NCBI GenBank assembly: GCA_015179125.1
Contig: WHVA01000345.1
Location: 1 to 64,000, forward strand
Direction: 5' to 3'
Length of the DNA stretch: 64,000 bases
From: Gautieria morchelliformis
Lineage: Eukaryota; Basidiomycota; Agaricomycetes; Gomphales; Gomphaceae
In this document: positions 1 to 64,000 of the stretch, piece by piece
Position numbering within the stretch: the first letter of the stretch is position 1
Layout: each line of letters begins with the position of its first letter
The notes under the pieces: model-generated
The model's database searches: none
What the model was told of the DNA's origin: nothing
What the model saw: only the letters and a program-made list of their open reading frames with translations
Translations under genes and position numbers: made by a program

Positions 1-2635
1 ACACTTCCTCGAGGGTGCTCTATGCCCTTTGAGATCTGGACAGACCACAAGAACCTCGAGTATTTCCGCACGTCTAAGAAGTGAACCGACGACAAGCACG
101 GTGGTCCCTACACCTGTCCCGGTTTGACTTCATGCTCCACCACCGCCCCGGCCGCACCATGGCAAGCCCGATGCCCTATCCTGCCATGCGGATCATGGAA
201 GCGGAAGTGGAGACAACGCGGATATGACACTGCTCCGCCCAAGTCTCTTTGCAATCCGTCCCCTAGAGGGAGTGACTGCAGTTGGGGTGGAAGCGGAAAT
301 GCTCCGAGACATCTGGAGGCAGTACCGGAATGGAGAGAAAGAGGAGTCGGTGGTGAAGATAGTGGAGGAACTTCGGAAAGGACACTCACGGTCTGTAACG
401 GGCAGCGAATGGTCGGAACGTGATGGACTGCTCCACTTCAGAGGCAAGGTCTATGTTCCAGGTGGTGCGGACCTCCGCCGCCGGCATCGTGTCCCAGCAC
501 CATGACACACGGGTCGCTGGGCATGCTGGCAGGTGGAAGACACTGGAATTAGTAGCTCGGAATTACTGGTGGCCTCAGATGTCCCGCTACATTGGACAGT
601 ACGTGAAGACATGCGACCTTTGTCTCCGAACCAAAGCGCAACGACATCCGCCCGTCGGAGAACTTGTTCCACTCCCGATTCCCGAATCCCGCTGGGACAC
701 CATCAGTGTCGACTTCATTGTTGAACTTCCAGAGTCTCATGGCTACGACGCGATCATGAACATCATGGACTCAGTAAGCAAGGTGTCCCACTTCATTACG
801 ACGCACACGACGATCACAGCCCTCGGAGCGGCCCGTCTGTTCCTTGCACATGTCTGGAAGTTGCATGGGCTCCCAAAGCAAGTTGTTTCCGACCGAGTTC
901 CGCAGTTTGTCGTGGAACTGACTCGGGAGCTCTACCGCCTGCTCGGCATAAAGCTGGCTACCACAACAGCGTACCATCCACAGGGTGACGGACAGACGGA
1001 ATGGGTCAATCAGGAGTTGGAGCAATATCTCCGCCTCTTTGTCAATGAGAGGCAGGATGACTGGGATGAGCTACTTCCACTGGCGGAATTCCAATACAAC
1101 AACCATGTACATTCCGCCACCCAACAGACTCCCTTCATGCTTGACTCCGGACGGCACCCGCGGATGGGCTTCGAACCACGCCAGTGTTGGGTGCATTTAT
1201 GCTCCTGCACCAAAATCAAGCCAAATAGATTCCACCATTCGTATTTCTTTTGATTTTGACTTGAAACCATGCTGACATTGATTCTATGATTTGTCGAATT
1301 TTCCTTTGATTTTTCGAAGCTGTATTTCTACTTCTTTTCATGTTCTGTCCAACCGACCCTTTGTGGGTGGTTGTGGACAAGTTTCCTTTTTGAGCTGCGG
1401 CTGTTCACCACCGTGGTACGTTCTATGGGCGCTTAGCATGGCACAAGGTGGTACCACGGGCGCTAAAGCGCCGGCTAGTAGTACATGCGCATGAGACACA
1501 TTTCCCTCCTCTCTCAGTGACAACTAAATTCACTGAGAGAGGCAAGTAAATTAGTCTTGTTTCCTTTCGATTTGTTGACCTAGAAATCCTTTAGTGAATT
1601 GATTTCTAGGTAGTGTATAATATATTTAGAGTGACAACTAAATTCACTGAGAGAGTGAATTGATTTCTAGTCTTCTTTTGAGCACCAAGTCCAAACCTAC
1701 TGCCTATAATTCCTGTCCTCTACAGCCAGGCTGAGTCCCGACTCGGGACGGTCAATGAGTTCCGAGACCGCATGGACTCCACCCTTTCAGAAGCCAAGTC
1801 GGCCCTTGCGAAGGCCAAGGATGACATGGCAAGGTACTACAACCAACGCCGGGTTCTGGCCCCGGAGTACCAAGTTGGAGACAAGGTATATCTAGATGCA
1901 AGTGACATCCGCACCACACGCCCTTTGCAGAAGCTTGCCCACCGCTACCTTGGGCCCTTCCCAGTGATGCGGAGGGTTGGACGGAATGCATACCGCCTCC
2001 GACTTCCGATGTCCATGTCCCGCCTCCACCCTGTCTTCAATGTGGTGAAGTTACTCCCTATGCCTGAGGACCCAATTCCAGGTCGGAAGGCTCGTCCGCC
2101 ACCTCCACCGGAAATTGTAGATGGGGAAGAGCACTATGTGGTGGAACGGATCCTGGGCAGCCAGTTTGTGCGAGGACGACTCCAATTCCTCGTGAAATGG
2201 GAAGGGTATGGGTATGAGGAGAATTCGTGGGTCCCGGAGCAAGATGTATCCGCTCTGGACAAACTCCGCGAGTTCTATAGGACACACCCTGGTGCCCCTC
2301 GCCTAATCCGCTCACTGGCATTTCAGTCACTCGTGTCCCGTGCTTCGAGGACGCAGCACGCTAGAGGGGGGGTGATGTCAGGGGACACCCTGTTTTCCAT
2401 TTCCAGTTCCGACTCCATTTCCGACTCCGGTTCCGGTTCCGATTCCATCTCCGCCTCCGCTTTCGGAAATGATTCCGCTTCTGGGAGAACTTCCACCAGT
2501 TCTGTTCACTTTTCCAGTTCCACTCCAATTTCCGACTTCCGCTCTCGGAACAGTGTCGGAAATCAAGCGACTCGCATAATAGGTGGCATCAAGGGTCGAT
2601 CAAGGGTCAGGGAGGTCAGGGGGATGCAGGGTTGA
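1..2635 (+). pseudogene. Remnant pol of family A gypsy: RNase H, integrase, chromodomain
   Basis: Visible parts in order: the end of RNase H (about 1-220), the integrase zinc-binding and catalytic core (about 480-1180, with the typical region around DGQTEWVNQELEQYL), a solo LTR insertion, the integrase C-terminal domain (about 1770-2040), and a chromodomain near 2110-2270 with the motif LVKWEGYGYEENSWVPEQ. In the intact family the polyprotein copies RNA into DNA and integrates it. This copy is a fossil and cannot be complete, because its start is outside the window and it carries an insertion. Confidence 0.85.
1185..1724 (+). repeat. Solo LTR (family C) inserted in gypsy integrase, TSD GCCAG
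   Basis: A 540-base block starts TGTTGGGTGCATTTATG and ends CTCTACA. It is flanked on both sides by the 5-base repeat GCCAG (1180-1184 and 1725-1729). The uninterrupted sister sequence near 54924 shows the empty site. TG...CA ends, a 5-base target duplication and no internal genes mark a solo LTR. A second member in the opposite orientation lies at 52598-53085. It contains an inverted repeat built on CTCTCAGTGA...TCACTGAGAGAG. Confidence 0.9.
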
Positions 2636-2848
2636 TGGCAGGTGCCAAGTGTTGTCCCTGGCTGCGCAGCGTAGTATAATACGGGCCCGCTGACATTGGG
2701 GGTCCTTAGACTTTTCTCTTTGGATTTCCCCTTGTCAGGTGAGAATCCCCTCTCTTGTATACTCTGTTCATTTATACAGACTTTGGATTTCCCCTTGTCA
2801 GTTGTGTGGTAGTGTGATCTCCACAACCAGCCAGGGTGGCGCCTTACA
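2376..2848 (+). repeat. 3' LTR of family A gypsy
   Basis: Begins TGTCAGGGGACACCC just after a purine-rich tract (AGAGGGGGGG) and ends CCTTACA. It matches both LTRs of the 49155-56060 element. The first half is a run of TTCCG/TTCCA-type repeats. A TATA-like AGTATAATACGGG lies in the middle. The LTR contains the intron-like 63-base segment (2739-2801) discussed in the findings. Confidence 0.88.
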
Positions 2849-3684
2849 ATGGCGTCCAGGCTGAGCGAACTCACTCCTCGCTATAGTGCTCTAAAGGATC
2901 CTCATTAGCGTCATACTTGAGGCCTTCCTGCAAGACACGTGAGAAACGCGTCCACATGTCATGGACGCATCCAAAGTGCCGTCCAGCCGTGGACAACGGG
3001 TCGGCTTTCTTCCTGGATGGTCATCGTGAGTGGAGTGTGTGAAGTTGAACTCGGCACTCACGGCCGCTTGCGCACGGCTCCTTGTTCTTCAAGCCGATTG
3101 CGCTTTGTGCCTGGTAGGGCCCGGTGGTCTTCATCAGTCTGACCTGGTGAAGATTCTTGGGATCTGTGTGGGTGTGGGCTAGGAGATCGAGAGGGAGAGG
3201 GGGAGCGCGAAGGTGAACTCAGGGCAAGGCTGAATGTCCCAGGGCGGGGCGGCGAAGAGTCCTGTGAGGTTAGAGGGAGAGTGATGGGTGGTAGGGGGAC
3301 GAACGCGGTGTGGGCGCACCGCGTGATTGGGGTTGGCGACGCGTCGGCTTTGGGGTCTTTTGCGGTGGGCGCTCTGGCTGGAGGCATGGCCTCGCTTGGA
3401 TTGCCCTGAGCTTGTATGGGAGCTGCGCGAGCTCCCGTAAAAGCTCGATGTGGAGGAACGGCTGGAATTTTCTCTGGAATGCGAGGGCATGATAGTGGGT
3501 GACGGGCAACCTGTGCATGCGTTCGCCGAGGGTTAAGTATTAAGGGCCGGGTCACGTGATGTGACCTGTCAACATACGTGTGACGGTGACTGGTTCCATA
3601 ACGCGTCTATAGTCACAGTCCGAGTCCATGGTCATCCTCCGTGCATTGGGAGAGCCTGCAAAGATTGACACACAGTTAGTTTTC
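2849..3684. other. Intergenic, no supported gene
   Basis: Between the gypsy LTR and the Trk exons. A minus-strand reading frame at 3179-3490 starts with a serine-rich stretch (MPSHSRENSSRSS) and overlaps another open frame (3058-3555) with SPSRSPSP-like repeats. The two frames compete over the same low-complexity sequence and neither shows a domain. One may be the N-terminal exon of a small host gene running leftwards, but this cannot be decided from the sequence. Confidence 0.3.
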
Positions 3685-4283
3685 CCCAGGGGCCGGTGAA
3701 GAGCGATTGATAAATCACTTTGCAGGTTCCCCATGCACCAGACATGGTTCCTTGTAGCATGTCTATTTATCTTCAGGTTCGGTTCCTTAAACTCTTTATA
3801 CACCATTGTCTGAATAGGCCATCTTAAGCATATTAGAATGGGTCAGGCTTTTAATTCTAGGTATATCTCTCCTCCACAGCGACGTGCATACATGATACGT
3901 TTAACCTTGGACATCGGGCTGAGCGTCACGGACACCCTTCCCATTGGCACACGAGTGGTTGCTGGTCTGTTCCAAGGCTTAGCAGCGCATGCGTCCGGAT
4001 TTGCTATCGTCCCTGTAGCAAGCTTGGCTCCGGCCATCCAGTGAGTCGGTTTTATTGTCACAATTGCCCTGAGAGGTCTGATCAGACGATGTCCAGGTTT
4101 CTCTACATGTCGATGATGTATATTGCGGTGAATAACTACTAGATAATCCAAGTCTGAATTCTGATTGCCTTGTGCAGGTCTACCCTGTCAGTGCGAGTGC
4201 TGATACTTATGCCTTGACCTGACGTGACTATCACAGGTCGCCATGAGCATCCGCACAACGAACGTGTGGGTGCCCCGGGATGA
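3685..4283 (+). pseudogene. Trk-type potassium transporter, partial, cut by a gypsy element
   Basis: Fungal Trk proteins are plasma-membrane K+ uptake channels/transporters. Recognisable pieces are FPMHQTWFL (about 3727), the exon from 3880 with the pore-like LFQGLAAHASGFAIV and a downstream LAPAIQ, then FLYMSMMYIA (from 4097), VYP (4178-4186) and VAMSIRTTNV (from 4237). These match the conserved C-terminal Trk block in order. Three introns with good splice ends separate them: 4041-4096, 4128-4177 and 4187-4236. The last exon runs directly into the gypsy LTR at 4284. Sequence upstream of 3880 is hard to parse and may already be decayed. The gene is almost certainly non-functional at this locus. 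Confidence 0.7.
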
Positions 4284-4966
4284 TGTTACGTATCGAGATT
4301 TCCACTAAGTCGGAACTGGAAAGGACAGCGGCTTCAACTTATAGGTTGCGCCCCCGATGAACTATCGTCCTAGGTATTTCGGAAATGAGCCGGAAGTCGG
4401 AAAGTACTGGACCAGAGGTTTGGTCGGAACTTGAGTCGGAACTGAGGCGGAAAGCGGAAGACCGAGAGACTGAGATCTTGCTAGACTCGCTGTGCTAAGA
4501 ACAGGAGATGGAGCGAAGGAAATCAAGTATCGAAGGTGATTATCTGATTGCAGAATAACAGACATACATGAGGGGGTTTTTATACAAAGCGCAGAGCAAC
4601 AAGTAATGGTGTTGTACTAAGCAAATTCCGGAGGAAGCGGAAGTCGAGTACAATGTGTGGGAACTAACTTATTGGGAACAATGGGACTACAAGGGGGGTT
4701 CAGGGTAAGGTAGAACAATGGCAAAGAACAAGGGGTCGGAAGAACATATCTGACAACGAACTACAAGGGTGACCGGATATATGGTTTTGATGGATGGCGA
4801 GGTGGGTCCGGTGGGTCCGAGTAATAGAGTCGAAAGAACAAGGGAAATGTACAAGGGGCGGAATGTCGGAAATGTCGGAGGGGCGGAACGTTGTGGCGGA
4901 ACTATTGGAGAGGCGGAATGTATGGCGGAACTGAGGGTCGGAAGTCGGAAATGAACGGTTGTAACA
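4284..4966 (-). repeat. 3' LTR of family B gypsy
   Basis: Starts TGTTACGTATCGAG and ends TTGTAACA as read on the plus strand, so the termini are inverted (TGTTAC/GTAACA). It is almost identical to 11623-12304. The LTR is packed with GTCGGAA/GCGGAA strings. A purine-rich tract suitable as a polypurine primer lies just outside its inner end (around 4967-4980, minus strand). The antisense gene begins 122 bases beyond this end. Confidence 0.95.
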
Positions 4967-5088
4967 GTATCTCCCTTCTAAGGTCGAGCCCCGCGAGACC
5001 ACAAGTCGGAATCACGTGACCTGTGAACAAACGCGTCGGAGTTTGAAATATAGGCGGGAAACAAGACGCGTCTTCTGTTTAGTCCATC

Positions 5089-6332
5089 ATGAGCACTCCA
5101 GTCGACTTCTCCAAAATGACCAGTGCTGAGATGAAAGCACACTTTGCTGACATGCTCGCGCAAAAGGAGTTGGCCGAAAAACGCGAGGCCGAGGAAGCGG
5201 CGCGGAAGGAGAAAGAGCGTCTGGAGGAGGAGCGCAAAGAGAAAGAGCGCGAGGAACAGGAGCGTCTGGAACGGGAGCGGAAAGAGAAGGAGGAGCGTGA
5301 CCGCAAACGTCGCGAGGAGGAATCGCGCGTCCGCGAAGAACAGCGGAAACGGGATGCGGCCCAAAAGGCTGCGGAAAACAAGGCCGTGGCGGAGAAAACG
5401 GAACAATCCCGGGTGAGTCGGAAAGGTTCTGAGCCTCATCCCGAGACTGACTGAAAAAAACTTGGTAGAAAATAATCGTCGAATCCGATTCCGAACCGGA
5501 GTCGGAAGACACGGCGGAAAACACGCCGTCTCCTGAGGGGAAGGGAAAACAACAGGAAGTAGTTCCTGTTGTGAACCTTGTGGCGGATCGGAAAAGGAGG
5601 GCGGACGAATTTCAACAGGCCAGGAAGAACAAGATGGCCCGCATTGTCGACCTCCGGGAGTTGGGGCCGGAGAATCCCGCGACCCGGAAACGGAAGACAA
5701 GGGACGGGGAAGAAGAAAAGGCACCCTGTGACACCTGCGAGGTAAAAGGACTAGAATGCGTCTGGTCAGAAAATCCGCGGGAAACCGCCTGTGAACGGTG
5801 CCGCGACAAGAAGAGGCGGTGCGTCGTGGACGGCTGTTCCGCGAGGGTGGAGCGGAAAAGGCGGAGAGTCGAGACCGAGGGGCCAGAAACCCCTAAGTCG
5901 AAACCAAGGTCGAGCGGGAAAAAGACGGCGGAAAGGGTTCCGGCGACCGGGAAGGCTGACATGTCGCCTCTGCTCGACATTGCAGAGTGTCTGAGGGGTA
6001 TCCGGAGATCCCAGCACGGGATTCGGAATACGCTCGAGGAGATGTCCGCGGTTCAACAGCAACAGCTGTTGAGCTTCCAGAACCAGATGACGGTTTTTGT
6101 CGACGGTTGTGGAGCAGATCAAGCGGGAGTTCCAGTGGCGGAACAATATGCTCCGGGAACGAATGGAGTGGCGGATGCAGGAGGAGGATGGTGTGGAAGC
6201 GGGTCCGAGTCAGGTGGTGGATACGAGGGTGGAGACAGAGTTGGTGAGTGTGCCGATGGGGCATGCGGAAGAGGGTGCGGAAGCGGAGAAGGAAGAGGCG
6301 GAGATGATGAGGGAGGAGTAGGGGTCGAATAA
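5089..6332 (+). CDS. Accessory coiled-coil / Zn2Cys6-like protein carried antisense inside the gypsy element
   Basis: A plus-strand gene between the 3' LTR and the 3' end of pol, convergent with pol. Exon 1 (5089-5412) encodes about 108 residues; residues about 25-100 are a highly charged K/E/R coiled coil. A 56-base intron (5413-5468, GTGAGT...TAG) joins in phase. Exon 2 begins with an acidic stretch, then a cysteine cluster with spacing C-X2-C-X6-C-X11-C-X2-C-X6-C at about residues 195-227. That is the spacing of fungal Zn(II)2Cys6 DNA-binding domains, with a basic CERCRDKKRRC half. Basic tracts and a second coiled-coil-like stretch (around LEEMSAVQQQQLLSFQ) follow. Total about 395 residues; the last third is less certain. 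A DNA- or chromatin-binding role is inference. No capsid, protease or RT motif is present. Confidence 0.65.
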
Positions 6333-6444
6333 CTTGTAACATAGTTTCTTGAAGTGTCGGAAATCATAATGGAAAATTAGTCGGAAATGTGTGTGACTTA
6401 AGAACCGTAAGAAATGGGGGTATCGGAAGTGGGGTCGGAATTGA

Positions 6445-9400
6445 CTAGGGCGCGGAAACGGGGCCAGGCTTATCAGGATATGACTTGTGAAAGTCAGAGA
6501 CGAGGTCAGAGGCGTGGTCAAGTTCCGTGGCGGAAATCCACGAAGTCTCTTCGTCAGTGTTTTCATAGCCTGCCCACTTGACTAGGTACTGGAGTTGGCA
6601 GCGGTATCTTCTGTCGAGCTTGGAGTTGAGAATTTCCGAAATCTCATATTCCGGTTCTCCGTCAATGACGACTGGCGGAGGCGGAGGTTGTTCTCGATTC
6701 GGAATTGTATTCGGAACTGCGGGTTCAAGCATGGAGACATGGAATACCGGATGTACTGCGCGCATATTGTCAGGAAGTCTGAGGGTGAAAGAACGACTGC
6801 CGGCCTTAGCGATGATCTCGTAAGGACCGAGGTATTTCTCAGAGAGTTTCTTCGAGGGGCGAGTGGTGCGGAAGTTTTCCGCTTTGACAAAGACTTTGTC
6901 GCCAATCTCGAATGCCGGTTGCGGAAGGCGTTTCCGATCGGCGGAAGTTTGGTATCTCTTCTGGGCAGCGGTAATGTTCTCTCGGAGGTGCTGGTGAAGG
7001 TCGTCAAGTTCCACAACGAAATCTCGGGCTCTTGCAGAGGCGAGGTCGCGTTCAGGGTGGATGGCGAGATTCGGGTGGTAGCCCTTGTTGGCATAAAAGG
7101 GTGAAATTCCGGTGGTAGCGGAAGGCGCGTTGTTGTAGGCAAATTCCGCGAGCGGAAGAAGGTCGGACCAATTGCTATGTTGGTAGTTGCAATAGACGCG
7201 GAGATACTGCTCAAGGGTCTGATTAGTACGTTCCGTCTGTCCGTCTCCTTCGGGGTGATAACCGGAGGTGAAGTGGAGTTTCATGTCGAGAGCCTTGCCG
7301 AGCGTGCGGAAAAAGGATGACACGAATTCGGATCCACGGTCGGAAGTGACATGGGAAGGTATTCCGTGCTTGGAAAAGACGTGGAGCACAAAGAGCTGTG
7401 CGAGCTGGGCGGAAGTTATGGTGTCGTAGGTCGGAATAAAGATGGACTGCTTTGTGAGGCGGTCAACGATCACTAGAATGGTATCATAGCCAGATGACTT
7501 AGGAAGTTTCTCAATGAAATCCATGGATATCGAATTCCACGGTTGTTCCGGGATCGGAAGTTGCTTCAGGAGGCCGTAGGGTTTGTGACGTTGAGGCTTG
7601 GCTCGCATACAGGTGGTGCATGACTTGCAGTAGTCTTGGACCATCGTGCGGAGGAGAGGCCAAGTATAGGTACGTCGGATTATGTCGAGGGTCTTGTTCT
7701 GGCCTTGGTGTCCTGAGAGCGGATGATCGTGGCTTTGCTGGAGCACGCGAAGTCGTAGATCGTTGGTGTCCGGAACGTAAATCCGGGACTTGTACCGGAG
7801 AAATCCGTCGGAATCGAGGGACCATCCAGGACTGGTGCGGTCATCGAGGTGGGCTGCGGAGGTGGGGTCGGAACGGAGTGCGGATTGGATGTCGGAATGG
7901 AGAGACTCGGTGTCCATAATAATTGAGGCGCGGAGTAGTGGAAACTGCAATGCTGTGGCACGCAGGGACGATGCCAGTTGCTCAGTGGAGAATACTGGGC
8001 GGAAATTGTGCGGATTAATGCTGGCATAGTCGCTACTTCCCTCTTTTGGGTAGACGTCCCAACGTCTAGTGAGCGCGTCGGGTTTTGCTCCGAGCTTTCC
8101 GGGGCGGAAACGGATCACCATGTTGAACTGTGAGAGGTATTCAGACCAGCGGACTTGACGGCGAGTCAAAATCTTAGTGGTTGCAAAATACTCAAGGTTC
8201 TTATGATCCGTTACAACGTCGACCGGATAAGTTGGACCTTCGAGGTAATGTCTCCAGATTTTGAAGGCTTCGAAAATCGCAAGTAGTTCCTTATCGTGGA
8301 CGTCGTAGTTGAGTTCCGGGGCGGAAAAGGTGCGGGAATGAAAGGCGATCGGATGAATTTCTCCGTCGTCGGGTGAAATGATGGAAAGAATGGCGGCTAG
8401 CGCGTAGTCAGAAGCGTCGGTTTCGAGTACAAGTTGGGCATCAGGAATCCAGAAACCGAGTATGGGAGCCGTGGTGAAGGCCGATTTGAGAGCTTCAAAT
8501 GCGGAACGGCATTCCGGTGTGAAATTCCATGGGGCACCCTTCCTGGTGAGACGCGTGAGCGGAACAGTAATGTCGGAAAAATTATAAATGAAACGCCGGT
8601 AAAAGTTGGCGAAGCCAAGGAAAGACTGCACATCCTTAACACGTCGGGGTTCCGGCCATTCTTGAATTGCCTTGACCTTGTCCTCTGCCATGGTAAGACC
8701 TGTTGGAGAGAGGATGTAGCCGAGGTATTCGACCGTGTCGCGATGCCATTCGCATTTCTCTGCTTTTGCGTAGAGATGGTGTTTGCGTAGGCGGCGGAGT
8801 ACTTCGCGGACATGTTCCCGATGTTTTTCCGGTGTGTCGGAATAGATGAGGATGTCGTCAATGTAGACTAGAACGCATACGTCGAGGAGGTCGGAAAATA
8901 CGTCGTTCATGAATCGCTGAAAAGCGGCGGGAGCGTTGGTTAGACCAAAAGGCATGACAGTCCACTCAAAGGCACCGTAGCGGGTGCGGAAGGTGGTTTT
9001 CCACTCGTCACCTTCCCGGATGCGGACAAGGTGATAAGCGTGCCGGAGGTCAATTTTGGTGTAGATCTTCGCCCTGCGGGGAGTGTCGAGTAAGTCGGAA
9101 ATGCGCGGAAGCGGATATTTGTCCTTTTTAGTGAGGGCATTGAGTCCGCGGAAATCGACGCAGAGGCGGAGAGATCCATCCTTCTTCTTGACGAAAAGGA
9201 CCGGAGCGCCGTGCGGAGACAGCGAAGGGCGGATAAAGCCCATGTTGAGATGTTCATCGACGAACTCTCGGAGAGTCAGGAGTTCACTTTGCGAAAGGGA
9301 GTAGATCGGTCCAAGGGGCGGAGATGCTCCTTCTTCCAATTCTATCTTCAAGTCGTAAGGTCGATGTTCAGCAGGTTTGTCGGCTTTGGCCTTATTGAAC

Positions 9401-9993
9401 ACGTCCGGGAAGTCACGATATTCTTCCGGAACTGAGCTCATGTCGACCGGGGCGGAAGTCGAGGCGGAACGAGCCTTGACTGAAGCCGAATCGGAGAGGT
9501 GAAGCTGGAAAACGGTCGTATCATCTTGCCGTTGCAATACGCGGAAAGCGGTGGCGGAAACGAGCGCAATTCGAGGGGCTTCGAGGGGCGGAGGTGCTAA
9601 AGCGGGACCGGAGTGCGGAACTGAATCCACGAGCGGAGTTGCAGAAGAGGCCTGAGCCATCTTTGCAGAAGACGTCGGAATAGATGGAAGTTGATCCGGG
9701 GTACGGAACTGTATTTGACCCAATGCCCAGTTAATCGACGGATTATATCGGGTGAGCCAATTGTGTCCTAGTACAACGGAACAGCTAGCATCTAGCGGAG
9801 TAATGTAAAACGTAACTTCATGGTTGTCCCCAGTAGCGAAACGGATAGACAGATCCACAACTTGGGAAATTCCCGTGTTGGAAGACCCGTCGAAAAGGCG
9901 GAGCGGAATAGTCGGAATGTTGCGGGTCGGAAGTTTATGTTTCAAAACAAAGTCGGAATCGAGGAAACAATGAGTCGAACCGGAGTCGACCAA
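6445..9993 (-). CDS. Pol polyprotein of family B gypsy (PR-RT-RH-IN-chromodomain)
   Basis: One open frame of 1,182 residues. In order: an aspartic protease with DSG at residues 3-5, reverse transcriptase with the YIDD box at about 377-380 and FVKKKDGSLRLCVDFRGLN upstream, RNase H (about 500-620), an integrase with an HHCC finger (about 745-795) and a core with DRGSEF and GYHPEGDGQTER, then a C-terminal chromodomain (about 1090-1170, LVKWAGYENTDEETSW). The protease must start upstream of the first Met, so pol is expected to be expressed as a continuation of gag by the read-through or frameshifting usual for the group. The frame looks whole. Confidence 0.95.
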   Translation of the reverse strand: MVDSGSTHCFLDSDFVLKHKLPTRNIPTIPLRLFDGSSNTGISQVVDLSIRFATGDNHEVTFYITPLDASCSVVLGHNWLTRYNPSINWALGQIQFRTPDQLPSIPTSSAKMAQASSATPLVDSVPHSGPALAPPPLEAPRIALVSATAFRVLQRQDDTTVFQLHLSDSASVKARSASTSAPVDMSSVPEEYRDFPDVFNKAKADKPAEHRPYDLKIELEEGASPPLGPIYSLSQSELLTLREFVDEHLNMGFIRPSLSPHGAPVLFVKKKDGSLRLCVDFRGLNALTKKDKYPLPRISDLLDTPRRAKIYTKIDLRHAYHLVRIREGDEWKTTFRTRYGAFEWTVMPFGLTNAPAAFQRFMNDVFSDLLDVCVLVYIDDILIYSDTPEKHREHVREVLRRLRKHHLYAKAEKCEWHRDTVEYLGYILSPTGLTMAEDKVKAIQEWPEPRRVKDVQSFLGFANFYRRFIYNFSDITVPLTRLTRKGAPWNFTPECRSAFEALKSAFTTAPILGFWIPDAQLVLETDASDYALAAILSIISPDDGEIHPIAFHSRTFSAPELNYDVHDKELLAIFEAFKIWRHYLEGPTYPVDVVTDHKNLEYFATTKILTRRQVRWSEYLSQFNMVIRFRPGKLGAKPDALTRRWDVYPKEGSSDYASINPHNFRPVFSTEQLASSLRATALQFPLLRASIIMDTESLHSDIQSALRSDPTSAAHLDDRTSPGWSLDSDGFLRYKSRIYVPDTNDLRLRVLQQSHDHPLSGHQGQNKTLDIIRRTYTWPLLRTMVQDYCKSCTTCMRAKPQRHKPYGLLKQLPIPEQPWNSISMDFIEKLPKSSGYDTILVIVDRLTKQSIFIPTYDTITSAQLAQLFVLHVFSKHGIPSHVTSDRGSEFVSSFFRTLGKALDMKLHFTSGYHPEGDGQTERTNQTLEQYLRVYCNYQHSNWSDLLPLAEFAYNNAPSATTGISPFYANKGYHPNLAIHPERDLASARARDFVVELDDLHQHLRENITAAQKRYQTSADRKRLPQPAFEIGDKVFVKAENFRTTRPSKKLSEKYLGPYEIIAKAGSRSFTLRLPDNMRAVHPVFHVSMLEPAVPNTIPNREQPPPPPVVIDGEPEYEISEILNSKLDRRYRCQLQYLVKWAGYENTDEETSWISATELDHASDLVSDFHKSYPDKPGPVSAP

Positions 9994-10148
9994 TGCTGTA
10001 AACGGGGGTGCGGAAATGGTGTCGGAAGTGAGCGGAACAGAGAGAGAGTCGGAGGACGAAAGAGCGGATGCGTTGAGTTTAACCTCGTTTGTTGCACAAA
10101 TGGGGTCAACACAGCCCTCAGCTCGTGCGGAGGCCGGAGGACTGCTGA

Positions 10149-11588
10149 CTATTTTTTTGAATCCGCAGCGGGAATCGCTTCGGATTTCTCTTCCGTCTTT
10201 GCTGTGCGGCCCTTGGCCTTAGCAGCGGAGGCGGAAGCGCGAGTGCAGTCGCGAGCGACGTGACCTCCTTTGCCGCAGAAGAGGCAAAGGTTGTTGTCCA
10301 TGCGACGCTGGCGTTCTACAGGGGTTAGTTTTCCGTCCTTCCCAAGTTTGTCGGAAAGATCCGGGGTACTCTTCCGGGCGTTGGTGTTAGAACCAGAGGC
10401 CTGGTTGTTCCGAGGGGTGTTGTTGTTGTTCCGGTTGCCGGAGTTGGATCCGGAACTGTTGTTGTTGTTGTTTCCGGAGTTGGTGTTTCCGGAATTGGTC
10501 TTCTTCTTGTCTTTATCAGACTTCTTGTCGGAAGACTTGTCGTTCTTGCTCTGGGCGGAGGTTTCACGAGCAATCTCGGAGTGTCTTTCCCAGTAGCGCG
10601 AATCGATGGATTGGGCGAGGTTGCGGAGGTCGGTAAGGGTGGCGGGTTTTCCGACGCGGGCAATTTCATCCTTGATGCGGGATGGCAAGCCCATGTAAAA
10701 CTGGCGTCGGAGTGCGGCTTCTCCCCATTGGACTCGAGGAGCGAGCTGCTGAAACGTGACGATATATTTAGCTATCTTATGAGTGTCTTTCATGCGAAGC
10801 TTATCGAGTTCGTTCTCCGCATCGGCTTCCATATCAAATGGTCCGAAGTTGCTGCGGAGTTCGGAAATGAAATTGGGGTAATCGTCGGCCCAGTCGACAA
10901 GAGCGAACGGATCCATGAGGGCGGGTTCGAAATAGTCGAGCGCCGTGCCTCGGAGATAGGAAAGGGCATAATTGACCTTTCGTTCGTCGTCGGGAAAGGC
11001 GTCGGGACGATCACGGAAATTGAGTTGAAGCTGAACCAGAAATGGCTGGAGCTTCTTGGGGTCGGAACCGTCGAACTGATCTGGTTCGCGGACCTTTGTC
11101 TTGGGGCGTGGTGGTGCTTGGGCCGGGCGCTGGAGTTGTCCGGCTAGCATGGCGATGGCTTGTGCAAGATCCGGAACTGGCGCGGGCGGAACTGGGTTGG
11201 CGGGAATCTGAGGTGGAATTGGAGGTGGAGGACCGCCGGGAGGACCGCCTGGCGGACCGCCGGGTGGGCCGCCATGAGGGCCGCCTGGAGGGCCGCCTGG
11301 AGGTGGTCCTGGTGGAGGTGGTGGTGGTGGAGCTGGGCGTCGGTATGACGCTGCTGTTTGTTCGCCGCTGCTACTCGTCGAATTCCCGTCGTAGTCGGGA
11401 TTGTCGTCGGGATTAGCGTCGGGAACTTCTTCGAAACGTTGCGGAAAAGCATCGGAAAGCTCATCGTCGGCACGAGAGCTGTTGGAGGGTTCCGCGTGCC
11501 TTGGTGCTGCGGATCTAAGACTGCCAAAATAAGAGAGAGCTTCGACAGCTCCTGCTCGAGCTGAAGTAGCTGTGGTACGAGGAGGCAT
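10149..11588 (-). CDS. Gag of family B gypsy
   Basis: A 479-residue frame starting 34 bases inside the 5' LTR boundary. Residues about 85-140 are very rich in Pro and Gly. A Ty3-type gag core follows (around FDGSDPKKLQPFLVQLQLNF), then an Asn/Ser-rich linker and one CCHC zinc knuckle (CLFCGKGGHVARDC) near residue 435. The tail is Ala/Lys-rich. It would form the particle shell around the element RNA. The frame looks whole and belongs with the pol just downstream. Confidence 0.93.
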   Translation of the reverse strand: MPPRTTATSARAGAVEALSYFGSLRSAAPRHAEPSNSSRADDELSDAFPQRFEEVPDANPDDNPDYDGNSTSSSGEQTAASYRRPAPPPPPPPGPPPGGPPGGPHGGPPGGPPGGPPGGPPPPIPPQIPANPVPPAPVPDLAQAIAMLAGQLQRPAQAPPRPKTKVREPDQFDGSDPKKLQPFLVQLQLNFRDRPDAFPDDERKVNYALSYLRGTALDYFEPALMDPFALVDWADDYPNFISELRSNFGPFDMEADAENELDKLRMKDTHKIAKYIVTFQQLAPRVQWGEAALRRQFYMGLPSRIKDEIARVGKPATLTDLRNLAQSIDSRYWERHSEIARETSAQSKNDKSSDKKSDKDKKKTNSGNTNSGNNNNNSSGSNSGNRNNNNTPRNNQASGSNTNARKSTPDLSDKLGKDGKLTPVERQRRMDNNLCLFCGKGGHVARDCTRASASAAKAKGRTAKTEEKSEAIPAADSKK

Positions 11589-11622
11589 AGTGATAGTTAT
11601 CGGGTGGGAATCAGATAATACT

Positions 11623-12304
11623 GTTACGTATCGAGATTTCCACTAAGTCGGAACTGGAAAGGACAGCGGCTTCAACTTATAGGTTGCGCCCCCGATGAAC
11701 TATCGTCCTAGGTATTTCGGAAATGAGCCGGAAGTCGGAAAGTACTGGACCAGAGGTTTGGTCGGAACTTGAGTCGGAACTGAGGCGGAAAGCGGAAGAC
11801 CGAGAGACTGAGATCTTGCTAGACTCGCTGTGCTAAGAACAGGAGATGGAGCGAAGGAAATCAAGTATCGAAGGTGATTATCTGATTGCAGAATAACAGA
11901 CATACATGAGGGGGTTTTTATACAAAGCGCAGAGCAACAAGTAATGGTGTTGTACTAAGCAAATTCCGGAGGAAGCGGAAGTCGAGTACAATGTGTGGGA
12001 ACTAACTTATTGGGAACAATGGGACTACAAGGGGGGTTCAGGGTAAGGTAGAACAATGGCAAAGAACAAGGTGTCGGAAGAACATATCTGACAACGAACT
12101 ACAAGGGTGACCGGATATATGGTTTTGATGGATGGCGAGGTGGGTCCGGTGGGTCCGAGTAATAGAGTCGAAAGAACAAGGGAAATGTACAAGGGGCGGA
12201 ATGTCGGAAATGTCGGAGGGGCGGAACGTTGTGGCGGAACTATTGGAGAGGCGGAATGTATGGCGGAACTGAGGGTCGGAAGTCGGAAATGAACGGTTGT
12301 AACA
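11623..12304 (-). repeat. 5' LTR of family B gypsy
   Basis: 682 bases, TGTTACG...GTAACA, essentially the same as 4284-4966. In the element's own sense it carries the promoter and lies 34 bases before the gag start. The target repeat GATGA follows at 12305-12309. I could not match a standard tRNA primer site in the short gap between LTR and gag. Confidence 0.95.
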
Positions 12305-12482
12305 GATGACCCAAGTACTGTGCACTGGGAGTGCGCGCCCGTCCTGAGGGAGTCCAAAACAGCCGAGAAGATTTACCTTCGGGCACAAACACCAGAAATT
12401 CAAGGGGTACGCTCAAGTGACTGACTCCGACTGGTCTCCGCAGTATACCCTCGACATCTTCCGTGGCATGTTGCAAGGAGGG
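12305..12482 (+). other. Right flank of the gypsy insertion, probable continuation of the Trk locus
   Basis: After the GATGA target repeat the plus strand stays open for about 36 codons, beginning PSTVHWECAP. I cannot match it to a known Trk segment, so it may be a divergent intracellular loop, an unspliced stretch or unrelated DNA. No other feature is visible before the hairpin at 12483. Confidence 0.3.
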
Positions 12483-12530
12483 ATTTCACTGATAGAAATC
12501 TGACTCCGGCCAAAGTTCTATCAGTGAAAT
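12483..12530. repeat. Short inverted repeat (hairpin)
   Basis: Arms ATTTCACTGATAGAA (12483-12497) and TTCTATCAGTGAAAT (12516-12530) are perfect reverse complements around an 18-base loop. It lies about 150 bases beyond the stop of the transposase gene and may belong to the subterminal region of that DNA transposon, or be a small independent insertion. Confidence 0.7.
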
Positions 12531-12675
12531 TGGGTTCAGTTGACTCGCCGATCGAGAGCACAGCCGAATACATCTGAGTAATTGATAGACGATTGCCATA
12601 CGAGCCATTCCATTCTCACGGATGGGAATATCTCTCAGTTATAGATTGAGAACTTTTGCTGTAATTTACACTGTA

Positions 12676-13529
12676 TCAATCGTATCCTTCATCGCTGGGT
12701 AGCTCCTCCAACTCGGATTCTCCTCCTCTATCACAGCTTGATTGTTCGGACCCGGAGCTGTCCGAGTCCGCGTCTGTGGTCAGTGGAGTGACATCACCAG
12801 AAAGACTTGCCGGCGCTGATGTGGTGCCAGTGGTGTCGGTTGCACTGCCATCGTCATCAGTGGATGGGAGTAACAAAGGAGGGGGCGAGTCCCCTCCTTG
12901 CCCATCATCCACAGTGCCAGGATCCTCTGGCTCAGTGTCCTCATGGATGGGAGTGTCCAATGAGGAGGGGACAGGCTGAGTGAAATGGCCTACACCCCCC
13001 CCCCCCCCCAAGTATTGCATGAGCATGTCCCGGTCGGCGAACCTAGAGTTGGGAACGGTTATCTAGAGCACTCCAATTAAAATGGCTGACTGGGAAGAAC
13101 ATACCTGTTTATATAGAAGTATTCCCAGTCACCTTCATGATCCCGGGCCACTGATTGGGAACAAAGTGTGTTGGTGCGTCCGTGTGCATAGGCTGGGATG
13201 AGATGGACAGCGCGGATTACGCAGTCAGGGTCAAGGAAGCCAAAGGCATCCTCGTCGGATTCTGGCACAAATCCTACCCGGTCAAGTCTGCGTGCAGACC
13301 ACCCACTCCGATACTCAGGGTCACGGCCGAACCAGCAGACCCACAAGAAATCCAAGGATATGGGGGGTGAGAGTCCCCCGGCACCAAGCCTTTGGACTTG
13401 GGCATGAAATATCCCAAGCACCCGCGCATACCAGTATGGGTGAGGGGTTCCCCCGGGTGTGGGGTCTTCATTTGAGGCAAGCATGACATCACATTTGGCA
13501 GTCTGTGGGTTAATAAAATCCTGCTCACG
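12676..13529 (-). CDS. Plavaka-type transposase, C-terminal part
   Basis: Exon 13105-13529 reads FINPQTAKCDVMLASNEDP, then HPYWYARVLGIFHAQV, DFLWVCWFGRDP, GFLDPDCVIRAVHLIPAYAHGRT and EYFYINR. A 62-base intron (13043-13104, GTATGT...CTAG) leads to DRDMLMQYLGGG and an acidic Ser/Asp-rich tail ending about 12676. This motif string is the usual C-terminus of the long transposase-linked proteins common in Agaricomycetes. It was one exon with the sequence now at 19211 and beyond: the LINE separates YDVRREQD from FINPQTA. Apart from that insertion this part looks conserved. Confidence 0.75.
13515..13529. repeat. LINE target-site duplication, left copy
   Basis: AAAATCCTGCTCACG, repeated at 19196-19210. 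The 15-base length fits target-primed reverse transcription. Confidence 0.95.
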
Positions 13530-13655
13530 CCTACTACTACCACCAAAAAACGAAAATCTTCATTATTACGCTTTATCACAAACTGTCGGCGGCTAGTGTA
13601 GCTAATAGCAACGCTAAAAACAGACAGTGTGCTTCTGTAGAACGAAGCAAACAAA

Positions 13656-15384
13656 ATGACCTCGCCGTCGAGCACGGAGGGTCAACCATCGGGGACGACA
13701 CACCTGGGGAGAACAAGAGTGGGGACAGCGCAGCAGGCGGAGCAAGCAAAAACAAGAGGTGAGCTAATAGACAACGCGAGCTCATCAGTGCGCAGCAGAG
13801 AACAGGACAGGAACCAGTACGTGGCAAAAGAAGACCCGATATCCAGGAAAGCTTGAGCTACGCATTGCTAAGCATGGCCCAAAGCACAACGCTGAAGGCG
13901 CTGAAGGAAGGAGCGAGGGCAGTAGCGATCTTGATGGTAGATGCGTCAGCGAAGAGCATGGGGGAGCAGGTGATGAAGTACGTGGAAAAGAGACTGGAGC
14001 CGGTTATGCGCGCAAGGCGGAAGAAACGATGGATACACTCAGACAGGCGGCATACGACACGGTGAGAGCCGCCGATCTAGCAACAGACGTAGTAGAGAAC
14101 GGAGCACGAAGCAGAGGAGGGTCGGGGCTGGCCCCGGAGTTGACGTACACCATGGCATTGAAAGGCACGGTACCGCTCGCACATCCCAATATGCTGGCCA
14201 GAGCGAGGGCGAGGAACCGACAGATCCTGATCGACAAGGACCCCAACACAGAGGCAAACCCATTCGGAGAGCTGACCGAGCAGGAGCTCGTAGCAAAAGC
14301 AAACGAGGCAGTCGAGTATATGGATGAGCTCGAAGAAGGGGAGGAGCCGAGATTTGTGGGGGTCAAAAAGCTAGTCAACGGGGGAATCGTCTTCGACTTG
14401 GAAACGCAGGAGGCAGCGCGCGTTATCCTGGCACACAAGGAGGACTTCCTATTCAAATTCAGTGCTGCCGCAGTAGTCAAAGAGAGAGCCGTGTCGGTGT
14501 TAGTGGAATACGTACCCGTCAGTCACGCTCCGGATGCCCTGGCAGAGCAGGCCAGGATCAAGCAAGACTCCGGCATACCCGAGGGAACCTTGGTGACAAC
14601 GCGATGGATAAAGCCCATACAGAAACGCAGTCCGGGACAGCGAACAGCGCACCTCATCGCGCGTTTCAGCACCACAGCAGGGGCAAACGTGACGATTAGG
14701 GACGGATTGGTTATAGCAGGGAAACGCACGTGGGCTAGAAGGATGCGCAGAGAGCCTCGCAGGTGTCTAAAATGCCAAAAATACGCTAGGCACCTCGCCG
14801 CGGTGTGCGAAGAAAGGGAGACGTGCGGCACATGCGTGGGAGACCATAGAACGGCCACCTGTGAGGAAACAAACCCAGACAAGTATAAATGTGTCAATTG
14901 CGATATGACGGGACACGCCTCGTGGGACAGGACGTGCCCGAAATTCATTAGTGCAAGTGAGAGGATCGAAAGGGGAGATCCGGAGGGCACGTACAAATTC
15001 TTCCCCGACGAAAACCCTTGGACATGGGAACAGCAGATCGCCCAAGGCAATACCAACGCAGGAGCGGCCCAAGCGGAAGTCGTGGAAGAGCGCGGTGGAC
15101 AAGTAATGGCGATGCAGAGGATGCAACAAGCGACGCAAGAGGAAGGACAGGCGAGGCAGAGACCGCAGGAGGCGGTAGGCCAGACACAGCAAAAAAGGGC
15201 AACGACAAACCCACGAGTTGGACACAGGGACGAGGGATGGCAGCGGCAGCCGGTGAGAAGCAGGTCTAGGCCAGCCACAAGGCCAGGATCAAGGCAAACT
15301 ACGATAAACGAGCACTTCCAAAGCGGCGCAGGCGGAGACAGGAGTGAATCGAGGGTAGACAAAAACAGACACGGCGCAGAATGA
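13656..15384 (+). pseudogene. LINE ORF1 (gag-like, zinc-knuckle protein)
   Basis: The main frame is 14029-15384 (451 residues); N-terminal pieces at 13656-13856 and 13853-14065 lie in two other frames, so at least two frameshifts affect the first 130 codons. Residues about 240-305 of the main frame hold three cysteine clusters (CLKCQKYARHLAAVC, CGTCVGDHRTATC, CVNCDMTGHASWDRTC), the arrangement seen in Tad-type ORF1 proteins that bind the element RNA. The C-terminus is Gln/Arg-rich. The stop codon overlaps the ORF2 start as ATGA (15381-15384), suggesting stop-restart translation. Confidence 0.85.
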
Positions 15385-18300
15385 ATGACAACTCAGAGCC
15401 ACCAACAACTTTAAGGATAAGACAGCAGAACGTAAATAAGTCTTTGCACGCCACTAACGACCTTCTAGGAAAATGTCCGCCCAGCAAATATGATATCATA
15501 GCAGTACAAGAACCATACATCGATCATCTAGGCAATGCGCAAGCAACCCACCAATGGTACACGATATACCCGAAGACGCATTACAGAGACAAGAGAAGCG
15601 GACCTGGTCAATGATACTGGTCAACAGGAGAATAAAGACAGACTCATGGGAAGCGATGGACGTGGGCCACCCAGATGTGACAGGGATTAAGATAAGAACT
15701 CAGTCCGGTGTTGTGCTAATTTTCAATTATTATTGCGATTGCGCACACTCAGAGAGCATACAACGTACTAATGCATATATACAGACCCGATCTAGACACG
15801 AGCGGGAGGATGAGCAATATGTGGGTATGATATGGCTCGGGGATTTCAACCGGCACCATCCACAATGGGATGAGGCGCAAACGCGCATTTTTTTACCCGA
15901 GGAAACCTGGACGCTGCACAGATACTCTTAGAAGCGACTATAGAGAGAGACCTTCTAATGGCCTTACCGAAAGACCTGCCAACGCTAATCGCGCAGTCCA
16001 CGGGCAATCACACAAGAACTGACAATGTATTCATGTCAGCTGCGCTCCTTGACGCCATCCTACAGTGCACCACAGTCCCCGAGGACCAACCAGCGTGTAG
16101 TGATCACTTCCCCGTCGACACAGTACTAGACCTAGCCACAGCAGCAATGCAAGATGCCCCGAAACACAATTATCAGATGGTAGACTGGGCAGAGTACAAC
16201 AAAACACTGGAGGAGAACCTGAGGGAAGTTAGGACAGAGGCGCCAACCAGCGAGCAGGAGTTCGAGAGGATGCTAGAAGGGATGAACGAAGCGATCATTC
16301 AGACAACGAGCGAGCTGGTTCCTGTGGCCAAGCCCTCTCCCTACACGAAGCGGTGGTGGAGTAAGGAGCTAACGGCGTTAAGAAAGAGCACTAGGCAGAA
16401 AGCAAGGCAAGCCTACAACCGCCGCAACGATCCAACGGATGAGGCGCACGCGAGATATAAGAAGGCCAGGAATGACTATGCGGCGGCCATACAGAAGTCA
16501 AAGCAGGAGCACTGGGAGGAGTTTCTGGCCACTGTAGACAAGCGCACGGTGTGGACGGCGAATCGTTTTGCCACTGGAGATTCCACCGACGGTGGCAAAG
16601 CGAGGGTGCCCACACTCAGGGTCAGGCGAGAAGATGGATCTGAATGGGTGGCGAACACGAACAGCGAGAAGTCGAAAATGCTCTGGCAGACGTTCTTCCC
16701 GCCATTGCAGAGAGACTCAACGCATGCACCGAGTGAGCAGGGACACCCACCGCCAGCCTTCAAATATGAGGAGATAACGGAAGAACAAATTAGAAGGGCA
16801 GTCAGACGCACCAACTCCTTCAAAGCCCCAGGCGCGAATGGGATACCGAACGTGGTACTCAAGCAATGCATTCAAACCCTGATGCCTTATATCAGACAGC
16901 TTTTCAGAGCGACGTTATACCACGAGAATATACGGAGTGGATCCGGCGGAAGGTGGAAGGACGTGTAGCGGTTCTGAAATTCGACGACTACAGCGCCCCT
17001 CCAACAGCAATTTTAAGGGGGATGGACCAAGGATGTCCGCTGTCGGCCATAGCATATCAATTCTACAACTCAGGACTGCTCGACGTCGTAAAGCGAGAGA
17101 AAGGGGAGGACGCAGTCGCTTTTGTTGATGACACGACGATCCTGGCAGAAGGGGCAGACTTGAATGAGGCATTCAACAAACTAAATGACATCGTTCACAG
17201 AGAAGGCGGAGTGCTTGACTGGGCAGCAGAACATGACTGTCAGTTTGCCCTGGATAAGTTCGGGTTGATGGGCTTCACCAGAAAGCGAGACAAAGACCTA
17301 ACGGGAGTGAATAAAACCAAGCCGGTAGCCAGGCCCACCATAACGATCAGCGGTCAGGAAATTGCCCTGACTGAAGTGCACAAATATCTGGGGATAATGT
17401 TAGACCAGGAGCTCAGGTTCAAATACCAGGTCAATTATGCGCTAAAGAAAGGGACGAAGATAATGGATCAGTATCGCAGGCTTGCTAAGACAGCGAAGGG
17501 GATTTCAGCTAAGCATATGAGGCAGTTTTACATATCGGTCACAATACCGAGGGTCTTGTACGCGGCTGACGTATTCTTAGTGCCAGAGACCAAGCACACC
17601 AAGGGGACAAAAGGTTTCATCAATAAACTAGCTAGGGTTCAAAGGCAAGCCGCGTTAGCGATCACAGGGGCAATGAGAACCACAGCGACCGATGCAATTG
17701 ATGCACATGCGAACCTATTGCCATTCCAACTACTAGTATCAAAAATAGTGCATCGCGCGGCAGTCAGACTAACGTGCTTGCCCACACAGCACCCTCTGAC
17801 AAAGCAGGTGAGAAGATCAGCCAAAAGATACGTCAAAAGGCATAGGTCCCCGCTGCATGAAATGATGCACGCGTTCAAGCTCCAGCCAGAGCACATGGAA
17901 ACGATAGAGGTCGTAAGGCACGGACCCAAATGGACACCGGCTTTCGAGATCAACATCCCGAGGGACAAGGATGAGGCAGTGGAACGAGAGGCGAGGGACA
18001 CGGCAGAGGTCAGCGTGTACACGGATGGATCAATGATAGATGGAGGGGTTGGAGCCACGGCTGTCATGTACCGTAGAGGCACAGCAACAAGAGTGGTCAG
18101 GAAGTACATGGGGATGGCAGAGGCGCACACGGTTTTCGAGGCAGAGCTTCTAGGTGCGGCAATAGGGGCGATGATGATCAGGGAAGAGGGCATCGGGACG
18201 TGCATGTTGGGCCTGGACAGCCAGGTCGCCATACAGACCACCAGAGAGGAGAGGGCCATTTCGGGGCAGTACTTGGTTAACGCACTCCACGAGCAAATGG

Positions 18301-18947
18301 AGGCCATGAGAAAGGAAGGGAACGGGAGGACAACAGTGATCATGAGGTGGATACCAGGGCATGAGGGAGTGAAGGGCAACGAACGGGCAGACAGTGAGGC
18401 GAGGAGAGCAGCGAAGGGCAAGTCTACCAATGAGCGGAACAAGCTGCCAGTATGCAGAGGCAGAATGCCAGTCAGCAGGTCAGCGGAGATACAGAGATAC
18501 CACAAAACCTTGAAAGCGCAAGATAAGGACGCCTTCGCGAGATCACCAAGGGCCCGCTACATGCACAGGATCGATCCGTCGATGCCATCCACGGCGTATA
18601 TGAAGCTCACCAGCGGATTGGCACGAAGGCACAGCTCGCTTCTGATCCAACTGAGAACGGGCCTTGCACCGCTAGCGAAACACCTGTTCAAAATAGGCAA
18701 GATCGACTCACCGACGTGTGCGGCATGCCATAAGGACGACGAAACAGTACACCACTTCCTCATTCAGTGTCCAGCCTACGAAGAACAACGGAAGCAGCTG
18801 CGAAGAAAGTTGAAGCGGGGGGCGAGGACGGTCAGCACGCTGTTAACCAAGCCAAAAGGGATGGCACCGTTGTTTCAATACGTGAACGAGACGGGAAGGT
18901 TCAGACAAGCCTTTGGGGACCTAGTGCTGCCAGACAAAGGAGTCTAG
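15381..18947 (+). pseudogene. LINE ORF2: endonuclease, reverse transcriptase, RNase H
   Basis: Starts at the ATGA overlap with ORF1. The apurinic-type endonuclease covers about 15381-16130 (RQQNVNKS, VQEPY, WLGDFNRHHPQWDE, SDHFPVDT), with frame changes near 15606 and 15890. RT begins with FKAPGANGIPNVVLKQC (16818). Near 16928 the sequence jumps from LFRATLYHENI straight to a segment preceding LKFDDYSAPP, so roughly 100 codons including catalytic RT motif A are missing; the later FVDDT box (about 17122) is present. RNase H (about 18010-18420) keeps YTDGS, an E, LDSQVA and NERAD. A C-terminal CAACHKDDETVHHFLIQC knuckle ends the protein at a good stop. The deletion alone would abolish activity. 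Confidence 0.88.
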
Positions 18948-19195
18948 AGGAAGAAATCAGACAGTGGAACAGCCCGCGCGCAATGCGCGGAAGCAACTCC
19001 CTCGCTCACACACAAGCACGGACAAGCTCAGGACATGGTCCATCGAGCGCATGCGGAGATAGATACAAGGGTACGGATAGAAAATAGCATGTTGACGGGG
19101 TTTCTGTATGCTACGTCTTACATAGGGCACGGCCCCAAAAGACGAAAATTGGATTAAAAAAAATTTTTTTTAAATTTAAAAATTTAAAAATTTAA

Positions 19196-19210
19196 AAAAT
19201 CCTGCTCACG
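19196..19210. repeat. LINE target-site duplication, right copy
   Basis: AAAATCCTGCTCACG, identical to 13515-13529. Confidence 0.95.
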
Positions 19211-22200
19211 ACGCACATCATATGTGGTGTAATTGACATGTAACATGGCATGCCGATAGATACGATCATGTTGAAAGAAAAGGCGATTGCGCTCATCAGA
19301 GGAAAACACTGCCTCTTCCCCGGCACGCAATCCCCCTTGCAAGCAACTGAGCAAGTGGTCCTTGAGTTTCTCAACAAATCTCTATACCTGATGCTTAGTC
19401 TCACATGCAGGAGTGAGACTGTCATAACTCACAACAATGGCCGGATCACCGTCATGCTGCCCGACCCAGGGGCCTACATACAGAGGGTGGCGAGTAGCCC
19501 AACTAACGTGATAATGCTCGGCAGATGACATGTATGGGAGAGGCTCGCTTGCCAAAGGCACATGGTGATCTGCAGTCTTGATCCCACGCCGTGCAACACG
19601 CTGACGTATGGCTTGGATCTGGTGAGTGCGTGAATCATGCTTGGCTAGCTGACCTAGAAACGCTCGTTTGTTGGTGCGTAGGCGGTAGTGAGACTTTGCA
19701 CGCCGGTGTGCCAGCTCGCCCTTGAAACGAGGCAATCAAAGGGGGAATCCCTGGTGGCAGGCATGACTTACTATCTGCGTAGTGTATGAGTCCATTGTCC
19801 CGAACAACCGGATGTTCTGGACGTAGTGCCTGAGCGCATGGAACTTGTACGTCTGTAAATTCAGAGTTTTTCGCTTTCGCTGCCCAGGTGCTGCATGGTT
19901 CATGTCAGTTGCCCGTCCCTTTGGCACCCTGTGCAGCTGCGGCGCCAGGGCGCGGGCCTGGCGTCGTTGGCGTGCCTGCACCTCACTGGGGGTCTCAAAT
20001 GTCTCCATGCAGTCGCAAACCTCACCAAGAAAGCGGCGGAATTGCTTGCCTAGAGTGGTGGTTGCCCCATCCAGGCGGGCTAAGGTTGTCTCGGTGTGTA
20101 ACCTGAGCTTCGCAAGCCCATGCCACTGACAGACCTCCCAAAGGACGTCCAGGATGATGGCGCCAAAGGGCTCGGGCACAAGACCCTCGATGACAGGGAT
20201 CACGCACTACATGTGATACTGAATCGGGTAATGCCATTCAGTGACATGGCTCTGAGCTCACCTGTAGAATGTCCTCATAATCATGAGCGGCCAATTTCTT
20301 CATATCAGACACATTGCTACCAAAGCGCCGTATTGTGCTACGTCCAAACCCGGGAACGCCCTGGAATCTTCAGGGGCATTTCAGGGGGATGCTATGCTCG
20401 CAAAAAAAGAAGGGGGCGCACCGACGATTGAATTCCACCAGGATGTGTGGTCCCATCGATGCCAAGATTCGAATCAAGTGCGTCAGCAGGGCCTTCCAGA
20501 CCCCAAGCTCGAGCTCGTGCATCAAATCCGGCACGAGCATTCGGAAATAGTTGAACTGTCCATTGTCCAACTTGGTAAATGCACTCTAATAATGAAAGCA
20601 ATCACGATGCTTCAGTTTGGGTTATCACAACAGTGGAACCTCGCCTCTGTTGGGAAATAGGACCCGTGCTTCAGGAAATGATTAACATGGGAACTAGTCA
20701 CCGCATATCCATCTTCGTAAATGATCTTTCGTGCCAGCATAATGTTCCACCTGAGGGTGTCAGAGGGCACATGGGGATGCTTCTCGTGCAGTCTTCTGTC
20801 ACTCACCATGCCTAAATAGGGCACTTTCGCCCTTATACATGGGCACCCAACGCATAAGCACTCACTCCCATCACGGATGGCACCAAGTAACACCCTACAT
20901 TTTTCCATTTGAGTCACTTGTGAGAGAGTGGACTACCACACGCACTTTTCCGGATAGTCAGCCGACCATGTAAAGATAGGGGGGTATACGCGGCGAGTAA
21001 TCCCATCATGACAGTGTATGACGATCCCGTGTCTCCATGCCTCCACAAACTCTTCATCTAGAACCAGTTTCAACGTCTCGTGAAAGAGTTCCCGCCGGCA
21101 ATGTGTCAGCAGTGCCTGTGAACCTGCCTTGCCACCTTGGATCTCCCAGATAAATTCCTGTATGTGATCTGGTAGCTACATGATACATCTGCCCGAGCTC
21201 AATCATACACCGGCAATGCTATCTGACACTTACCTTGGACATGTAAGCGACATGGTGCAATGCGTCGAATGACGGCTTTCCCCTTTCATATTTCGATTGA
21301 TTCCCAAATCCCGCATATATAGGCCCCAGCTGCGCCGACCGAACTGTGCCAAATGAGTAGCATCCGACCAGAACATGACAGCCGCCATCACATGGGGCAA
21401 ATCACACCCAGGCTCCCGAGGCGCATTCTGCAGCCTGTCGTGCTCGGCAATGAAAGCATCAGCAGAGAAGAGCTCCCCATAGACTCGCTCCTCAGGTCGA
21501 GATGACCCAGGTTGCTTCCACATATGTCGGAAGGGTTCGAAATGCAGACTGTTTGCCCCCATGTTATTGCTGAAAACCTCCTGAATGAGAGGGATGATGG
21601 GCCGTCACCAGACACCTTCAACGTTAAAGGTCTGACTTGGTCCCATCGGGACCGAATCTTCGGGGGCTGCCAGGTCTCCCAATGCCCCATCCCCTGCCTG
21701 CCTCTCCCGTCTTGCACGTTTCCTTTTGCGCCTCCGTGACTGCTTTATACCGGTGGGTACCATAATCGGCACAGTGCACTCCTTCCAGCCATGGAACAAC
21801 TGCATGGGGTCGTGAAGTTTCTTCGATGTCGTACCCGCTAACTTTTCATCCACAGTATCCCACGAGACACCAGCCAAGTCTTGCGGTCTAAAATCATCCG
21901 CCAAGATCATGTTATCCACCAACTGCTTCAGACTCACTCTAGACTTGGTATTTCCCGCACCCCAGAACCAGTCCCCAAGCCGCCATGCACTAATGTTCGG
22001 ATATGGCCATAGGGACTCCCCCAGCGACAACTGGCTTTGGGATGAGTTAGACAATGCCCGTTCTGCCCCAACATGTTCATATGGAATCCTGGCCGGACGT
22101 CCATAGTACACCCGCGACAACCCAAAGGCATTGGCAGTGGTCCGGACTGTCTGCGTCAGTCTCAAACGCACGCCTTGAGCCAGCTGAATAAAAGTTCGGG

Positions 22201-22849
22201 TGATAGAAACCGAGTCACCCTCCACAGGGGGCTCAGGCTCGGGCTGAGGGGCCGGCAAGGGCGCAGGTCCCTCAGGTAACATGTCGATGATTTTGCGAGT
22301 GGGCCGCCGTGTCCGATGACCACGGCCCAGACGTTCTTGACTGACGGACTCACGTCCCGGCCTCGGCGGTGAGAGAACCGCCTCGGGAGCAGGATCGCGT
22401 GGGACGCCGTCACCCATCGCAGACGCATGATCCTGGAAGTACGGTACCGCATGTCAATATGTGACTAACCTGACTATGAACCAGAACCATGTACTCACAC
22501 CGCTAGGTCCCACATCATCATAGTATAACATCGGTACCGCCCCATCCTCGTGTGGCGGCACTGGCTGCAGTGGCCCCGCGCCTGATCCTGCGCCAATTTG
22601 CCTTGTAAGGCTGGAAGCGCCGGGGGCAGCGGCGGCCTCAGTAACCGTGGTCCGTTCACTGGCAGGCGGCTGACTCTGATGGTGGACACGCTTCCGTTTT
22701 CGACTCGGAGCCAGATGGCGGACTTGCTCGGCTGCCACCTGTGCGCGTTTGTTAGCCTCTATGTGTGCCGGACACCGCCCCATGTGTTTGCTGAGGGTGT
22801 TATCCCGCTTGGACTGTTGCCCACAGATACATTCTAGAGGCATTGCCAC
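19211..22849 (-). CDS. Plavaka-type transposase, N-terminal and central part
   Basis: Read leftwards from 22849. Exon 1 carries a C/H finger (CICGQQSKRDNTLSKHMGRC). After an intron near 22435-22500 comes FGLSRVYYGRPARIP, WPYPNISAWRLGDWFW and KQLVDNMILADDF. After a second intron (about 21600) come FEPFRHMWKQP, ERVYGELFSADAFIAEH and AAVMFWSDATHLAQFG. Further down lie ARKIIYEDGYAV (about 20700), LVPDLMHELELGVWKALLTHLIRIL (about 20530), IPVIEGLVPEP (20200), WHGLAKLRLHTETTLARLD, NLQTYKFHALRHYV, TDHHVPL and AEHYHVSW, then RIYRHAMLHVNYTTYDVRREQD up to the LINE. The order matches Plavaka-type transposases, which catalyse cut-and-paste movement. Several introns remain to be placed. The gene looks well kept apart from the LINE. 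Confidence 0.75.
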
Positions 22850-23217
22850 GAGTCGTCAACTTGAAAACACACGATATCACGGGAGTGAGTACTACGCACA
22901 GGGAATGAACGGCCTGGACACCTGCGCCAGGGCCTGCCACTGGCAACTGCGGGCATGTTTCACGGTGGCACTGGCCCACGCCGTCGCCGAGTGAGCTAGT
23001 ACCAAGAGGAATGCCAGCCGTCGCGGCGGAGGATGGCGGCCGCGCCGCGACCATTTTCGGGTCACGGCTGGCAGGCCCCGCTTCAACGGAGGCGCCTCTA
23101 CCTACCATGAAGGTGAGCTAACGCTGGGCTATCTTCACTATGATACTCACCTATCGACCGTGTCTGGCAAAGAATTGACATTGTTGATCCATTATGCCGA
23201 CCAGGCGGCCCTTGGAG
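22850..23217. other. Upstream flank of the transposase gene, nothing coding seen
   Basis: GC-rich leader region. Small frames on both strands overlap each other and show no domain. It probably contains the promoter of the minus-strand transposase. Confidence 0.4.
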
Positions 23218-23281
23218 GGCCACCCACACTCAGGATGCCCGTGGGATTGCGATCCCACCGGCATCCTGAGTGTGGTTGGCC
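23218..23281. repeat. Long near-perfect palindrome
   Basis: Arms of about 30 bases, left ending CACACTCAGGATGCC and right GGCATCCTGAGTGTG, with an inner GTGGGAT/ATCCCAC stem and a TGCG loop; about two mismatches. It lies between the transposase promoter and the start of the 18 kb palindrome. It could be a subterminal repeat of the DNA transposon or a folded-back small element. Confidence 0.85.
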
Positions 23282-23326
23282 ATCATGGGGTCGGATAGCG
23301 AGAGATGACCGTACATTGAGAGTCTG

Positions 23327-23380
23327 GCGCGCGCTGGTGAAACATGTCATGTGTGACAATGTCATGCCACCAGCGCGCGC
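23327..23380. repeat. Inverted repeat with GC-alternating arms
   Basis: GCGCGCGCTGGTG (23327-23339) and CACCAGCGCGCGC (23368-23380) are perfect reverse complements with a 28-base loop that itself contains repeated ATGTCATG. It is the second strong hairpin within 110 bases. Confidence 0.85.
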
Positions 23381-23889
23381 TTTTAGTGATGTTGGACCAC
23401 AGGACCAAGTAACATTGCTTTTGTGCACGCCAACAAACACAGCCTTTAGCATTGCAGCGAGGGTACATCAACAAGGGTCAAGATACAAAGCCAAGAGCAT
23501 ACAAAGATACGGTCAAGAAAAGATCAAGAAAAAGGCCAAAACAAGAAAGAGATTGAGACTAAGACAAAAAACACTACAGGACACTCGACTTTACATCACA
23601 AAACAATATCAAAAGTGCAGATAAGATACCTCACTGTCGCACCGAACCAATTCGAAACAGAATGAAGCCCATATCCTCGACATAGACCTCGCTCCAGCGT
23701 CCGGAGCTCACCGATCCAGACGAATAATAACGCCGATGTAGCGCACTGAATGACGTTTCCGAACGAAATCGCAAAGCAGCTCGCCAATAAGTAAATCCAC
23801 GCCGCACAAGAAAGTTACGTTATAGGCTCATCGACCCCTCCTCACTTGCCACCAGTGGTCTCTAAGTTGTGTGGTTCGCTTCGAGACGC

Positions 23890-24064
23890 TTTACCTCGTC
23901 TGAAGCACGGGAATTTGGGCTACAGAGAGCTTCAGGACGGAAATATCAGCTATGGCGACCTCTACTGAACAATGCGTGACTCAAGTACAGTGAGTTGCCC
24001 GGAGGGTAATGAATAGGACAGATGGGAAGGGGTGGGGGTGGGAAGCTGTAAGGATTGTTCATCT
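23890..24064 (-). pseudogene. Gene C, outer truncated copy, left arm
   Basis: Starts with the same N-terminal motif as the main gene C copy (MNNPYSFPPPPLPI) and continues ALCSPNSRASD before running into sequence shared with 41150-41391. It lacks the coiled coil. Unrecognised family; a degenerate tandem copy of its neighbour at 24360-25560. Confidence 0.35.
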
Positions 24065-24247
24065 TGAGACCCGCCAGCAACACCATTAATCAGATATATA
24101 GGGCTGGCTGAGAAGAGTCGCATCACTAAGTGAGATTCCATCATTGTTGGGTAGATGAGACCAATAATACCTTTGTCTGTATGGGTGTGCTTGGGGTTTT
24201 GACCAGATAAAAGATCTATGGATCCAGCGCGCTCGCCTACCGATAAG

Positions 24248-24306
24248 AAACGCGTCAGCTTATATTCCACTGCGTTGTCACAGTGGAATATAAACTGACG
24301 CGTTGC
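24248..24306. repeat. Inverted repeat made from two gene C upstream units
   Basis: AACGCGTCAGCTTATATTCC and GGAATATAAACTGACGCGTT face each other around a short loop (ACTGCGTTGTCACAGT). The sequence is one edge of the about 125-base unit found upstream of each gene C start. Confidence 0.75.
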
Positions 24307-24359
24307 TCGCAAGCGGCCTGGGACCTCGGTGGCCAGCCGTGAAAAATCCCGGAGGCAAG

Positions 24360-25560
24360 TTGGACTGATGCTATGGCGTAGAAGTAGACGACGGACCGTC
24401 GGGACCAGGTCTAAGGAAAGCAAATTCCCTTGCGTCCTCTTCAGGGTCAAGGTCAAGACGACAACGCTTTCTGAACGGTTTGGTCACACGATGGAAAGCT
24501 GCGAGCTCAGCCCCTTCGTTCTGTTGCTCGGTGCCATCTTCATTGATGCTAACATCAGGGGTATCCAGAAGACCGCGAGTCTGTTTGCCGAGTGTAGGCT
24601 GCGGCAGCGAAGGATAAGGAAACTCGGAGGAATCAATAACTTTGGCCTTGGCAAAATCACGCCAGTTAGTAATGCCCGCCGGGCGGTAGCGGAAACAACT
24701 CACGGAGCAGCCACGCCAGACCCCACAACGGCTGCCGTGTCAGCATCCACTTTTGAATTCTTCCCACGGAGAACAACACTGACTATTGGATGTCGCTTAG
24801 CGTCCTCTTCATAGTCTAGATCAAGCCGACGCTGTTTTTTCAAGGGCCTAGTCACGCGATGGAGAGCCGCGAGCTCAGCTCCCTCGTGCTGTTGTTGGCC
24901 ATGTTTGGTGACGCTAATGTCGGGGGTCTCCACAGGACCGCGTGTGCATTTTCCAAGCGAAGGCTTGGATGGTGAGGGATTGAGGTGCTCGGAGGGATTG
25001 ATGCGTTTGGCTCTGGCAAAAGCACGACATTTAGTAAAGGCCGCCGGGTGGTAGCGGAAATAACTAATGGAGCCGTTACGCCAGACCACAGCTTCCGTGT
25101 TTGCATCCGTTTTGCCATCCTTTCCATGGCCACTCGTGTCGCTGTCTGCGGGAGAATGACCAATCACGCTGGACATAGATGGGTCGCGGGCTTCCTCGTG
25201 GTTATGCAACATCGTCTCCAGTTCAGTGACACGAGCCTTCAAACTGCCATTCTCCACCGCCAGGTCTTTCGCTTGGATTTCCAGGCCAGCCACTCGAGCC
25301 TTCAATTGGGTAACACTCGCCTTGGATTTCTGACCCTCGGCTTCGAGACGTCATACCTCGTCCTGAAGCACAGGAATTTGGGCTACAGAGAGCCTCAACA
25401 CCGAAATATCGGTTATGGCGACCTCTATCGCGGATATGCGGGCAGCCATGTTTGGGTCCTCGGTGAATGATGCGTGACTCAAGTGCAGCGAGTTGCGTGA
25501 AAGATAACGAGTAGGACGGATAGGAAGGGGTGGGGGCGGGAAGCTGTAAGGATTACTCAT
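24360..25560 (-). pseudogene. Gene C, left arm: coiled-coil protein of unknown function
   Basis: I do not recognise this family. It starts MSNPYSFPPPPLPIRP (ATG at 25558-25560), then SFTEDPNMAARISAIEVAI and a coiled coil (LKARVAGLEIQAKDLAVENG, with heptad-spaced Leu) at about residues 70-125. An in-frame TGA interrupts the coiled coil after about 69 codons. A basic region follows with KQRRLDLDYEEDAKRH. That region is duplicated in tandem about 375 bases on (24371-24703), where KRCRLDLDPEEDAREF is the second copy. The end reads DGPSSTSTP. Upstream lies the about 125-base repeat unit. A partner with a different surviving part lies at 40122-40671. Confidence 0.45.
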
Positions 25561-25756
25561 CTCGTGACCCGCCAGCAACACCGTTAATCAGAGAGATAGG
25601 GCGGCTGAGAAGAGTCGTGTCATTAAGTCAGATTCCATTGTGGTCGGTTAGATGAGATCGATAATTCCTTTGTCTGCGTTGGTGCGCTTGGGGTTCTGAC
25701 CCGACAAAACATCCACGGATCCAACGCCCTCATCTACCGATAAGAAAACCGTCAGC

Positions 25757-26239
25757 TTATGTCAAGGTAGAGCTTGCCGTCATCGTACCGTCTTCTTCCC
25801 GTATGGGCTCTTCTTGCAGCATGGCACTGGCCTCAGTCTTGCGTCCAATGGTGCCACGGGTGATTACCTTGGTCATGTGCCTGGCCCCACTGCCACACAC
25901 AAGGACTGGTCGACCTTTTCCAAGACGCGCCTGAATATCCTTGGCCTTCCTGGAGGTTGTACGAGCAGAACACGGTGCATCGGTAACAGATTGTGTGTCA
26001 GTGTTTGGCTCAGATGGCTGGAGAGCCACTTTGGTGGTGGAGACCTCAGACGCCTTGGACATCTGAACCGAGCCGACACGGCCCTTATCGGGAGGCTGGG
26101 AGGCTACCCGCTCAGACTCTGCGCGAAGTGGGCGAGGAAAATCCTTACCACTGGGACTAGGATGAGACGACGCTTCGTTCAAGTATAACACGATGATAAG
26201 CTTACATGACAAGGTCACACAGGGCATTGATAATCTCAT
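25757..26239 (-). CDS. Gene D, left arm: unknown basic protein
   Basis: A 160-residue frame, unrecognised, nearly identical to 39439-39921 in the other arm (about six residue differences). The middle is Ser/Pro-rich and polar (SSHPSPSGKDFPRPL). The C-terminal half is basic (RKAKDIQARLGKGRPVLV, then ARHMTKVITRGTIGRK). An earlier short exon starting MRTDEIINALCDLV may be spliced to it, since GTAAGC and a CAG acceptor flank the junction; in that case the first 30 codons of the listed frame are not translated. Conservation of the frame between the arms supports coding. Confidence 0.5.
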   Translation of the reverse strand: MRLSMPCVTLSCKLIIVLYLNEASSHPSPSGKDFPRPLRAESERVASQPPDKGRVGSVQMSKASEVSTTKVALQPSEPNTDTQSVTDAPCSARTTSRKAKDIQARLGKGRPVLVCGSGARHMTKVITRGTIGRKTEASAMLQEEPIREEDGTMTASSTLT

Positions 26240-28130
26240 CGGTTCTCATGTTGGCCTCGATATTGTTGTCCTAGAAGGAATATCAAGGTCTAGGACAATG
26301 ATCATTTTGGCCAATACAAATCGACGTCTACCTTGCATATTTCTGGATATCAATCCGCGACAATGACTTCAGGTATTTGATACATCGTAGTAGCTGGTGG
26401 GCCGTTGATGATAAGAGATGGTAGGAGGATTCGACTAGCTAGCGTTTCGATGTCTGTCTTTTTCGACACGGTGGAGCGTTGTGATGGTGGTGGTTAAAGC
26501 TAAGAGTAGAAACAAACGCAAACAGTCACGTGACTTCCTATATATTGTTGAAACTCCGCTGACATCGGTTACATTAAGAAGAAATGATTGGCTCCTCATA
26601 AAATGTTTTTTTTTTGGGCGTGTATTGTCCACTCTCTTTTTCTGAATTTTAAACGTACAACTAGGAGCCACAGCAGCAAGTGGTGGATGTCTCCCGCTAA
26701 TTTTCATTTCAGCCCCATTACAGTAAAACGTAAACCGGATTAGCTTTTGCTAGCTATCGTCTTGGTTCCCTCCAGAAAGTGAGTGAGTACAAGTTCACAC
26801 TTGAAGTAATGATCCTGTGACACACTGATACTTTCGGCGAGTGCTCCCTAATAATGTACCATTTGGTATGGCCATGGTTTTTCTTTCGAGGACTGGTCCA
26901 GTATAGTGAACAACGAACAAACATGCACCCACCTAACGGGATATGCCTTTGATCCCCCATGTTCGGCCGAATTTCCGCGCTTTCAGGTATAACTAATCTT
27001 GGAGATCAAATTTACCTGGAAGCCTGTTTCTTTCCTTTGTGAACCCGGCAATCTCCACTTACGCGATACTTCTACATTTCTGCCGGCACTGTGACTCCAA
27101 TCCCTATCAGCGCCACGGTTTCAATCCACAGTGTAACGATGTGTTAGCACTAAGATTGTCCTTATTAAAGGTTTATTGGTTTGATTTATAGTCGGACGGC
27201 TTCATCACCAACATCCTGCCCTTTCCTTTCCGACAACGAGCTATGAAAGTGCGCCCCTTTTTCCAATAATTCAAACCATGCCGTATCCTCGTGTTGTCCA
27301 AGTTGCGCAGGTCGCGGCCCACCCCCACGCGAACGTGGCCCAGAGGAATCCCAGGTGGGGAAGCACTCATTAGAACCCATTGAGGGTTGGAATCTCATTA
27401 ATCTGCATTTATCTGAATAGAATACTGGAGCATGCCATGTAGCGGCTTTTGTCCTAGTAGATGTTTGATGTTCGTGTAGCGGTCACAATAGGTGATATGC
27501 GTCCGGTCTTGCGCTCAGTAAAGTCATGTTCATGGATGGCGGCCTCCATCTCGATCCTCGGCATCAGGCTATTATTTCAACAGTCAATTGCAACGTGTCT
27601 GTGTGCCATGCAAGCTGAGCCTTCTATTGTTGGCCTGATGCGTACTCGCTTGGAGTTTCGCCGACAATTCCGTGCACTGTTTCCACACCGCATGTTGATC
27701 TATCTATGCTCAGAAGCCTTTGGACGCTCAGGTCATGCACCACTTGAGACGATGATAGTACCGTAGCTATCGATTCTTGATCCACATGCATTGAACAGGC
27801 ATCGCAACCTCGGAGCTTATCTTGTAGCGCATACGATTCAACATCATTTTTTCGCTTCAGATGGTTCACAACGCACTTCTTCGTTTGACACCGGTAGCGT
27901 AATCTTAATATAGGTTGCTGTCGGTGTTTCCGGTCCCCAAGGAATATCGTTACGCGTCCGTTGTATATACCTAGATTAATTATCCCAAATAGCTGTAGCT
28001 ACTGTGGGCCCATGATATCGACTGTACTCTCTCAATGCACAGGACACTAAGAGAATACGGACCACCAGTACTTCCTGAGCGCATGTCCCTCTGTGCGATT
28101 GGCAAGACGCCGTGGATCCCTATTATGCAT
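26240..28130. other. Arm sequence without a confident gene, left arm
   Basis: Mirrors 37560-39440. It contains a short inverted repeat TTGTCCTAG...CTAGGACAA (about 26264-26297) just upstream of gene D, also present in the right arm, and the minus-strand frame 27173-27370 (gene E, below). Small frames elsewhere are not conserved in length between arms. Confidence 0.45.
27173..27370 (-). pseudogene. Gene E, left arm, short copy
   Basis: 65 residues ending RHGLNYWKKGRTFIARCRKGKG...DYKSNQ. It matches the C-terminal half of the 130-residue frame at 38128-38517. The Lys/Arg-rich end could bind nucleic acid; nothing more can be said. The upstream half is not open here. Confidence 0.3.
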
Positions 28131-28301
28131 CAGCCGCACTTACGCTTATCAGATTCTGGGAAATCGTGAATTAGCCAGCAGATTGGCACAACCGGCAAAA
28201 TAAAGCGGCGAACGTAAACACGCCGCATAGGAATGGGACTGACCTCAGAATTACAGACACAGGGCAGGAAGCGTCGCGTGGGATGGCGAATTGATCGGGC
28301 G

Positions 28302-28512
28302 GGGAAGCGCTCTTCTTGGCATGTGGACAAGCAGTGACGTGACGGCGTCGTGCCTGTCAGGCACGCGCCTTCACCGCCAGACCCCGGACGAGGGAAGCGA
28401 GATGTGGGTATCGCGCAGGTGTGCAGGGTGGAGCAGATATTATGGAATGTTCCGATTTAGCGTCGGGATCGAGGATTATTCTAGTGTGCGTAATTGGTCT
28501 ATTTATATACAC
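28302..28512 (+). promoter_or_regulatory. Shared TATA cassette, copy a
   Basis: About 210 bases beginning AGCGCTCTTC and ending TATTTATATACAC (about 28500-28512). It has the shared blocks AAGCAGTGACGT, GCCAGACCCCGGACG, a TGTTCCGATTTAGCGTC-type block and TCTAGTGTGCG. It points right, towards the 3' end of gene A, about 160 bases away. Confidence 0.7.
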
Positions 28513-28670
28513 AAAATTTTAGAGGCCTTGGAACTCTAGACAATCCAGGGGCATAAGTGAGACATTCCAGAGTGTTGAATGTGGACACGAGGAGGTACTA
28601 GCATCATGATGAGGCCCCGGCTCATCTTTTTGTGCAGAATTCACGAAGAAAGGTCGCGGCACGAGGATAA

Positions 28671-29410
28671 CTACGGCATTTTTTGAGATTTTTCCCACCA
28701 TGGTTCCCCTGGAAGCTCGCGGACAGGAGTGGCGGTGGGAACGCGGGTCGGGACGTCAAGCACCTGGTCATGGTCGACATGCTGGGCGGGGGGCGGCGCT
28801 GGCAGGATCCCAGGGGTTGGGATGATGGGTAGCCGAGTCTGATGGCCTACAACAGCCACCGCTGGACATCAGAAACAATATAGATAGATCAACAGGAGCG
28901 GGGCACACGGGGAACGGAAATAGGACACAGCCACGAGGATGGGGTGGGCCGCATGAACCCCCAAAACATACAAGGACGTCACGTACCGCTGACAGAATTT
29001 GGGGACACTGCGCGCACGAAGGCTGCATGCAGGGACTCTCCCTCGTGAGGCAATGCGGCAGAGACGACGCTGAAGGTGGAGACAGAGACGCCGGGAGGCG
29101 GAGGCTGGGCCGGCGGGACGCGGGTGCATAGCGCACCACAGACGACGTCGTGGACGCGACAGAGGGCGGGCGGGGGCCCGCGAGCACGTCGCATGAGCCG
29201 CGTGGAGGCGACTCTGGCGAGGGACGTGCGGCGGAGGGCGGTAGAGGGGCCGGAGGAGCGTTGCGTCGTCGGTGAGGCAGAGGATGGGCGGGGGCGGGAA
29301 GGTGCAGTGGGGGGTGGTGGAGGATGCCGGACTGGCGGGATGGGGGTCGGGGGCGTAAGGAAGGAGGAGAGCAGCGGGTGGCGGGTGGGATGAGCAAGGA
29401 AGAAGTCCAT
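28671..29410 (-). CDS. Gene A, left arm: small proline-rich protein with one intron
   Basis: Unrecognised family. Exon 1 is 29410 to 28987 (ATG at 29408-29410, MDFFLAHPTRHPLLSS); the intron is 28862-28986 (125 bases, GTACGT...CAG); exon 2 is 28861 to 28671, ending EKSQKMP. Together 204 residues: Pro/Ser/Arg-rich with no clear signal peptide or membrane helix. More ordered stretches are GESLHAAFVRAVSPNS before the intron and AVVGHQTRLPIIPTP after it. The splice sites are identical in the right arm copy. Upstream lie a TATATATTA box, a 17-base minisatellite and cassette b. Of the three copies this is the only one with a continuous frame from ATG to splice site. Confidence 0.5.
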
Positions 29411-29483
29411 TGTATAATATATAGGACGTATGATCTGCAATTCCATTTTAGCGCATCATTCCGAGAGAAAAGTTCCGAAGTGA

Positions 29484-30010
29484 TTGAAGGGTCGAATCCA
29501 GAGAAGAGCTTCGAAGCGAGGGAAGAGTCGAAGCTACAGAAGAGTGGATGCCAGAGAAGCGAGAGAGGAGTCGAAGCAAGAGAAGAGTCGAAGCGAGAGA
29601 AGAGTCGAAGCAAGAGAAGGGTTGCGAAGCGAGGGAAGAGTCGAAGCGAGAGAAGCGTGGATGTCAGAGAAGAGTCGAAGCCAGAGAAGAGTGGATCCCA
29701 GAGAAGCGAGAGAACAGTCGAAGCGAGAGAACAGTCGAAGCAAGAGAAGGGTCTAAGCGAGAGAACAGTCGAATCCAGAGAAGAGTTGCGAAGCGAGGGA
29801 AGAGTCGAAGCGAGAGAAGAGTGGATGTCAGAGAAGAGTCGAAGCCAGAGAAGAGTGGATCCCAGAGAAGCGAGAGAAGAGTCGAAGCGAGAGAAGAGTC
29901 GAAGCAAGAGAAGAGTCGAAGCCAGAGAACAGTCAAAGCCAGAGAAGAGTAGATGCCAGAGAAGCGAGAGAAGAGTCGAACCAAGGGAAGAGTCGAAGCG
30001 AGAGAAGAGC
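29484..30010 (-). repeat. 17-base minisatellite upstream of gene A, left arm
   Basis: About 30 degenerate copies of GAGAAGAGTCGAAGCGA (TCGCTTCGACTCTTCTC in the gene A sense), sometimes broken by a variant containing GGATGCCAGAGAAGC. It fills the interval between the TATA box of cassette b and the gene A start. Stop codons are nearly absent, so long frames appear on both strands; they are not evidence of genes. Confidence 0.92.
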
Positions 30011-30042
30011 GAGGGTACGGCGATAAAGTTACGATGGCGGTC

Positions 30043-30280
30043 GTGTATATCAACAGACCAACGTAGGACAGCAGCACCCCCTCGCGCACACTAGACTAAA
30101 GCCCCTCCGGACACTAAATCTGAACACTCCATGCTCTACACGCCGATACTCACATTTCGCGCCATTGTACTTTTGCTGCGCGGGTGCCTGGCGCGCACGG
30201 GCCACACGCTCCGGTTCCGTGTCACGTGTGTCCATTACGTCACTTCTTTCCCACGCTGGCCACACGAAGAGCGCTTCCCC
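30043..30280 (-). promoter_or_regulatory. Shared TATA cassette, copy b (drives gene A, left arm)
   Basis: Reverse orientation. On the minus strand it ends in a TATA-like GTTGATATACAC next to the minisatellite, preceded by TTTAGTCTAGTGTGCGCGAG and GTGTTCAGATTTAGTGTC. It starts with an AAGCGCTCTTCGTGTGG block at about 30280. Very close to copies d and g. Confidence 0.7.
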
Positions 30281-30359
30281 GCGGCGTGCTTACATGTACA
30301 CTGTACACTCGGGTCCTCCTCGTCCGAGCATCAAGAATAGACCTAGCAAGGGCATTACT

Positions 30360-30607
30360 TGTTAGAATAAGAGAGACGCGCGAATGAGAACGACGCAAGA
30401 GTGTTCATGAACGTTTGTCCTGTGAGCTCGTTGGGGCAAACGGATGGCTACATACATGAAATGTAAGGATATATATATGTTCTCGGAACAATGAGAAACT
30501 GGAAACAAAGGGAAAAAACGAGAACAAAAGGGCTTGACAATGGTACACGCAAGCCTTTGATTACATAAGCGGAACGAACGCGTAACCAGCTTGTTATAAT
30601 TCCAACA
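30360..30607 (-). repeat. Solo LTR, private to the left arm
   Basis: 248 bases starting TGTTAGAATAAG and ending AATTCCAACA on the plus strand. On the minus strand it begins TGTTGGAATTATAA, a common start for copia-type LTRs. The matching place in the right arm (about 35395-35410) lacks it. ATTACT occurs on both sides, though a clean 5-base duplication is not obvious. It contains a TATATATAT tract. Confidence 0.65.
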
Positions 30608-30699
30608 CTATTACTCTTCATGTCCATCTTCTTACGCGCAGCTGGTCCATACCTACCTGACAGTACCTGTCTCCGAGGCTGAGGTCCGTGCACGGTCCA

Positions 30700-31830
30700 A
30701 GGAAGTCTCGTCATGCACCTTCGTGGATCCGAAGTCGCGCCACAACATGTGCATCAACGAAGGGAAGGGGCCAGGACTGCACCCACGTGGGATGCAACGC
30801 CGTGCGCATCTCGGCGCTTTCTATCCCGTGATCTCCCTTCCCTTACGCCACCGGTAGCCCAGCCTTCCCATTCTTTATCCTACGACACACGTTCACACGT
30901 GCCGCCGTGTCCTGCACACCAGCCGCAGTGGTCGACTCGTTCCAGCATCCAGGGTCGACATACCCATCCCGCATACGTGCTCCAGCAAAGAAGTCTGCTA
31001 TTGGATCTCACACGCGACTCCTGTCCATCCAGCATCGTCCATCTCCTCTCCCAAATTTTCAAACTTGCATAGACCCTCCAATGCTCCACATCCCGTTTCA
31101 GCAGCAGTCCCTCATAGGACAGCGGCCCTAAAATCCCCAGAGACTCCTGCAAAGCTTGTCAAAGAGTCGAAATTGTATACGCCCATCCACTCTCGAGTCG
31201 TCCAGTACCATTCCTCCCGTAAATGGCTCCTTCCGTTCCCTTCCAGCGTGTCCCTCTATGACCCTGCCAGACCGCTGTCTTTTCAGGCGCCACCATCGCC
31301 GTGTGCGTCAACCAACAAGCCAAAGCCAACCACCATACACAGCACAAGCCCCAAGCCTCCAACGACTGCGACAACTTGTCCCTGTGGCAGTCTCTCCAAA
31401 CATAGTGCCACCCTCTAATGGTAAGCCCCAACAGTTCTCGCCGGGCGATGGCGACGCGGCTCCGGCCTCCAGTCTTGGTCCACCTTCAGTCCTTCCTTGG
31501 TTGTCTAATGGGACGCCTTAGCGCAAAGCCATTCACCGATTCGACGCCCACGTTCACACGCACCAACGAGCAGGATATTCATTACATCCCAGACAACCGT
31601 CACACTAGCGCATTCGCCATGTCCGTCGCGGAGACGCCCTGGAATGCACACGGCAATGAAGACATGCATCTCGAGATACTCACTCACAGAAGTCGTGGAC
31701 GGCAGCGAAGTCGAGGAGGTGAGTCACCACCGCTCGTCTCAGCCAAATTCCTCCCAGATTCACCCTACACTCGACCAGCTCAGCTGGCGCGATCGTCACT
31801 ATCCTCACAAATCCAGGCAGGTTCACTTCA
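30700..31830 (+). pseudogene. Gene B, left arm: unrecognised
   Basis: Mirrors the minus-strand gene B at 34234-35208. Shared translated pieces include WSTRSSIQ and THPAYVLQQ (about 30940-30990), RLRQLVPVAVS and NIVPPSNG (about 31370-31415), and ETPWNAHGNEDMH...TEVVDGSEVEE before a GTGAGT donor (about 31720). The pieces sit in several frames here. Polar, Pro/Ser-rich, no recognised domain. Confidence 0.3.
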
Positions 31831-32140
31831 GTATACCGACCATTACAAATTCCGGTACGTAATGCGGCACCGCGCGCTGCCGAGAGCGGCGAATAGAAAA
31901 ATGGTTGGATTCGAAGATCGGAGCAAGCGCCGCGTGGTGCGCTTCTCGCCGTTGATCGACAGGTTTGGCTTGGCAGCTTCGGGGCTTCTGCGTCCTAAGC
32001 TGATGCGTCCCTTGTGGCGTGGCGTGCCTGAGCGCTTGAACTGAATCAGGCCTAAATGGGCATAGTATGAATAAATCTGATCCCCGATCGGTCACTTCGA
32101 TCACGATCCTTCGGTTGTGGCGCATCATTCGGAAGCGAGC
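31823..32140 (-). repeat. Type 2 repeat downstream of cassette c
   Basis: The block between CAGGTTCACTTCAGTATACC and the cassette recurs reversed at 41930-42250 and as a partial copy at 63853-64000. It contains GGCGAATAGAAA, CGAAGATCGGAGCAAGC and GGTTTGGCTTGGCAGCTTC. A 170-residue minus-strand frame (31823-32335) crosses it but is not conserved in the other copies. Confidence 0.7.
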
Positions 32141-32154
32141 GAAAAAGGGAGTGT

Positions 32155-32340
32155 CGTGTATATAAATAGCCCGATCACGCCGCACCCACTCGCGCCCCGA
32201 ACATTCCGTAATAAGTATCTGCACCTCGACCCCGGTCCCGTGATACTCATTGGCGCCGAGCGCCCGTGCCTCTGCCACCGTGGCACCTCCTGGCACATGT
32301 GTCCACCACGTGGCTGCTTCCCTACGCTCGATCAACTCGT
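32155..32340 (-). promoter_or_regulatory. Shared TATA cassette, copy c
   Basis: On the minus strand it ends CTATTTATATACACGAC at about 32156-32170, preceded by GCGAGTGGGTGCGGCGTGATCGGG. The outer part is more divergent but retains GAAGCAGCCACGTGG-like sequence. It faces the type 2 repeat. Confidence 0.6.
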
Positions 32341-34233
32341 TATCCCACGCGACGCTTCATGCGTAGCAGCGTAGCCGGTTTTCTATGGGCTCTTATGGTG
32401 GCAGTGGCTTCTGAGGAGCCAAGTTATGGGTAACTGTACAGTGCGTGAGTGATGACACAGTTGCGACTCGCGTCCTAGTTGTTTCACAACCACCCGCAAT
32501 GGCCGACCCAGGCCCTATTCTGATAATGCGTGTCAAGGCTCTCCATATGCATGTCCATACCAGCGCACCATGCATAATCTACGCCCAATGCCAACGCAAT
32601 CTGCCGGCACCCCGCCATACGCGACTCCGTTCTGAGTCTGCAACTACTGGGTGTCCGACGCGCAAGAGAGCACATCAGGCATGGATACAATTTTCACCCT
32701 GATCCTGGGCAGCTTGCCTCTCTTGGTTGCTACCCATACTGAGGCCCTGCCCCGAGTTCAAAAGTGGCTGATACAGATGCCCACATGACAGGGACTCAAA
32801 ATGCGAGCCAACATGGTGTCACTTTCTGTGGTTGAGATCTGCATCAGTTGTATTATTTCGTCGTGGTAGTGTCATGCGCACACTTGAGTGGTGGAGTTCC
32901 TCTAGGTGTGGCCGCGGTGTATCGGGTTATTATGGCCAAATACCCTGGCGGCAGTTGAGCGGGCTCAATACACTCACATGCCGTAGTCCGTGATCCTACC
33001 TACTATCGGTTATAGGTTACGCTCGGCGTTAATTAGCACCGAGATGGACGGGCGCATTATGAGCCATGCACTTTACCATGTTCGTGCTTCGACTAGCAGT
33101 CCGAGCGTACTTGATGAAAACGACTGTCCTCGTTCCGCAACAATTTCACATGTCGCCCGTCTTCTACAATGGTTTAATCGGTCGGACATCGAGGAAGCTG
33201 CCTTACCTGGGGATACATTCCTCCGGGATCGCGAAGAGGATGTTTTTGATATGAGCATTCCATCGTTGTGAGTCCCGGTTGCTTTTTCTTTGCATCTTCA
33301 ACCAAGAATCTTCTTTCGTACTTTCGATTTTGGCGTTCACCTCTCTTTCATTTTGTCACTTGCCTAGCTTCTTGGCCGCGGCCAGGCTGCTGCCTCTGCG
33401 TTGGTGGTTTCTCGTTTGGTCTCAATTTGTGGTGTTTAAGGATTTGTGAATTGTACAATTATGAGTGGAAGTAGGCAATTTGAGGATGGTTTGACAACGT
33501 GGGTTTTCGAGCGGGGCATGGAGCGGCGTAATGTGTGCAGGGTGGTTTGAGCGGAGCTGTTTACTGTAGGAGACCCGAGGAGAAAAAAGGAAAGAAGCAC
33601 ACTACCATGTCTGATAGGTACATGCGCGCTCTCTCTGTTTGACGCGGAGGGGGTTGCATGACGTCGACTGATGGGATGTAAGATGTCGGACGATCCCCTA
33701 TATTCTACCCTTTCTACGCCGCCGGCTAGAGCACTATCCGCTTTTTTCGGTTCTTCCTGCGCGGCCTCGACCATGTCTTCCTTGGATGGTCATTACTTTC
33801 CTTTGGGGCGTTTGAATGGCTTTCTGTGTTGACGTTTTCACTCGTGCCGCATCGTGCCAGAGTTTCGTGCAGCGGGTGTTTTTTTGCGATGTATGTACAA
33901 GTGACAGGGTGCACTTGGACTTGCCTCAAGGACCTCTATACGTGCATGTGAAGCTAGCTGTGCAAGATGTATATTACCTGGGAAGACAAATTGTCCACTA
34001 TAACGTCAAATTACTTAGGGCAACATGCAGGATTTTCTCATATACCATGTATGCATAGCTAAGGCGCGACGGTAACCAGCTGACAATGTGTTCAATATAT
34101 ACTCGCACATAGCGCCTCATCACTTCTTCCTAGCTTGTTCCCCTCGAAAGAGTTGAGAAATCCATTTGCGTCGAGGCATCATGTGTCGTATACAGATTGC
34201 ATGTAATTGTTATCTGGGAAGGCATATCCATAT
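32341..34233. other. Spacer of the palindrome, no supported gene
   Basis: Unique sequence between the arms. The small frames (largest about 110 codons) overlap on opposite strands and show no motif. A plus-strand stretch at 33066-33254 and its neighbour 32990-33271 compete. Nothing here could be assigned. Confidence 0.5.
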
Positions 34234-35208
34234 TTAAATTCTCGCTTTGAATCTGTGGGGAGGAATTTGGCTGAGCGCAGGATCAAGAGATGAGCAGTGG
34301 TGACTCACCTCCTCGTCGAATTCGCCGCCGTCCACGACTTCTGTGAGCATATCGAGATGCATGTCTTCATTGCCGTGTGCATTCCAGGCCGTCTCAGCGG
34401 TGGACACGGCAAATGTGCTGGTGTGACGGTTGTCTGGGATGTCAATATTCTGCTCGTTGGCGCATGTGAAGGTAGGCGTTGACTTGGTGAACGGCTTCGG
34501 GCTGAGGCGTCCCATTAGACGACCAAGGAAGGACTGGAGGTGGACCAAGACTGGAGACTGGCGCCGTTTCGCCATCGCCCGGCGAGAGCTTTTTGGGGTT
34601 ACCATTAGAGGGTGGAACTATGTTTTGAGAGACTGCCACAGGGAGAAGTTGTCGCAGTCGTTGGAGGCTTGGGGCTTGTGCCGTATATGGTGGCAGGATT
34701 TGGCTTATCGGTTGCAGCGCACGGCGCGATTGGCGCCTGTAAATACCGCGGTCTTGCAGGGTCATGGTGGGACACGCTGGCGGGAACGGAGAGTGAGCCA
34801 TTTATGGGCGGATTGGTACTGGACGACTCGAGAGTGGACAGACGTGGACAATTTCGAGTGTTTGACAGGATTTGGAGGAGTCTCTGGGGATTTTAGGGCC
34901 ATTGTCCTATGAGGTACTGCTTCTGAAACGCCACGTGGAGCATTGGAGGGTCTATGCAAGTTTGAAAGGTTGGGAGAGGAGATGGACGATGCTGGATGGA
35001 CAGGAGTCGCGTGACTGCTTTGCTGGAGCACGTATGCGGGATGGGTATCTCGACATTGGATGCTGGATCGAGTCGACCACTTCAGCTTTGGTGTGTGGGA
35101 CACGGCGGCACGTGTGAACGTGTGTCGTCGGATGAATAATGGCGAGGCTGGGCTAACGGCGGCGTAAGGGAAGGGAGATCGCTGGTTAGAAAGCGCTGAG
35201 ATGCTCAT
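34234..35208 (-). CDS. Gene B, right arm: unrecognised polar protein
   Basis: Minus-strand frames in sequence: 35208-34762 (MSISALSNQRSPFP, WSTRSSIQCRDTHPAYVLQQ), 34801-34442 (ALQPISQILPPYTAQAPSLQ, RLRQLLPVAVSQNIVPPSNG) and 34605-34234 (MVTPKSSRRAMAKRRQSPVL, ETAWNAHGNEDMHLDMLTEV). GTGAGTCACC after a GAGGAG at about 34310 looks like a 5' splice site and is also present in the left arm. Several short exons seem likely but cannot be fixed. Low-complexity Pro/Ser composition; no domain recognised. Confidence 0.35.
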
Positions 35209-35488
35209 GCCGTGGCATACCGGGTGGGTGCAGGCCTGGCCCCTTCCTTGCGCTGATGCACATGTCGTGGGCGTGACTACGGATCCACGAAGGTGCCTGA
35301 TGAGACTTCCTTGGACCGTGCACGGAGCTCAGTGCGTCACAACCACGGAGACACGTAGGTATGGACCAGCTGCGCGTACGAAGACAGACATGGAGAGTAA
35401 TAGCCATGCCCTTGCCATCTATTCTTGATGCTCGGACGAGGAGGACCCGAGTGGTGCGTTTCGAAAGACAGTGTACACGTAAGCACGC

Positions 35489-35730
35489 CAAGAGCACTCT
35501 TCGTGGTCAGCGTGGGAAAGCAGTGACGTAATGGACACACGTGAGGTGCTGCGGAACCGGCAGGTGCGCGCCAGGCACCCGCATTCGCCACCGCGCAGCA
35601 AAAGCGCAACGGCGTGTGTGTGAGTATCGGCGTGCAGAGCATGGAGTGTTCAGATTTAGTGTCCAGAGGGGCTTTAGTCTAGTGTGCGCGAGTGGGTGCT
35701 GCTGCCCTACGTTAGTCTGTTTATATACAT
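35489..35730 (+). promoter_or_regulatory. Shared TATA cassette, copy d (drives gene A, right arm)
   Basis: Starts AGAGCACTCTTCGTGG, then AAGCAGTGACGTAATGG, GCGCGCCAGGCACCCG, GTGTTCAGATTTAGTGTC and TTTAGTCTAGTGTGCGCGAG, and ends CTGTTTATATACATGACCGCC. The minisatellite begins about 20 bases on. Nearly the same as copies b and g. Confidence 0.72.
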
Positions 35731-35749
35731 GACCGCCATCGCAACTCTT

Positions 35750-36240
35750 CTGTCGCCGTACCCTCGCTCTTCTCTCGCTTCGACCCTTCCCTTGGTTCGA
35801 CTCTTCTCTCGCTTCGACGCTTCCCTCGCTTCGACTCTTCTCTCGCTTCGACTCTTCTCTCGCTTCGACTCTTCTCTCGCTTCGACTCTTCTCTCGCTTC
35901 GACTCTTCCCTCGCTTCTCTGGCATCCACTCTTCTCTGCCTTCGACTCTTCCCTCGCTTCCCTTCTCTTGCTTCGACTCTTCTCTCGCGTCGACTCTTCT
36001 CTTGCTTCGACTCTTCTCTCGCTTCGACTCTTCTCTCGCTTCGACTCTTCTCTCGCTTCGACTCTTCCCTCGCTTCTCTGGCATCCACTCTTCTCTGCCT
36101 TCGACTCTTCCCTCGCTTCCCTTCTCTTGCTTCGACTCTTCTCTCGCGTCGACTCTTCTCTTGCTTCGACTCTTCTCTCGCTTCTCTGGCATCCACTCTT
36201 CTCTGGATTCGACTCTTCTCTCGCTTCGCAACTTTTCTCT
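35750..36240 (+). repeat. 17-base minisatellite upstream of gene A, right arm
   Basis: About 28 copies of CTTCTCTCGCTTCGACT, with a higher-order block of about 170 bases (around CTCTGGCATCCACTCTTCTC) that is repeated at 35920-36000 and 36070-36150. It lies between the TATA element of cassette d and the gene A start. Confidence 0.92.
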
Positions 36241-36293
36241 CGGAATGATGCGCTATAATGGAATTGCAGATCATACGTCCTATATATTATGCA

Positions 36294-37034
36294 ATGGACT
36301 TCTTCCTTCCTCCTCCCACCCGCCACCCACTGCTCTCCTCCTTCCTCACGCCCCCGACCCCCAACCCGCCAGTCCGGCATCCTCCACCACCCCCCACTGC
36401 ACCTTCCCACCCCCACCCATCCTCTGCCTCACCGACGACGCAACGCCCCTCCTGCCCCTCTACCATCCTCCGCTGCACGTCTCTCGCCAGCATCGCCTCC
36501 ACCCGGCTCATGCGACGTGCTCGTGGGCCCCCACCCACCCTCCGTCGAGTCCACGACGTCGTCTGCGGTGCGCTATGCACCCGCATCCCGCCGGCCCCGC
36601 CCCTGCCTCCACAGCGTCTCCGTCTCCACCTCCAGCGTCGCCTCTGCCGCATTGCCCCACGAGGGAGAGTCCCTGCATGCAGCCTTCGTGCGCGCAGTGT
36701 CCCCAAATTCTGACAGCGGTACGTGACGTCCTTGTATGTTATGGGGGCTCATGTGGCTGACCCCATGCTCGTGGCTGTATCCTTTTTCCGTGCCCCGTGT
36801 GCCCCGCTCCTGTTGATCTATCTATATTGTTTTTGATGTCCAGCGGTGGCTGTTGTTGGCCATCAGACTCGGCTACCCATCATCCCAACCCCTGTGATCC
36901 TGCCGGCGCCCCCCCCCGCCCAGCATGTCGACCATGACCAGGTGTTTAACGTCCCGACCCGCGTTCCCACCGCCACTCCTGTCCGCGAGCTTCCAGGGGA
37001 ACCATGGTGGGAAAAATCTCAAAAAATGCCGTAG
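36294..37034 (+). pseudogene. Gene A, right arm
   Basis: Exon 1 begins at ATG 36294 (MDFFLPPPTRHPLLSS) and ends at 36718. The intron is 36719-36843 (125 bases, GTACGT...CAG) and exon 2 is 36844-37034 (AVVGHQTRLPIIPTP...EKSQKMP). The start frame does not lead into GESLHAAFVRAVSPNSDSG, which is read from 36289 in another frame, so one or more indels in the Pro-rich part have broken this copy relative to the left arm. Splice sites and exon 2 are conserved. Confidence 0.5.
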
Positions 37035-37192
37035 TTATCCTCGTGCCGCAACCTTCCTTCGTGAATTCTCGATAAAAAGATGAGCCGGGGCCTCGTCATG
37101 ATGCCAGTAGCTCCTCGTCTCCACATTCAACAATCTGGAATGTCTCACTTATGCGCTTGGATTGTCTAGAGTTCCAAGGCCTCTAAAATTTT

Positions 37193-37400
37193 GTGTATAT
37201 AAATAGACCAATTACGCATACTAGACTAATCCTTGATCCCGACGCTAAATCGGAACATTCCATAATATCTGCTCCACCTGCACACCTGCGCGATACCCGC
37301 ATCTCGCTCCCCGCGTCCGGGGGTCTGGCGGTGAAGGCGCGTGCCTGACAGGCACGATCACTGCTTGTCCACGTGACATGCCAAGAAGAGCGCTCCCCCG
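37193..37400 (-). promoter_or_regulatory. Shared TATA cassette, copy e
   Basis: Mirror partner of copy a. On the minus strand it ends TTGGTCTATTTATATACACAAAA at about 37193-37206 and begins near CGCTCTTCTTGGCATG. It faces the 3' end of gene A about 160 bases away, so gene A in this arm also lies between two inward-facing cassettes. Confidence 0.7.
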
Positions 37401-38127
37401 CCCGATCAATTCGCCATCCCACGCGACGCTTCCTGCCCTGTGTCTGTAATTCTAAGGTCAGTCCCATTCCTATGCGGCGTGTTTACATTCGCCGCTTTAT
37501 TTTGCCGGTTGTGCCAATCTGCTGGCTAATTCACGATTTCCCAGAATCTGATGCGGCTGATGCATGATGCATAATAAGGATCCACGGGTCTTGCCAATGG
37601 CACAGAGGGACATGCGCTCAGAAAGTACTGGTGGTCCGTATTCGCTTAGTTTCCTGTGCTTTGAGACAGTACAGTCGATATCATGGGCCAACAGTAGCTA
37701 CAGCTATTTGGGATAATTAATCTAGGTATATACGACGGATGCGTAACGATATTCCGTCGGGACCGGAAACACCGACCGCAACCTATATTAAGATTACGCT
37801 ACCGGTATCAAACGATGAAGTGCGTTGTGAACCATCTGGAGCGAAAAAATGATGTTGAATCGTATGCGCTTCAAGATAAGCTCCTTGCGATGTATGTTCA
37901 ATGCATGTGGATCAAGAATCGATAGCTACGATACTATCATCGTCTCAAGTGGAGTATGACCGGAGCATCCAAAGGCTTCTGAGCATAGATAGATCAACAT
38001 GCGGTGTGGGAACAGTGCACGGAATTGTGGGCGAAACTCTAAGCGAGTACGCATCAGGCAAACAATAGAAGGCTCAGCTTGCATGGCACACAGACACGTT
38101 GCAATTGACTGTTGAAATAATAGCCTG
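37401..38127. other. Arm sequence without a confident gene, right arm
   Basis: Mirrors 27560-28300. Short frames only. The high identity to the left arm is at the DNA level and is not concentrated in any frame. Confidence 0.45.
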
Positions 38128-38517
38128 ATGCCGAGGATCGAGATGAAGGCCGCCATCCATGACATGACTTTACTGGGCGCAAGACCGGACGCATATCACC
38201 TATTGTGGCCGCTACACGAACATCAAACATCTACTAGGACAAAAGCCGCTACATGGCACGCTCCAGTATTCAATTCAGATAAATGCAGATTAATGAGATT
38301 CCAACCCTCAATGGGTTCTAATGAGTGCTTCCCCACCTGGGGTTCCTCTGGCCCACGTTCGCGTGGGGTGGGCCGCGACCTGCGCAACTTGGACAACACG
38401 AGGATACGGCATGGTTTGAATTATTGGAAAAAGGGGCGCACTTTCATAGCTCGTTGTCGGAAAGGAAAGGGCAGGATGTTGGTGACGAAGCCGTCCGACT
38501 ATAAATCAAACCAATAA
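38128..38517 (+). CDS. Gene E, right arm: unknown small basic protein
   Basis: 130 residues, start MPRIEMKAAIHDMTLLGARP, end RHGLNYWKKGRTFIARCRKGKG then DYKSNQ. It is basic in the last third. The left arm keeps only the C-terminal 65 residues open. No domain recognised. It could be a chance frame in a conserved repeat; confidence is low. Confidence 0.3.
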   Translation: MPRIEMKAAIHDMTLLGARPDAYHLLWPLHEHQTSTRTKAATWHAPVFNSDKCRLMRFQPSMGSNECFPTWGSSGPRSRGVGRDLRNLDNTRIRHGLNYWKKGRTFIARCRKGKGRMLVTKPSDYKSNQ

Positions 38518-39438
38518 ACCTTTAATAAGGACAATCTTAGTGCTAACACATCGTTACACTGTGGATTGAAACCGTGGCGCTGATAGGGATTGGAGTCACA
38601 GTGCCGGCAGAAATGTAGAAGTATCGCGTAAGTGGAGAATTCCGGGTTCACAAAGGAAAGAAACAGGCTTCCAGGTAAATTTGATCTCCAAGATTAGTTG
38701 TACCTGAAAGCGCGGAAATTCGGCCGAACATGGGGCATCAAAGGCATATCCCGTTAGGTGGGTGCATGTTTGTTCGTTGTTCACTATACTGGACCAGTCC
38801 TCGAGAGAAAAACCATGGCCATACCAAATGGTACATTATTAGGGAGCACTCGCCGAAAGTATCAGTGTGTCACAGGATCATTATTTCACAGTGTGAACTT
38901 GTACTCACCCACTTTCTGGAGGGAACCAAGACGATAGCTAGCAAAAGCTAATCCGGTTTACGTTTTACTGTAATGGGGCTGAAATGAAAATTAGCGGGAC
39001 ACACAACTTGCTGCTGTGCCTCCTAGTTGTACGTTTAAAATTGGGAAAAAGAGAGTGGACAATACGCGCCGAAAAAAAACATTTTATGAGGAGCCAATCA
39101 TTTCTTCTTAATGTAACCGATGTCAGCGGAGTTTCAACAATATATAACAAGTCACGTGACTGTTCGCGTTTGTTTCTTAGCTTTAACCACCGCCATCACA
39201 ACGCTCCACCGTGTGGAAAAAGACACACATCGAAACAGCTAGTCGAATCCTCCTACCATCTCTTATCATCAACGGCCCACCAGCTACTACGATGTATCAA
39301 ATACCTGAAGTCATTGTCGCGGATTGATATCCAGACACTATGCAAGGTAGACGTCGATTTGTATTGGCCAAAATGATCATTGTCCTAGACCTTGATATTC
39401 CTTCTAGGACAACAATATCGAGGCCAACATGAGAACCG

Positions 39439-39921
39439 ATGAGATTATCAATGCCCTGTGTGACCTTGTCATGTAAGCTTATCATCGTGTTATACTTGAA
39501 CGAAGCGTCGTCTCACCCTAGTCCCAGTGGTAAGGATTTTCCTCGCCCACTTCGCGCAGAGTCTGAGCGGGTAGCCTCCCAGCCTCCCGATAAGGGCCGT
39601 GTCGGCTCGGTTCAGATGTCCAAGGCGTCTGAGGTCTCCACCACCAAAGTGGCTCTCCAGCCATCTGAGTCAAACACTGACACACAATCTGTCGCCGATG
39701 CACCGTGTCCTGCTCGTACAACCCGCAGGAAGGCCAAGGATATTCAGGCGCGTCTTGGAAAAGGTCGACCGGTCCTTGTGGGTGGCAGTGGGGCCAGGCA
39801 CATGACCAAGGTAATCACCCGTGGCACCATTGGACGCAAGACTGAGGCCAGTGCCATGCTGCAAGAAGAGCCCATACGGGAAGAAGACGGTACGATGACG
39901 GCAAGCTCTACCTTGACATAA
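39439..39921 (+). CDS. Gene D, right arm: unknown basic protein
   Basis: 160 residues, partner of 25757-26239. It has the same Ser/Pro-rich front and basic tail (RKAKDIQARLGKGRPVLVGG). An upstream ATG at 39429 opens MRTDEIINALCDLV and is followed by GTAAGC, so the true protein may start there and splice into the listed frame after about 39520. The stop lies at the edge of the about 125-base unit that precedes gene C, so D and C are close head-to-tail neighbours. Confidence 0.5.
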   Translation: MRLSMPCVTLSCKLIIVLYLNEASSHPSPSGKDFPRPLRAESERVASQPPDKGRVGSVQMSKASEVSTTKVALQPSESNTDTQSVADAPCPARTTRRKAKDIQARLGKGRPVLVGGSGARHMTKVITRGTIGRKTEASAMLQEEPIREEDGTMTASSTLT

Positions 39922-40121
39922 GCTGACGGTTTTCTTATCGGTAGATGAGGGCGTTGGATCCGTGGATGTTTTGTCGGGTCATAACCCCAAGCGCACCAAC
40001 ACAGACAAAGGTATTATCGATCTCATCTCACCGACCACAATGGAATCTGACTTAGTGACGCCACTTTGCTCAGTCCGCACTATCTCTCTGATTAATGGTG
40101 TCGCTGGCGGGTCACGAGATG

Positions 40122-40671
40122 AGCAACCTTACAGCTTCCCGCCCCCACCCCGGTCTGTTGTCTACTTCTACGCCACAGCATCGGTCCAAATCGCCTCCGG
40201 GATTTTTCACGGCTGGCCGCCACGCCGCTTGCGAGAACCGCTGATACTGATGCGTACCTCCGCCTGGAAGGTGATGATTTGGCATTGCCACGGGCTGGCA
40301 CATCCACACCTCCTGTCAAGGGTGCCCCATGCACTCCGCCTCCCAGACAAGTAGTTGCGGGACCTTCCTCCAACACGGATAACCCCCGTGACTCGGTTGA
40401 TCCTATGCACGACCACGGGATTTTCGGTGGACCTGTGCCCGTTTACTATCCGCCTACTTCTGTCCTCCCCTTCCCCCTGGTCCCTACCACACCTTCTAAC
40501 CCTCAGGACATCCCGGAGCGGTCAGCTCAGTTGGCTACCCCGATATTGGGCGAACCCTGGAAATCCGAGGCAGTTGCGAACCCAGCCACGATCTCGCAGG
40601 GTGTGGCTTTACCTCGTACGCCAACCCACATGCGGGATCGCGGTCGATATGACTGGGGAAAACCCGTATGA
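40122..40671 (+). pseudogene. Gene C, right arm: N-terminal scrap plus C-terminal part
   Basis: A start resembling the left arm copy (MSN..., 40122) is followed at once by the segment around STPQHRSKSPPGFFTAG that marks the end of the left arm copy, so the coiled-coil middle is gone. A long open stretch then continues (about 40210-40671): TADTDAYLRLEGDDLALPRA, GTSTPPVKGAPCTPPP, GIFGGPVPVYYPPTSVLPFP, and an end GRYDWGKPV. This C-terminal half is absent from the left arm. Function unknown. Confidence 0.4.
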
Positions 40672-40689
40672 TGGGCCTCATCTATCCCA

Positions 40690-41085
40690 GTGGAATATAA
40701 GCTGACACTTTTCTTATATGTGTGGATGTGCTCAGGGTTTTGACCCAATAAAACACTGACGGATCCAACGCGCTCGCCTACCGCAGGTATTATCGGTTTC
40801 ATCTACGCGACAGCAGTGGAATATACGCTGACGGTTTTCTTAGCTGTAGACGAGGGCGTTGGATCCGTGGATGTTTTGTCGGGTCAAATCCCCGAGCCCA
40901 CCAACACAGACCAAGGCATTATCGGTCCTACCCGACAACACTGGAATATAAGCCGACGCCTTTCTTATCGGTAGACGACGGCGCTAGATCTGCAGATGTT
41001 TTATCGGGTCAAAACCCTAAGCGCACCAACACAGACAAAGGTATTATCAGTCTCATCTACCCGACAATGATGGAATCTGACTTAG
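40690..41085 (+). repeat. Tandem units of about 125 bases upstream of gene C
   Basis: Three units begin near 40691, 40813 and 40940 with TGGAATATAAGCTGAC-like sequence (spacing 122 and 127 bases). Each contains GGATCC...GTTTTGTCGGGTC-like and CACCAACACAGAC...GGTATTATCGG blocks. Single units occur before the other gene C starts: 39925-40040 here, and 24130-24300 and 25620-25770 reversed in the left arm. Confidence 0.8.
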
Positions 41086-41148
41086 TGACGTGACTCTTCT
41101 CAGCCAGCCCTATATCTCCGATTAATGGTGTTGCTGGCGGGTCTGGAG

Positions 41149-41391
41149 ATGAGCAAGCCTCACAGCTTCCCACCCCCACCCCTTCCCATCCATCCTATTC
41201 CTTACCCTCCGCGCAACTCGCTGCACTTGAGTCACGCATCGTTCAGCAGAGGTCACCATAGCCGATATTTCCGTCTTGAAGCTCTCTGTAGCCCAAATTC
41301 CCATGCTTCAGGACGAGGTAAAGTGTCTCGCAGCGAACCACACAACTTAGAGACCTGGCGGCAAGCGAGGGAGGGGTCGATGAGCCTATAA
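41149..41391 (+). pseudogene. Gene C, outer truncated copy, right arm
   Basis: MSKPHSFPPPPLPIHPIPYP, then SLHLSHASFSRG and ALCSPNSHASG, ending at 41391. Partner of 23890-24064. It has only the N-terminal motif of gene C, without the coiled coil. Confidence 0.35.
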
Positions 41392-41762
41392 CGTTAACTT
41401 TCTTGTACGGCGCGGATTTACTTATTGGCGAGCTGCTTTGTGATTTCGTTCGGAACCGTGATTCAGTGCGCCACGTCGGCGTTATTATTCGTCTGGATCG
41501 GCGAGCTTCGGACGCTGGAGCGAGGTCTATGTCGAGGATATGGCTTCATTCTGTTTCGAACTGGTTCGGTGCAGCATTGAAGTCTCTTATCTGCACTTCT
41601 GATATTGTTTTTGTCTTAGTCTCAGTCTCTTTCTTGTTTTGGCCTTTTTCTTGATCGTTTCTTGACCGTATCTTTGTCTGCTCTTTGGCTTTGTATCTTG
41701 ACCGTTGTTGATGTACCCTCGCTGCAATGCTCAAGGCTGTGGTTGTTGGCGTGCACAGATCC

Positions 41763-41920
41763 AGCAAGCGCTCTTCGTGGGGAAGCAGTGACGTTGTGTG
41801 GCCCGTGCGTGCCAGGCACCCGCAGTCGCCGCCAGGCTCCCGGACGCGGAGAGAAAGTGTCGGGACGAGGTGCTTTATCTAAGCTAGTCTGCGCGGCGTG
41901 ATCGGTCTATTTATACACAC
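41763..41920 (+). promoter_or_regulatory. Shared TATA cassette, copy f
   Basis: Begins AGCAAGCGCTCTTCGTGGGG six bases after the right arm ends, then GAAGCAGTGACGT, GTGCCAGGCACCCGCAGTCGC and CTCCCGGACGCGGAGAGAAAG, and ends TCGGTCTATTTATACACACAA. It reads into the type 2 repeat. Confidence 0.7.
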
Positions 41921-41929
41921 AACCGTCCC

Positions 41930-42250
41930 AAGCGCCACAACCCAAGGTTCGTGATCGAAGTGATCGATCGGGGATGAGATGTATTGATACTATGCCCATT
42001 TAGGCATGATTTACGTCAAGCGCGCAGGCCACTTCGCTGGCACGCCACGCCAGGAGGCACGCATCAGCTGATGTAGGAAGCGGAAGCCCCGAAGCTGCCA
42101 AGCCAAACCTGTCGATCGGGCAGAAGCGCACCACGCGGCGCTTGCTCAGATCTTGGAATTCAACCATTTTTCTATTCGCCGGTCTGGGCAGCGCATTACG
42201 CACCGGTGAATTATGTAAGGATCGGTATCCTGAAGTGAACCTACCTGTGC
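41930..42250 (+). repeat. Type 2 repeat downstream of cassette f
   Basis: Reverse complement of 31823-32140. The pair cassette plus type 2 block therefore occurs twice, at 31823-32340 and 41763-42250, plus a fragment at 63853-64000. No frame is conserved between copies, so it may be non-coding or decayed. Confidence 0.7.
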
Positions 42251-43524
42251 CTGGATCTGTGAGGGATAGTGACGATGGTATACAAAGAACGTTCACGGTG
42301 CTGACCTTCCGTGACAGACATTGACAGACACCAACCATACGGGCAGGCAGGTACGCTCTGCTGACATCTGGATCGAAGCCATCACACGCTCGCGTCCCAA
42401 GGCGACGGATTCTGCATCTCCTATTGATAGGCACTACGAAGCGGTGGATGGAATTGGAAGCAGCGGGAGAGGGACATGCGAGCCGCGAGAAAGCCGTACG
42501 GATTCTATTGATGGGAGAAAGCAAACACTGAGCTTAATTGGCGTGTGTAGGGCATATGCGCTATGGTGGTGGATGTGCGTTGGTCGAGTACAGAAGAGAG
42601 TGTAAGTAATAGCGATGTTGAAGTGCTGGGCGTCGCAGGATAAGGAACCAAGATGCACGCAATGGCGCTATAATGTCATACCAGTGGTCGACGAGTGTCC
42701 GTTCACCCTGCATTACTTGAAGCGTCCAGCGCGTTGACCATAGGGACTCGCATCCGGCTCAGAACAAGGTTGCTTACCGCTTACCTTGTTGGGCGTCGCT
42801 TGTCTACCGAGCTCCTAAGAGTCACTGACACTCAGTCCCCTCCATGACTTTAGCTTGTCCGCAAACCATTCCCGCCGAAGACAGCCCCCTACAAATATAC
42901 ACGCATCGCGTAGATGGTCAGTCTGTCATACATGTCCGCTGTGTGACCCAAAGTGTCGCTGATCTCTGCTGTTAGCCGTGCTTATTATCACGCTGAGTAG
43001 CACACGTTCACAGCGCAAGTTCCAGTCGCGCGCAACGTATAGGAGGATATCGGAACTCGGAGACGTGCGTCACGACTCACGAAGGAACGTATCACAAAGG
43101 AACACATCTCAACCGGCCATTGCACACGCGTCTCGAATTGGACGTGACAACATCCAAATAAGACAAGCATCGCAAAGAGAACCCAAAGAGGGACACAAAG
43201 CAAACGCAAAAGAGATCATGGGGAGATAGAGACCCGAAAGGAACGCAAAGAGTAACACAAGTGAGAACGCACCCCAAGGGATGCACCCGCCAGGATCCTT
43301 CCTGGTCCCCTTCCTTTGTCTTGCAGCTCGCCACTCGGGCTCCCACTGAGAAATTCCCCTACAACAAAGGCAGATCGCGGAGTGGAGTGGACGTAAGAAG
43401 CACTAACAGAGGCAGACTTAGATAAGATTGGTGGTGACCGGTGACCGCGCTGGGATCCTGTGACAGAGTGAGCGTGACAAGAAGACCGTCCCTGACAGGT
43501 CCGAGGTACGGGTACCGGCAGAGC
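42251..43524. other. No supported gene
   Basis: Short frames only, overlapping on both strands (for example 42434-42658 and 42978-43229). Purine-rich tracts occur near 43080-43270. The right edge grades into cassette g. Confidence 0.5.
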
Positions 43525-43722
43525 GTGTGGCCAGTGGGCGCCAGGCACCCACGTTCGCCGCCAGAGCCCCGGACGCGCAGAGAAAGTACAATGGCGTGCA
43601 TGTGAGTATCGGAGCGCAGAAGGGTGCATGGAGTGTTCAGATTTAGTGTCCGGAGGGGCTTTAGTCTAGTGTGCGCGAGTGGGTGCTGCTGTCCTACGTC
43701 GGCCTATTTATATACACGACCG
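43525..43722 (+). promoter_or_regulatory. Shared TATA cassette, copy g (gene A, third copy)
   Basis: GTGTGGCCAGTGGGCGCCAG, GCCGCCAGAGCCCCGGACGCG, GTGTTCAGATTTAGTGTC, TTTAGTCTAGTGTGCGCGAG, then TATTTATATACAC at 43705-43717. Closest to copies b and d. Confidence 0.72.
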
Positions 43723-43739
43723 CCTTGGCAACTCTTCTG

Positions 43740-43935
43740 TCGCCGACTCGCCGTACCCTGCTCTTCTGTCTTCGCAACTCTTCTCTCGCTTCGCCACACT
43801 TGTCTTGCTTCGACTCTTCTCTCGCTTCGACACTCTCGCTTCGCAACTCTTCTCTCGCTTTCGACTCTTCTCTTGCTTCGACTCTTCTCTCGCTTCGCAA
43901 CTCTTCTCTTGCTTCGGAACTCTTCTCTCGGAATG
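43740..43935 (+). repeat. 17-base minisatellite, third copy
   Basis: About 11 units of the CTTCTCTCGCTTCGACT type, shorter than in the palindrome arms, in the same place between TATA box and gene A. Copy number therefore varies among the three loci (roughly 30, 28 and 11). Confidence 0.9.
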
Positions 43936-43979
43936 ATGCGCTATAATTGAATTCCAGATCACACGCGCTATATATTATG

Positions 43980-45503
43980 TAAGGGACTTCTTCCTTCCTC
44001 CTTCCACCCGCTGCTCTCCTGCTTCCTCACGCCCCCGACTTCCAACCCGCCACTACGACATCCTCAACCACGCCCCACTGCGCCATCCCGCCCCTGCCAT
44101 CCTCTGCCCCACCGATGACGCGACGCCCCTCCGACCCCTCTATCCCCTCCGCTCCACATCCCTGGCCAGCGTCGCCTCCGCCCCATCTGCCCCATGCTCT
44201 CACCCCAGATCGCCAGCGTCGCCTCCACCCGGCTCATGCGACGTGCTCGCGGGCCCCCGCCCGCCCTCCGCCGCGTCCACGGGGTTGTCTGTTTTGGATT
44301 GAGATATTAAGTAGTGCCTTTAGCAAATAAACTCTATTGCTTAGCGGTTGGGACCGCTATATTCGTCCTTCCTCTGTGTGCTGACTAAGCCCCTCAAGAC
44401 GTGTCCGGCACTGATGGATGAAGGTCACGTGACTGTGTCGACAGGAAAATGGTGTCGAGGGATAACCAAGTCAAAAGTGTTCGCTTTTGAGGTAGTAGAG
44501 AGTAAACAGTGATAGTGAACCTTCAACAAAGATTTGAAGTAAACTATCGAGATTTAAGCTCTGTAGCTATCAAACAAGGCTACAGTGATTTCAGGGGGTG
44601 AAACAGTTGATTCTGGATGATTTCGTTCATACATTTGTAGTAACTATTTATACTATATTAGTGGCAACTACTGGTGTTCAAGATAGTGAGCAGATGGGTC
44701 GAAAAACTACTTGTAACTAAGGGGTGACTAATTATAGTCATAAAATCATGGGGTGATGGAGATAGTATCAGGGTTATTTAGGCTTTGGAATAGAGTTCTG
44801 TACTTAGCATACAAAGCCCCTGTCCACATAGTGTCAAGATAATAATCAGCTGGTCGTGTCATGGAGTTCAATAGAAAAAAGAAATCAAATCTGCCCTGCC
44901 TAGCATAAATGCTAGGCTTGGTAATGGGGCCGCTATGTCTGTGCCTTTTCTGTGGGGCAGCTAATTGAGTACATGTATTGTGGATGACATTCTCAAGTCA
45001 CTCCACAATACCCGGTGCTCCTGCGCAGTCTGTACCTCTCTGCGGTGTTTGGTGCCCGCACCTCCTTGGTGCCTGTGGCCTGGCGCCCGTCGGCGTCATG
45101 GCCGATGCCATCACTCGATAGGCACGCTGTCTTCGATTGGCCACACGTGGTCGATGCCCGTATCCCTGTATCTTATCTAATCTGTAGATATGATAGCCAT
45201 TCATAATGTCGTTTGTCTGTCGTCTATGCTGACGTCCGTTGTAAGTATCGTTTCTGTCTCTTTTGATCTTTTTCTTTTGTTTTCTTTTATTAGTTCTTTT
45301 TGTACATAGATAACTTGAGATGAAATAATTACGTCTATCATAACAGTCTGCGATGCGCCATGCACCCCCGTCCCGCCCACCCCGCCCCCGCCTCCGCGGC
45401 GTCTCCGTCTCCACCTCCAGCATCGCCTCTGCTGCGTTGCCCAACCAGGTAGAGTGCCTGCATGCAGCCTTCGTGCGCGCCGTGTCCCCCAATTCTGACA
45501 GCG
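43980..45503 (+). pseudogene. Gene A, third copy, exon 1 only, split by an insertion
   Basis: Exon 1 homology runs 43980-44291 and resumes 45346-45503, where the same GTACGTGACG donor occurs. The ATG of the other copies is changed here. Intron sequence follows to 45597, where a copia LTR begins. Exon 2 and the partner cassette are missing. The 1,054-base insertion 44292-45345 divides the exon. Confidence 0.6.
44292..45345. repeat. LTR-like insertion in gene A, direct repeat GTCTG
   Basis: The comparison with 36500-36600 gives the empty site. GTCTG is present at both edges (44287-44291 and 45346-45350). Counting two bases of the left repeat, the block reads TGTTTTGGATTG...TCATAACA, with TG...CA and a partial inverted match (TGTT.TG). 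No frame over 75 codons is supported. It includes a palindrome GCCTAGCATAAATGCTAGGC (about 44899). Most simply a large solo LTR. Confidence 0.65.
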
Positions 45504-45597
45504 GTACGTGACGTCCTTCTGTGTTTTCGGGTCTTGCTCATGCGGCCCACCCCGTCCTCGTGGCTGTGTCCTATTTCTGTGCCGCGTGTGGCCCCAC

Positions 45598-46533
45598 TGT
45601 CATGACCGGTTTATTTCTCCTACCGCGCTACCTCTATGTTCCCCCTCGTCACTCCCTAGCATCTTCGCCAGAGTTTGCCGCACCCACCGACCACTCCCCC
45701 TCTACGTCCACTCTACCCGCTGTTCGCCCCATTCTCCGAACCGCTATTCGCTGCTCGCGCATTTCGTCAGCAGGCACGCTATCAAATATGATCGATACCA
45801 TTCACCCGGCATGATGGCTCATCATTAACCCCATCATCTTCTTAATCCAACCCCATTGGGTGTTCGTATGGCCAAAATGTGATCGCAGGACGTCCCTTCC
45901 ATGGGCCGTGCGGGATCAACCCAGTAAACGAGGAGCCCGTGCAGGGTAGCATGTATGCGGGTCCCAAGACATGGTTTTGTCCATAAGTGCCTTCGCTCCT
46001 TTTACTCTCCGTCGTTTCATGTTCGCACTCTCCCCTCACTCTATTGTATGTTTATTCCATCTACTTAGTATCATGACTGCGCACCCCTATCCGGCCCTAA
46101 CTCACGACGGCCTCTTTCCCATTCGCTGATACCTTACGAGCATTCGATATAAGTAGTTTACATTTGTATGTATATGTCACAAATATCACATATTCACACA
46201 ATCCCCCTCCTTTTCGTCTGCATCTTCACAACAGTCCACTGTCCTCCCGTTAGCGCCGCGCGCACACTCTTACGATCCTTACCTGATAATCCACCAGTCC
46301 ACACACGTCTACCCAAGCCCACACATCCACCTACCGGCGCCGGTAACATCCCTTTCGACCTAGCACACCACACACAGGGGTTAAATAGCTGTCGCATGTA
46401 TACTAGAACACCAGTCAATCGTACTCACTGTTTTCCAAAAGATTCTCTCATCTCGAAGCGCAGTTACATCTGCGACAACTCTATCAACAAGCATATACTT
46501 CTCATACACTCTCAGTCACTCGACTCTTGAACA
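45598..46533 (+). repeat. 5' LTR of the copia element
   Basis: Begins TGTCATGACC and ends about CTTGAACA. It shares blocks with the solo LTR at 60960-61866 (for example CCAGAGTTTGCC..CACC-like, GATCAACCCAG, and CGAGCATTCGATATAAGTAG, a TATA-containing block near 46140). The right end is approximate. Confidence 0.7.
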
Positions 46534-46638
46534 CAGCTCGATTCAGTTCCACTTGGAACTTGAATTATATTTCTACCAAACCCAAAACATTTATATCCAA
46601 ACATCTTATTAGATTAAAAGTCTCACTGACCTTTACCA

Positions 46639-48754
46639 TGGCTCAAGCAACGGTACCGACTCACATAACACCGAAGCACGACATCCACAAGTTCCGAGAC
46701 ATAAAGCCAAAGTTGGGAAAGGACAATTGGATGTCCTGGAAGAGGGAATTGTTAGCAACGGCCAGGGATAGAGGACTATACAAAATTATCACCGGTACAG
46801 AACCCTATCCCACCACTGCTAACCAACAGATCGCCATCACCGGTGCCAACATGATCGACAGCATGACCCTAACACAGCATCAAGACGAATGGGACGACAA
46901 AAACAACGTCGCTTACAGCCAAATCCTACTTTGCATATCACCAGAACTCCGAACGGCAATCGACACCACCGACAAGTGCTAAGAAGCGTGGAAAGTCCTG
47001 ACTAGAAAGTTCGAGTCCACCGACCCAAGCAAAATCAGCATAGTCAGGACCAGATATGAGAACTACCACATGACCGAGGGACAGTCGGTGTTGGCGTACA
47101 TTACGGTGATGAAGGAATACAGAAATCAGCTCTCAAAAATGGGTGAAAACATAGCTGATTCTACTCACGCGGCTACCATCCTCAGAAACGTGCCAGAGTC
47201 TTGGAGGTCCATAGCGCAAACCATACGCATGATAGCAACAGACCCAGATGAGATCGAAGAGAGGCTGGAAGCCCACGAAGCCGACCTCGGAGCCGTCGAA
47301 GTATCCACACAGGCTGCCACGGCCTTCATAGCACAGTCCAGAACACCGAGACAACAGCCCAACAACCCTGCCCAAAGAACCGCCAGCAACCACGTCCCCC
47401 CTTACCAAAACAGACCCGCACAACAACCAACTTACGGAGGGACAAACTTCTATTGCAACAATTGCGGCAAACCCAACCACTCCGCAGCCAGGTGTTACGC
47501 ACCAGGCGGCGGACTCGCATCCCAAGGATCATGGAGAAAAGGGGAGAATACTCACAGATGAGTAGCCGGCAGAAACGAACAGGACGGGCAGGGCAGGCCG
47601 GCCCCACCCCCCCAGCATCAGCAACCGGGGAACGCCGATTTGGCCAGGTTTGCCAACATACCGAGAAATGACATTGTCATGATGGCACAGATCGAAGAAA
47701 AGACTAGTAATATCATCTTATCCACAGACACGTCAGCATTATCAGCGGTAGGGGATGACATACATATGTGGCTCATAGACTCGGGAGCATCTAGTCACTT
47801 ATGCGGAAACGTCGGATTATTCGAAGAACTTCACCCGACGGCCACAATATCAATCGAGACATCCAGCGGCGATACATTCAAGGCCGATCAGAAGGGCACA
47901 ATCCGGATCACAATCCAAAGCGACGCACACACGAAAATCCCACCACTCGCCCTCACCCTCACAGACGTCATCTATGTCCCAAAACTGAATGCAAATCTCC
48001 TATTCATAGGGCGAGTAACCTCAGCTAACGTCGATGTGATCTTCAGCAAAACAGATACCTCTCTCCTAATGGACGGCACAGCCATAGCCAGAGGAATGAA
48101 GATCAACAACCTCTTCACCTACATGGCTCAGCCATCGACGAAGACGGGAAAAGAAACAGCGGCTTATTCGAACCAACCAAACGAACTCAACCTGTGGCAC
48201 CACAGATTGGCCCACACCGCAGTTTCAACGATCGAGAAAATGCAGAAAAAGAAGACCGGCGTAGGAATTCCGGAGCTAGACACGAGCCAGATAACGACCC
48301 CGTGTGCTAACTGTCCATTTGGGAAACAGACTCGGTCTCCCTTCAAGTGCGTCGAGTAACTCCCAAAGAGCACGGGAGATGTGACATCGTCAGACATATG
48401 TGGTCCGTTCGAGACGTCAGTAGGAGGCTACAGATATTTCATCACCTAGATCGATCACGCAACAAGATACGTCAACATCGATTTTCTGAAGAATAAAGAA
48501 TGCGCTACCGTCACAAATTCCTTCAAGAATTACATCGCATGGCTGAAGAAACAGAGAGGAGAGGACGTGAAGAGGATCAGAACAGATAACGGAGGGGAAT
48601 ACATGGGAAGGGAGTTCACCGGTCTGTGCAACGAACTTGGCATTATCCACGAAACTACTACGCCTCACACCCCTGAACATAACGGTGTAGCAGAACGATA
48701 CAACAGGACGCTCCAGGAAGGAGCGCTGACGCTGCAACATGACGCGGGATGAGG
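46639..48754 (+). pseudogene. Copia gag-pol remnant
   Basis: Gag starts MAQATVPTHITPKHDIHKFR (46639) with a UBN2-like core (KLGKDNWMSWKRELLATARD) and a zinc knuckle CNNCGKPNHSAARC near 47455. The protease follows with WLIDSGASSHLCGN (about 47770), then the GAG-pre-integrase HHCC region (LWHHRLAHTAV, CANCPFGKQTRSPF) and the integrase core (RTDNGGEYMGREF, HTPEHNGVAERYNRTLQ). The sequence ends shortly after that. A fossil with a few breaks; no RT remains. Confidence 0.85.
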
Positions 48755-48829
48755 TTGCACAATGAGTATCACCAAATACAAATCTTGTCCTGTAGTTACA
48801 TAGGTTTAAGCAATCCATTTCTTGTTCTT

Positions 48830-49149
48830 GTACTCATGGTGTCACTAGCTAGAATGTTGAGATCTGTTTCCCCAATGGTCACACCCATTCTGTAGACTTT
48901 TACGTCACCCCCCCTGATTCGTCTGTTTCGGTAGTTCTCAGACACAACTGGCTCACCTGCTACAATCCGTTGATTGACTGGGTACTGGGCAGTATTACAT
49001 TCTGAACTACCCTCCCAGGCAGTCCTGTGGAAACCCTGCCGGCTGCGGCTCACACCTCTACAGCCGAGACCGAGCCAAACCTGAGCTCGGAAGCCTCCCG
49101 GGTGGCTCTCCTGAATGCGGCAGTGTTTTATCGTGCCTGCAAACTAGAG
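48830..49149 (+). pseudogene. Scrap of a third Ty3/gypsy pol (protease region)
   Basis: Around 48900-49140 the plus strand reads [34 protein letters not shown] and SSEASRVALLNAAVFYRACK. This parallels the family B pol (FYITPLDASCSVVLGHNWLT ... APRIALVSATAF) rather than family A. A small, old fragment; the family A element begins directly to its right. Confidence 0.75.
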
Positions 49150-49154
49150 GGTTC

Positions 49155-49593
49155 TGTCAGGGGACACCCTGTTTTCCAATTCCAGTTCCGACAGCACACC
49201 CAGTTCCAACTCCATTTCCGACTCCGGTTCCGGTTCCGGTTCCGGTTCCAATTCCATCTCCGCCTCCGCTTTTGGAAATGATTCCACTCCTGGGAGAACT
49301 TCCACCAGTTCTGTTTGCCTTGCCAGTTCCACTCCAATTTCCGACTTCCACTCTTGGAACAGTGTCGGAAATCAAGCGACTCGCATAATGGGTGGCATCA
49401 AGGGTCGATCAAGGGTCAGGGAGGTCAGGGGGATGCAGGGTTGATGGCGGGTGCCAAGTGTTGTCCCTTGCTGCGCAGTGTAGTATAATACGGGCTCGCT
49501 GACATTGGGGGTCCTTAGACTTTTCTCTTTGGATTTCCCCTTGTCAGTTGTGTGGTAGTGTGATCTCCACAACTAGCCAGGGTTGCCCTTACA
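49155..49593 (+). repeat. 5' LTR of family A gypsy
   Basis: 439 bases, TGTCAGGGGACACCC...CCCTTACA. It is shorter than the 3' LTR because it lacks the 63-base segment present at 55952-56014, while it has about 12 extra bases of TTCCGG repeats. Confidence 0.93.
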
Positions 49594-49778
49594 GCAGAAA
49601 AGTCTCTCCTCTAGAGGACTGGCGGTCGTACTGCGCGTTGCATTTGCCATAGGTGCGTTCGGAATTGGAGACAGTGACTCGGAGATCACAACCTCTTCCG
49701 CACACACGGTATACGACAGCCCCTCTTCTTACGTCGAGCTCCCAACCCCGGAAATCCCGTCCCATTTCTCCTTCTGAC

Positions 49779-50804
49779 ATGGATCCAGATGATCGTCTTT
49801 GGAATATGGAGGAGGAATTGGCGTGGAACCGGATGAAGACCGACGCGATTGAAACAGCCTTACAAACGATTTTGACTAAGTTAGATATTCCACAAAGTGG
49901 TGGAAATGCAATGCTGGATGAGCCGGATTTCGGAAAAGTGGAACTAGCGGAAGAGAGCATGTCCGAGAAGTTGGCAAAGGTCAAACCTGCAACTCTGGCG
50001 GACTTTGACGGAGATTGGGAGAAGGGACGTGCATTCTTCAACACATGCAGCATCTACTTCACAATTGTCGGAGACCTCTTTCCAAACGATCAGGCTCAGA
50101 TTCACTGGGCATTGTCCTTTTTCAAGTCAGATCACGCAGCCTATTTTGCAAACAAGGTGATCCGACATGAAGCAAAGGGCAAGGGGAACTACTTCCGGGA
50201 CTGGGACACCTTCGAGAAAACATTTTCCGACCAGTTCTGCCCTAAAAATGAGCAGCTCACAGCCCTTACGAAGCTCGAGGGGACCAGCTGGTACCAGGCC
50301 AAGGATCCAGTCGATGACTACATCCGCCGCTTCCAAGAGCTCATCGACCTTGCGGAGTATGATGACGACAAGACAATCATCATCAAATTCCGACGAGGGC
50401 TTGATCCGACACTCCAGAACCAAGTTGCGCCGCTTGGGGATGGAGCTCTGGATTTCGATGACCCGGAAGGGTGGTACCAAGCTGCGTGGAGGGTGTCCCG
50501 AAACAGGGAAGCAAACAAGGCCTTCGTGGAGACAAACCGGAACATGACACGCAGTTCCGCTCGTCCTGCTCCACCTGTGCCAAAACCCGGAAGTGCATTC
50601 ATTCCCACATGGAAAATATTTCCGACGGTTGCTCTCCCTGCTCCTATTAGGAACCCTAGCCTCCTCCCTCGAAGAGTGGCCCTGCCCCGATGGATGTTGA
50701 CCGCATGCGCGGAAAAGGCCACGGAACCATCACCTGCTTCCGATGCTGACAACCAGGCCACTATGCCCACGAATGCCCCCAAGCCTTTGACATCGGGCTT
50801 ATGA
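49779..50804 (+). pseudogene. Gag of family A gypsy
   Basis: The likely start is MDPDDRLWNMEEELAWNRMK (the frame is open further upstream to 49653). The Ty3-type gag core includes FDGDWEKGRAFFNTCSIYF and DPVDDYIRRFQELIDLAEYD. A CCHC knuckle region follows near 50730. The fossil is otherwise well preserved in the first 300 codons. Confidence 0.8.
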
Positions 50805-50907
50805 CCACAGAGGAGAAACTCGAGCTCCTTCCAGAGTTCCTCGCACTCGTGGACATAAGTGGAGTGCCCACTGCGGAAGGAATTTCCGAAAATGCGGAAC
50901 ATGGCAC

Positions 50908-53900
50908 ATGGGAAGTGGAAGATGCGTCGGATTTTGTGATGCGCAGCAGGTGAGATGTGTGCCCCTGCTGCCTGTACATAACCGGTTTGCCTGTCTTTTA
51001 GTAGAGAATGAAAATCCCCCACTCCCCTCTCTTCGTACAGACCCACTGGATAAAGTCACACAAAAACTGAATCCGACACCCCATCCATCCCGCATGCGCC
51101 CTTGGGAGAGACGCCTTCCGAAGCGCTATGTTGTTGCTACCACCCCTGGCCCCAAGTCACTGGTCATTAAGGTGGAGATCCAGACGACGGATACGGCGGA
51201 AGTCAAATCCGGACCTGCCCTTGTCGATTGTGGGGCCACTGGTCAGTTTATAGACCGGGACTATGTGGAACGGAACCGACTGACCACGCGGAAGTTGCAA
51301 TGTGCAATCCTGGTGTTCAATGTGGATGGAAGCCCCAATGAGGCAGGGTCCATCACGGAGATAGTAGACACAATTCTCCGCTATGATGGACACACAGAAC
51401 GCACTTCCTTTGCAGTCACCAGCCTGGGGAAGCAAGACATCATCCTCGGGTTTACCTGGCTTCAGGAGCACAACCTGGAGATCAATTGGCAGACTTGGAA
51501 GGTGCTGATGAGTCGATGCCCAGCCAAGTGTCACATGTTCCAGTCGGAAGTGTGGAAGGAGCGCCAGGAGCAGCGGAAGACCGAACGGCTCATACAGACA
51601 TGTCATTCTGGCCCCCATCCACTGCTTGCAGAAGAAGACTCGGAAGCGGAATTTGAACCGGCTCCCACTTCCAATTCCGATTCCGATTCCGACTCCGACA
51701 TCATCCGACTCAGCCTGGAAGAGACTCTGGCGGAGGGGGAGCGCTTGCTGTACGTAAACCTTCCACCGGAAGCGGAACACATCCACGCCACCGGACACAT
51801 TTCGCAACGCCTTGCTGAAGCCTCCAAGAAGCATGATAAAGCGGAGGTGGAAATTCCGGAGTACCTGCGGGAGTTCAAGGATGTCTTTGCCAAGGAGTCA
51901 TTTGATGCCCTGCCTCCACGAAAGCTGTGGGACCATGCCATCGAGTTGGAGCCTGGGTCAAAGCCCACCAACTGCAAGGTCTACCCGCTGTCACCCAAGG
52001 AGCAGGTAGAGCTCGATGCATTCCTTCCGGAAAACCTCCGTACAGGGAGGATCCGCCCCTCGAAGTCACCCATGGCATCTCCGGTGTTCTTCATCAAGAA
52101 GAAGGACGGCTCGCTCAGACTTGTGCAGGATTACCGGGCCTTGAATGCGATCGCGATCAAGAACCGGTACCCCATTCCACTCATTTCCGAACTGATCACA
52201 CAACTCCGTGGGGAAAGGTACTTCACTAAGCTGGATGTCCGCTGGGGCTTCAATAATGTTCGGATCCGGGAGGGGGACGAGTGGAAGGCCGCGTTCCGCA
52301 CCAACCGAGGACTCTTTGAGCCACAGGTCATGTTCTTTGGCCTCACCGACAGTCCTGCCACATTCCAGATGATGATGAATGACATCTTCTGTGACATGAT
52401 AGCAGAAGGGGTTGTCTGTGTCTACCTCGATGACATCCTCATCTTCACAAAAACAATGTCGGAACATCGGGAAGTTGTGCGGAGAGTGCTGGAATGGCTC
52501 CGGGAGTACAACCTGTGTCTCAAGCCGGAAAAGTGCGAATTTGAGCAGACGCAGATAGAGTATCTTGGGGTGATTGTGTCAGAAGGAAAGGTGGAATTGT
52601 CAGCAACTAGGGGCTATGGCAGGGAAGGTTCGGTAGAGTTCTTAGAAAGCTAGAATCAAATATACTCTCTCAGTGAATTTATTGTCACTGATGTATTAAT
52701 ACAATACCTAGAATCAAATATACTACATGATTTTCAGTCAACATGCTATGTAAATATGAAGAATACTACTCGCCTCTCTCAGTGAATTTATTGTCACTGA
52801 GAGAGGAGTGTAATCCTGTCTCAGAAGGCATATACTTGCACCCGGCCCTTTAGCGCCCAAGGGCTCGCGCGTCGAAGTCATTTCAAACTCCGCTGGGTGC
52901 AGCCGCCTGTGAAAGTAGAAATAACAGAATGAAATGGAGAGATAGAGAGTGACTGGAAAATTTCGAAAATAAGCAGAGAAATGGATGCATGGTACAAGAA
53001 CAGTATGAGAAAATATTGAAACACCACACAATAAATTGAATATATTATGCTTGATTTTGGTGCAGGAGCATAAATGCACCCAACAGGAATGGACCCAGTC
53101 AAAGTTTCTGGTGTATTGGATTGGCCTGTGCCACGGAACAAGAACGAGGTCCAGTCCTTCATTGGGTTTGTCGATTTCTACAGGCGGTTCATCAAGGACT
53201 TCTCCTGCCATGCCTGTGCCCTCTTTGACCTTACCAAGAAGGAGGTTGGATGGTGGTGGGGAGAGCCAGAACAGGACTCCTTTGACAAACTCAAGGAGCT
53301 GATCACTTCTGCCCCGGTCCTGATCTTTCCCGATGACTCTTGCCCTTATCGAGTCGAGGCGGATTCTTCCGATGTAGGGAGGTATGCCTCACTGGAGGTG
53401 ACAAACTGCGCAGAACTACTGACACAGCTGGTAGTGAGCGGGAAAGAGGAGTCTCCATTACTAATCTACGTGGACCCATTACATACTCTGAGAACAATGG
53501 GAGTGGCACAAGGTGACATCGTACTAAAAGACAAGAAAAACCTATAATCTCCAACTAGAGAGGCAGCTCTCTTACACCGACACAGCTACCGGAGCGGTCT
53601 TGTCACAACAGTCATCAGAAGATGGTGGGGGGTGGCATCCGCTTGCCTTCTTCTCTAAAAGCCTTAGTCTGGTCGAGCGGAACTATGAGATCCATGACAA
53701 GGAGATGCTGGAATCATCCGAGCGCTGGAGGAGTGGCGACATTTCCTCGAGGGTGCTCTGTGCCCGTTTGAGATCTGGACAGACCACAAGAACCTCGACT
53801 ACTTCCGCACGTCTAAGAATTTGAACCGACGACAAGCACGGTGGTCCCTACACCTGTCCCGGTTCGACTTCATGCTCCACCACTGCCCCTGCCGCACCAT

Positions 53901-55848
53901 GGGCAAGCCCGATGCCCTATCCCGCCGTGCGGATCATGGAAGCGGAAGTGGAGACAACACTGATATGACACTGCTCCACCCAAGTCTCTTTGCAATCCAC
54001 GCCCTCGAAGGAGCGACGGCAGTTGGGGCGGAAGCGGAAATGCTCCAGGACATCTGGAGGCAGTACTGGAATGGAGAGAAGGAGGAGTCAGTGGTGAAGG
54101 CGGTGGAGGAACTTCGGAAAGGGCACTCACAGTCGGTACGGGCAGCGGAATGGTCGGAACGTGATGGGCTGCTCTACTTCAGAGGCAAGGTCTATGTTCC
54201 ATGTGGGGCGGACCTCCGCCGCCGCATTGTGTCCCAGCACCATGACACACGGGTCGCTGGGCATGCTGGCAGGTGGAAGATGCTGGAGTTAGTGGCTCGG
54301 AACTACTGGTGGCCTCAGATGTCCCGCTACATTGGACAGTATGTGAAGACATGTGACCTTTGTCTCCAAACCAAAGCGCAATGACATCCGCCCGTTGGAG
54401 AACTTGTTCCACTCCCGATTCCAGAATCCCGCTGGGACACCATCAGTGTCGACTTCATCGTTGAACTCCCAGAGTCTCATGGCTACGATGCGATCATGAA
54501 TGTCGTGGACTTGGTAAGCAAGGTGTCCCACTTCATTCCGACGCACACGAAAATCACAGCCCTCGGAGTGGCCCACCTATTCCTTGCGCATGTCTGGAAG
54601 TTTCATGGGATCCCGAAGCAAGTCGTTTCCGACCGAGGTCCGCAGTTTGTCGCGGAACTGACTCGGGAGCTCTACCGCCTGCTTGGCATAAAGCTGGCTA
54701 CCACCACAGCATACCATCCACAGGGTGACGGACAGACGGAACGGGTCAATCAGGAGTTGGAGCAATATCTCCGCCTCTTTGTCAATGAGAGGCAGGATGA
54801 CTGGGATGAGCTACTTCCACTGGCGGAATTCCAATACAACAACCATGTCCATTCCGCCACACAACAGACTCCCTTCATGCTTGACTCTGGACGACACCCG
54901 CGGATAGGCTTCGAGCCACGCCAGGCAGAGTCCCGACTCGAGACAGTCAATTAGTTCCGAGACTGCATGGACTCCACCCTTTCGGAAGCCAAGTCGGCCC
55001 TTGCGAAGGCCAAGGATGACATGGCAAGGTACTACAACCAACGCCGGGTTCCTGCCCCGGAGTACCAAGTTGGAGACAAGGTGTATCTAGATGCAAGTGA
55101 CATCCGCACCACACGCCCTTTGCAGAAGCTTGCCCACCACTACCTTGGGCCCTTCACAGTGATATGGAGGGTTGGATGGAATGCATACCGCCTCCGACTC
55201 ACGGCGTCCATGTCCCGCCTCCACCCCGTCTTCAACGTGGTGAAGTTACTCCCTACTCTTGAGGACCCAATTCCAGGTCGGAAGGCTCATCCGCCACCTC
55301 CACCGGAAATTGTAGATGGGGAAGAGCACTATGTGGTGGAACGGATCCTGGACAGCCGGTTTGTGCGAGGACGACTCCAATTCCTTGTGAAATGGGAAGG
55401 GTATGGGTATGAGGAGAATTCGTGGGTCCCGGAGCAAGATGTCTCCGCTCCAGACAAACTCCGCAAGTTCTATAGGACACACCCTGGTGCCCCTCGCCGA
55501 ATCCGCTCACTGGCATTTCAATCCCTCGTGTCCCGTGCTTTGAGGACGCAGCACGCTAGAGGGGGGGTGATGTCAGGGGACACCCTGTTTTCCATTTCCA
55601 GTTCCAACACCACACCCAGTTCCGACTCCATTTCCGACTCCGGTTCCGGTTCCGATTCCATCTCCGCCTCCGCTTTCGGAAATGATTCCACTCCTGGGAG
55701 AACTTCCACCAGTTCTGTTTGCCTTGCCAGTTCCACTCCAATTTCCGACTTCCACTCTCGGAACAGTGTCGGAAATCAAGCGACTCGCATAATGGGTGGC
55801 ATCAAGGGTCGATCAAGGGTCAGGGAGGTCAGGGGGATGCAGGGTTGA
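50908..55848 (+). pseudogene. Pol of family A gypsy, with a solo LTR inside
   Basis: Parts in order: protease (VDCGATGQFIDRDYVERN, about 51225), RT (FFIKKKDGSLRLVQDYRALN about 52090; VYLDDILIFTK about 52420), a solo LTR (52598-53085), the RT thumb and connection (WPVPRNKNEVQSFIGFVDFY), RNase H, integrase (core about 54440-54930, with GDGQTERVNQELEQYL), the integrase C-terminal domain and a chromodomain (LVKWEGYGYEENSWVPEQ, about 55390). Roughly half a dozen breaks plus the insertion make it a fossil. Confidence 0.88.
52598..53085 (-). repeat. Solo LTR (family C), TSD GGAAT
   Basis: 488 bases, reading TGTCAGCAACTAGG...GCACCCAACA on the plus strand; reversed it starts TGTTGGGTGCATTTATG like 1185-1724. 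GGAAT flanks both sides (52593-52597 and 53086-53090). It contains TCTCTCAGTGAATTTATTG and CACTGAGAGAGG blocks shared with the other copy. Confidence 0.92.
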
Positions 55849-56060
55849 TGGCGGGTGCCAAGTGTTGTCCCTTGCTGCGCAGTGTAGTATAATACGGGCT
55901 CGCTGACATTGGGGGTCCTTAGACTTTTCTCTTTGGATTTCCCCTTGTCAGGTGAGAATCCCCTCTCTTGTATACTCTGTTCATTTATACATACTTTGGA
56001 TTTCCCCTTGTCAGTTGTGTGGTAGTGTGATCTCCACAACTAGCCAGGGTTGCCCTTACA
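55571..56060 (+). repeat. 3' LTR of family A gypsy
   Basis: 490 bases. It follows the purine tract AGAGGGGGGG. It contains the 63-base segment 55952-56014 that starts GTGAGAAT and ends TTGTCAG and is bounded by direct repeats of CTTTGGATTTCCCCTTGTCA. Confidence 0.93.
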
Positions 56061-56115
56061 GGTTCCCACGCAAGAACTATACAGTGGGTCTGTGAGGACC
56101 CACTGGTGCTATGTA
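56061..56115 (+). repeat. Terminal-repeat-like sequence, left
   Basis: GGTTCCCACGCAAGAACTAT then ACAGTGGGTC...GACCCACTGG. The reverse complement of 59304-59358 reads GGTTCCCATGCATAAACTAT then ACAGTGGGTCC, so the two are inverted partners. The family A gypsy inserted exactly at the first bases (GGTTC). Probably the end of a DNA transposon or MITE. Confidence 0.6.
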
Positions 56116-58373
56116 AGCTACCAGATATTATGTATTGCCTCACAGCAATACAGGTAAATATATGTATATTTACACCCTCCCCCACTATGGAGAACTCTAC
56201 TCCCCATAGATCTCGGCGTTGAGGTCCTTGTCCTCGGATGAGGGCAAGTCATCCATTGGGATGTCCTTGTATGGAGCCGGCAGGGGCCGGTGATCCACAT
56301 GCATCCCATCTGGGTGAGCAGATGTGGATGGGCCGGGTCCAGCTTGGGGCTGCTATGGACCTGTTTCAAGAGATGGGCTGATCCCCATCTCCTGGGTGGA
56401 TGCGGTGTCTGCGACCGGATCAGGTTGCGGATCCGGGGGTGGGACGCGAGCAGTTCCTTATCAAGCTGCACCAAGATGCTTGCGGCTGCTTTCTCGCGGG
56501 CGGGCACGCTGGGACAACTTCAGTCCCTATTTGTGCTGCCGCTGCCCCGTGCGCGCAGCGGTGTTCATGACTTCCTTATTTCGAAGTCGTTGAAAGTATC
56601 CCTCAATCCAAGGGATATGGTTGTGATTCACGCCGCCATGGAGGGCCAGCCATGATGCGAGTTCCTTCAGCGATCTCATGCGCGAGTCTGTTCCCAACCG
56701 GGAACGTCCTGGTGATCGAGGCCCGAAGGGTGTGCGTGGTGGGAGAGGGGATTGTGATGTCGGTCACGAGCTCCTGCCACTAGCTTGGCATACCAAACCA
56801 GTCGCTTAAACACAACTCGAGGGGGGACCATGGCTTGCCTTTGGGAGCCAGGATCTGTATCCACATCCAGATATCAATATCTGTTGTGTTTAACCCACCC
56901 TCCACATTATCGCGAACGGTGGGAGGGACACCTTTGGCATTTGAGCGCCAGCCGTTGCACCTGTTTGCAGTATCTAAGGCAGATGTCGGATTTGCTTCCA
57001 TTTTAGTGTGCAAACCTCGAACAACGATATCTTGCTTGATATCGCTGCAATTTGCTTGAAATTTCATATCTGAAGCTATGTGGACCATATCTAGGGCATA
57101 GAACTAAAAAATCCAAATAAAACAAGCATTTTGTATTTTGCATTTTGGGTGCTGAGGGGGGAACAATGTCAAGCTTAGCTTACTGTATGTAGTTCAATGC
57201 AGGTTTTAATTTTGTTTGCTACTTTGTACTAATGGTGAGAACCCACTACAGGAGAATATCCAGAAGAGGGTGTTGTAGGATTGGAGAGGAAGGGCTTAGC
57301 TTCTTCTGATGTTGGATCAATCAGATCTGGCGGTAGGTGTTCATTCTCAATGTCAGATTTCCTCCTGTGTAGCATAAGCCCTGAAAATCTGAGGGATCAT
57401 ATAACGTGGAACATACGCATCATCAAAGTTCATAATAGCATCTTTGATCCCTTCCACACCAAGTGCCAATGCACCATAAGGCAACTTCGCCAATCCTGAC
57501 ACATTCTTGAGCTTGGAAACCGTGGGGGTGCATGTGTATGTGGTGGGGTGAGGGGCGCGGAGGTGCTCGGGTGGGCGAGCTGGTGTAGGAGGACAGGGTG
57601 GTGGGGGAGCAGGCGGCGGCGGGTGCAGGTGTGGGTGCAGGTGCAGGTGTAGGTGTGGGTGCAGGGATGGGTGTGGGTGCAGGTGCAGGTGCGGGTGTGG
57701 GTGCAGGTACGGGTGCAGGTACGGGTGCGATTGCAGCATGGACGACACAGAGCTCATTGTGAGGAGACTGGGCAGGGGGTTAGCAGGGTGCAGGGGCATC
57801 GATACACCTTGACACCCGGGGGACTCCACGCAGGGGACATGGGGGATACTGGCCCAAACGGCAGCCGGTAGAAGGACGGGAGCATGGACATGACATGACT
57901 GGGCTGGCGGCCCTCGAGGCGTGCGAGGCATTGCCGCAGTTGGTGTTGCGGTAGTGCGTGGAGGCGCAGGACGTGGCAGTGGTCATCGCGAGGGTGTTGA
58001 CAGTAGGAGTGATGGAGCCGTGGTCGGTTGGGGTGTGGATGACAGGAAGGAACTGCTCGTGCTTGTACGAGTAGAAGGGGCACTTCAAGTCACAATGGTG
58101 GACTTGTAGTTGGGACGCGTGATAGCCCTTTCAGCGAGGATGTAAAGTAAGCATAAGTAGCAAACGCACCAATAAAAATGGGATAGTGGCCATTTGACAC
58201 CTCAAAAGTACACTTGAGTTGGGGTTCAGCATTGGGAGTAAGGGTGGTCCAGACCTGGCCCCGAATGTCTTTACAAATGCTGTCACGCGATTCATGTCAT
58301 AGAATTCTTGGTCAGGGTGTGTGTTTTGGGAACTTCCGTTCTCCTTGTATGTACTACCCACACCATTGCTCAT
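56116..58373. other. No supported gene; low-complexity stretch 57600-57740
   Basis: Minus-strand frames at 56118-56507 and 56780-57088 have no recognised motif. A G/T-rich minisatellite of GGGTGCAGGTGCAGGT type (about 57600-57740) produces His/Pro-rich frames on the minus strand (57353-57931). A frame at 57780-58088 starts CPFYSYKHEQFLPVIHTPTD after its Met-Lys but is not convincing. The region may be the decayed interior of a DNA transposon. Confidence 0.4.
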
Positions 58374-58649
58374 ATGCCTCGCCCTGGCAACCCTAAACCT
58401 GTTCGTCACATGTACAGCAAGGATCTGTGGGATCGTGTTATATACCAAAAATTCAAGCTCAACAAGAAATCAACCGATATTGCAATTGACCTCGATATGT
58501 CACTACATGTAGTTCAACGCACAATCAAACTCTGGCGGGATGTTGGAGACGTTGTGGCAGAGCCAAAGCGGCTATCTCATGGGTCAAAAATGACATCAGC
58601 TCAGAGTGAAGTAAGTAATTCATGCCTGTGTTTAGCTGTAGGAGGATAA

Positions 58650-59010
58650 TCAAAATGGTCATGTGATACAGCATATATGAGTATATAATATACATTATAA
58701 GAGTATTAATAACAACATATAGGAATATATAGTAGTATTTATAAGGAGAATAATAGATGTTATTAGATGATTCTGTATATATTTAAACATCTTGAAGATA
58801 TATATACATCTGAGAGAGTATTAGACTACAAGATAGAGTAACAGATACTTGGAGAGATACTTCTAATAGATATGAGTAGGAGTGGTAGTATGACTAGTTA
58901 TAATGAGAGAGTATTAGACTACAATATGGAGTAATAGTAGTTGTCTAGATATTTGTAATAGATATGAATAGTTATAAGTGGGTAGAAAAAATAAGAAGAG
59001 GTGTTCTCGT
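58650..59010. other. AT-rich island
   Basis: About 360 bases much richer in A/T than the surroundings, full of TATATA and ATAGAT strings. An imperfect direct repeat GAGAGAGTATTAGACTACAA occurs twice (about 58813 and 58905). No frame. It may be an inserted AT-rich element or a mutated patch. Confidence 0.6.
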
Positions 59011-59269
59011 CGGCGGAGCAGCTGCTCGGGGAGGGACAAAAGTAAATTTATTTATATCCCAACAATAAGATTGCCATGTATTTTCACCCTCTTCTTTTCT
59101 ATAATCTGAGCATACAATGGGTGAATCTACATATAATAAAAAGTTGCGAGCATCCGCAGTAGCTTATTTTATGTTATAACAGTTTCTTCTTGCGCTTCTT
59201 GAACACTCGCCCGATCTTTACCTCGATGAGCTTGTCGAAGAGCTAGAGGTGCAGCATGGTATTTTTGTA

Positions 59270-59358
59270 AATAACCCGTGTATCTACATGTACAATAGTT
59301 ATTACATAATCCCAATGGGCCCCTTAGGGACCCACTGTATAGTTTATGCATGGGAACC
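59270..59358 (-). repeat. Terminal-repeat-like sequence, right
   Basis: Ends GTTTATGCATGGGAACC at 59358; reverse complement partner of 56061-56115. It interrupts the transposase between its middle piece and DDE domain. A second GGTTCCCATCGC in direct orientation follows at 59366. Confidence 0.55.
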
Positions 59359-60319
59359 GGCCAGCGGTTCCCATCGCATCTTACTCTTACCTGTCACTAC
59401 GTAGCATTCAGAATACCACTCATTGGTCAAGTTCTGTAGTGCCCTTGTGATACAAGGTCTTAAGGTCGACATCCTTTACAATTTTAGTAAGTATATCAAC
59501 TGTCTGGAGGACGCTTCGACATCTTGGCTTGCAAAGAAAGAAAGTGAGTCGTTAATCCTTGAAGAATGACGACCTTTATATTTGTCACCAATCCAGTTTT
59601 CACAGGCAGCCGCAGAGCGCTGTGAAGCCTCGCGGAATGCTTTCCAGTTTCGTATTTGTAGTGAACCACCGGACTGTTTGGTTTTCACAGATGAAAGCGC
59701 AATTTTCCTTCGCACAATGTATAGACTAATGGGATGGGCTTACAAGGGATGTAGGCCTCGAGTGTGAGCACGTTTCCAAAGGGGCGAAAGGTAACAATTT
59801 GTGCATGGGCCTCCATTATTGTATCGCTAATATCCACTCAGATTTTCAATCCTTCCGGTGCTCTCACAAGATGGAATCATCTATAGTCATATCAAATTAG
59901 GGGCATACGATGGTCCAGAGTTCCTTGGGTTTCTGAAGGACCTTTTAGAGGTAATGAACCCTTACCCGGCACCACAGAGTGTTCTTGTTATGGATAACTG
60001 TGCCATTCACCACATACCTGAGGTCTCACTCTTATGTGCCCAAAGGTTTTTACCATTATAAACTGTTTTCACTAGTGTCTAATCTTGCATTTGCAGAGGA
60101 ATCAAACTGATGTATCTTCTGCTGTACTCACCTAATATCAACCCGATTGAAGAATCATTCTCCTTCATCAAAGCTCACCTCAGACGTCATGGTGCCGAGT
60201 TCCGTGCATGTGTTGCAAGTAAGGAGAGGGCTGAGCTAGTCATGTTTCTGTATGAGGCACTGGATTGGATTACATGCAAACATGCGCGAGGGTGGATGAA
60301 GGACTGTGGCTATCTGTAG

Positions 60320-60530
60320 TGCGGTTGTACTACTGCAATGTAATTTCTTTGTTGTCAGAATGTTGAAAATTATCTGCAATGTGATGGATGATATTGGTAA
60401 GCAAAACTTAGTAGTGCAAAAAGTACTCATTTTAAGTGCCCGCTCTTCCTACAGTGGCTACAGGTTCTCATAATATTATATGTCATGCGTTACATGCGGT
60501 CTTTCCCAGCTCATCCTCTCTCTTCACCTG
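60320..60530. other. Intergenic gap between transposase and kinase remnant
   Basis: Convergent 3' ends (transposase on plus, kinase on minus). No gene seen. Confidence 0.5.
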
Positions 60531-62908
60531 TCATTTCCCCCCCTCAATATAATCCCAATTCTCTGGCAGGTTTGAAAGAGATTCAAGCCCAATCATTACA
60601 TACTGCTCGTATTTCTTGGTGGCCTGTAACTCGTACTCATTGACATCTGAAAGAAAGTTTGGATTCAGCCATTCCAGAGCAGTATCCTCAGCAAGCGTTA
60701 ACCATTGAATCAAGAACTTGGAGAATGGTTTCAAGCCCATGGAGAGGTTGTTCACGACATCCTGATGCTTTAACCTTTCAAGGAAAGTTCCCCTACTGTG
60801 TAACACAGCTAAATCTTCAGAGAGCATCATTTGAGGGTAATGCCGTTCTAGTAGCACGAGTACCCCCTTGGTCTCCAGAATCTCCAGAATCAACCAAAAT
60901 AAAACCCATATAAATGATTCCAGGTCATCAATTGCTGTGTGCACAACTTCTGTTCCAGCTGTCAAGATTGGTTTTTAGGCGTTAATATCGTGTATTAGTG
61001 AACACAGCAAATGCCTGAATAACTTGTGCAAATAAGTATACCGTTCGGCGAAGAGGGTGAACCAATAACTGATCACAAGATAAGAGGGCTGCCCGAACGG
61101 AGCTCTCCCTATCTACAGTCGTAGCGAAATAGCCCGTGGCACTCGATGATGTAACGTGCAAGGTGTCACGGAAGGGTTATCTAAGTAGCAATAATCCCTT
61201 CGCCGACAGCACAGAAAATAGTTCAAAGGCTAAGGTAATGAAGGTAAAGTATGAGAACTCACCAGTGATGCCTAAGTCTTCTTCTGGTCGATGATAGAAA
61301 TCTACAGGAGAAGGCTCAAGACGATAGTCACAGCGAGGTCAAGTTTGCACAAGATGGACATATTATAATTGAACTGAGGAATATACATGTGAATGTAGAC
61401 TACTTATATCGAATGCTCACATGATGAATAGAGTGAAAAAGGGGGGTGCAAACATGAAACGATGGGGAGGAAAGAGGGCGAAGGCCCCTATGTATGAAAG
61501 CACACCTTGGAACCTGCATATACACCACCCTGCATGGACTCCTCGTCTGCTGGGTTGATCCCACATGACCTGCGGGTAGGATGTTCCGTGAATGTATCCT
61601 GACCATATGAACACCTAAAGGGGATGGATTGAGAAGGTGATGGGGCCATCACGTCGGGTAAAGGGTGTCGATCGTGTCTGATGGCATGCCTGCTGGCTAA
61701 TGATGCGAGCAGCGAATGGTCATTCGGCGAATGTGGCGAAGAACGAGTGCAACGAACATAGTTGGGGAGTGGTCGGAGGGAATGGCGAACTCAGGCGAAG
61801 ATGCAGAAGGAATGATGAGATGAGGAACAGTGACTGCGGGGCAAGGGAAATATACGGGACATGACACCAGCGTCCCAAGCAAGACTCAGCACCTGAGACA
61901 TGAAAGGCAGCATACCCTAGAACCATGTAAATCACAAGCCGCACACAACAACTGAAGACCCACCGAGTGATGCTTTGCTAATTCCCGCTTCTGATCCTTC
62001 CAACAAATCTCCTGGTCCCCATTGCATATGAATCCCACACATCTAGTAACTTCTCAAGTCATGGCAAAACTGAAGCAAACATAAAAAAAACAAAAGGACT
62101 GATGTGAAAGACGGTATGTACTCTGTCACAGGCAGCTGCTCAGCTTCATCCATCAGCATGACGTTCCCGACGCTTATGTTGTGGTGCAACCAGCCATTCT
62201 TAAACAGCCCAAAATGCCCTGTCAATCACCATTATAGGTAAATCATGTCCGATGCCCTCTTTGTTCACATACCCAACATGGCGTGCACTATACAACGCAC
62301 GAGCAATCGAGGACTTTGTGCAGCTCACAGTGACGTCCCTTTGGTCGCAAAAACAGATCGCATATGTTTTCGTTCGTCAGGCCTAACCCCGGCTTATGGC
62401 TCTGCCATAAACACGGGCCAATACGTTGCATCATCAGGTATGAACTTATCCATTCCGTCCTTGACAGGGTATGAGTCAAGGATGTCTGGCAGTCCAAATG
62501 CATCCGATAATGCTCGAAACATTGTGCCTTCTTCGTTATGGGTTTTCAGTGGCCAAGAATCTTTCAGAATGACAGTGTCCGGCAAGGGAGAAGATATGTC
62601 TCCCTGCCACCTCAAGGGTTCTTGACTGTCAGTCTCTTTTCCAGGCTGAGAACGCAGGTGTTGGTGACTTTGTAAGTTATACCGGTGAGTGGATGGAGGT
62701 TGAGCGGGAGAACCATTTGATCCGCCAGACAGCACTCTTCAAGCAGAGAATTACTCTCGAATGTCACACCGCAGAACTCACCCTTCATCAGCTTTTTCAA
62801 TTCATCCTGGGTCTGAGTGTGTGATTCATGAGATTTATTGGAACTGATGCTATATGGTGTGCTCATCACCAACGGAAGCTTGAGAGATTGGGGTGATGTT
62901 GATGGCAT
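60531..62908 (-). pseudogene. FunK1-type fungal protein kinase, broken by a solo LTR
   Basis: Read leftwards: the N-terminal region around SHESHTQTQDELKKLMKGEF (about 62830), the kinase N-lobe VILKDSWPLKTHNEEGTMF and ALSDAFGLPDILDSYPV (about 62500-62570), the catalytic loop GWLHHNISVGNVMLMDEAEQ (about 62150-62200), GDQEICWKDQKRELAKHHS (about 62000), LPFMSQVLSLAWDAG up to the LTR at 61866, then TEVVHTAIDDLESFIWVLFW (60955 downwards) and a C-terminal helical part ending ENWDYIEGGK. The motif set is that of the FunK1 family expanded in Agaricomycetes. The usual LHRDIS is LHHNIS, so the catalytic Asp is replaced by Asn. Several short introns are needed between the pieces. The LTR splits the gene, so it is dead at this locus. 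Confidence 0.8.
60960..61866 (-). repeat. Solo copia-type LTR in the kinase gene, TSD CCAGC
   Basis: 907 bases. On the minus strand it begins TGTCATGTCCCG and ends TCTTGACA. CCAGC flanks it at 60955-60959 and 61867-61871. Its first half is homologous to the LTR of the copia element at 45598 (CATTCGATATAAGTAG block, GGGATCAACCCAGC block); the second half has diverged. It therefore belongs to the same or a closely related family. Confidence 0.88.
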
Positions 62909-63215
62909 CTGGAATAATAACTACCGAGAATTAGAGGCAGACAACAAATAAAGAACTATGTCGTACGAGTCTGAGAGGCAGAGCTGTCGTCAACATGCAG
63001 ACAAGTCACGTGACAAGTGAACCATCTACATTCTTGCGGTGTGTTGGTAGTAGTGGCCTCAAGCTTAAATACCAATAATGTGCCGTGCGCTGCCTCAGAG
63101 GGTACTAAGGCCACTGATCTCAAATATCCATAACTCTCTAAATTGTTCTTTTTGATGTATATAGTAAATCTAATTATTGTGTCCTACTGGCATAATTCTG
63201 CTTGCCTCCCTCCAT
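62909..63215. other. Probable shared promoter/intergenic region
   Basis: Between the kinase start and the 3' end of the next minus-strand gene. CAAGTCACGTGACAAG (about 63002) contains a CACGTG-like E-box palindrome. No frame supported. Confidence 0.4.
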
Positions 63216-63216
63216 C

Positions 63217-63852
63217 TCACACCTTCTTAGCAAGCTTCCTTATAGCCTTCCTAACCGCTCCTTTGATGAAATTAGCGTCACCCCATGGCATCCTGATGTT
63301 GGCCATGAGCACATCAGCCGTCACCTCCTTCAGTTCATTTAGGAAGTAAACGTTGTTTGCTTCAAATTTACCTTTGAATTCATCAATGTTCCGCCCCCTA
63401 GCCTCAGGCCAATTACGGACATTGTCAAGAAACTCTTCAATGCTTGGGTAAGCGATGTCACCGGGAGTCGCAGGGGTCAACTGTTCCGGTCTCTTGTCAG
63501 GATTGACTGGAGTAACAGGGCAGTTCAGGACCATGTTCTGAACAAACATTCAATAGTCAATTGGTGGGAACATCATCATAGGAAATGATCCTTGAAGACC
63601 CAATGCAGCGCCAGGCAGGTTTGGCGTTGACCCTTCATTGGTCTTCTCTTTTTGAATAGAGTCTTTGCAATAATGGAAATCTTCGAAGTGAGTGTTGTTT
63701 GGAGGGACTTTCAGAGTGACCCCGTGAATGTTAGAAACCTAAATTTGCATTATTAGCAGCGAGTAATACATATAAATGCAAAGGTTGTATTCACCAAGGC
63801 TGTTACCCAGGACTGGAGTTGGCACCATGATAAATGCGTGTGCGATCATGAC
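63217..63852 (-). pseudogene. SAM-like domain protein, 5' end cut by a repeat
   Basis: The C-terminal exon reads YPSIEEFLDNVRNWPEARGR, then FEANNVYFLNELKEVTADVL, a SAM-like helical domain of the type found next to kinases and ATPases in Agaricomycete multigene families. Upstream in the same frame is SNIHGVTLKVPPNNTHFEDF and LPGAALGLQGSFPMMMFPP, separated from the SAM part by an in-frame TGA (63550-63552). An intron of about 68 bases (GTAACA...TTTAG, ending near 63737) precedes it. The remaining 5' exon piece (WCQLQSW) ends at 63852, where type 2 repeat sequence begins. Function unknown; possibly nucleic-acid or protein interaction. Confidence 0.55.
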
Positions 63853-64000
63853 CCAGGTTCACTTCAGTATACCGACCTTTACATAATTCACCAGTGCGTA
63901 ATGCGGCACCATGTGCTGCGAGAGCGGCGAATAGAAACAGGGTTGGGTTCGAAGATCGGAGCAAGCACCACGTGGCTTCTGGTCCGTTGATTGACAGGTT
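63853..64000 (-). repeat. Type 2 repeat, partial third copy
   Basis: CAGGTTCACTTCAGTATACC, TAATGCGGCACCATGTGCTG, GCGGCGAATAGAAACAGGG, GAAGATCGGAGCAAGCACCA and TTGATTGACAGGTT match 31812-31970 in the same orientation. It runs out of the window. Confidence 0.8.

What the first reader, a model, noticed from the sequence alone, without database searches (positions are those of the whole stretch)
5089..6332. A spliced, antisense Zn2Cys6-like gene riding inside a young Ty3/gypsy element
Between pol and the 3' LTR of a whole-looking chromovirus lies a gene on the opposite strand with a KER coiled coil and a C-X2-C-X6-C-X11-C-X2-C-X6-C cluster. Gypsy elements normally need only gag and pol. A DNA-binding-type passenger could bind the LTR or local chromatin, silence or protect the element, or guide targeting. 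I cannot say whether this has been described before.
Basis: partly seen in the sequence, partly recalled or inferred. Interest (0 to 1): 0.82.

Follow-up and report, generated by a model that had tools for sequence, protein, structure and literature searches.

The report
Jumping gene's own backwards DNA-binding gene
A probably fungal jumping gene carries, on its opposite strand, a spliced gene for a probable DNA-binding protein that natural selection has kept intact, and the jumping gene is packed with the kind of short DNA word such proteins usually bind, so it may carry both a self-recognition protein and its targets.

Summary
A young Ty3/gypsy chromovirus (4284-12304, minus strand; LTRs with 1 mismatch in 683 nt, GATGA duplication) carries a two-exon gene on the opposite strand between pol and the 3' LTR. 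It is a standing part of the family: 48 of 51 related pol copies checked by position have it beside them. The intron (51-58 nt) drifts through all three phases while the exons mostly keep frame, and dN/dS is 0.06-0.17 for the 21 copies with dS above 0.2. The cysteine cluster is conserved. The window copy itself has a frameshifted C-terminus. Gene types with dS above 1 sit on pols with dS about 0.13-0.22, so the gene region is exchanged by recombination. New here: the element is packed with CGGAA (116 against 19 expected), even at synonymous sites of gag and pol; CGG is the core that Gal4-type zinc clusters read. I read the product as a trans-acting factor binding its own element, most likely against silencing. 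Binding, transcription and direction of effect are untested, and a second chromovirus without the gene also has the motif. Antisense extra genes are known in plants and Botrytis; this is a new variant.

The parts
4279..4283 (.). left target-site duplication GATGA
   Evidence: identical to 12305-12309
4284..4966 (-). 3' LTR of the chromovirus; 18 CGGAA words
   Evidence: 683 nt, 1 mismatch to the other LTR; motif count against 1.65 expected
4967..5088 (+). short spacer between 3' LTR and gene; candidate promoter/5' leader of the antisense gene (inferred)
   Evidence: 97, 93 and 89% identical in L051-L053, whose gene segments up to 6089 are 74-88% identical
5089..5412 (+). exon 1, 108 aa, E/K/R-rich
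   Evidence: length a multiple of 3 in 26 of 29 copies
5413..5468 (+). intron, 56 nt, GTGAGT...CTGAC...TAG
   Evidence: lengths 51-58 in the 29 of 33 copies where exon-1 start, donor and acceptor could be placed, spread over all three phases
5469..6332 (+). exon 2 as read in the window; frame departs from all 32 sibling copies after about 6090 (sibling frame corresponds to 6091-6321)
5727..5837 (+). Zn2Cys6-like cluster CX2CX6CX10CX2CX6CX4C
6445..10218 (-). pol: protease, RT, RNase H, integrase, chromodomain
   Evidence: Pfam
10152..11588 (-). gag open frame from first ATG
   Evidence: named by position and not searched against families
11622..12304 (-). 5' LTR
12305..12309 (.). right target-site duplication GATGA
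4284..12304 (.). element-wide CGGAA array: 116 CGGAA on the plus strand, 30 on the minus strand
   Evidence: expected 19.4 and 9.4 from dinucleotides

Best explanation
The gene is a standing third gene of a chromovirus family, probably fungal. It encodes a trans-acting, probably nuclear, zinc-cluster DNA-binding protein. An antisense transcript starting in or next to the 3' LTR is spliced (inferred; the antisense orientation lets the intron survive passage through the element's RNA). The zinc cluster recognises CGG-centred words (inferred from the domain type), and C-terminal helices pair the protein (inferred). The protein then coats the CGGAA array in the LTRs and body of its own family (inferred). 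The most likely outcome is to keep the element's chromatin transcribable against host silencing, in the manner of the Arabidopsis VANC proteins (inferred, weaker). Shown here: anatomy, the genomic signature of splicing, family-wide presence, purifying selection, recombinational exchange of gene types, and motif arrays beyond what composition or codon use explains.
For: Place: the 20 gene-bearing loci fetched at 9.3 kb (chosen because they carry the gene) all have this family's pol in the window's relative orientation. From the pol side: 104 of 150 pol copies have exon 1 or 2 on the opposite strand within 4 kb, none on the same strand; 48 of 51 on contigs C1-C317 when the N-terminal pattern is added; that pattern occurs 248 times in the genome, control 0. 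Splicing: intron phases 12/9/8, exon 1 in phase in 26 of 29, exon 2 joined in frame in 28 of 29, both exons wholly open up to the cluster in 23 of 29. Selection: dN/dS 0.06-0.17 for the 21 comparisons at dS above 0.2, 0.11-0.17 for the deepest types; pooled pN/pS 0.20 against 0.14 for the pol end. Cysteines conserved; Zn_clus matched by 16 of 19 at E up to 0.1, best 4.4e-4. Motif: LTR 18 vs 1.65 expected; element 116 vs 19.4, 43.7 kb of the rest 33 vs 43.3; synonymous-codon shuffles of pol give TTCCG 46 vs 15.0 (z 9.4) and CGGAA 17 vs 5.8 (z 5.5), ranks 1 and 3 of 1024 words; gag 12 vs 3.4 and 9 vs 2.9; genome-wide triple clusters 25,870 against 1,515 for the reversed word and 2,516 for a permuted word. 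LTR motif sites diverge less than others (5.6 vs 7.65%; CpGs 8.9 vs 15.8%, 16 copies). Same-orientation dense arrays are also what VANC21 recognises (PMC5735166, passages).
Against: A second chromovirus family (about 40% pol identity) lacks the gene by position (2 of its 150 best pol copies lie near a gene hit, 1 in the right orientation) yet is also enriched for the motif (43 vs 7.8 and 33 vs 6.4). The reader of the motif may thus be a host factor, or the protein may act on both. The gene's own exons show uneven synonymous-level enrichment (CGGAA z 1.2 in exon 2 and 2.1 in exon 1; TTCCG 3 vs 0.5 in exon 2). The Pfam match in the window copy is below the curated cut-off (19 vs 21 bits) and, judging from its coordinates, lays the first half of the cluster on the second half of the model. 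A genome search with PF00172 found 17 places, none of them this gene by my reading. No PDB relative of the cluster. Single-sequence fold models are of low confidence (pLDDT 60-61). In 2 of 16 copies the LTR motif sites diverge more than the rest. No expression data. VANC motifs lie mainly in non-coding DNA; these also fill coding DNA.
Confidence: 0.5

Rival explanations
1. Self-limiting regulator: the protein binds the LTR array and represses sense transcription, controlling copy number, as antisense HBZ does for HTLV-1 (HBZ's repressor role recalled; its nuclear location seen in a passage of PMC11963269).
For: Same anatomy: antisense, intron-bearing, just inside the 3' LTR border. The most one-sided motif array is in the LTR (18 to 1). 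Several diverged gene types sit on near-identical pols, as expected if escape from another element's repressor pays.
Against: Motifs fill gag and pol too, which a promoter repressor does not need. Another family has also accumulated the motif, which is hard to explain if being bound is harmful to it.
Confidence: 0.2
2. The motif is read by a host factor (activator, insulator or silencing-boundary protein), and the antisense protein does something else, for example integration targeting, cDNA import or RNA handling.
For: Motif enrichment is shared with a gene-less family. The domain match is weak. The protein is highly charged, as some nucleic-acid chaperones are (recalled).
Against: The cluster has the spacing of a fungal domain class known for CGG recognition (PMC5559640 passages) and sits in the element most enriched for CGGAA of those compared. 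No enrichment in the non-LTR element or the rest of the window.
Confidence: 0.25
3. Decaying captured host gene without function for the element.
For: Captured genes in retroelements are known (abstract of PMC7264820; passage); the window copy has a frameshifted C-terminus.
Against: dN/dS well below 1 across types, mostly frame-keeping exons with a drifting intron, presence beside 48 of 51 pol copies.
Confidence: 0.03

Closest known systems
[quoted passage not shown]
   Same: Position, orientation, presence in most copies; Retand TRP28 is predicted to bind DNA and a regulatory role is proposed (PMC7264820 passages; PMC11963269 passages and discussion section).
   Different: Other protein family, other hosts; Retand is a non-chromovirus lineage (abstract). 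The word 'intron' does not occur in the main text of either paper.
brtn, antisense gene of Boty-like gypsy elements, Botrytis cinerea (Zhao et al. 2011, Virology 417:248)
   Same: Fungal gypsy element whose gag-pol has a chromodomain, with an additional antisense gene (title in reference lists; gag-pol domains in a passage of PMC4227169).
   Different: I saw only the title and mentions in other papers, not the paper or the sequence, so relatedness and exact position were not tested.
VANC anti-silencing proteins of Arabidopsis VANDAL transposons
   Same: Element-encoded protein plus dense same-orientation arrays of a short motif in the element (PMC5735166 passages; PMC10398659 abstract).
   Different: Not LTR elements (DNA transposons, recalled); motif highly enriched in its own family, rare in other elements and mainly non-coding. 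Binding in vivo and in vitro and loss of methylation are shown there, not here.
HBZ of HTLV-1
   Same: Antisense, nuclear regulator of a retroelement (PMC11963269 passage); antisense promoter in the 3' LTR (PMC7264820 passage); spliced (recalled).
   Different: bZIP, not a zinc cluster (recalled); retrovirus of people.
Fungal Zn2Cys6 transcription factors (Gal4, AlcR, Pho7)
   Same: Cysteine spacing; such proteins typically read CGG triplets, and Pho7 binds TCG(G/C)(A/T)xxTTxAA (PMC5559640 passages).
   Different: Below Pfam cut-off; the very basic loop lies in the second half of the cluster (its usual place in the first half is recalled); encoded by a retroelement.
Transposon-encoded TET/JBP dioxygenases in fungi
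   Same: Fungal transposons carrying a likely anti-silencing gene (PMC12730594 abstract).
   Different: Enzyme, DNA transposons, no motif array mentioned in the abstract.

Membership tests
Ty3/gypsy chromovirus | LTR pair, short target duplication, protease-RT-RNase H-integrase order with C-terminal chromodomain | tested here: met
Fungal Zn2Cys6 domain (PF00172) | C-X2-C-X6-C-X5-12-C-X2-C-X6-8-C (spacing recalled) | tested here: met
   pattern present once in the window; in 19 aligned copies five of its six cysteines are invariant and one is at least 90% conserved
Fungal Zn2Cys6 domain (PF00172) | score above Pfam's gathering cut-off over the whole domain | tested here: not met
   19 against 21 bits, residues 73-102 only; 16 of 19 copies match at E up to 0.1, best 4.4e-4; not among the 17 genome places. 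Hence called Zn2Cys6-like
Fungal Zn2Cys6 domain (PF00172) | binuclear zinc fold and CGG binding | tested here: inconclusive
   low-confidence single-sequence models; binding not testable with these tools
[quoted passage not shown]
VANC-type anti-silencing system | dense same-orientation motif array in the element | tested here: met
   on contig C1, 52 of the 100 listed clusters lie in three gene-bearing element regions, all 52 on the gene's strand (tallied by eye)
VANC-type anti-silencing system | motif confined to the encoding family | tested here: not met
   family B without the gene is enriched too
VANC-type anti-silencing system | protein binds the motif and removes methylation | not testable with these tools
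   needs experiment
HBZ-like antisense regulator | antisense spliced transcript from the 3' LTR | not testable with these tools
   genomic splice signature only; no RNA data
brtn of Boty elements | sequence homology to BRTN | not tested
   BRTN sequence not available to me

The most novel reading that the evidence does not exclude
An LTR retrotransposon of a fungus has evolved a self-recognition system: its own zinc-cluster protein reads a CGGAA word that selection has written throughout the element, including synonymous sites of gag and pol, to shield it from host silencing. Old, diverged versions of the protein are swapped among otherwise nearly identical elements, and a second chromovirus family exploits the same word without paying for the gene. 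This would be a fungal, RNA-element counterpart of the plant VANC system.
Probability: 0.35. Interest if true: 0.86.

Novelty: new variant of a known kind. Interest (0 to 1): 0.64.

Why it matters
The roles of antisense extra genes in LTR retrotransposons are still undetermined according to the plant papers I saw. Here the gene has a recognisable DNA-binding-type module, a splicing and selection signature, hundreds of copies in one genome, and a candidate target word enriched about six-fold over expectation, so one binding assay can decide whether the element recognises itself. It would also show that an element's coding sequence can be shaped at synonymous sites by the need to be bound.

Tried and rejected
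Rejected: chance ORF (the cluster pattern never occurs in 20 random windows); positive selection as the cause of the gene's divergence (dN/dS is low and synonymous divergence is high, so exchange of old types fits better); RNA-only motif (both orientations are enriched at synonymous sites of pol and gag); general genome composition (43.7 kb of the rest of the window and the non-LTR element are not enriched) or codon use.

Led nowhere: relatives in viral contigs and genome contigs (31 and 44 stretches matched a peptide pattern, none confirmed; one scan of each; these are viral and prokaryote collections, so absence says little); solved structures (only a weak match of the C-terminal helices to V-ATPase subunit D, E 0.058); single-sequence folding (low confidence, so no fold search was made); PF00172 over the genome (17 matches, none at a gene place listed or 41 by my reading). 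The first pairing count of 86 of 150 was too low because each search scores only its best 150 places; the exon-1 and pattern searches raised it. A first gag translation was in the wrong frame and was redone.

Results against my reading: 3 of 51 pol copies show no gene, and 46 of 150 stay unmatched if only searches are used; only 43 of the 100 listed gene starts lie beside one of the 150 listed pol copies, the pol list being capped at 150 of 4791 candidates. Family B carries the motif. The gene's exons are unevenly enriched. Two of 16 copies have less conserved motif sites. Six of 29 copies do not have both exons wholly open up to the cluster. The 20 and 33 loci compared were chosen by their match to the gene, so their having it proves nothing; only the pol-side counts do.

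Rows dropped: 4 of 33 copies for want of a recognisable exon-1 start (L017, L019, L025, L030), copies under 4% LTR divergence or with under 150 aligned bases, copies with under 81 aligned codons (3 for pol) and, for the pooled figures, under 120. Twelve of the 33 copies, the window included, are near-identical to each other, so counts over copies are not independent.

Full report
What is there. The element spans 4284-12304 on the minus strand: two 683-nt LTRs with one mismatch and a GATGA duplication on both sides, a gag frame 10152-11588, and a pol frame 6445-10218 with protease, RT, RNase H, integrase and chromodomain. Between pol and the 3' LTR, on the plus strand, lies a two-exon gene: exon 1 5089-5412, intron 5413-5468, exon 2 from 5469. 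The window's exon-2 frame runs to 6332, but after about 6090 it departs from the frame of all 32 other copies examined, so the window copy has a frameshifted C-terminus. I describe this and mend nothing.

Family-wide presence. The genome is 122 Mb and unnamed; 17 matches over the cut-off to the fungal Zn_clus model fit a fungus, but species and class were not established. The gene's exon 2 has at least 150 matches (150 scored of 640 candidates); together with later searches I count 217 distinct gene places. Twenty loci chosen by their gene were fetched at 9.3 kb: in 20 of 20 this family's pol lies in the window's relative orientation, in 19 of 20 an LTR lies on the gene's side, and in 13 of 20 both LTRs fall inside the stretch. 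Seen from pol, which is the fair test, 104 of the 150 best pol copies (of 4791 candidates) have exon 1 or exon 2 on the opposite strand within 4 kb, and none has it on the same strand. An exact N-terminal pattern occurs 248 times, control 0. With it, 48 of 51 pol copies on contigs C1-C317, the range its listing covers, have the gene. Of the 150 best pol copies of a second chromovirus family, 2 lie near a gene hit, 1 of them in the element arrangement.

It looks spliced and is selected. In the 29 of 33 copies where exon-1 start, donor and acceptor could be placed, intron lengths are 51-58 nt and fall in all three phases (12, 9, 8), while exon 1 keeps phase in 26 and exon 2 joins in frame in 28; 23 have both exons wholly open up to the cluster. 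That is what selection on a spliced product leaves behind. Window against the other 32 copies: dN/dS is 0.06-0.17 in all 21 comparisons with dS above 0.2 (0.11-0.17 for the three deepest types); the 11 near-identical copies have too few changes to say (0 to 0.45). Pooled over all pairs, pN/pS is 0.20 for the gene and 0.14 for the pol end; the median dN/dS of pairs with dS above 0.05 is 0.15 (455 pairs) and 0.10 (307 pairs). In 19 aligned copies cysteines 87, 90, 97, 108, 111 and 123 are invariant and 118 is at least 90% conserved.

The gene is exchanged. Among pol copies 98-100% identical to the window's, the adjacent gene, where its identity was listed, ranges from 79 to 100%. L051-L053 have gene dS of 1.06-1.35 against pol-end dS of 0.13-0.22, the latter from only 93-107 codons. 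L027-L029 are 96-98% like the window from the LTR end to just before the cluster, 80-88% from the cluster to the spacer before pol, then 97-98% again in pol. So old gene types recombine onto a young backbone; this is not fast protein change.

The motif. CGGAA occurs about 14 times per kb on the gene's strand of the element and about 0.8 per kb in 43.7 kb of the rest of the window. Element: 116 against 19.4 expected, TTCCG 30 against 9.4. Rest: 33 against 43.3 and 30 against 37.1. Non-LTR element: 8 against 9.6 and 0 against 3.0. LTR: 18 against 1.65. Shuffling synonymous codons within pol, which keeps protein and codon usage, gives TTCCG 15.0 against 46 observed and CGGAA 5.8 against 17; they rank first and third of all 1024 five-letter words. 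Gag shows the same: 12 against 3.4 and 9 against 2.9. Genome-wide, three CGGAA within short distances occur 25,870 times (overlapping clusters counted), against 1,515 for the reversed word and 2,516 for a permuted word. In 16 LTR copies at least 4% diverged, motif positions differ at 71 of 1258 and other positions at 619 of 8089; CpGs inside motifs at 45 of 504 and other CpGs at 96 of 608 (copies are related, so these are not independent, and 2 of 16 go the other way). Against a private code: family B, without the gene by position, has 43 against 7.8 and 33 against 6.4, and 4 of its 5 frames tested pass z 2.7 for at least one orientation at synonymous sites.

How it most likely works. Shown: the gene, its genomic splicing signature, its selection, its exchange, and the motif beyond composition and codon use. 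Established knowledge: Zn2Cys6 proteins typically read CGG triplets, often as homodimers joined by a downstream helix, some perhaps as monomers (PMC5559640 passages). Inferred: antisense transcription from the 3' LTR side, zinc binding, dimerisation, and binding of CGGAA. That arrays fill the body, that they share one orientation as VANC21 targets do (PMC5735166 passages), and that a second family has gathered the word, favour a benefit to the bound element, hence protection or activation over repression. I put self-binding at about one half and anti-silencing as its purpose at somewhat over one third.

Known and new. Antisense genes at this place are known in plant elements, with a DNA-binding role suspected for TRP28; an antisense gene is also known in the Boty elements of Botrytis (original paper not seen). 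I saw no description of a zinc-cluster gene there or of such motif arrays in the listings of the library searched (open-licence papers only). I therefore call it a new variant of a known kind.

Noticed in passing
window 1-2870 and about 48900-56000: Two copies of another chromovirus family (about 40% pol identity to the first), with no antisense gene seen but with CGGAA/TTCCG enrichment on both strands; the pol of the first copy is interrupted around 1188-1680.
   Followed up: partly
window about 13600-20500: Non-LTR (LINE-like) element with a CCHC-like stretch near 14.7-15.0 kb; no CGGAA enrichment. Named by eye from the sequence, not searched.
   Followed up: no
window 29486-30009, 35767-36242, 43770-43930: Diverged minisatellites with units of about 17-19 bases related to GAAGAGTCGAAGC or its complement.
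   Followed up: no
G000:C139:94518-95162: One gene copy lies in an open frame of 1298 aa, far longer than any other of the 150 listed; cause unknown.
   Followed up: no
window element, e.g. 4425-4441, 4914-4930, 6700-6716: CGGAA pairs spaced 12 bases apart in direct orientation: 18 in the window against 0.15 expected, partly a consequence of motif density.
   Followed up: partly
L008 and L030 exon-2 tails: Copies whose C-terminus carries the ends of two gene types in tandem, as if left by recombination or template switching.
   Followed up: no
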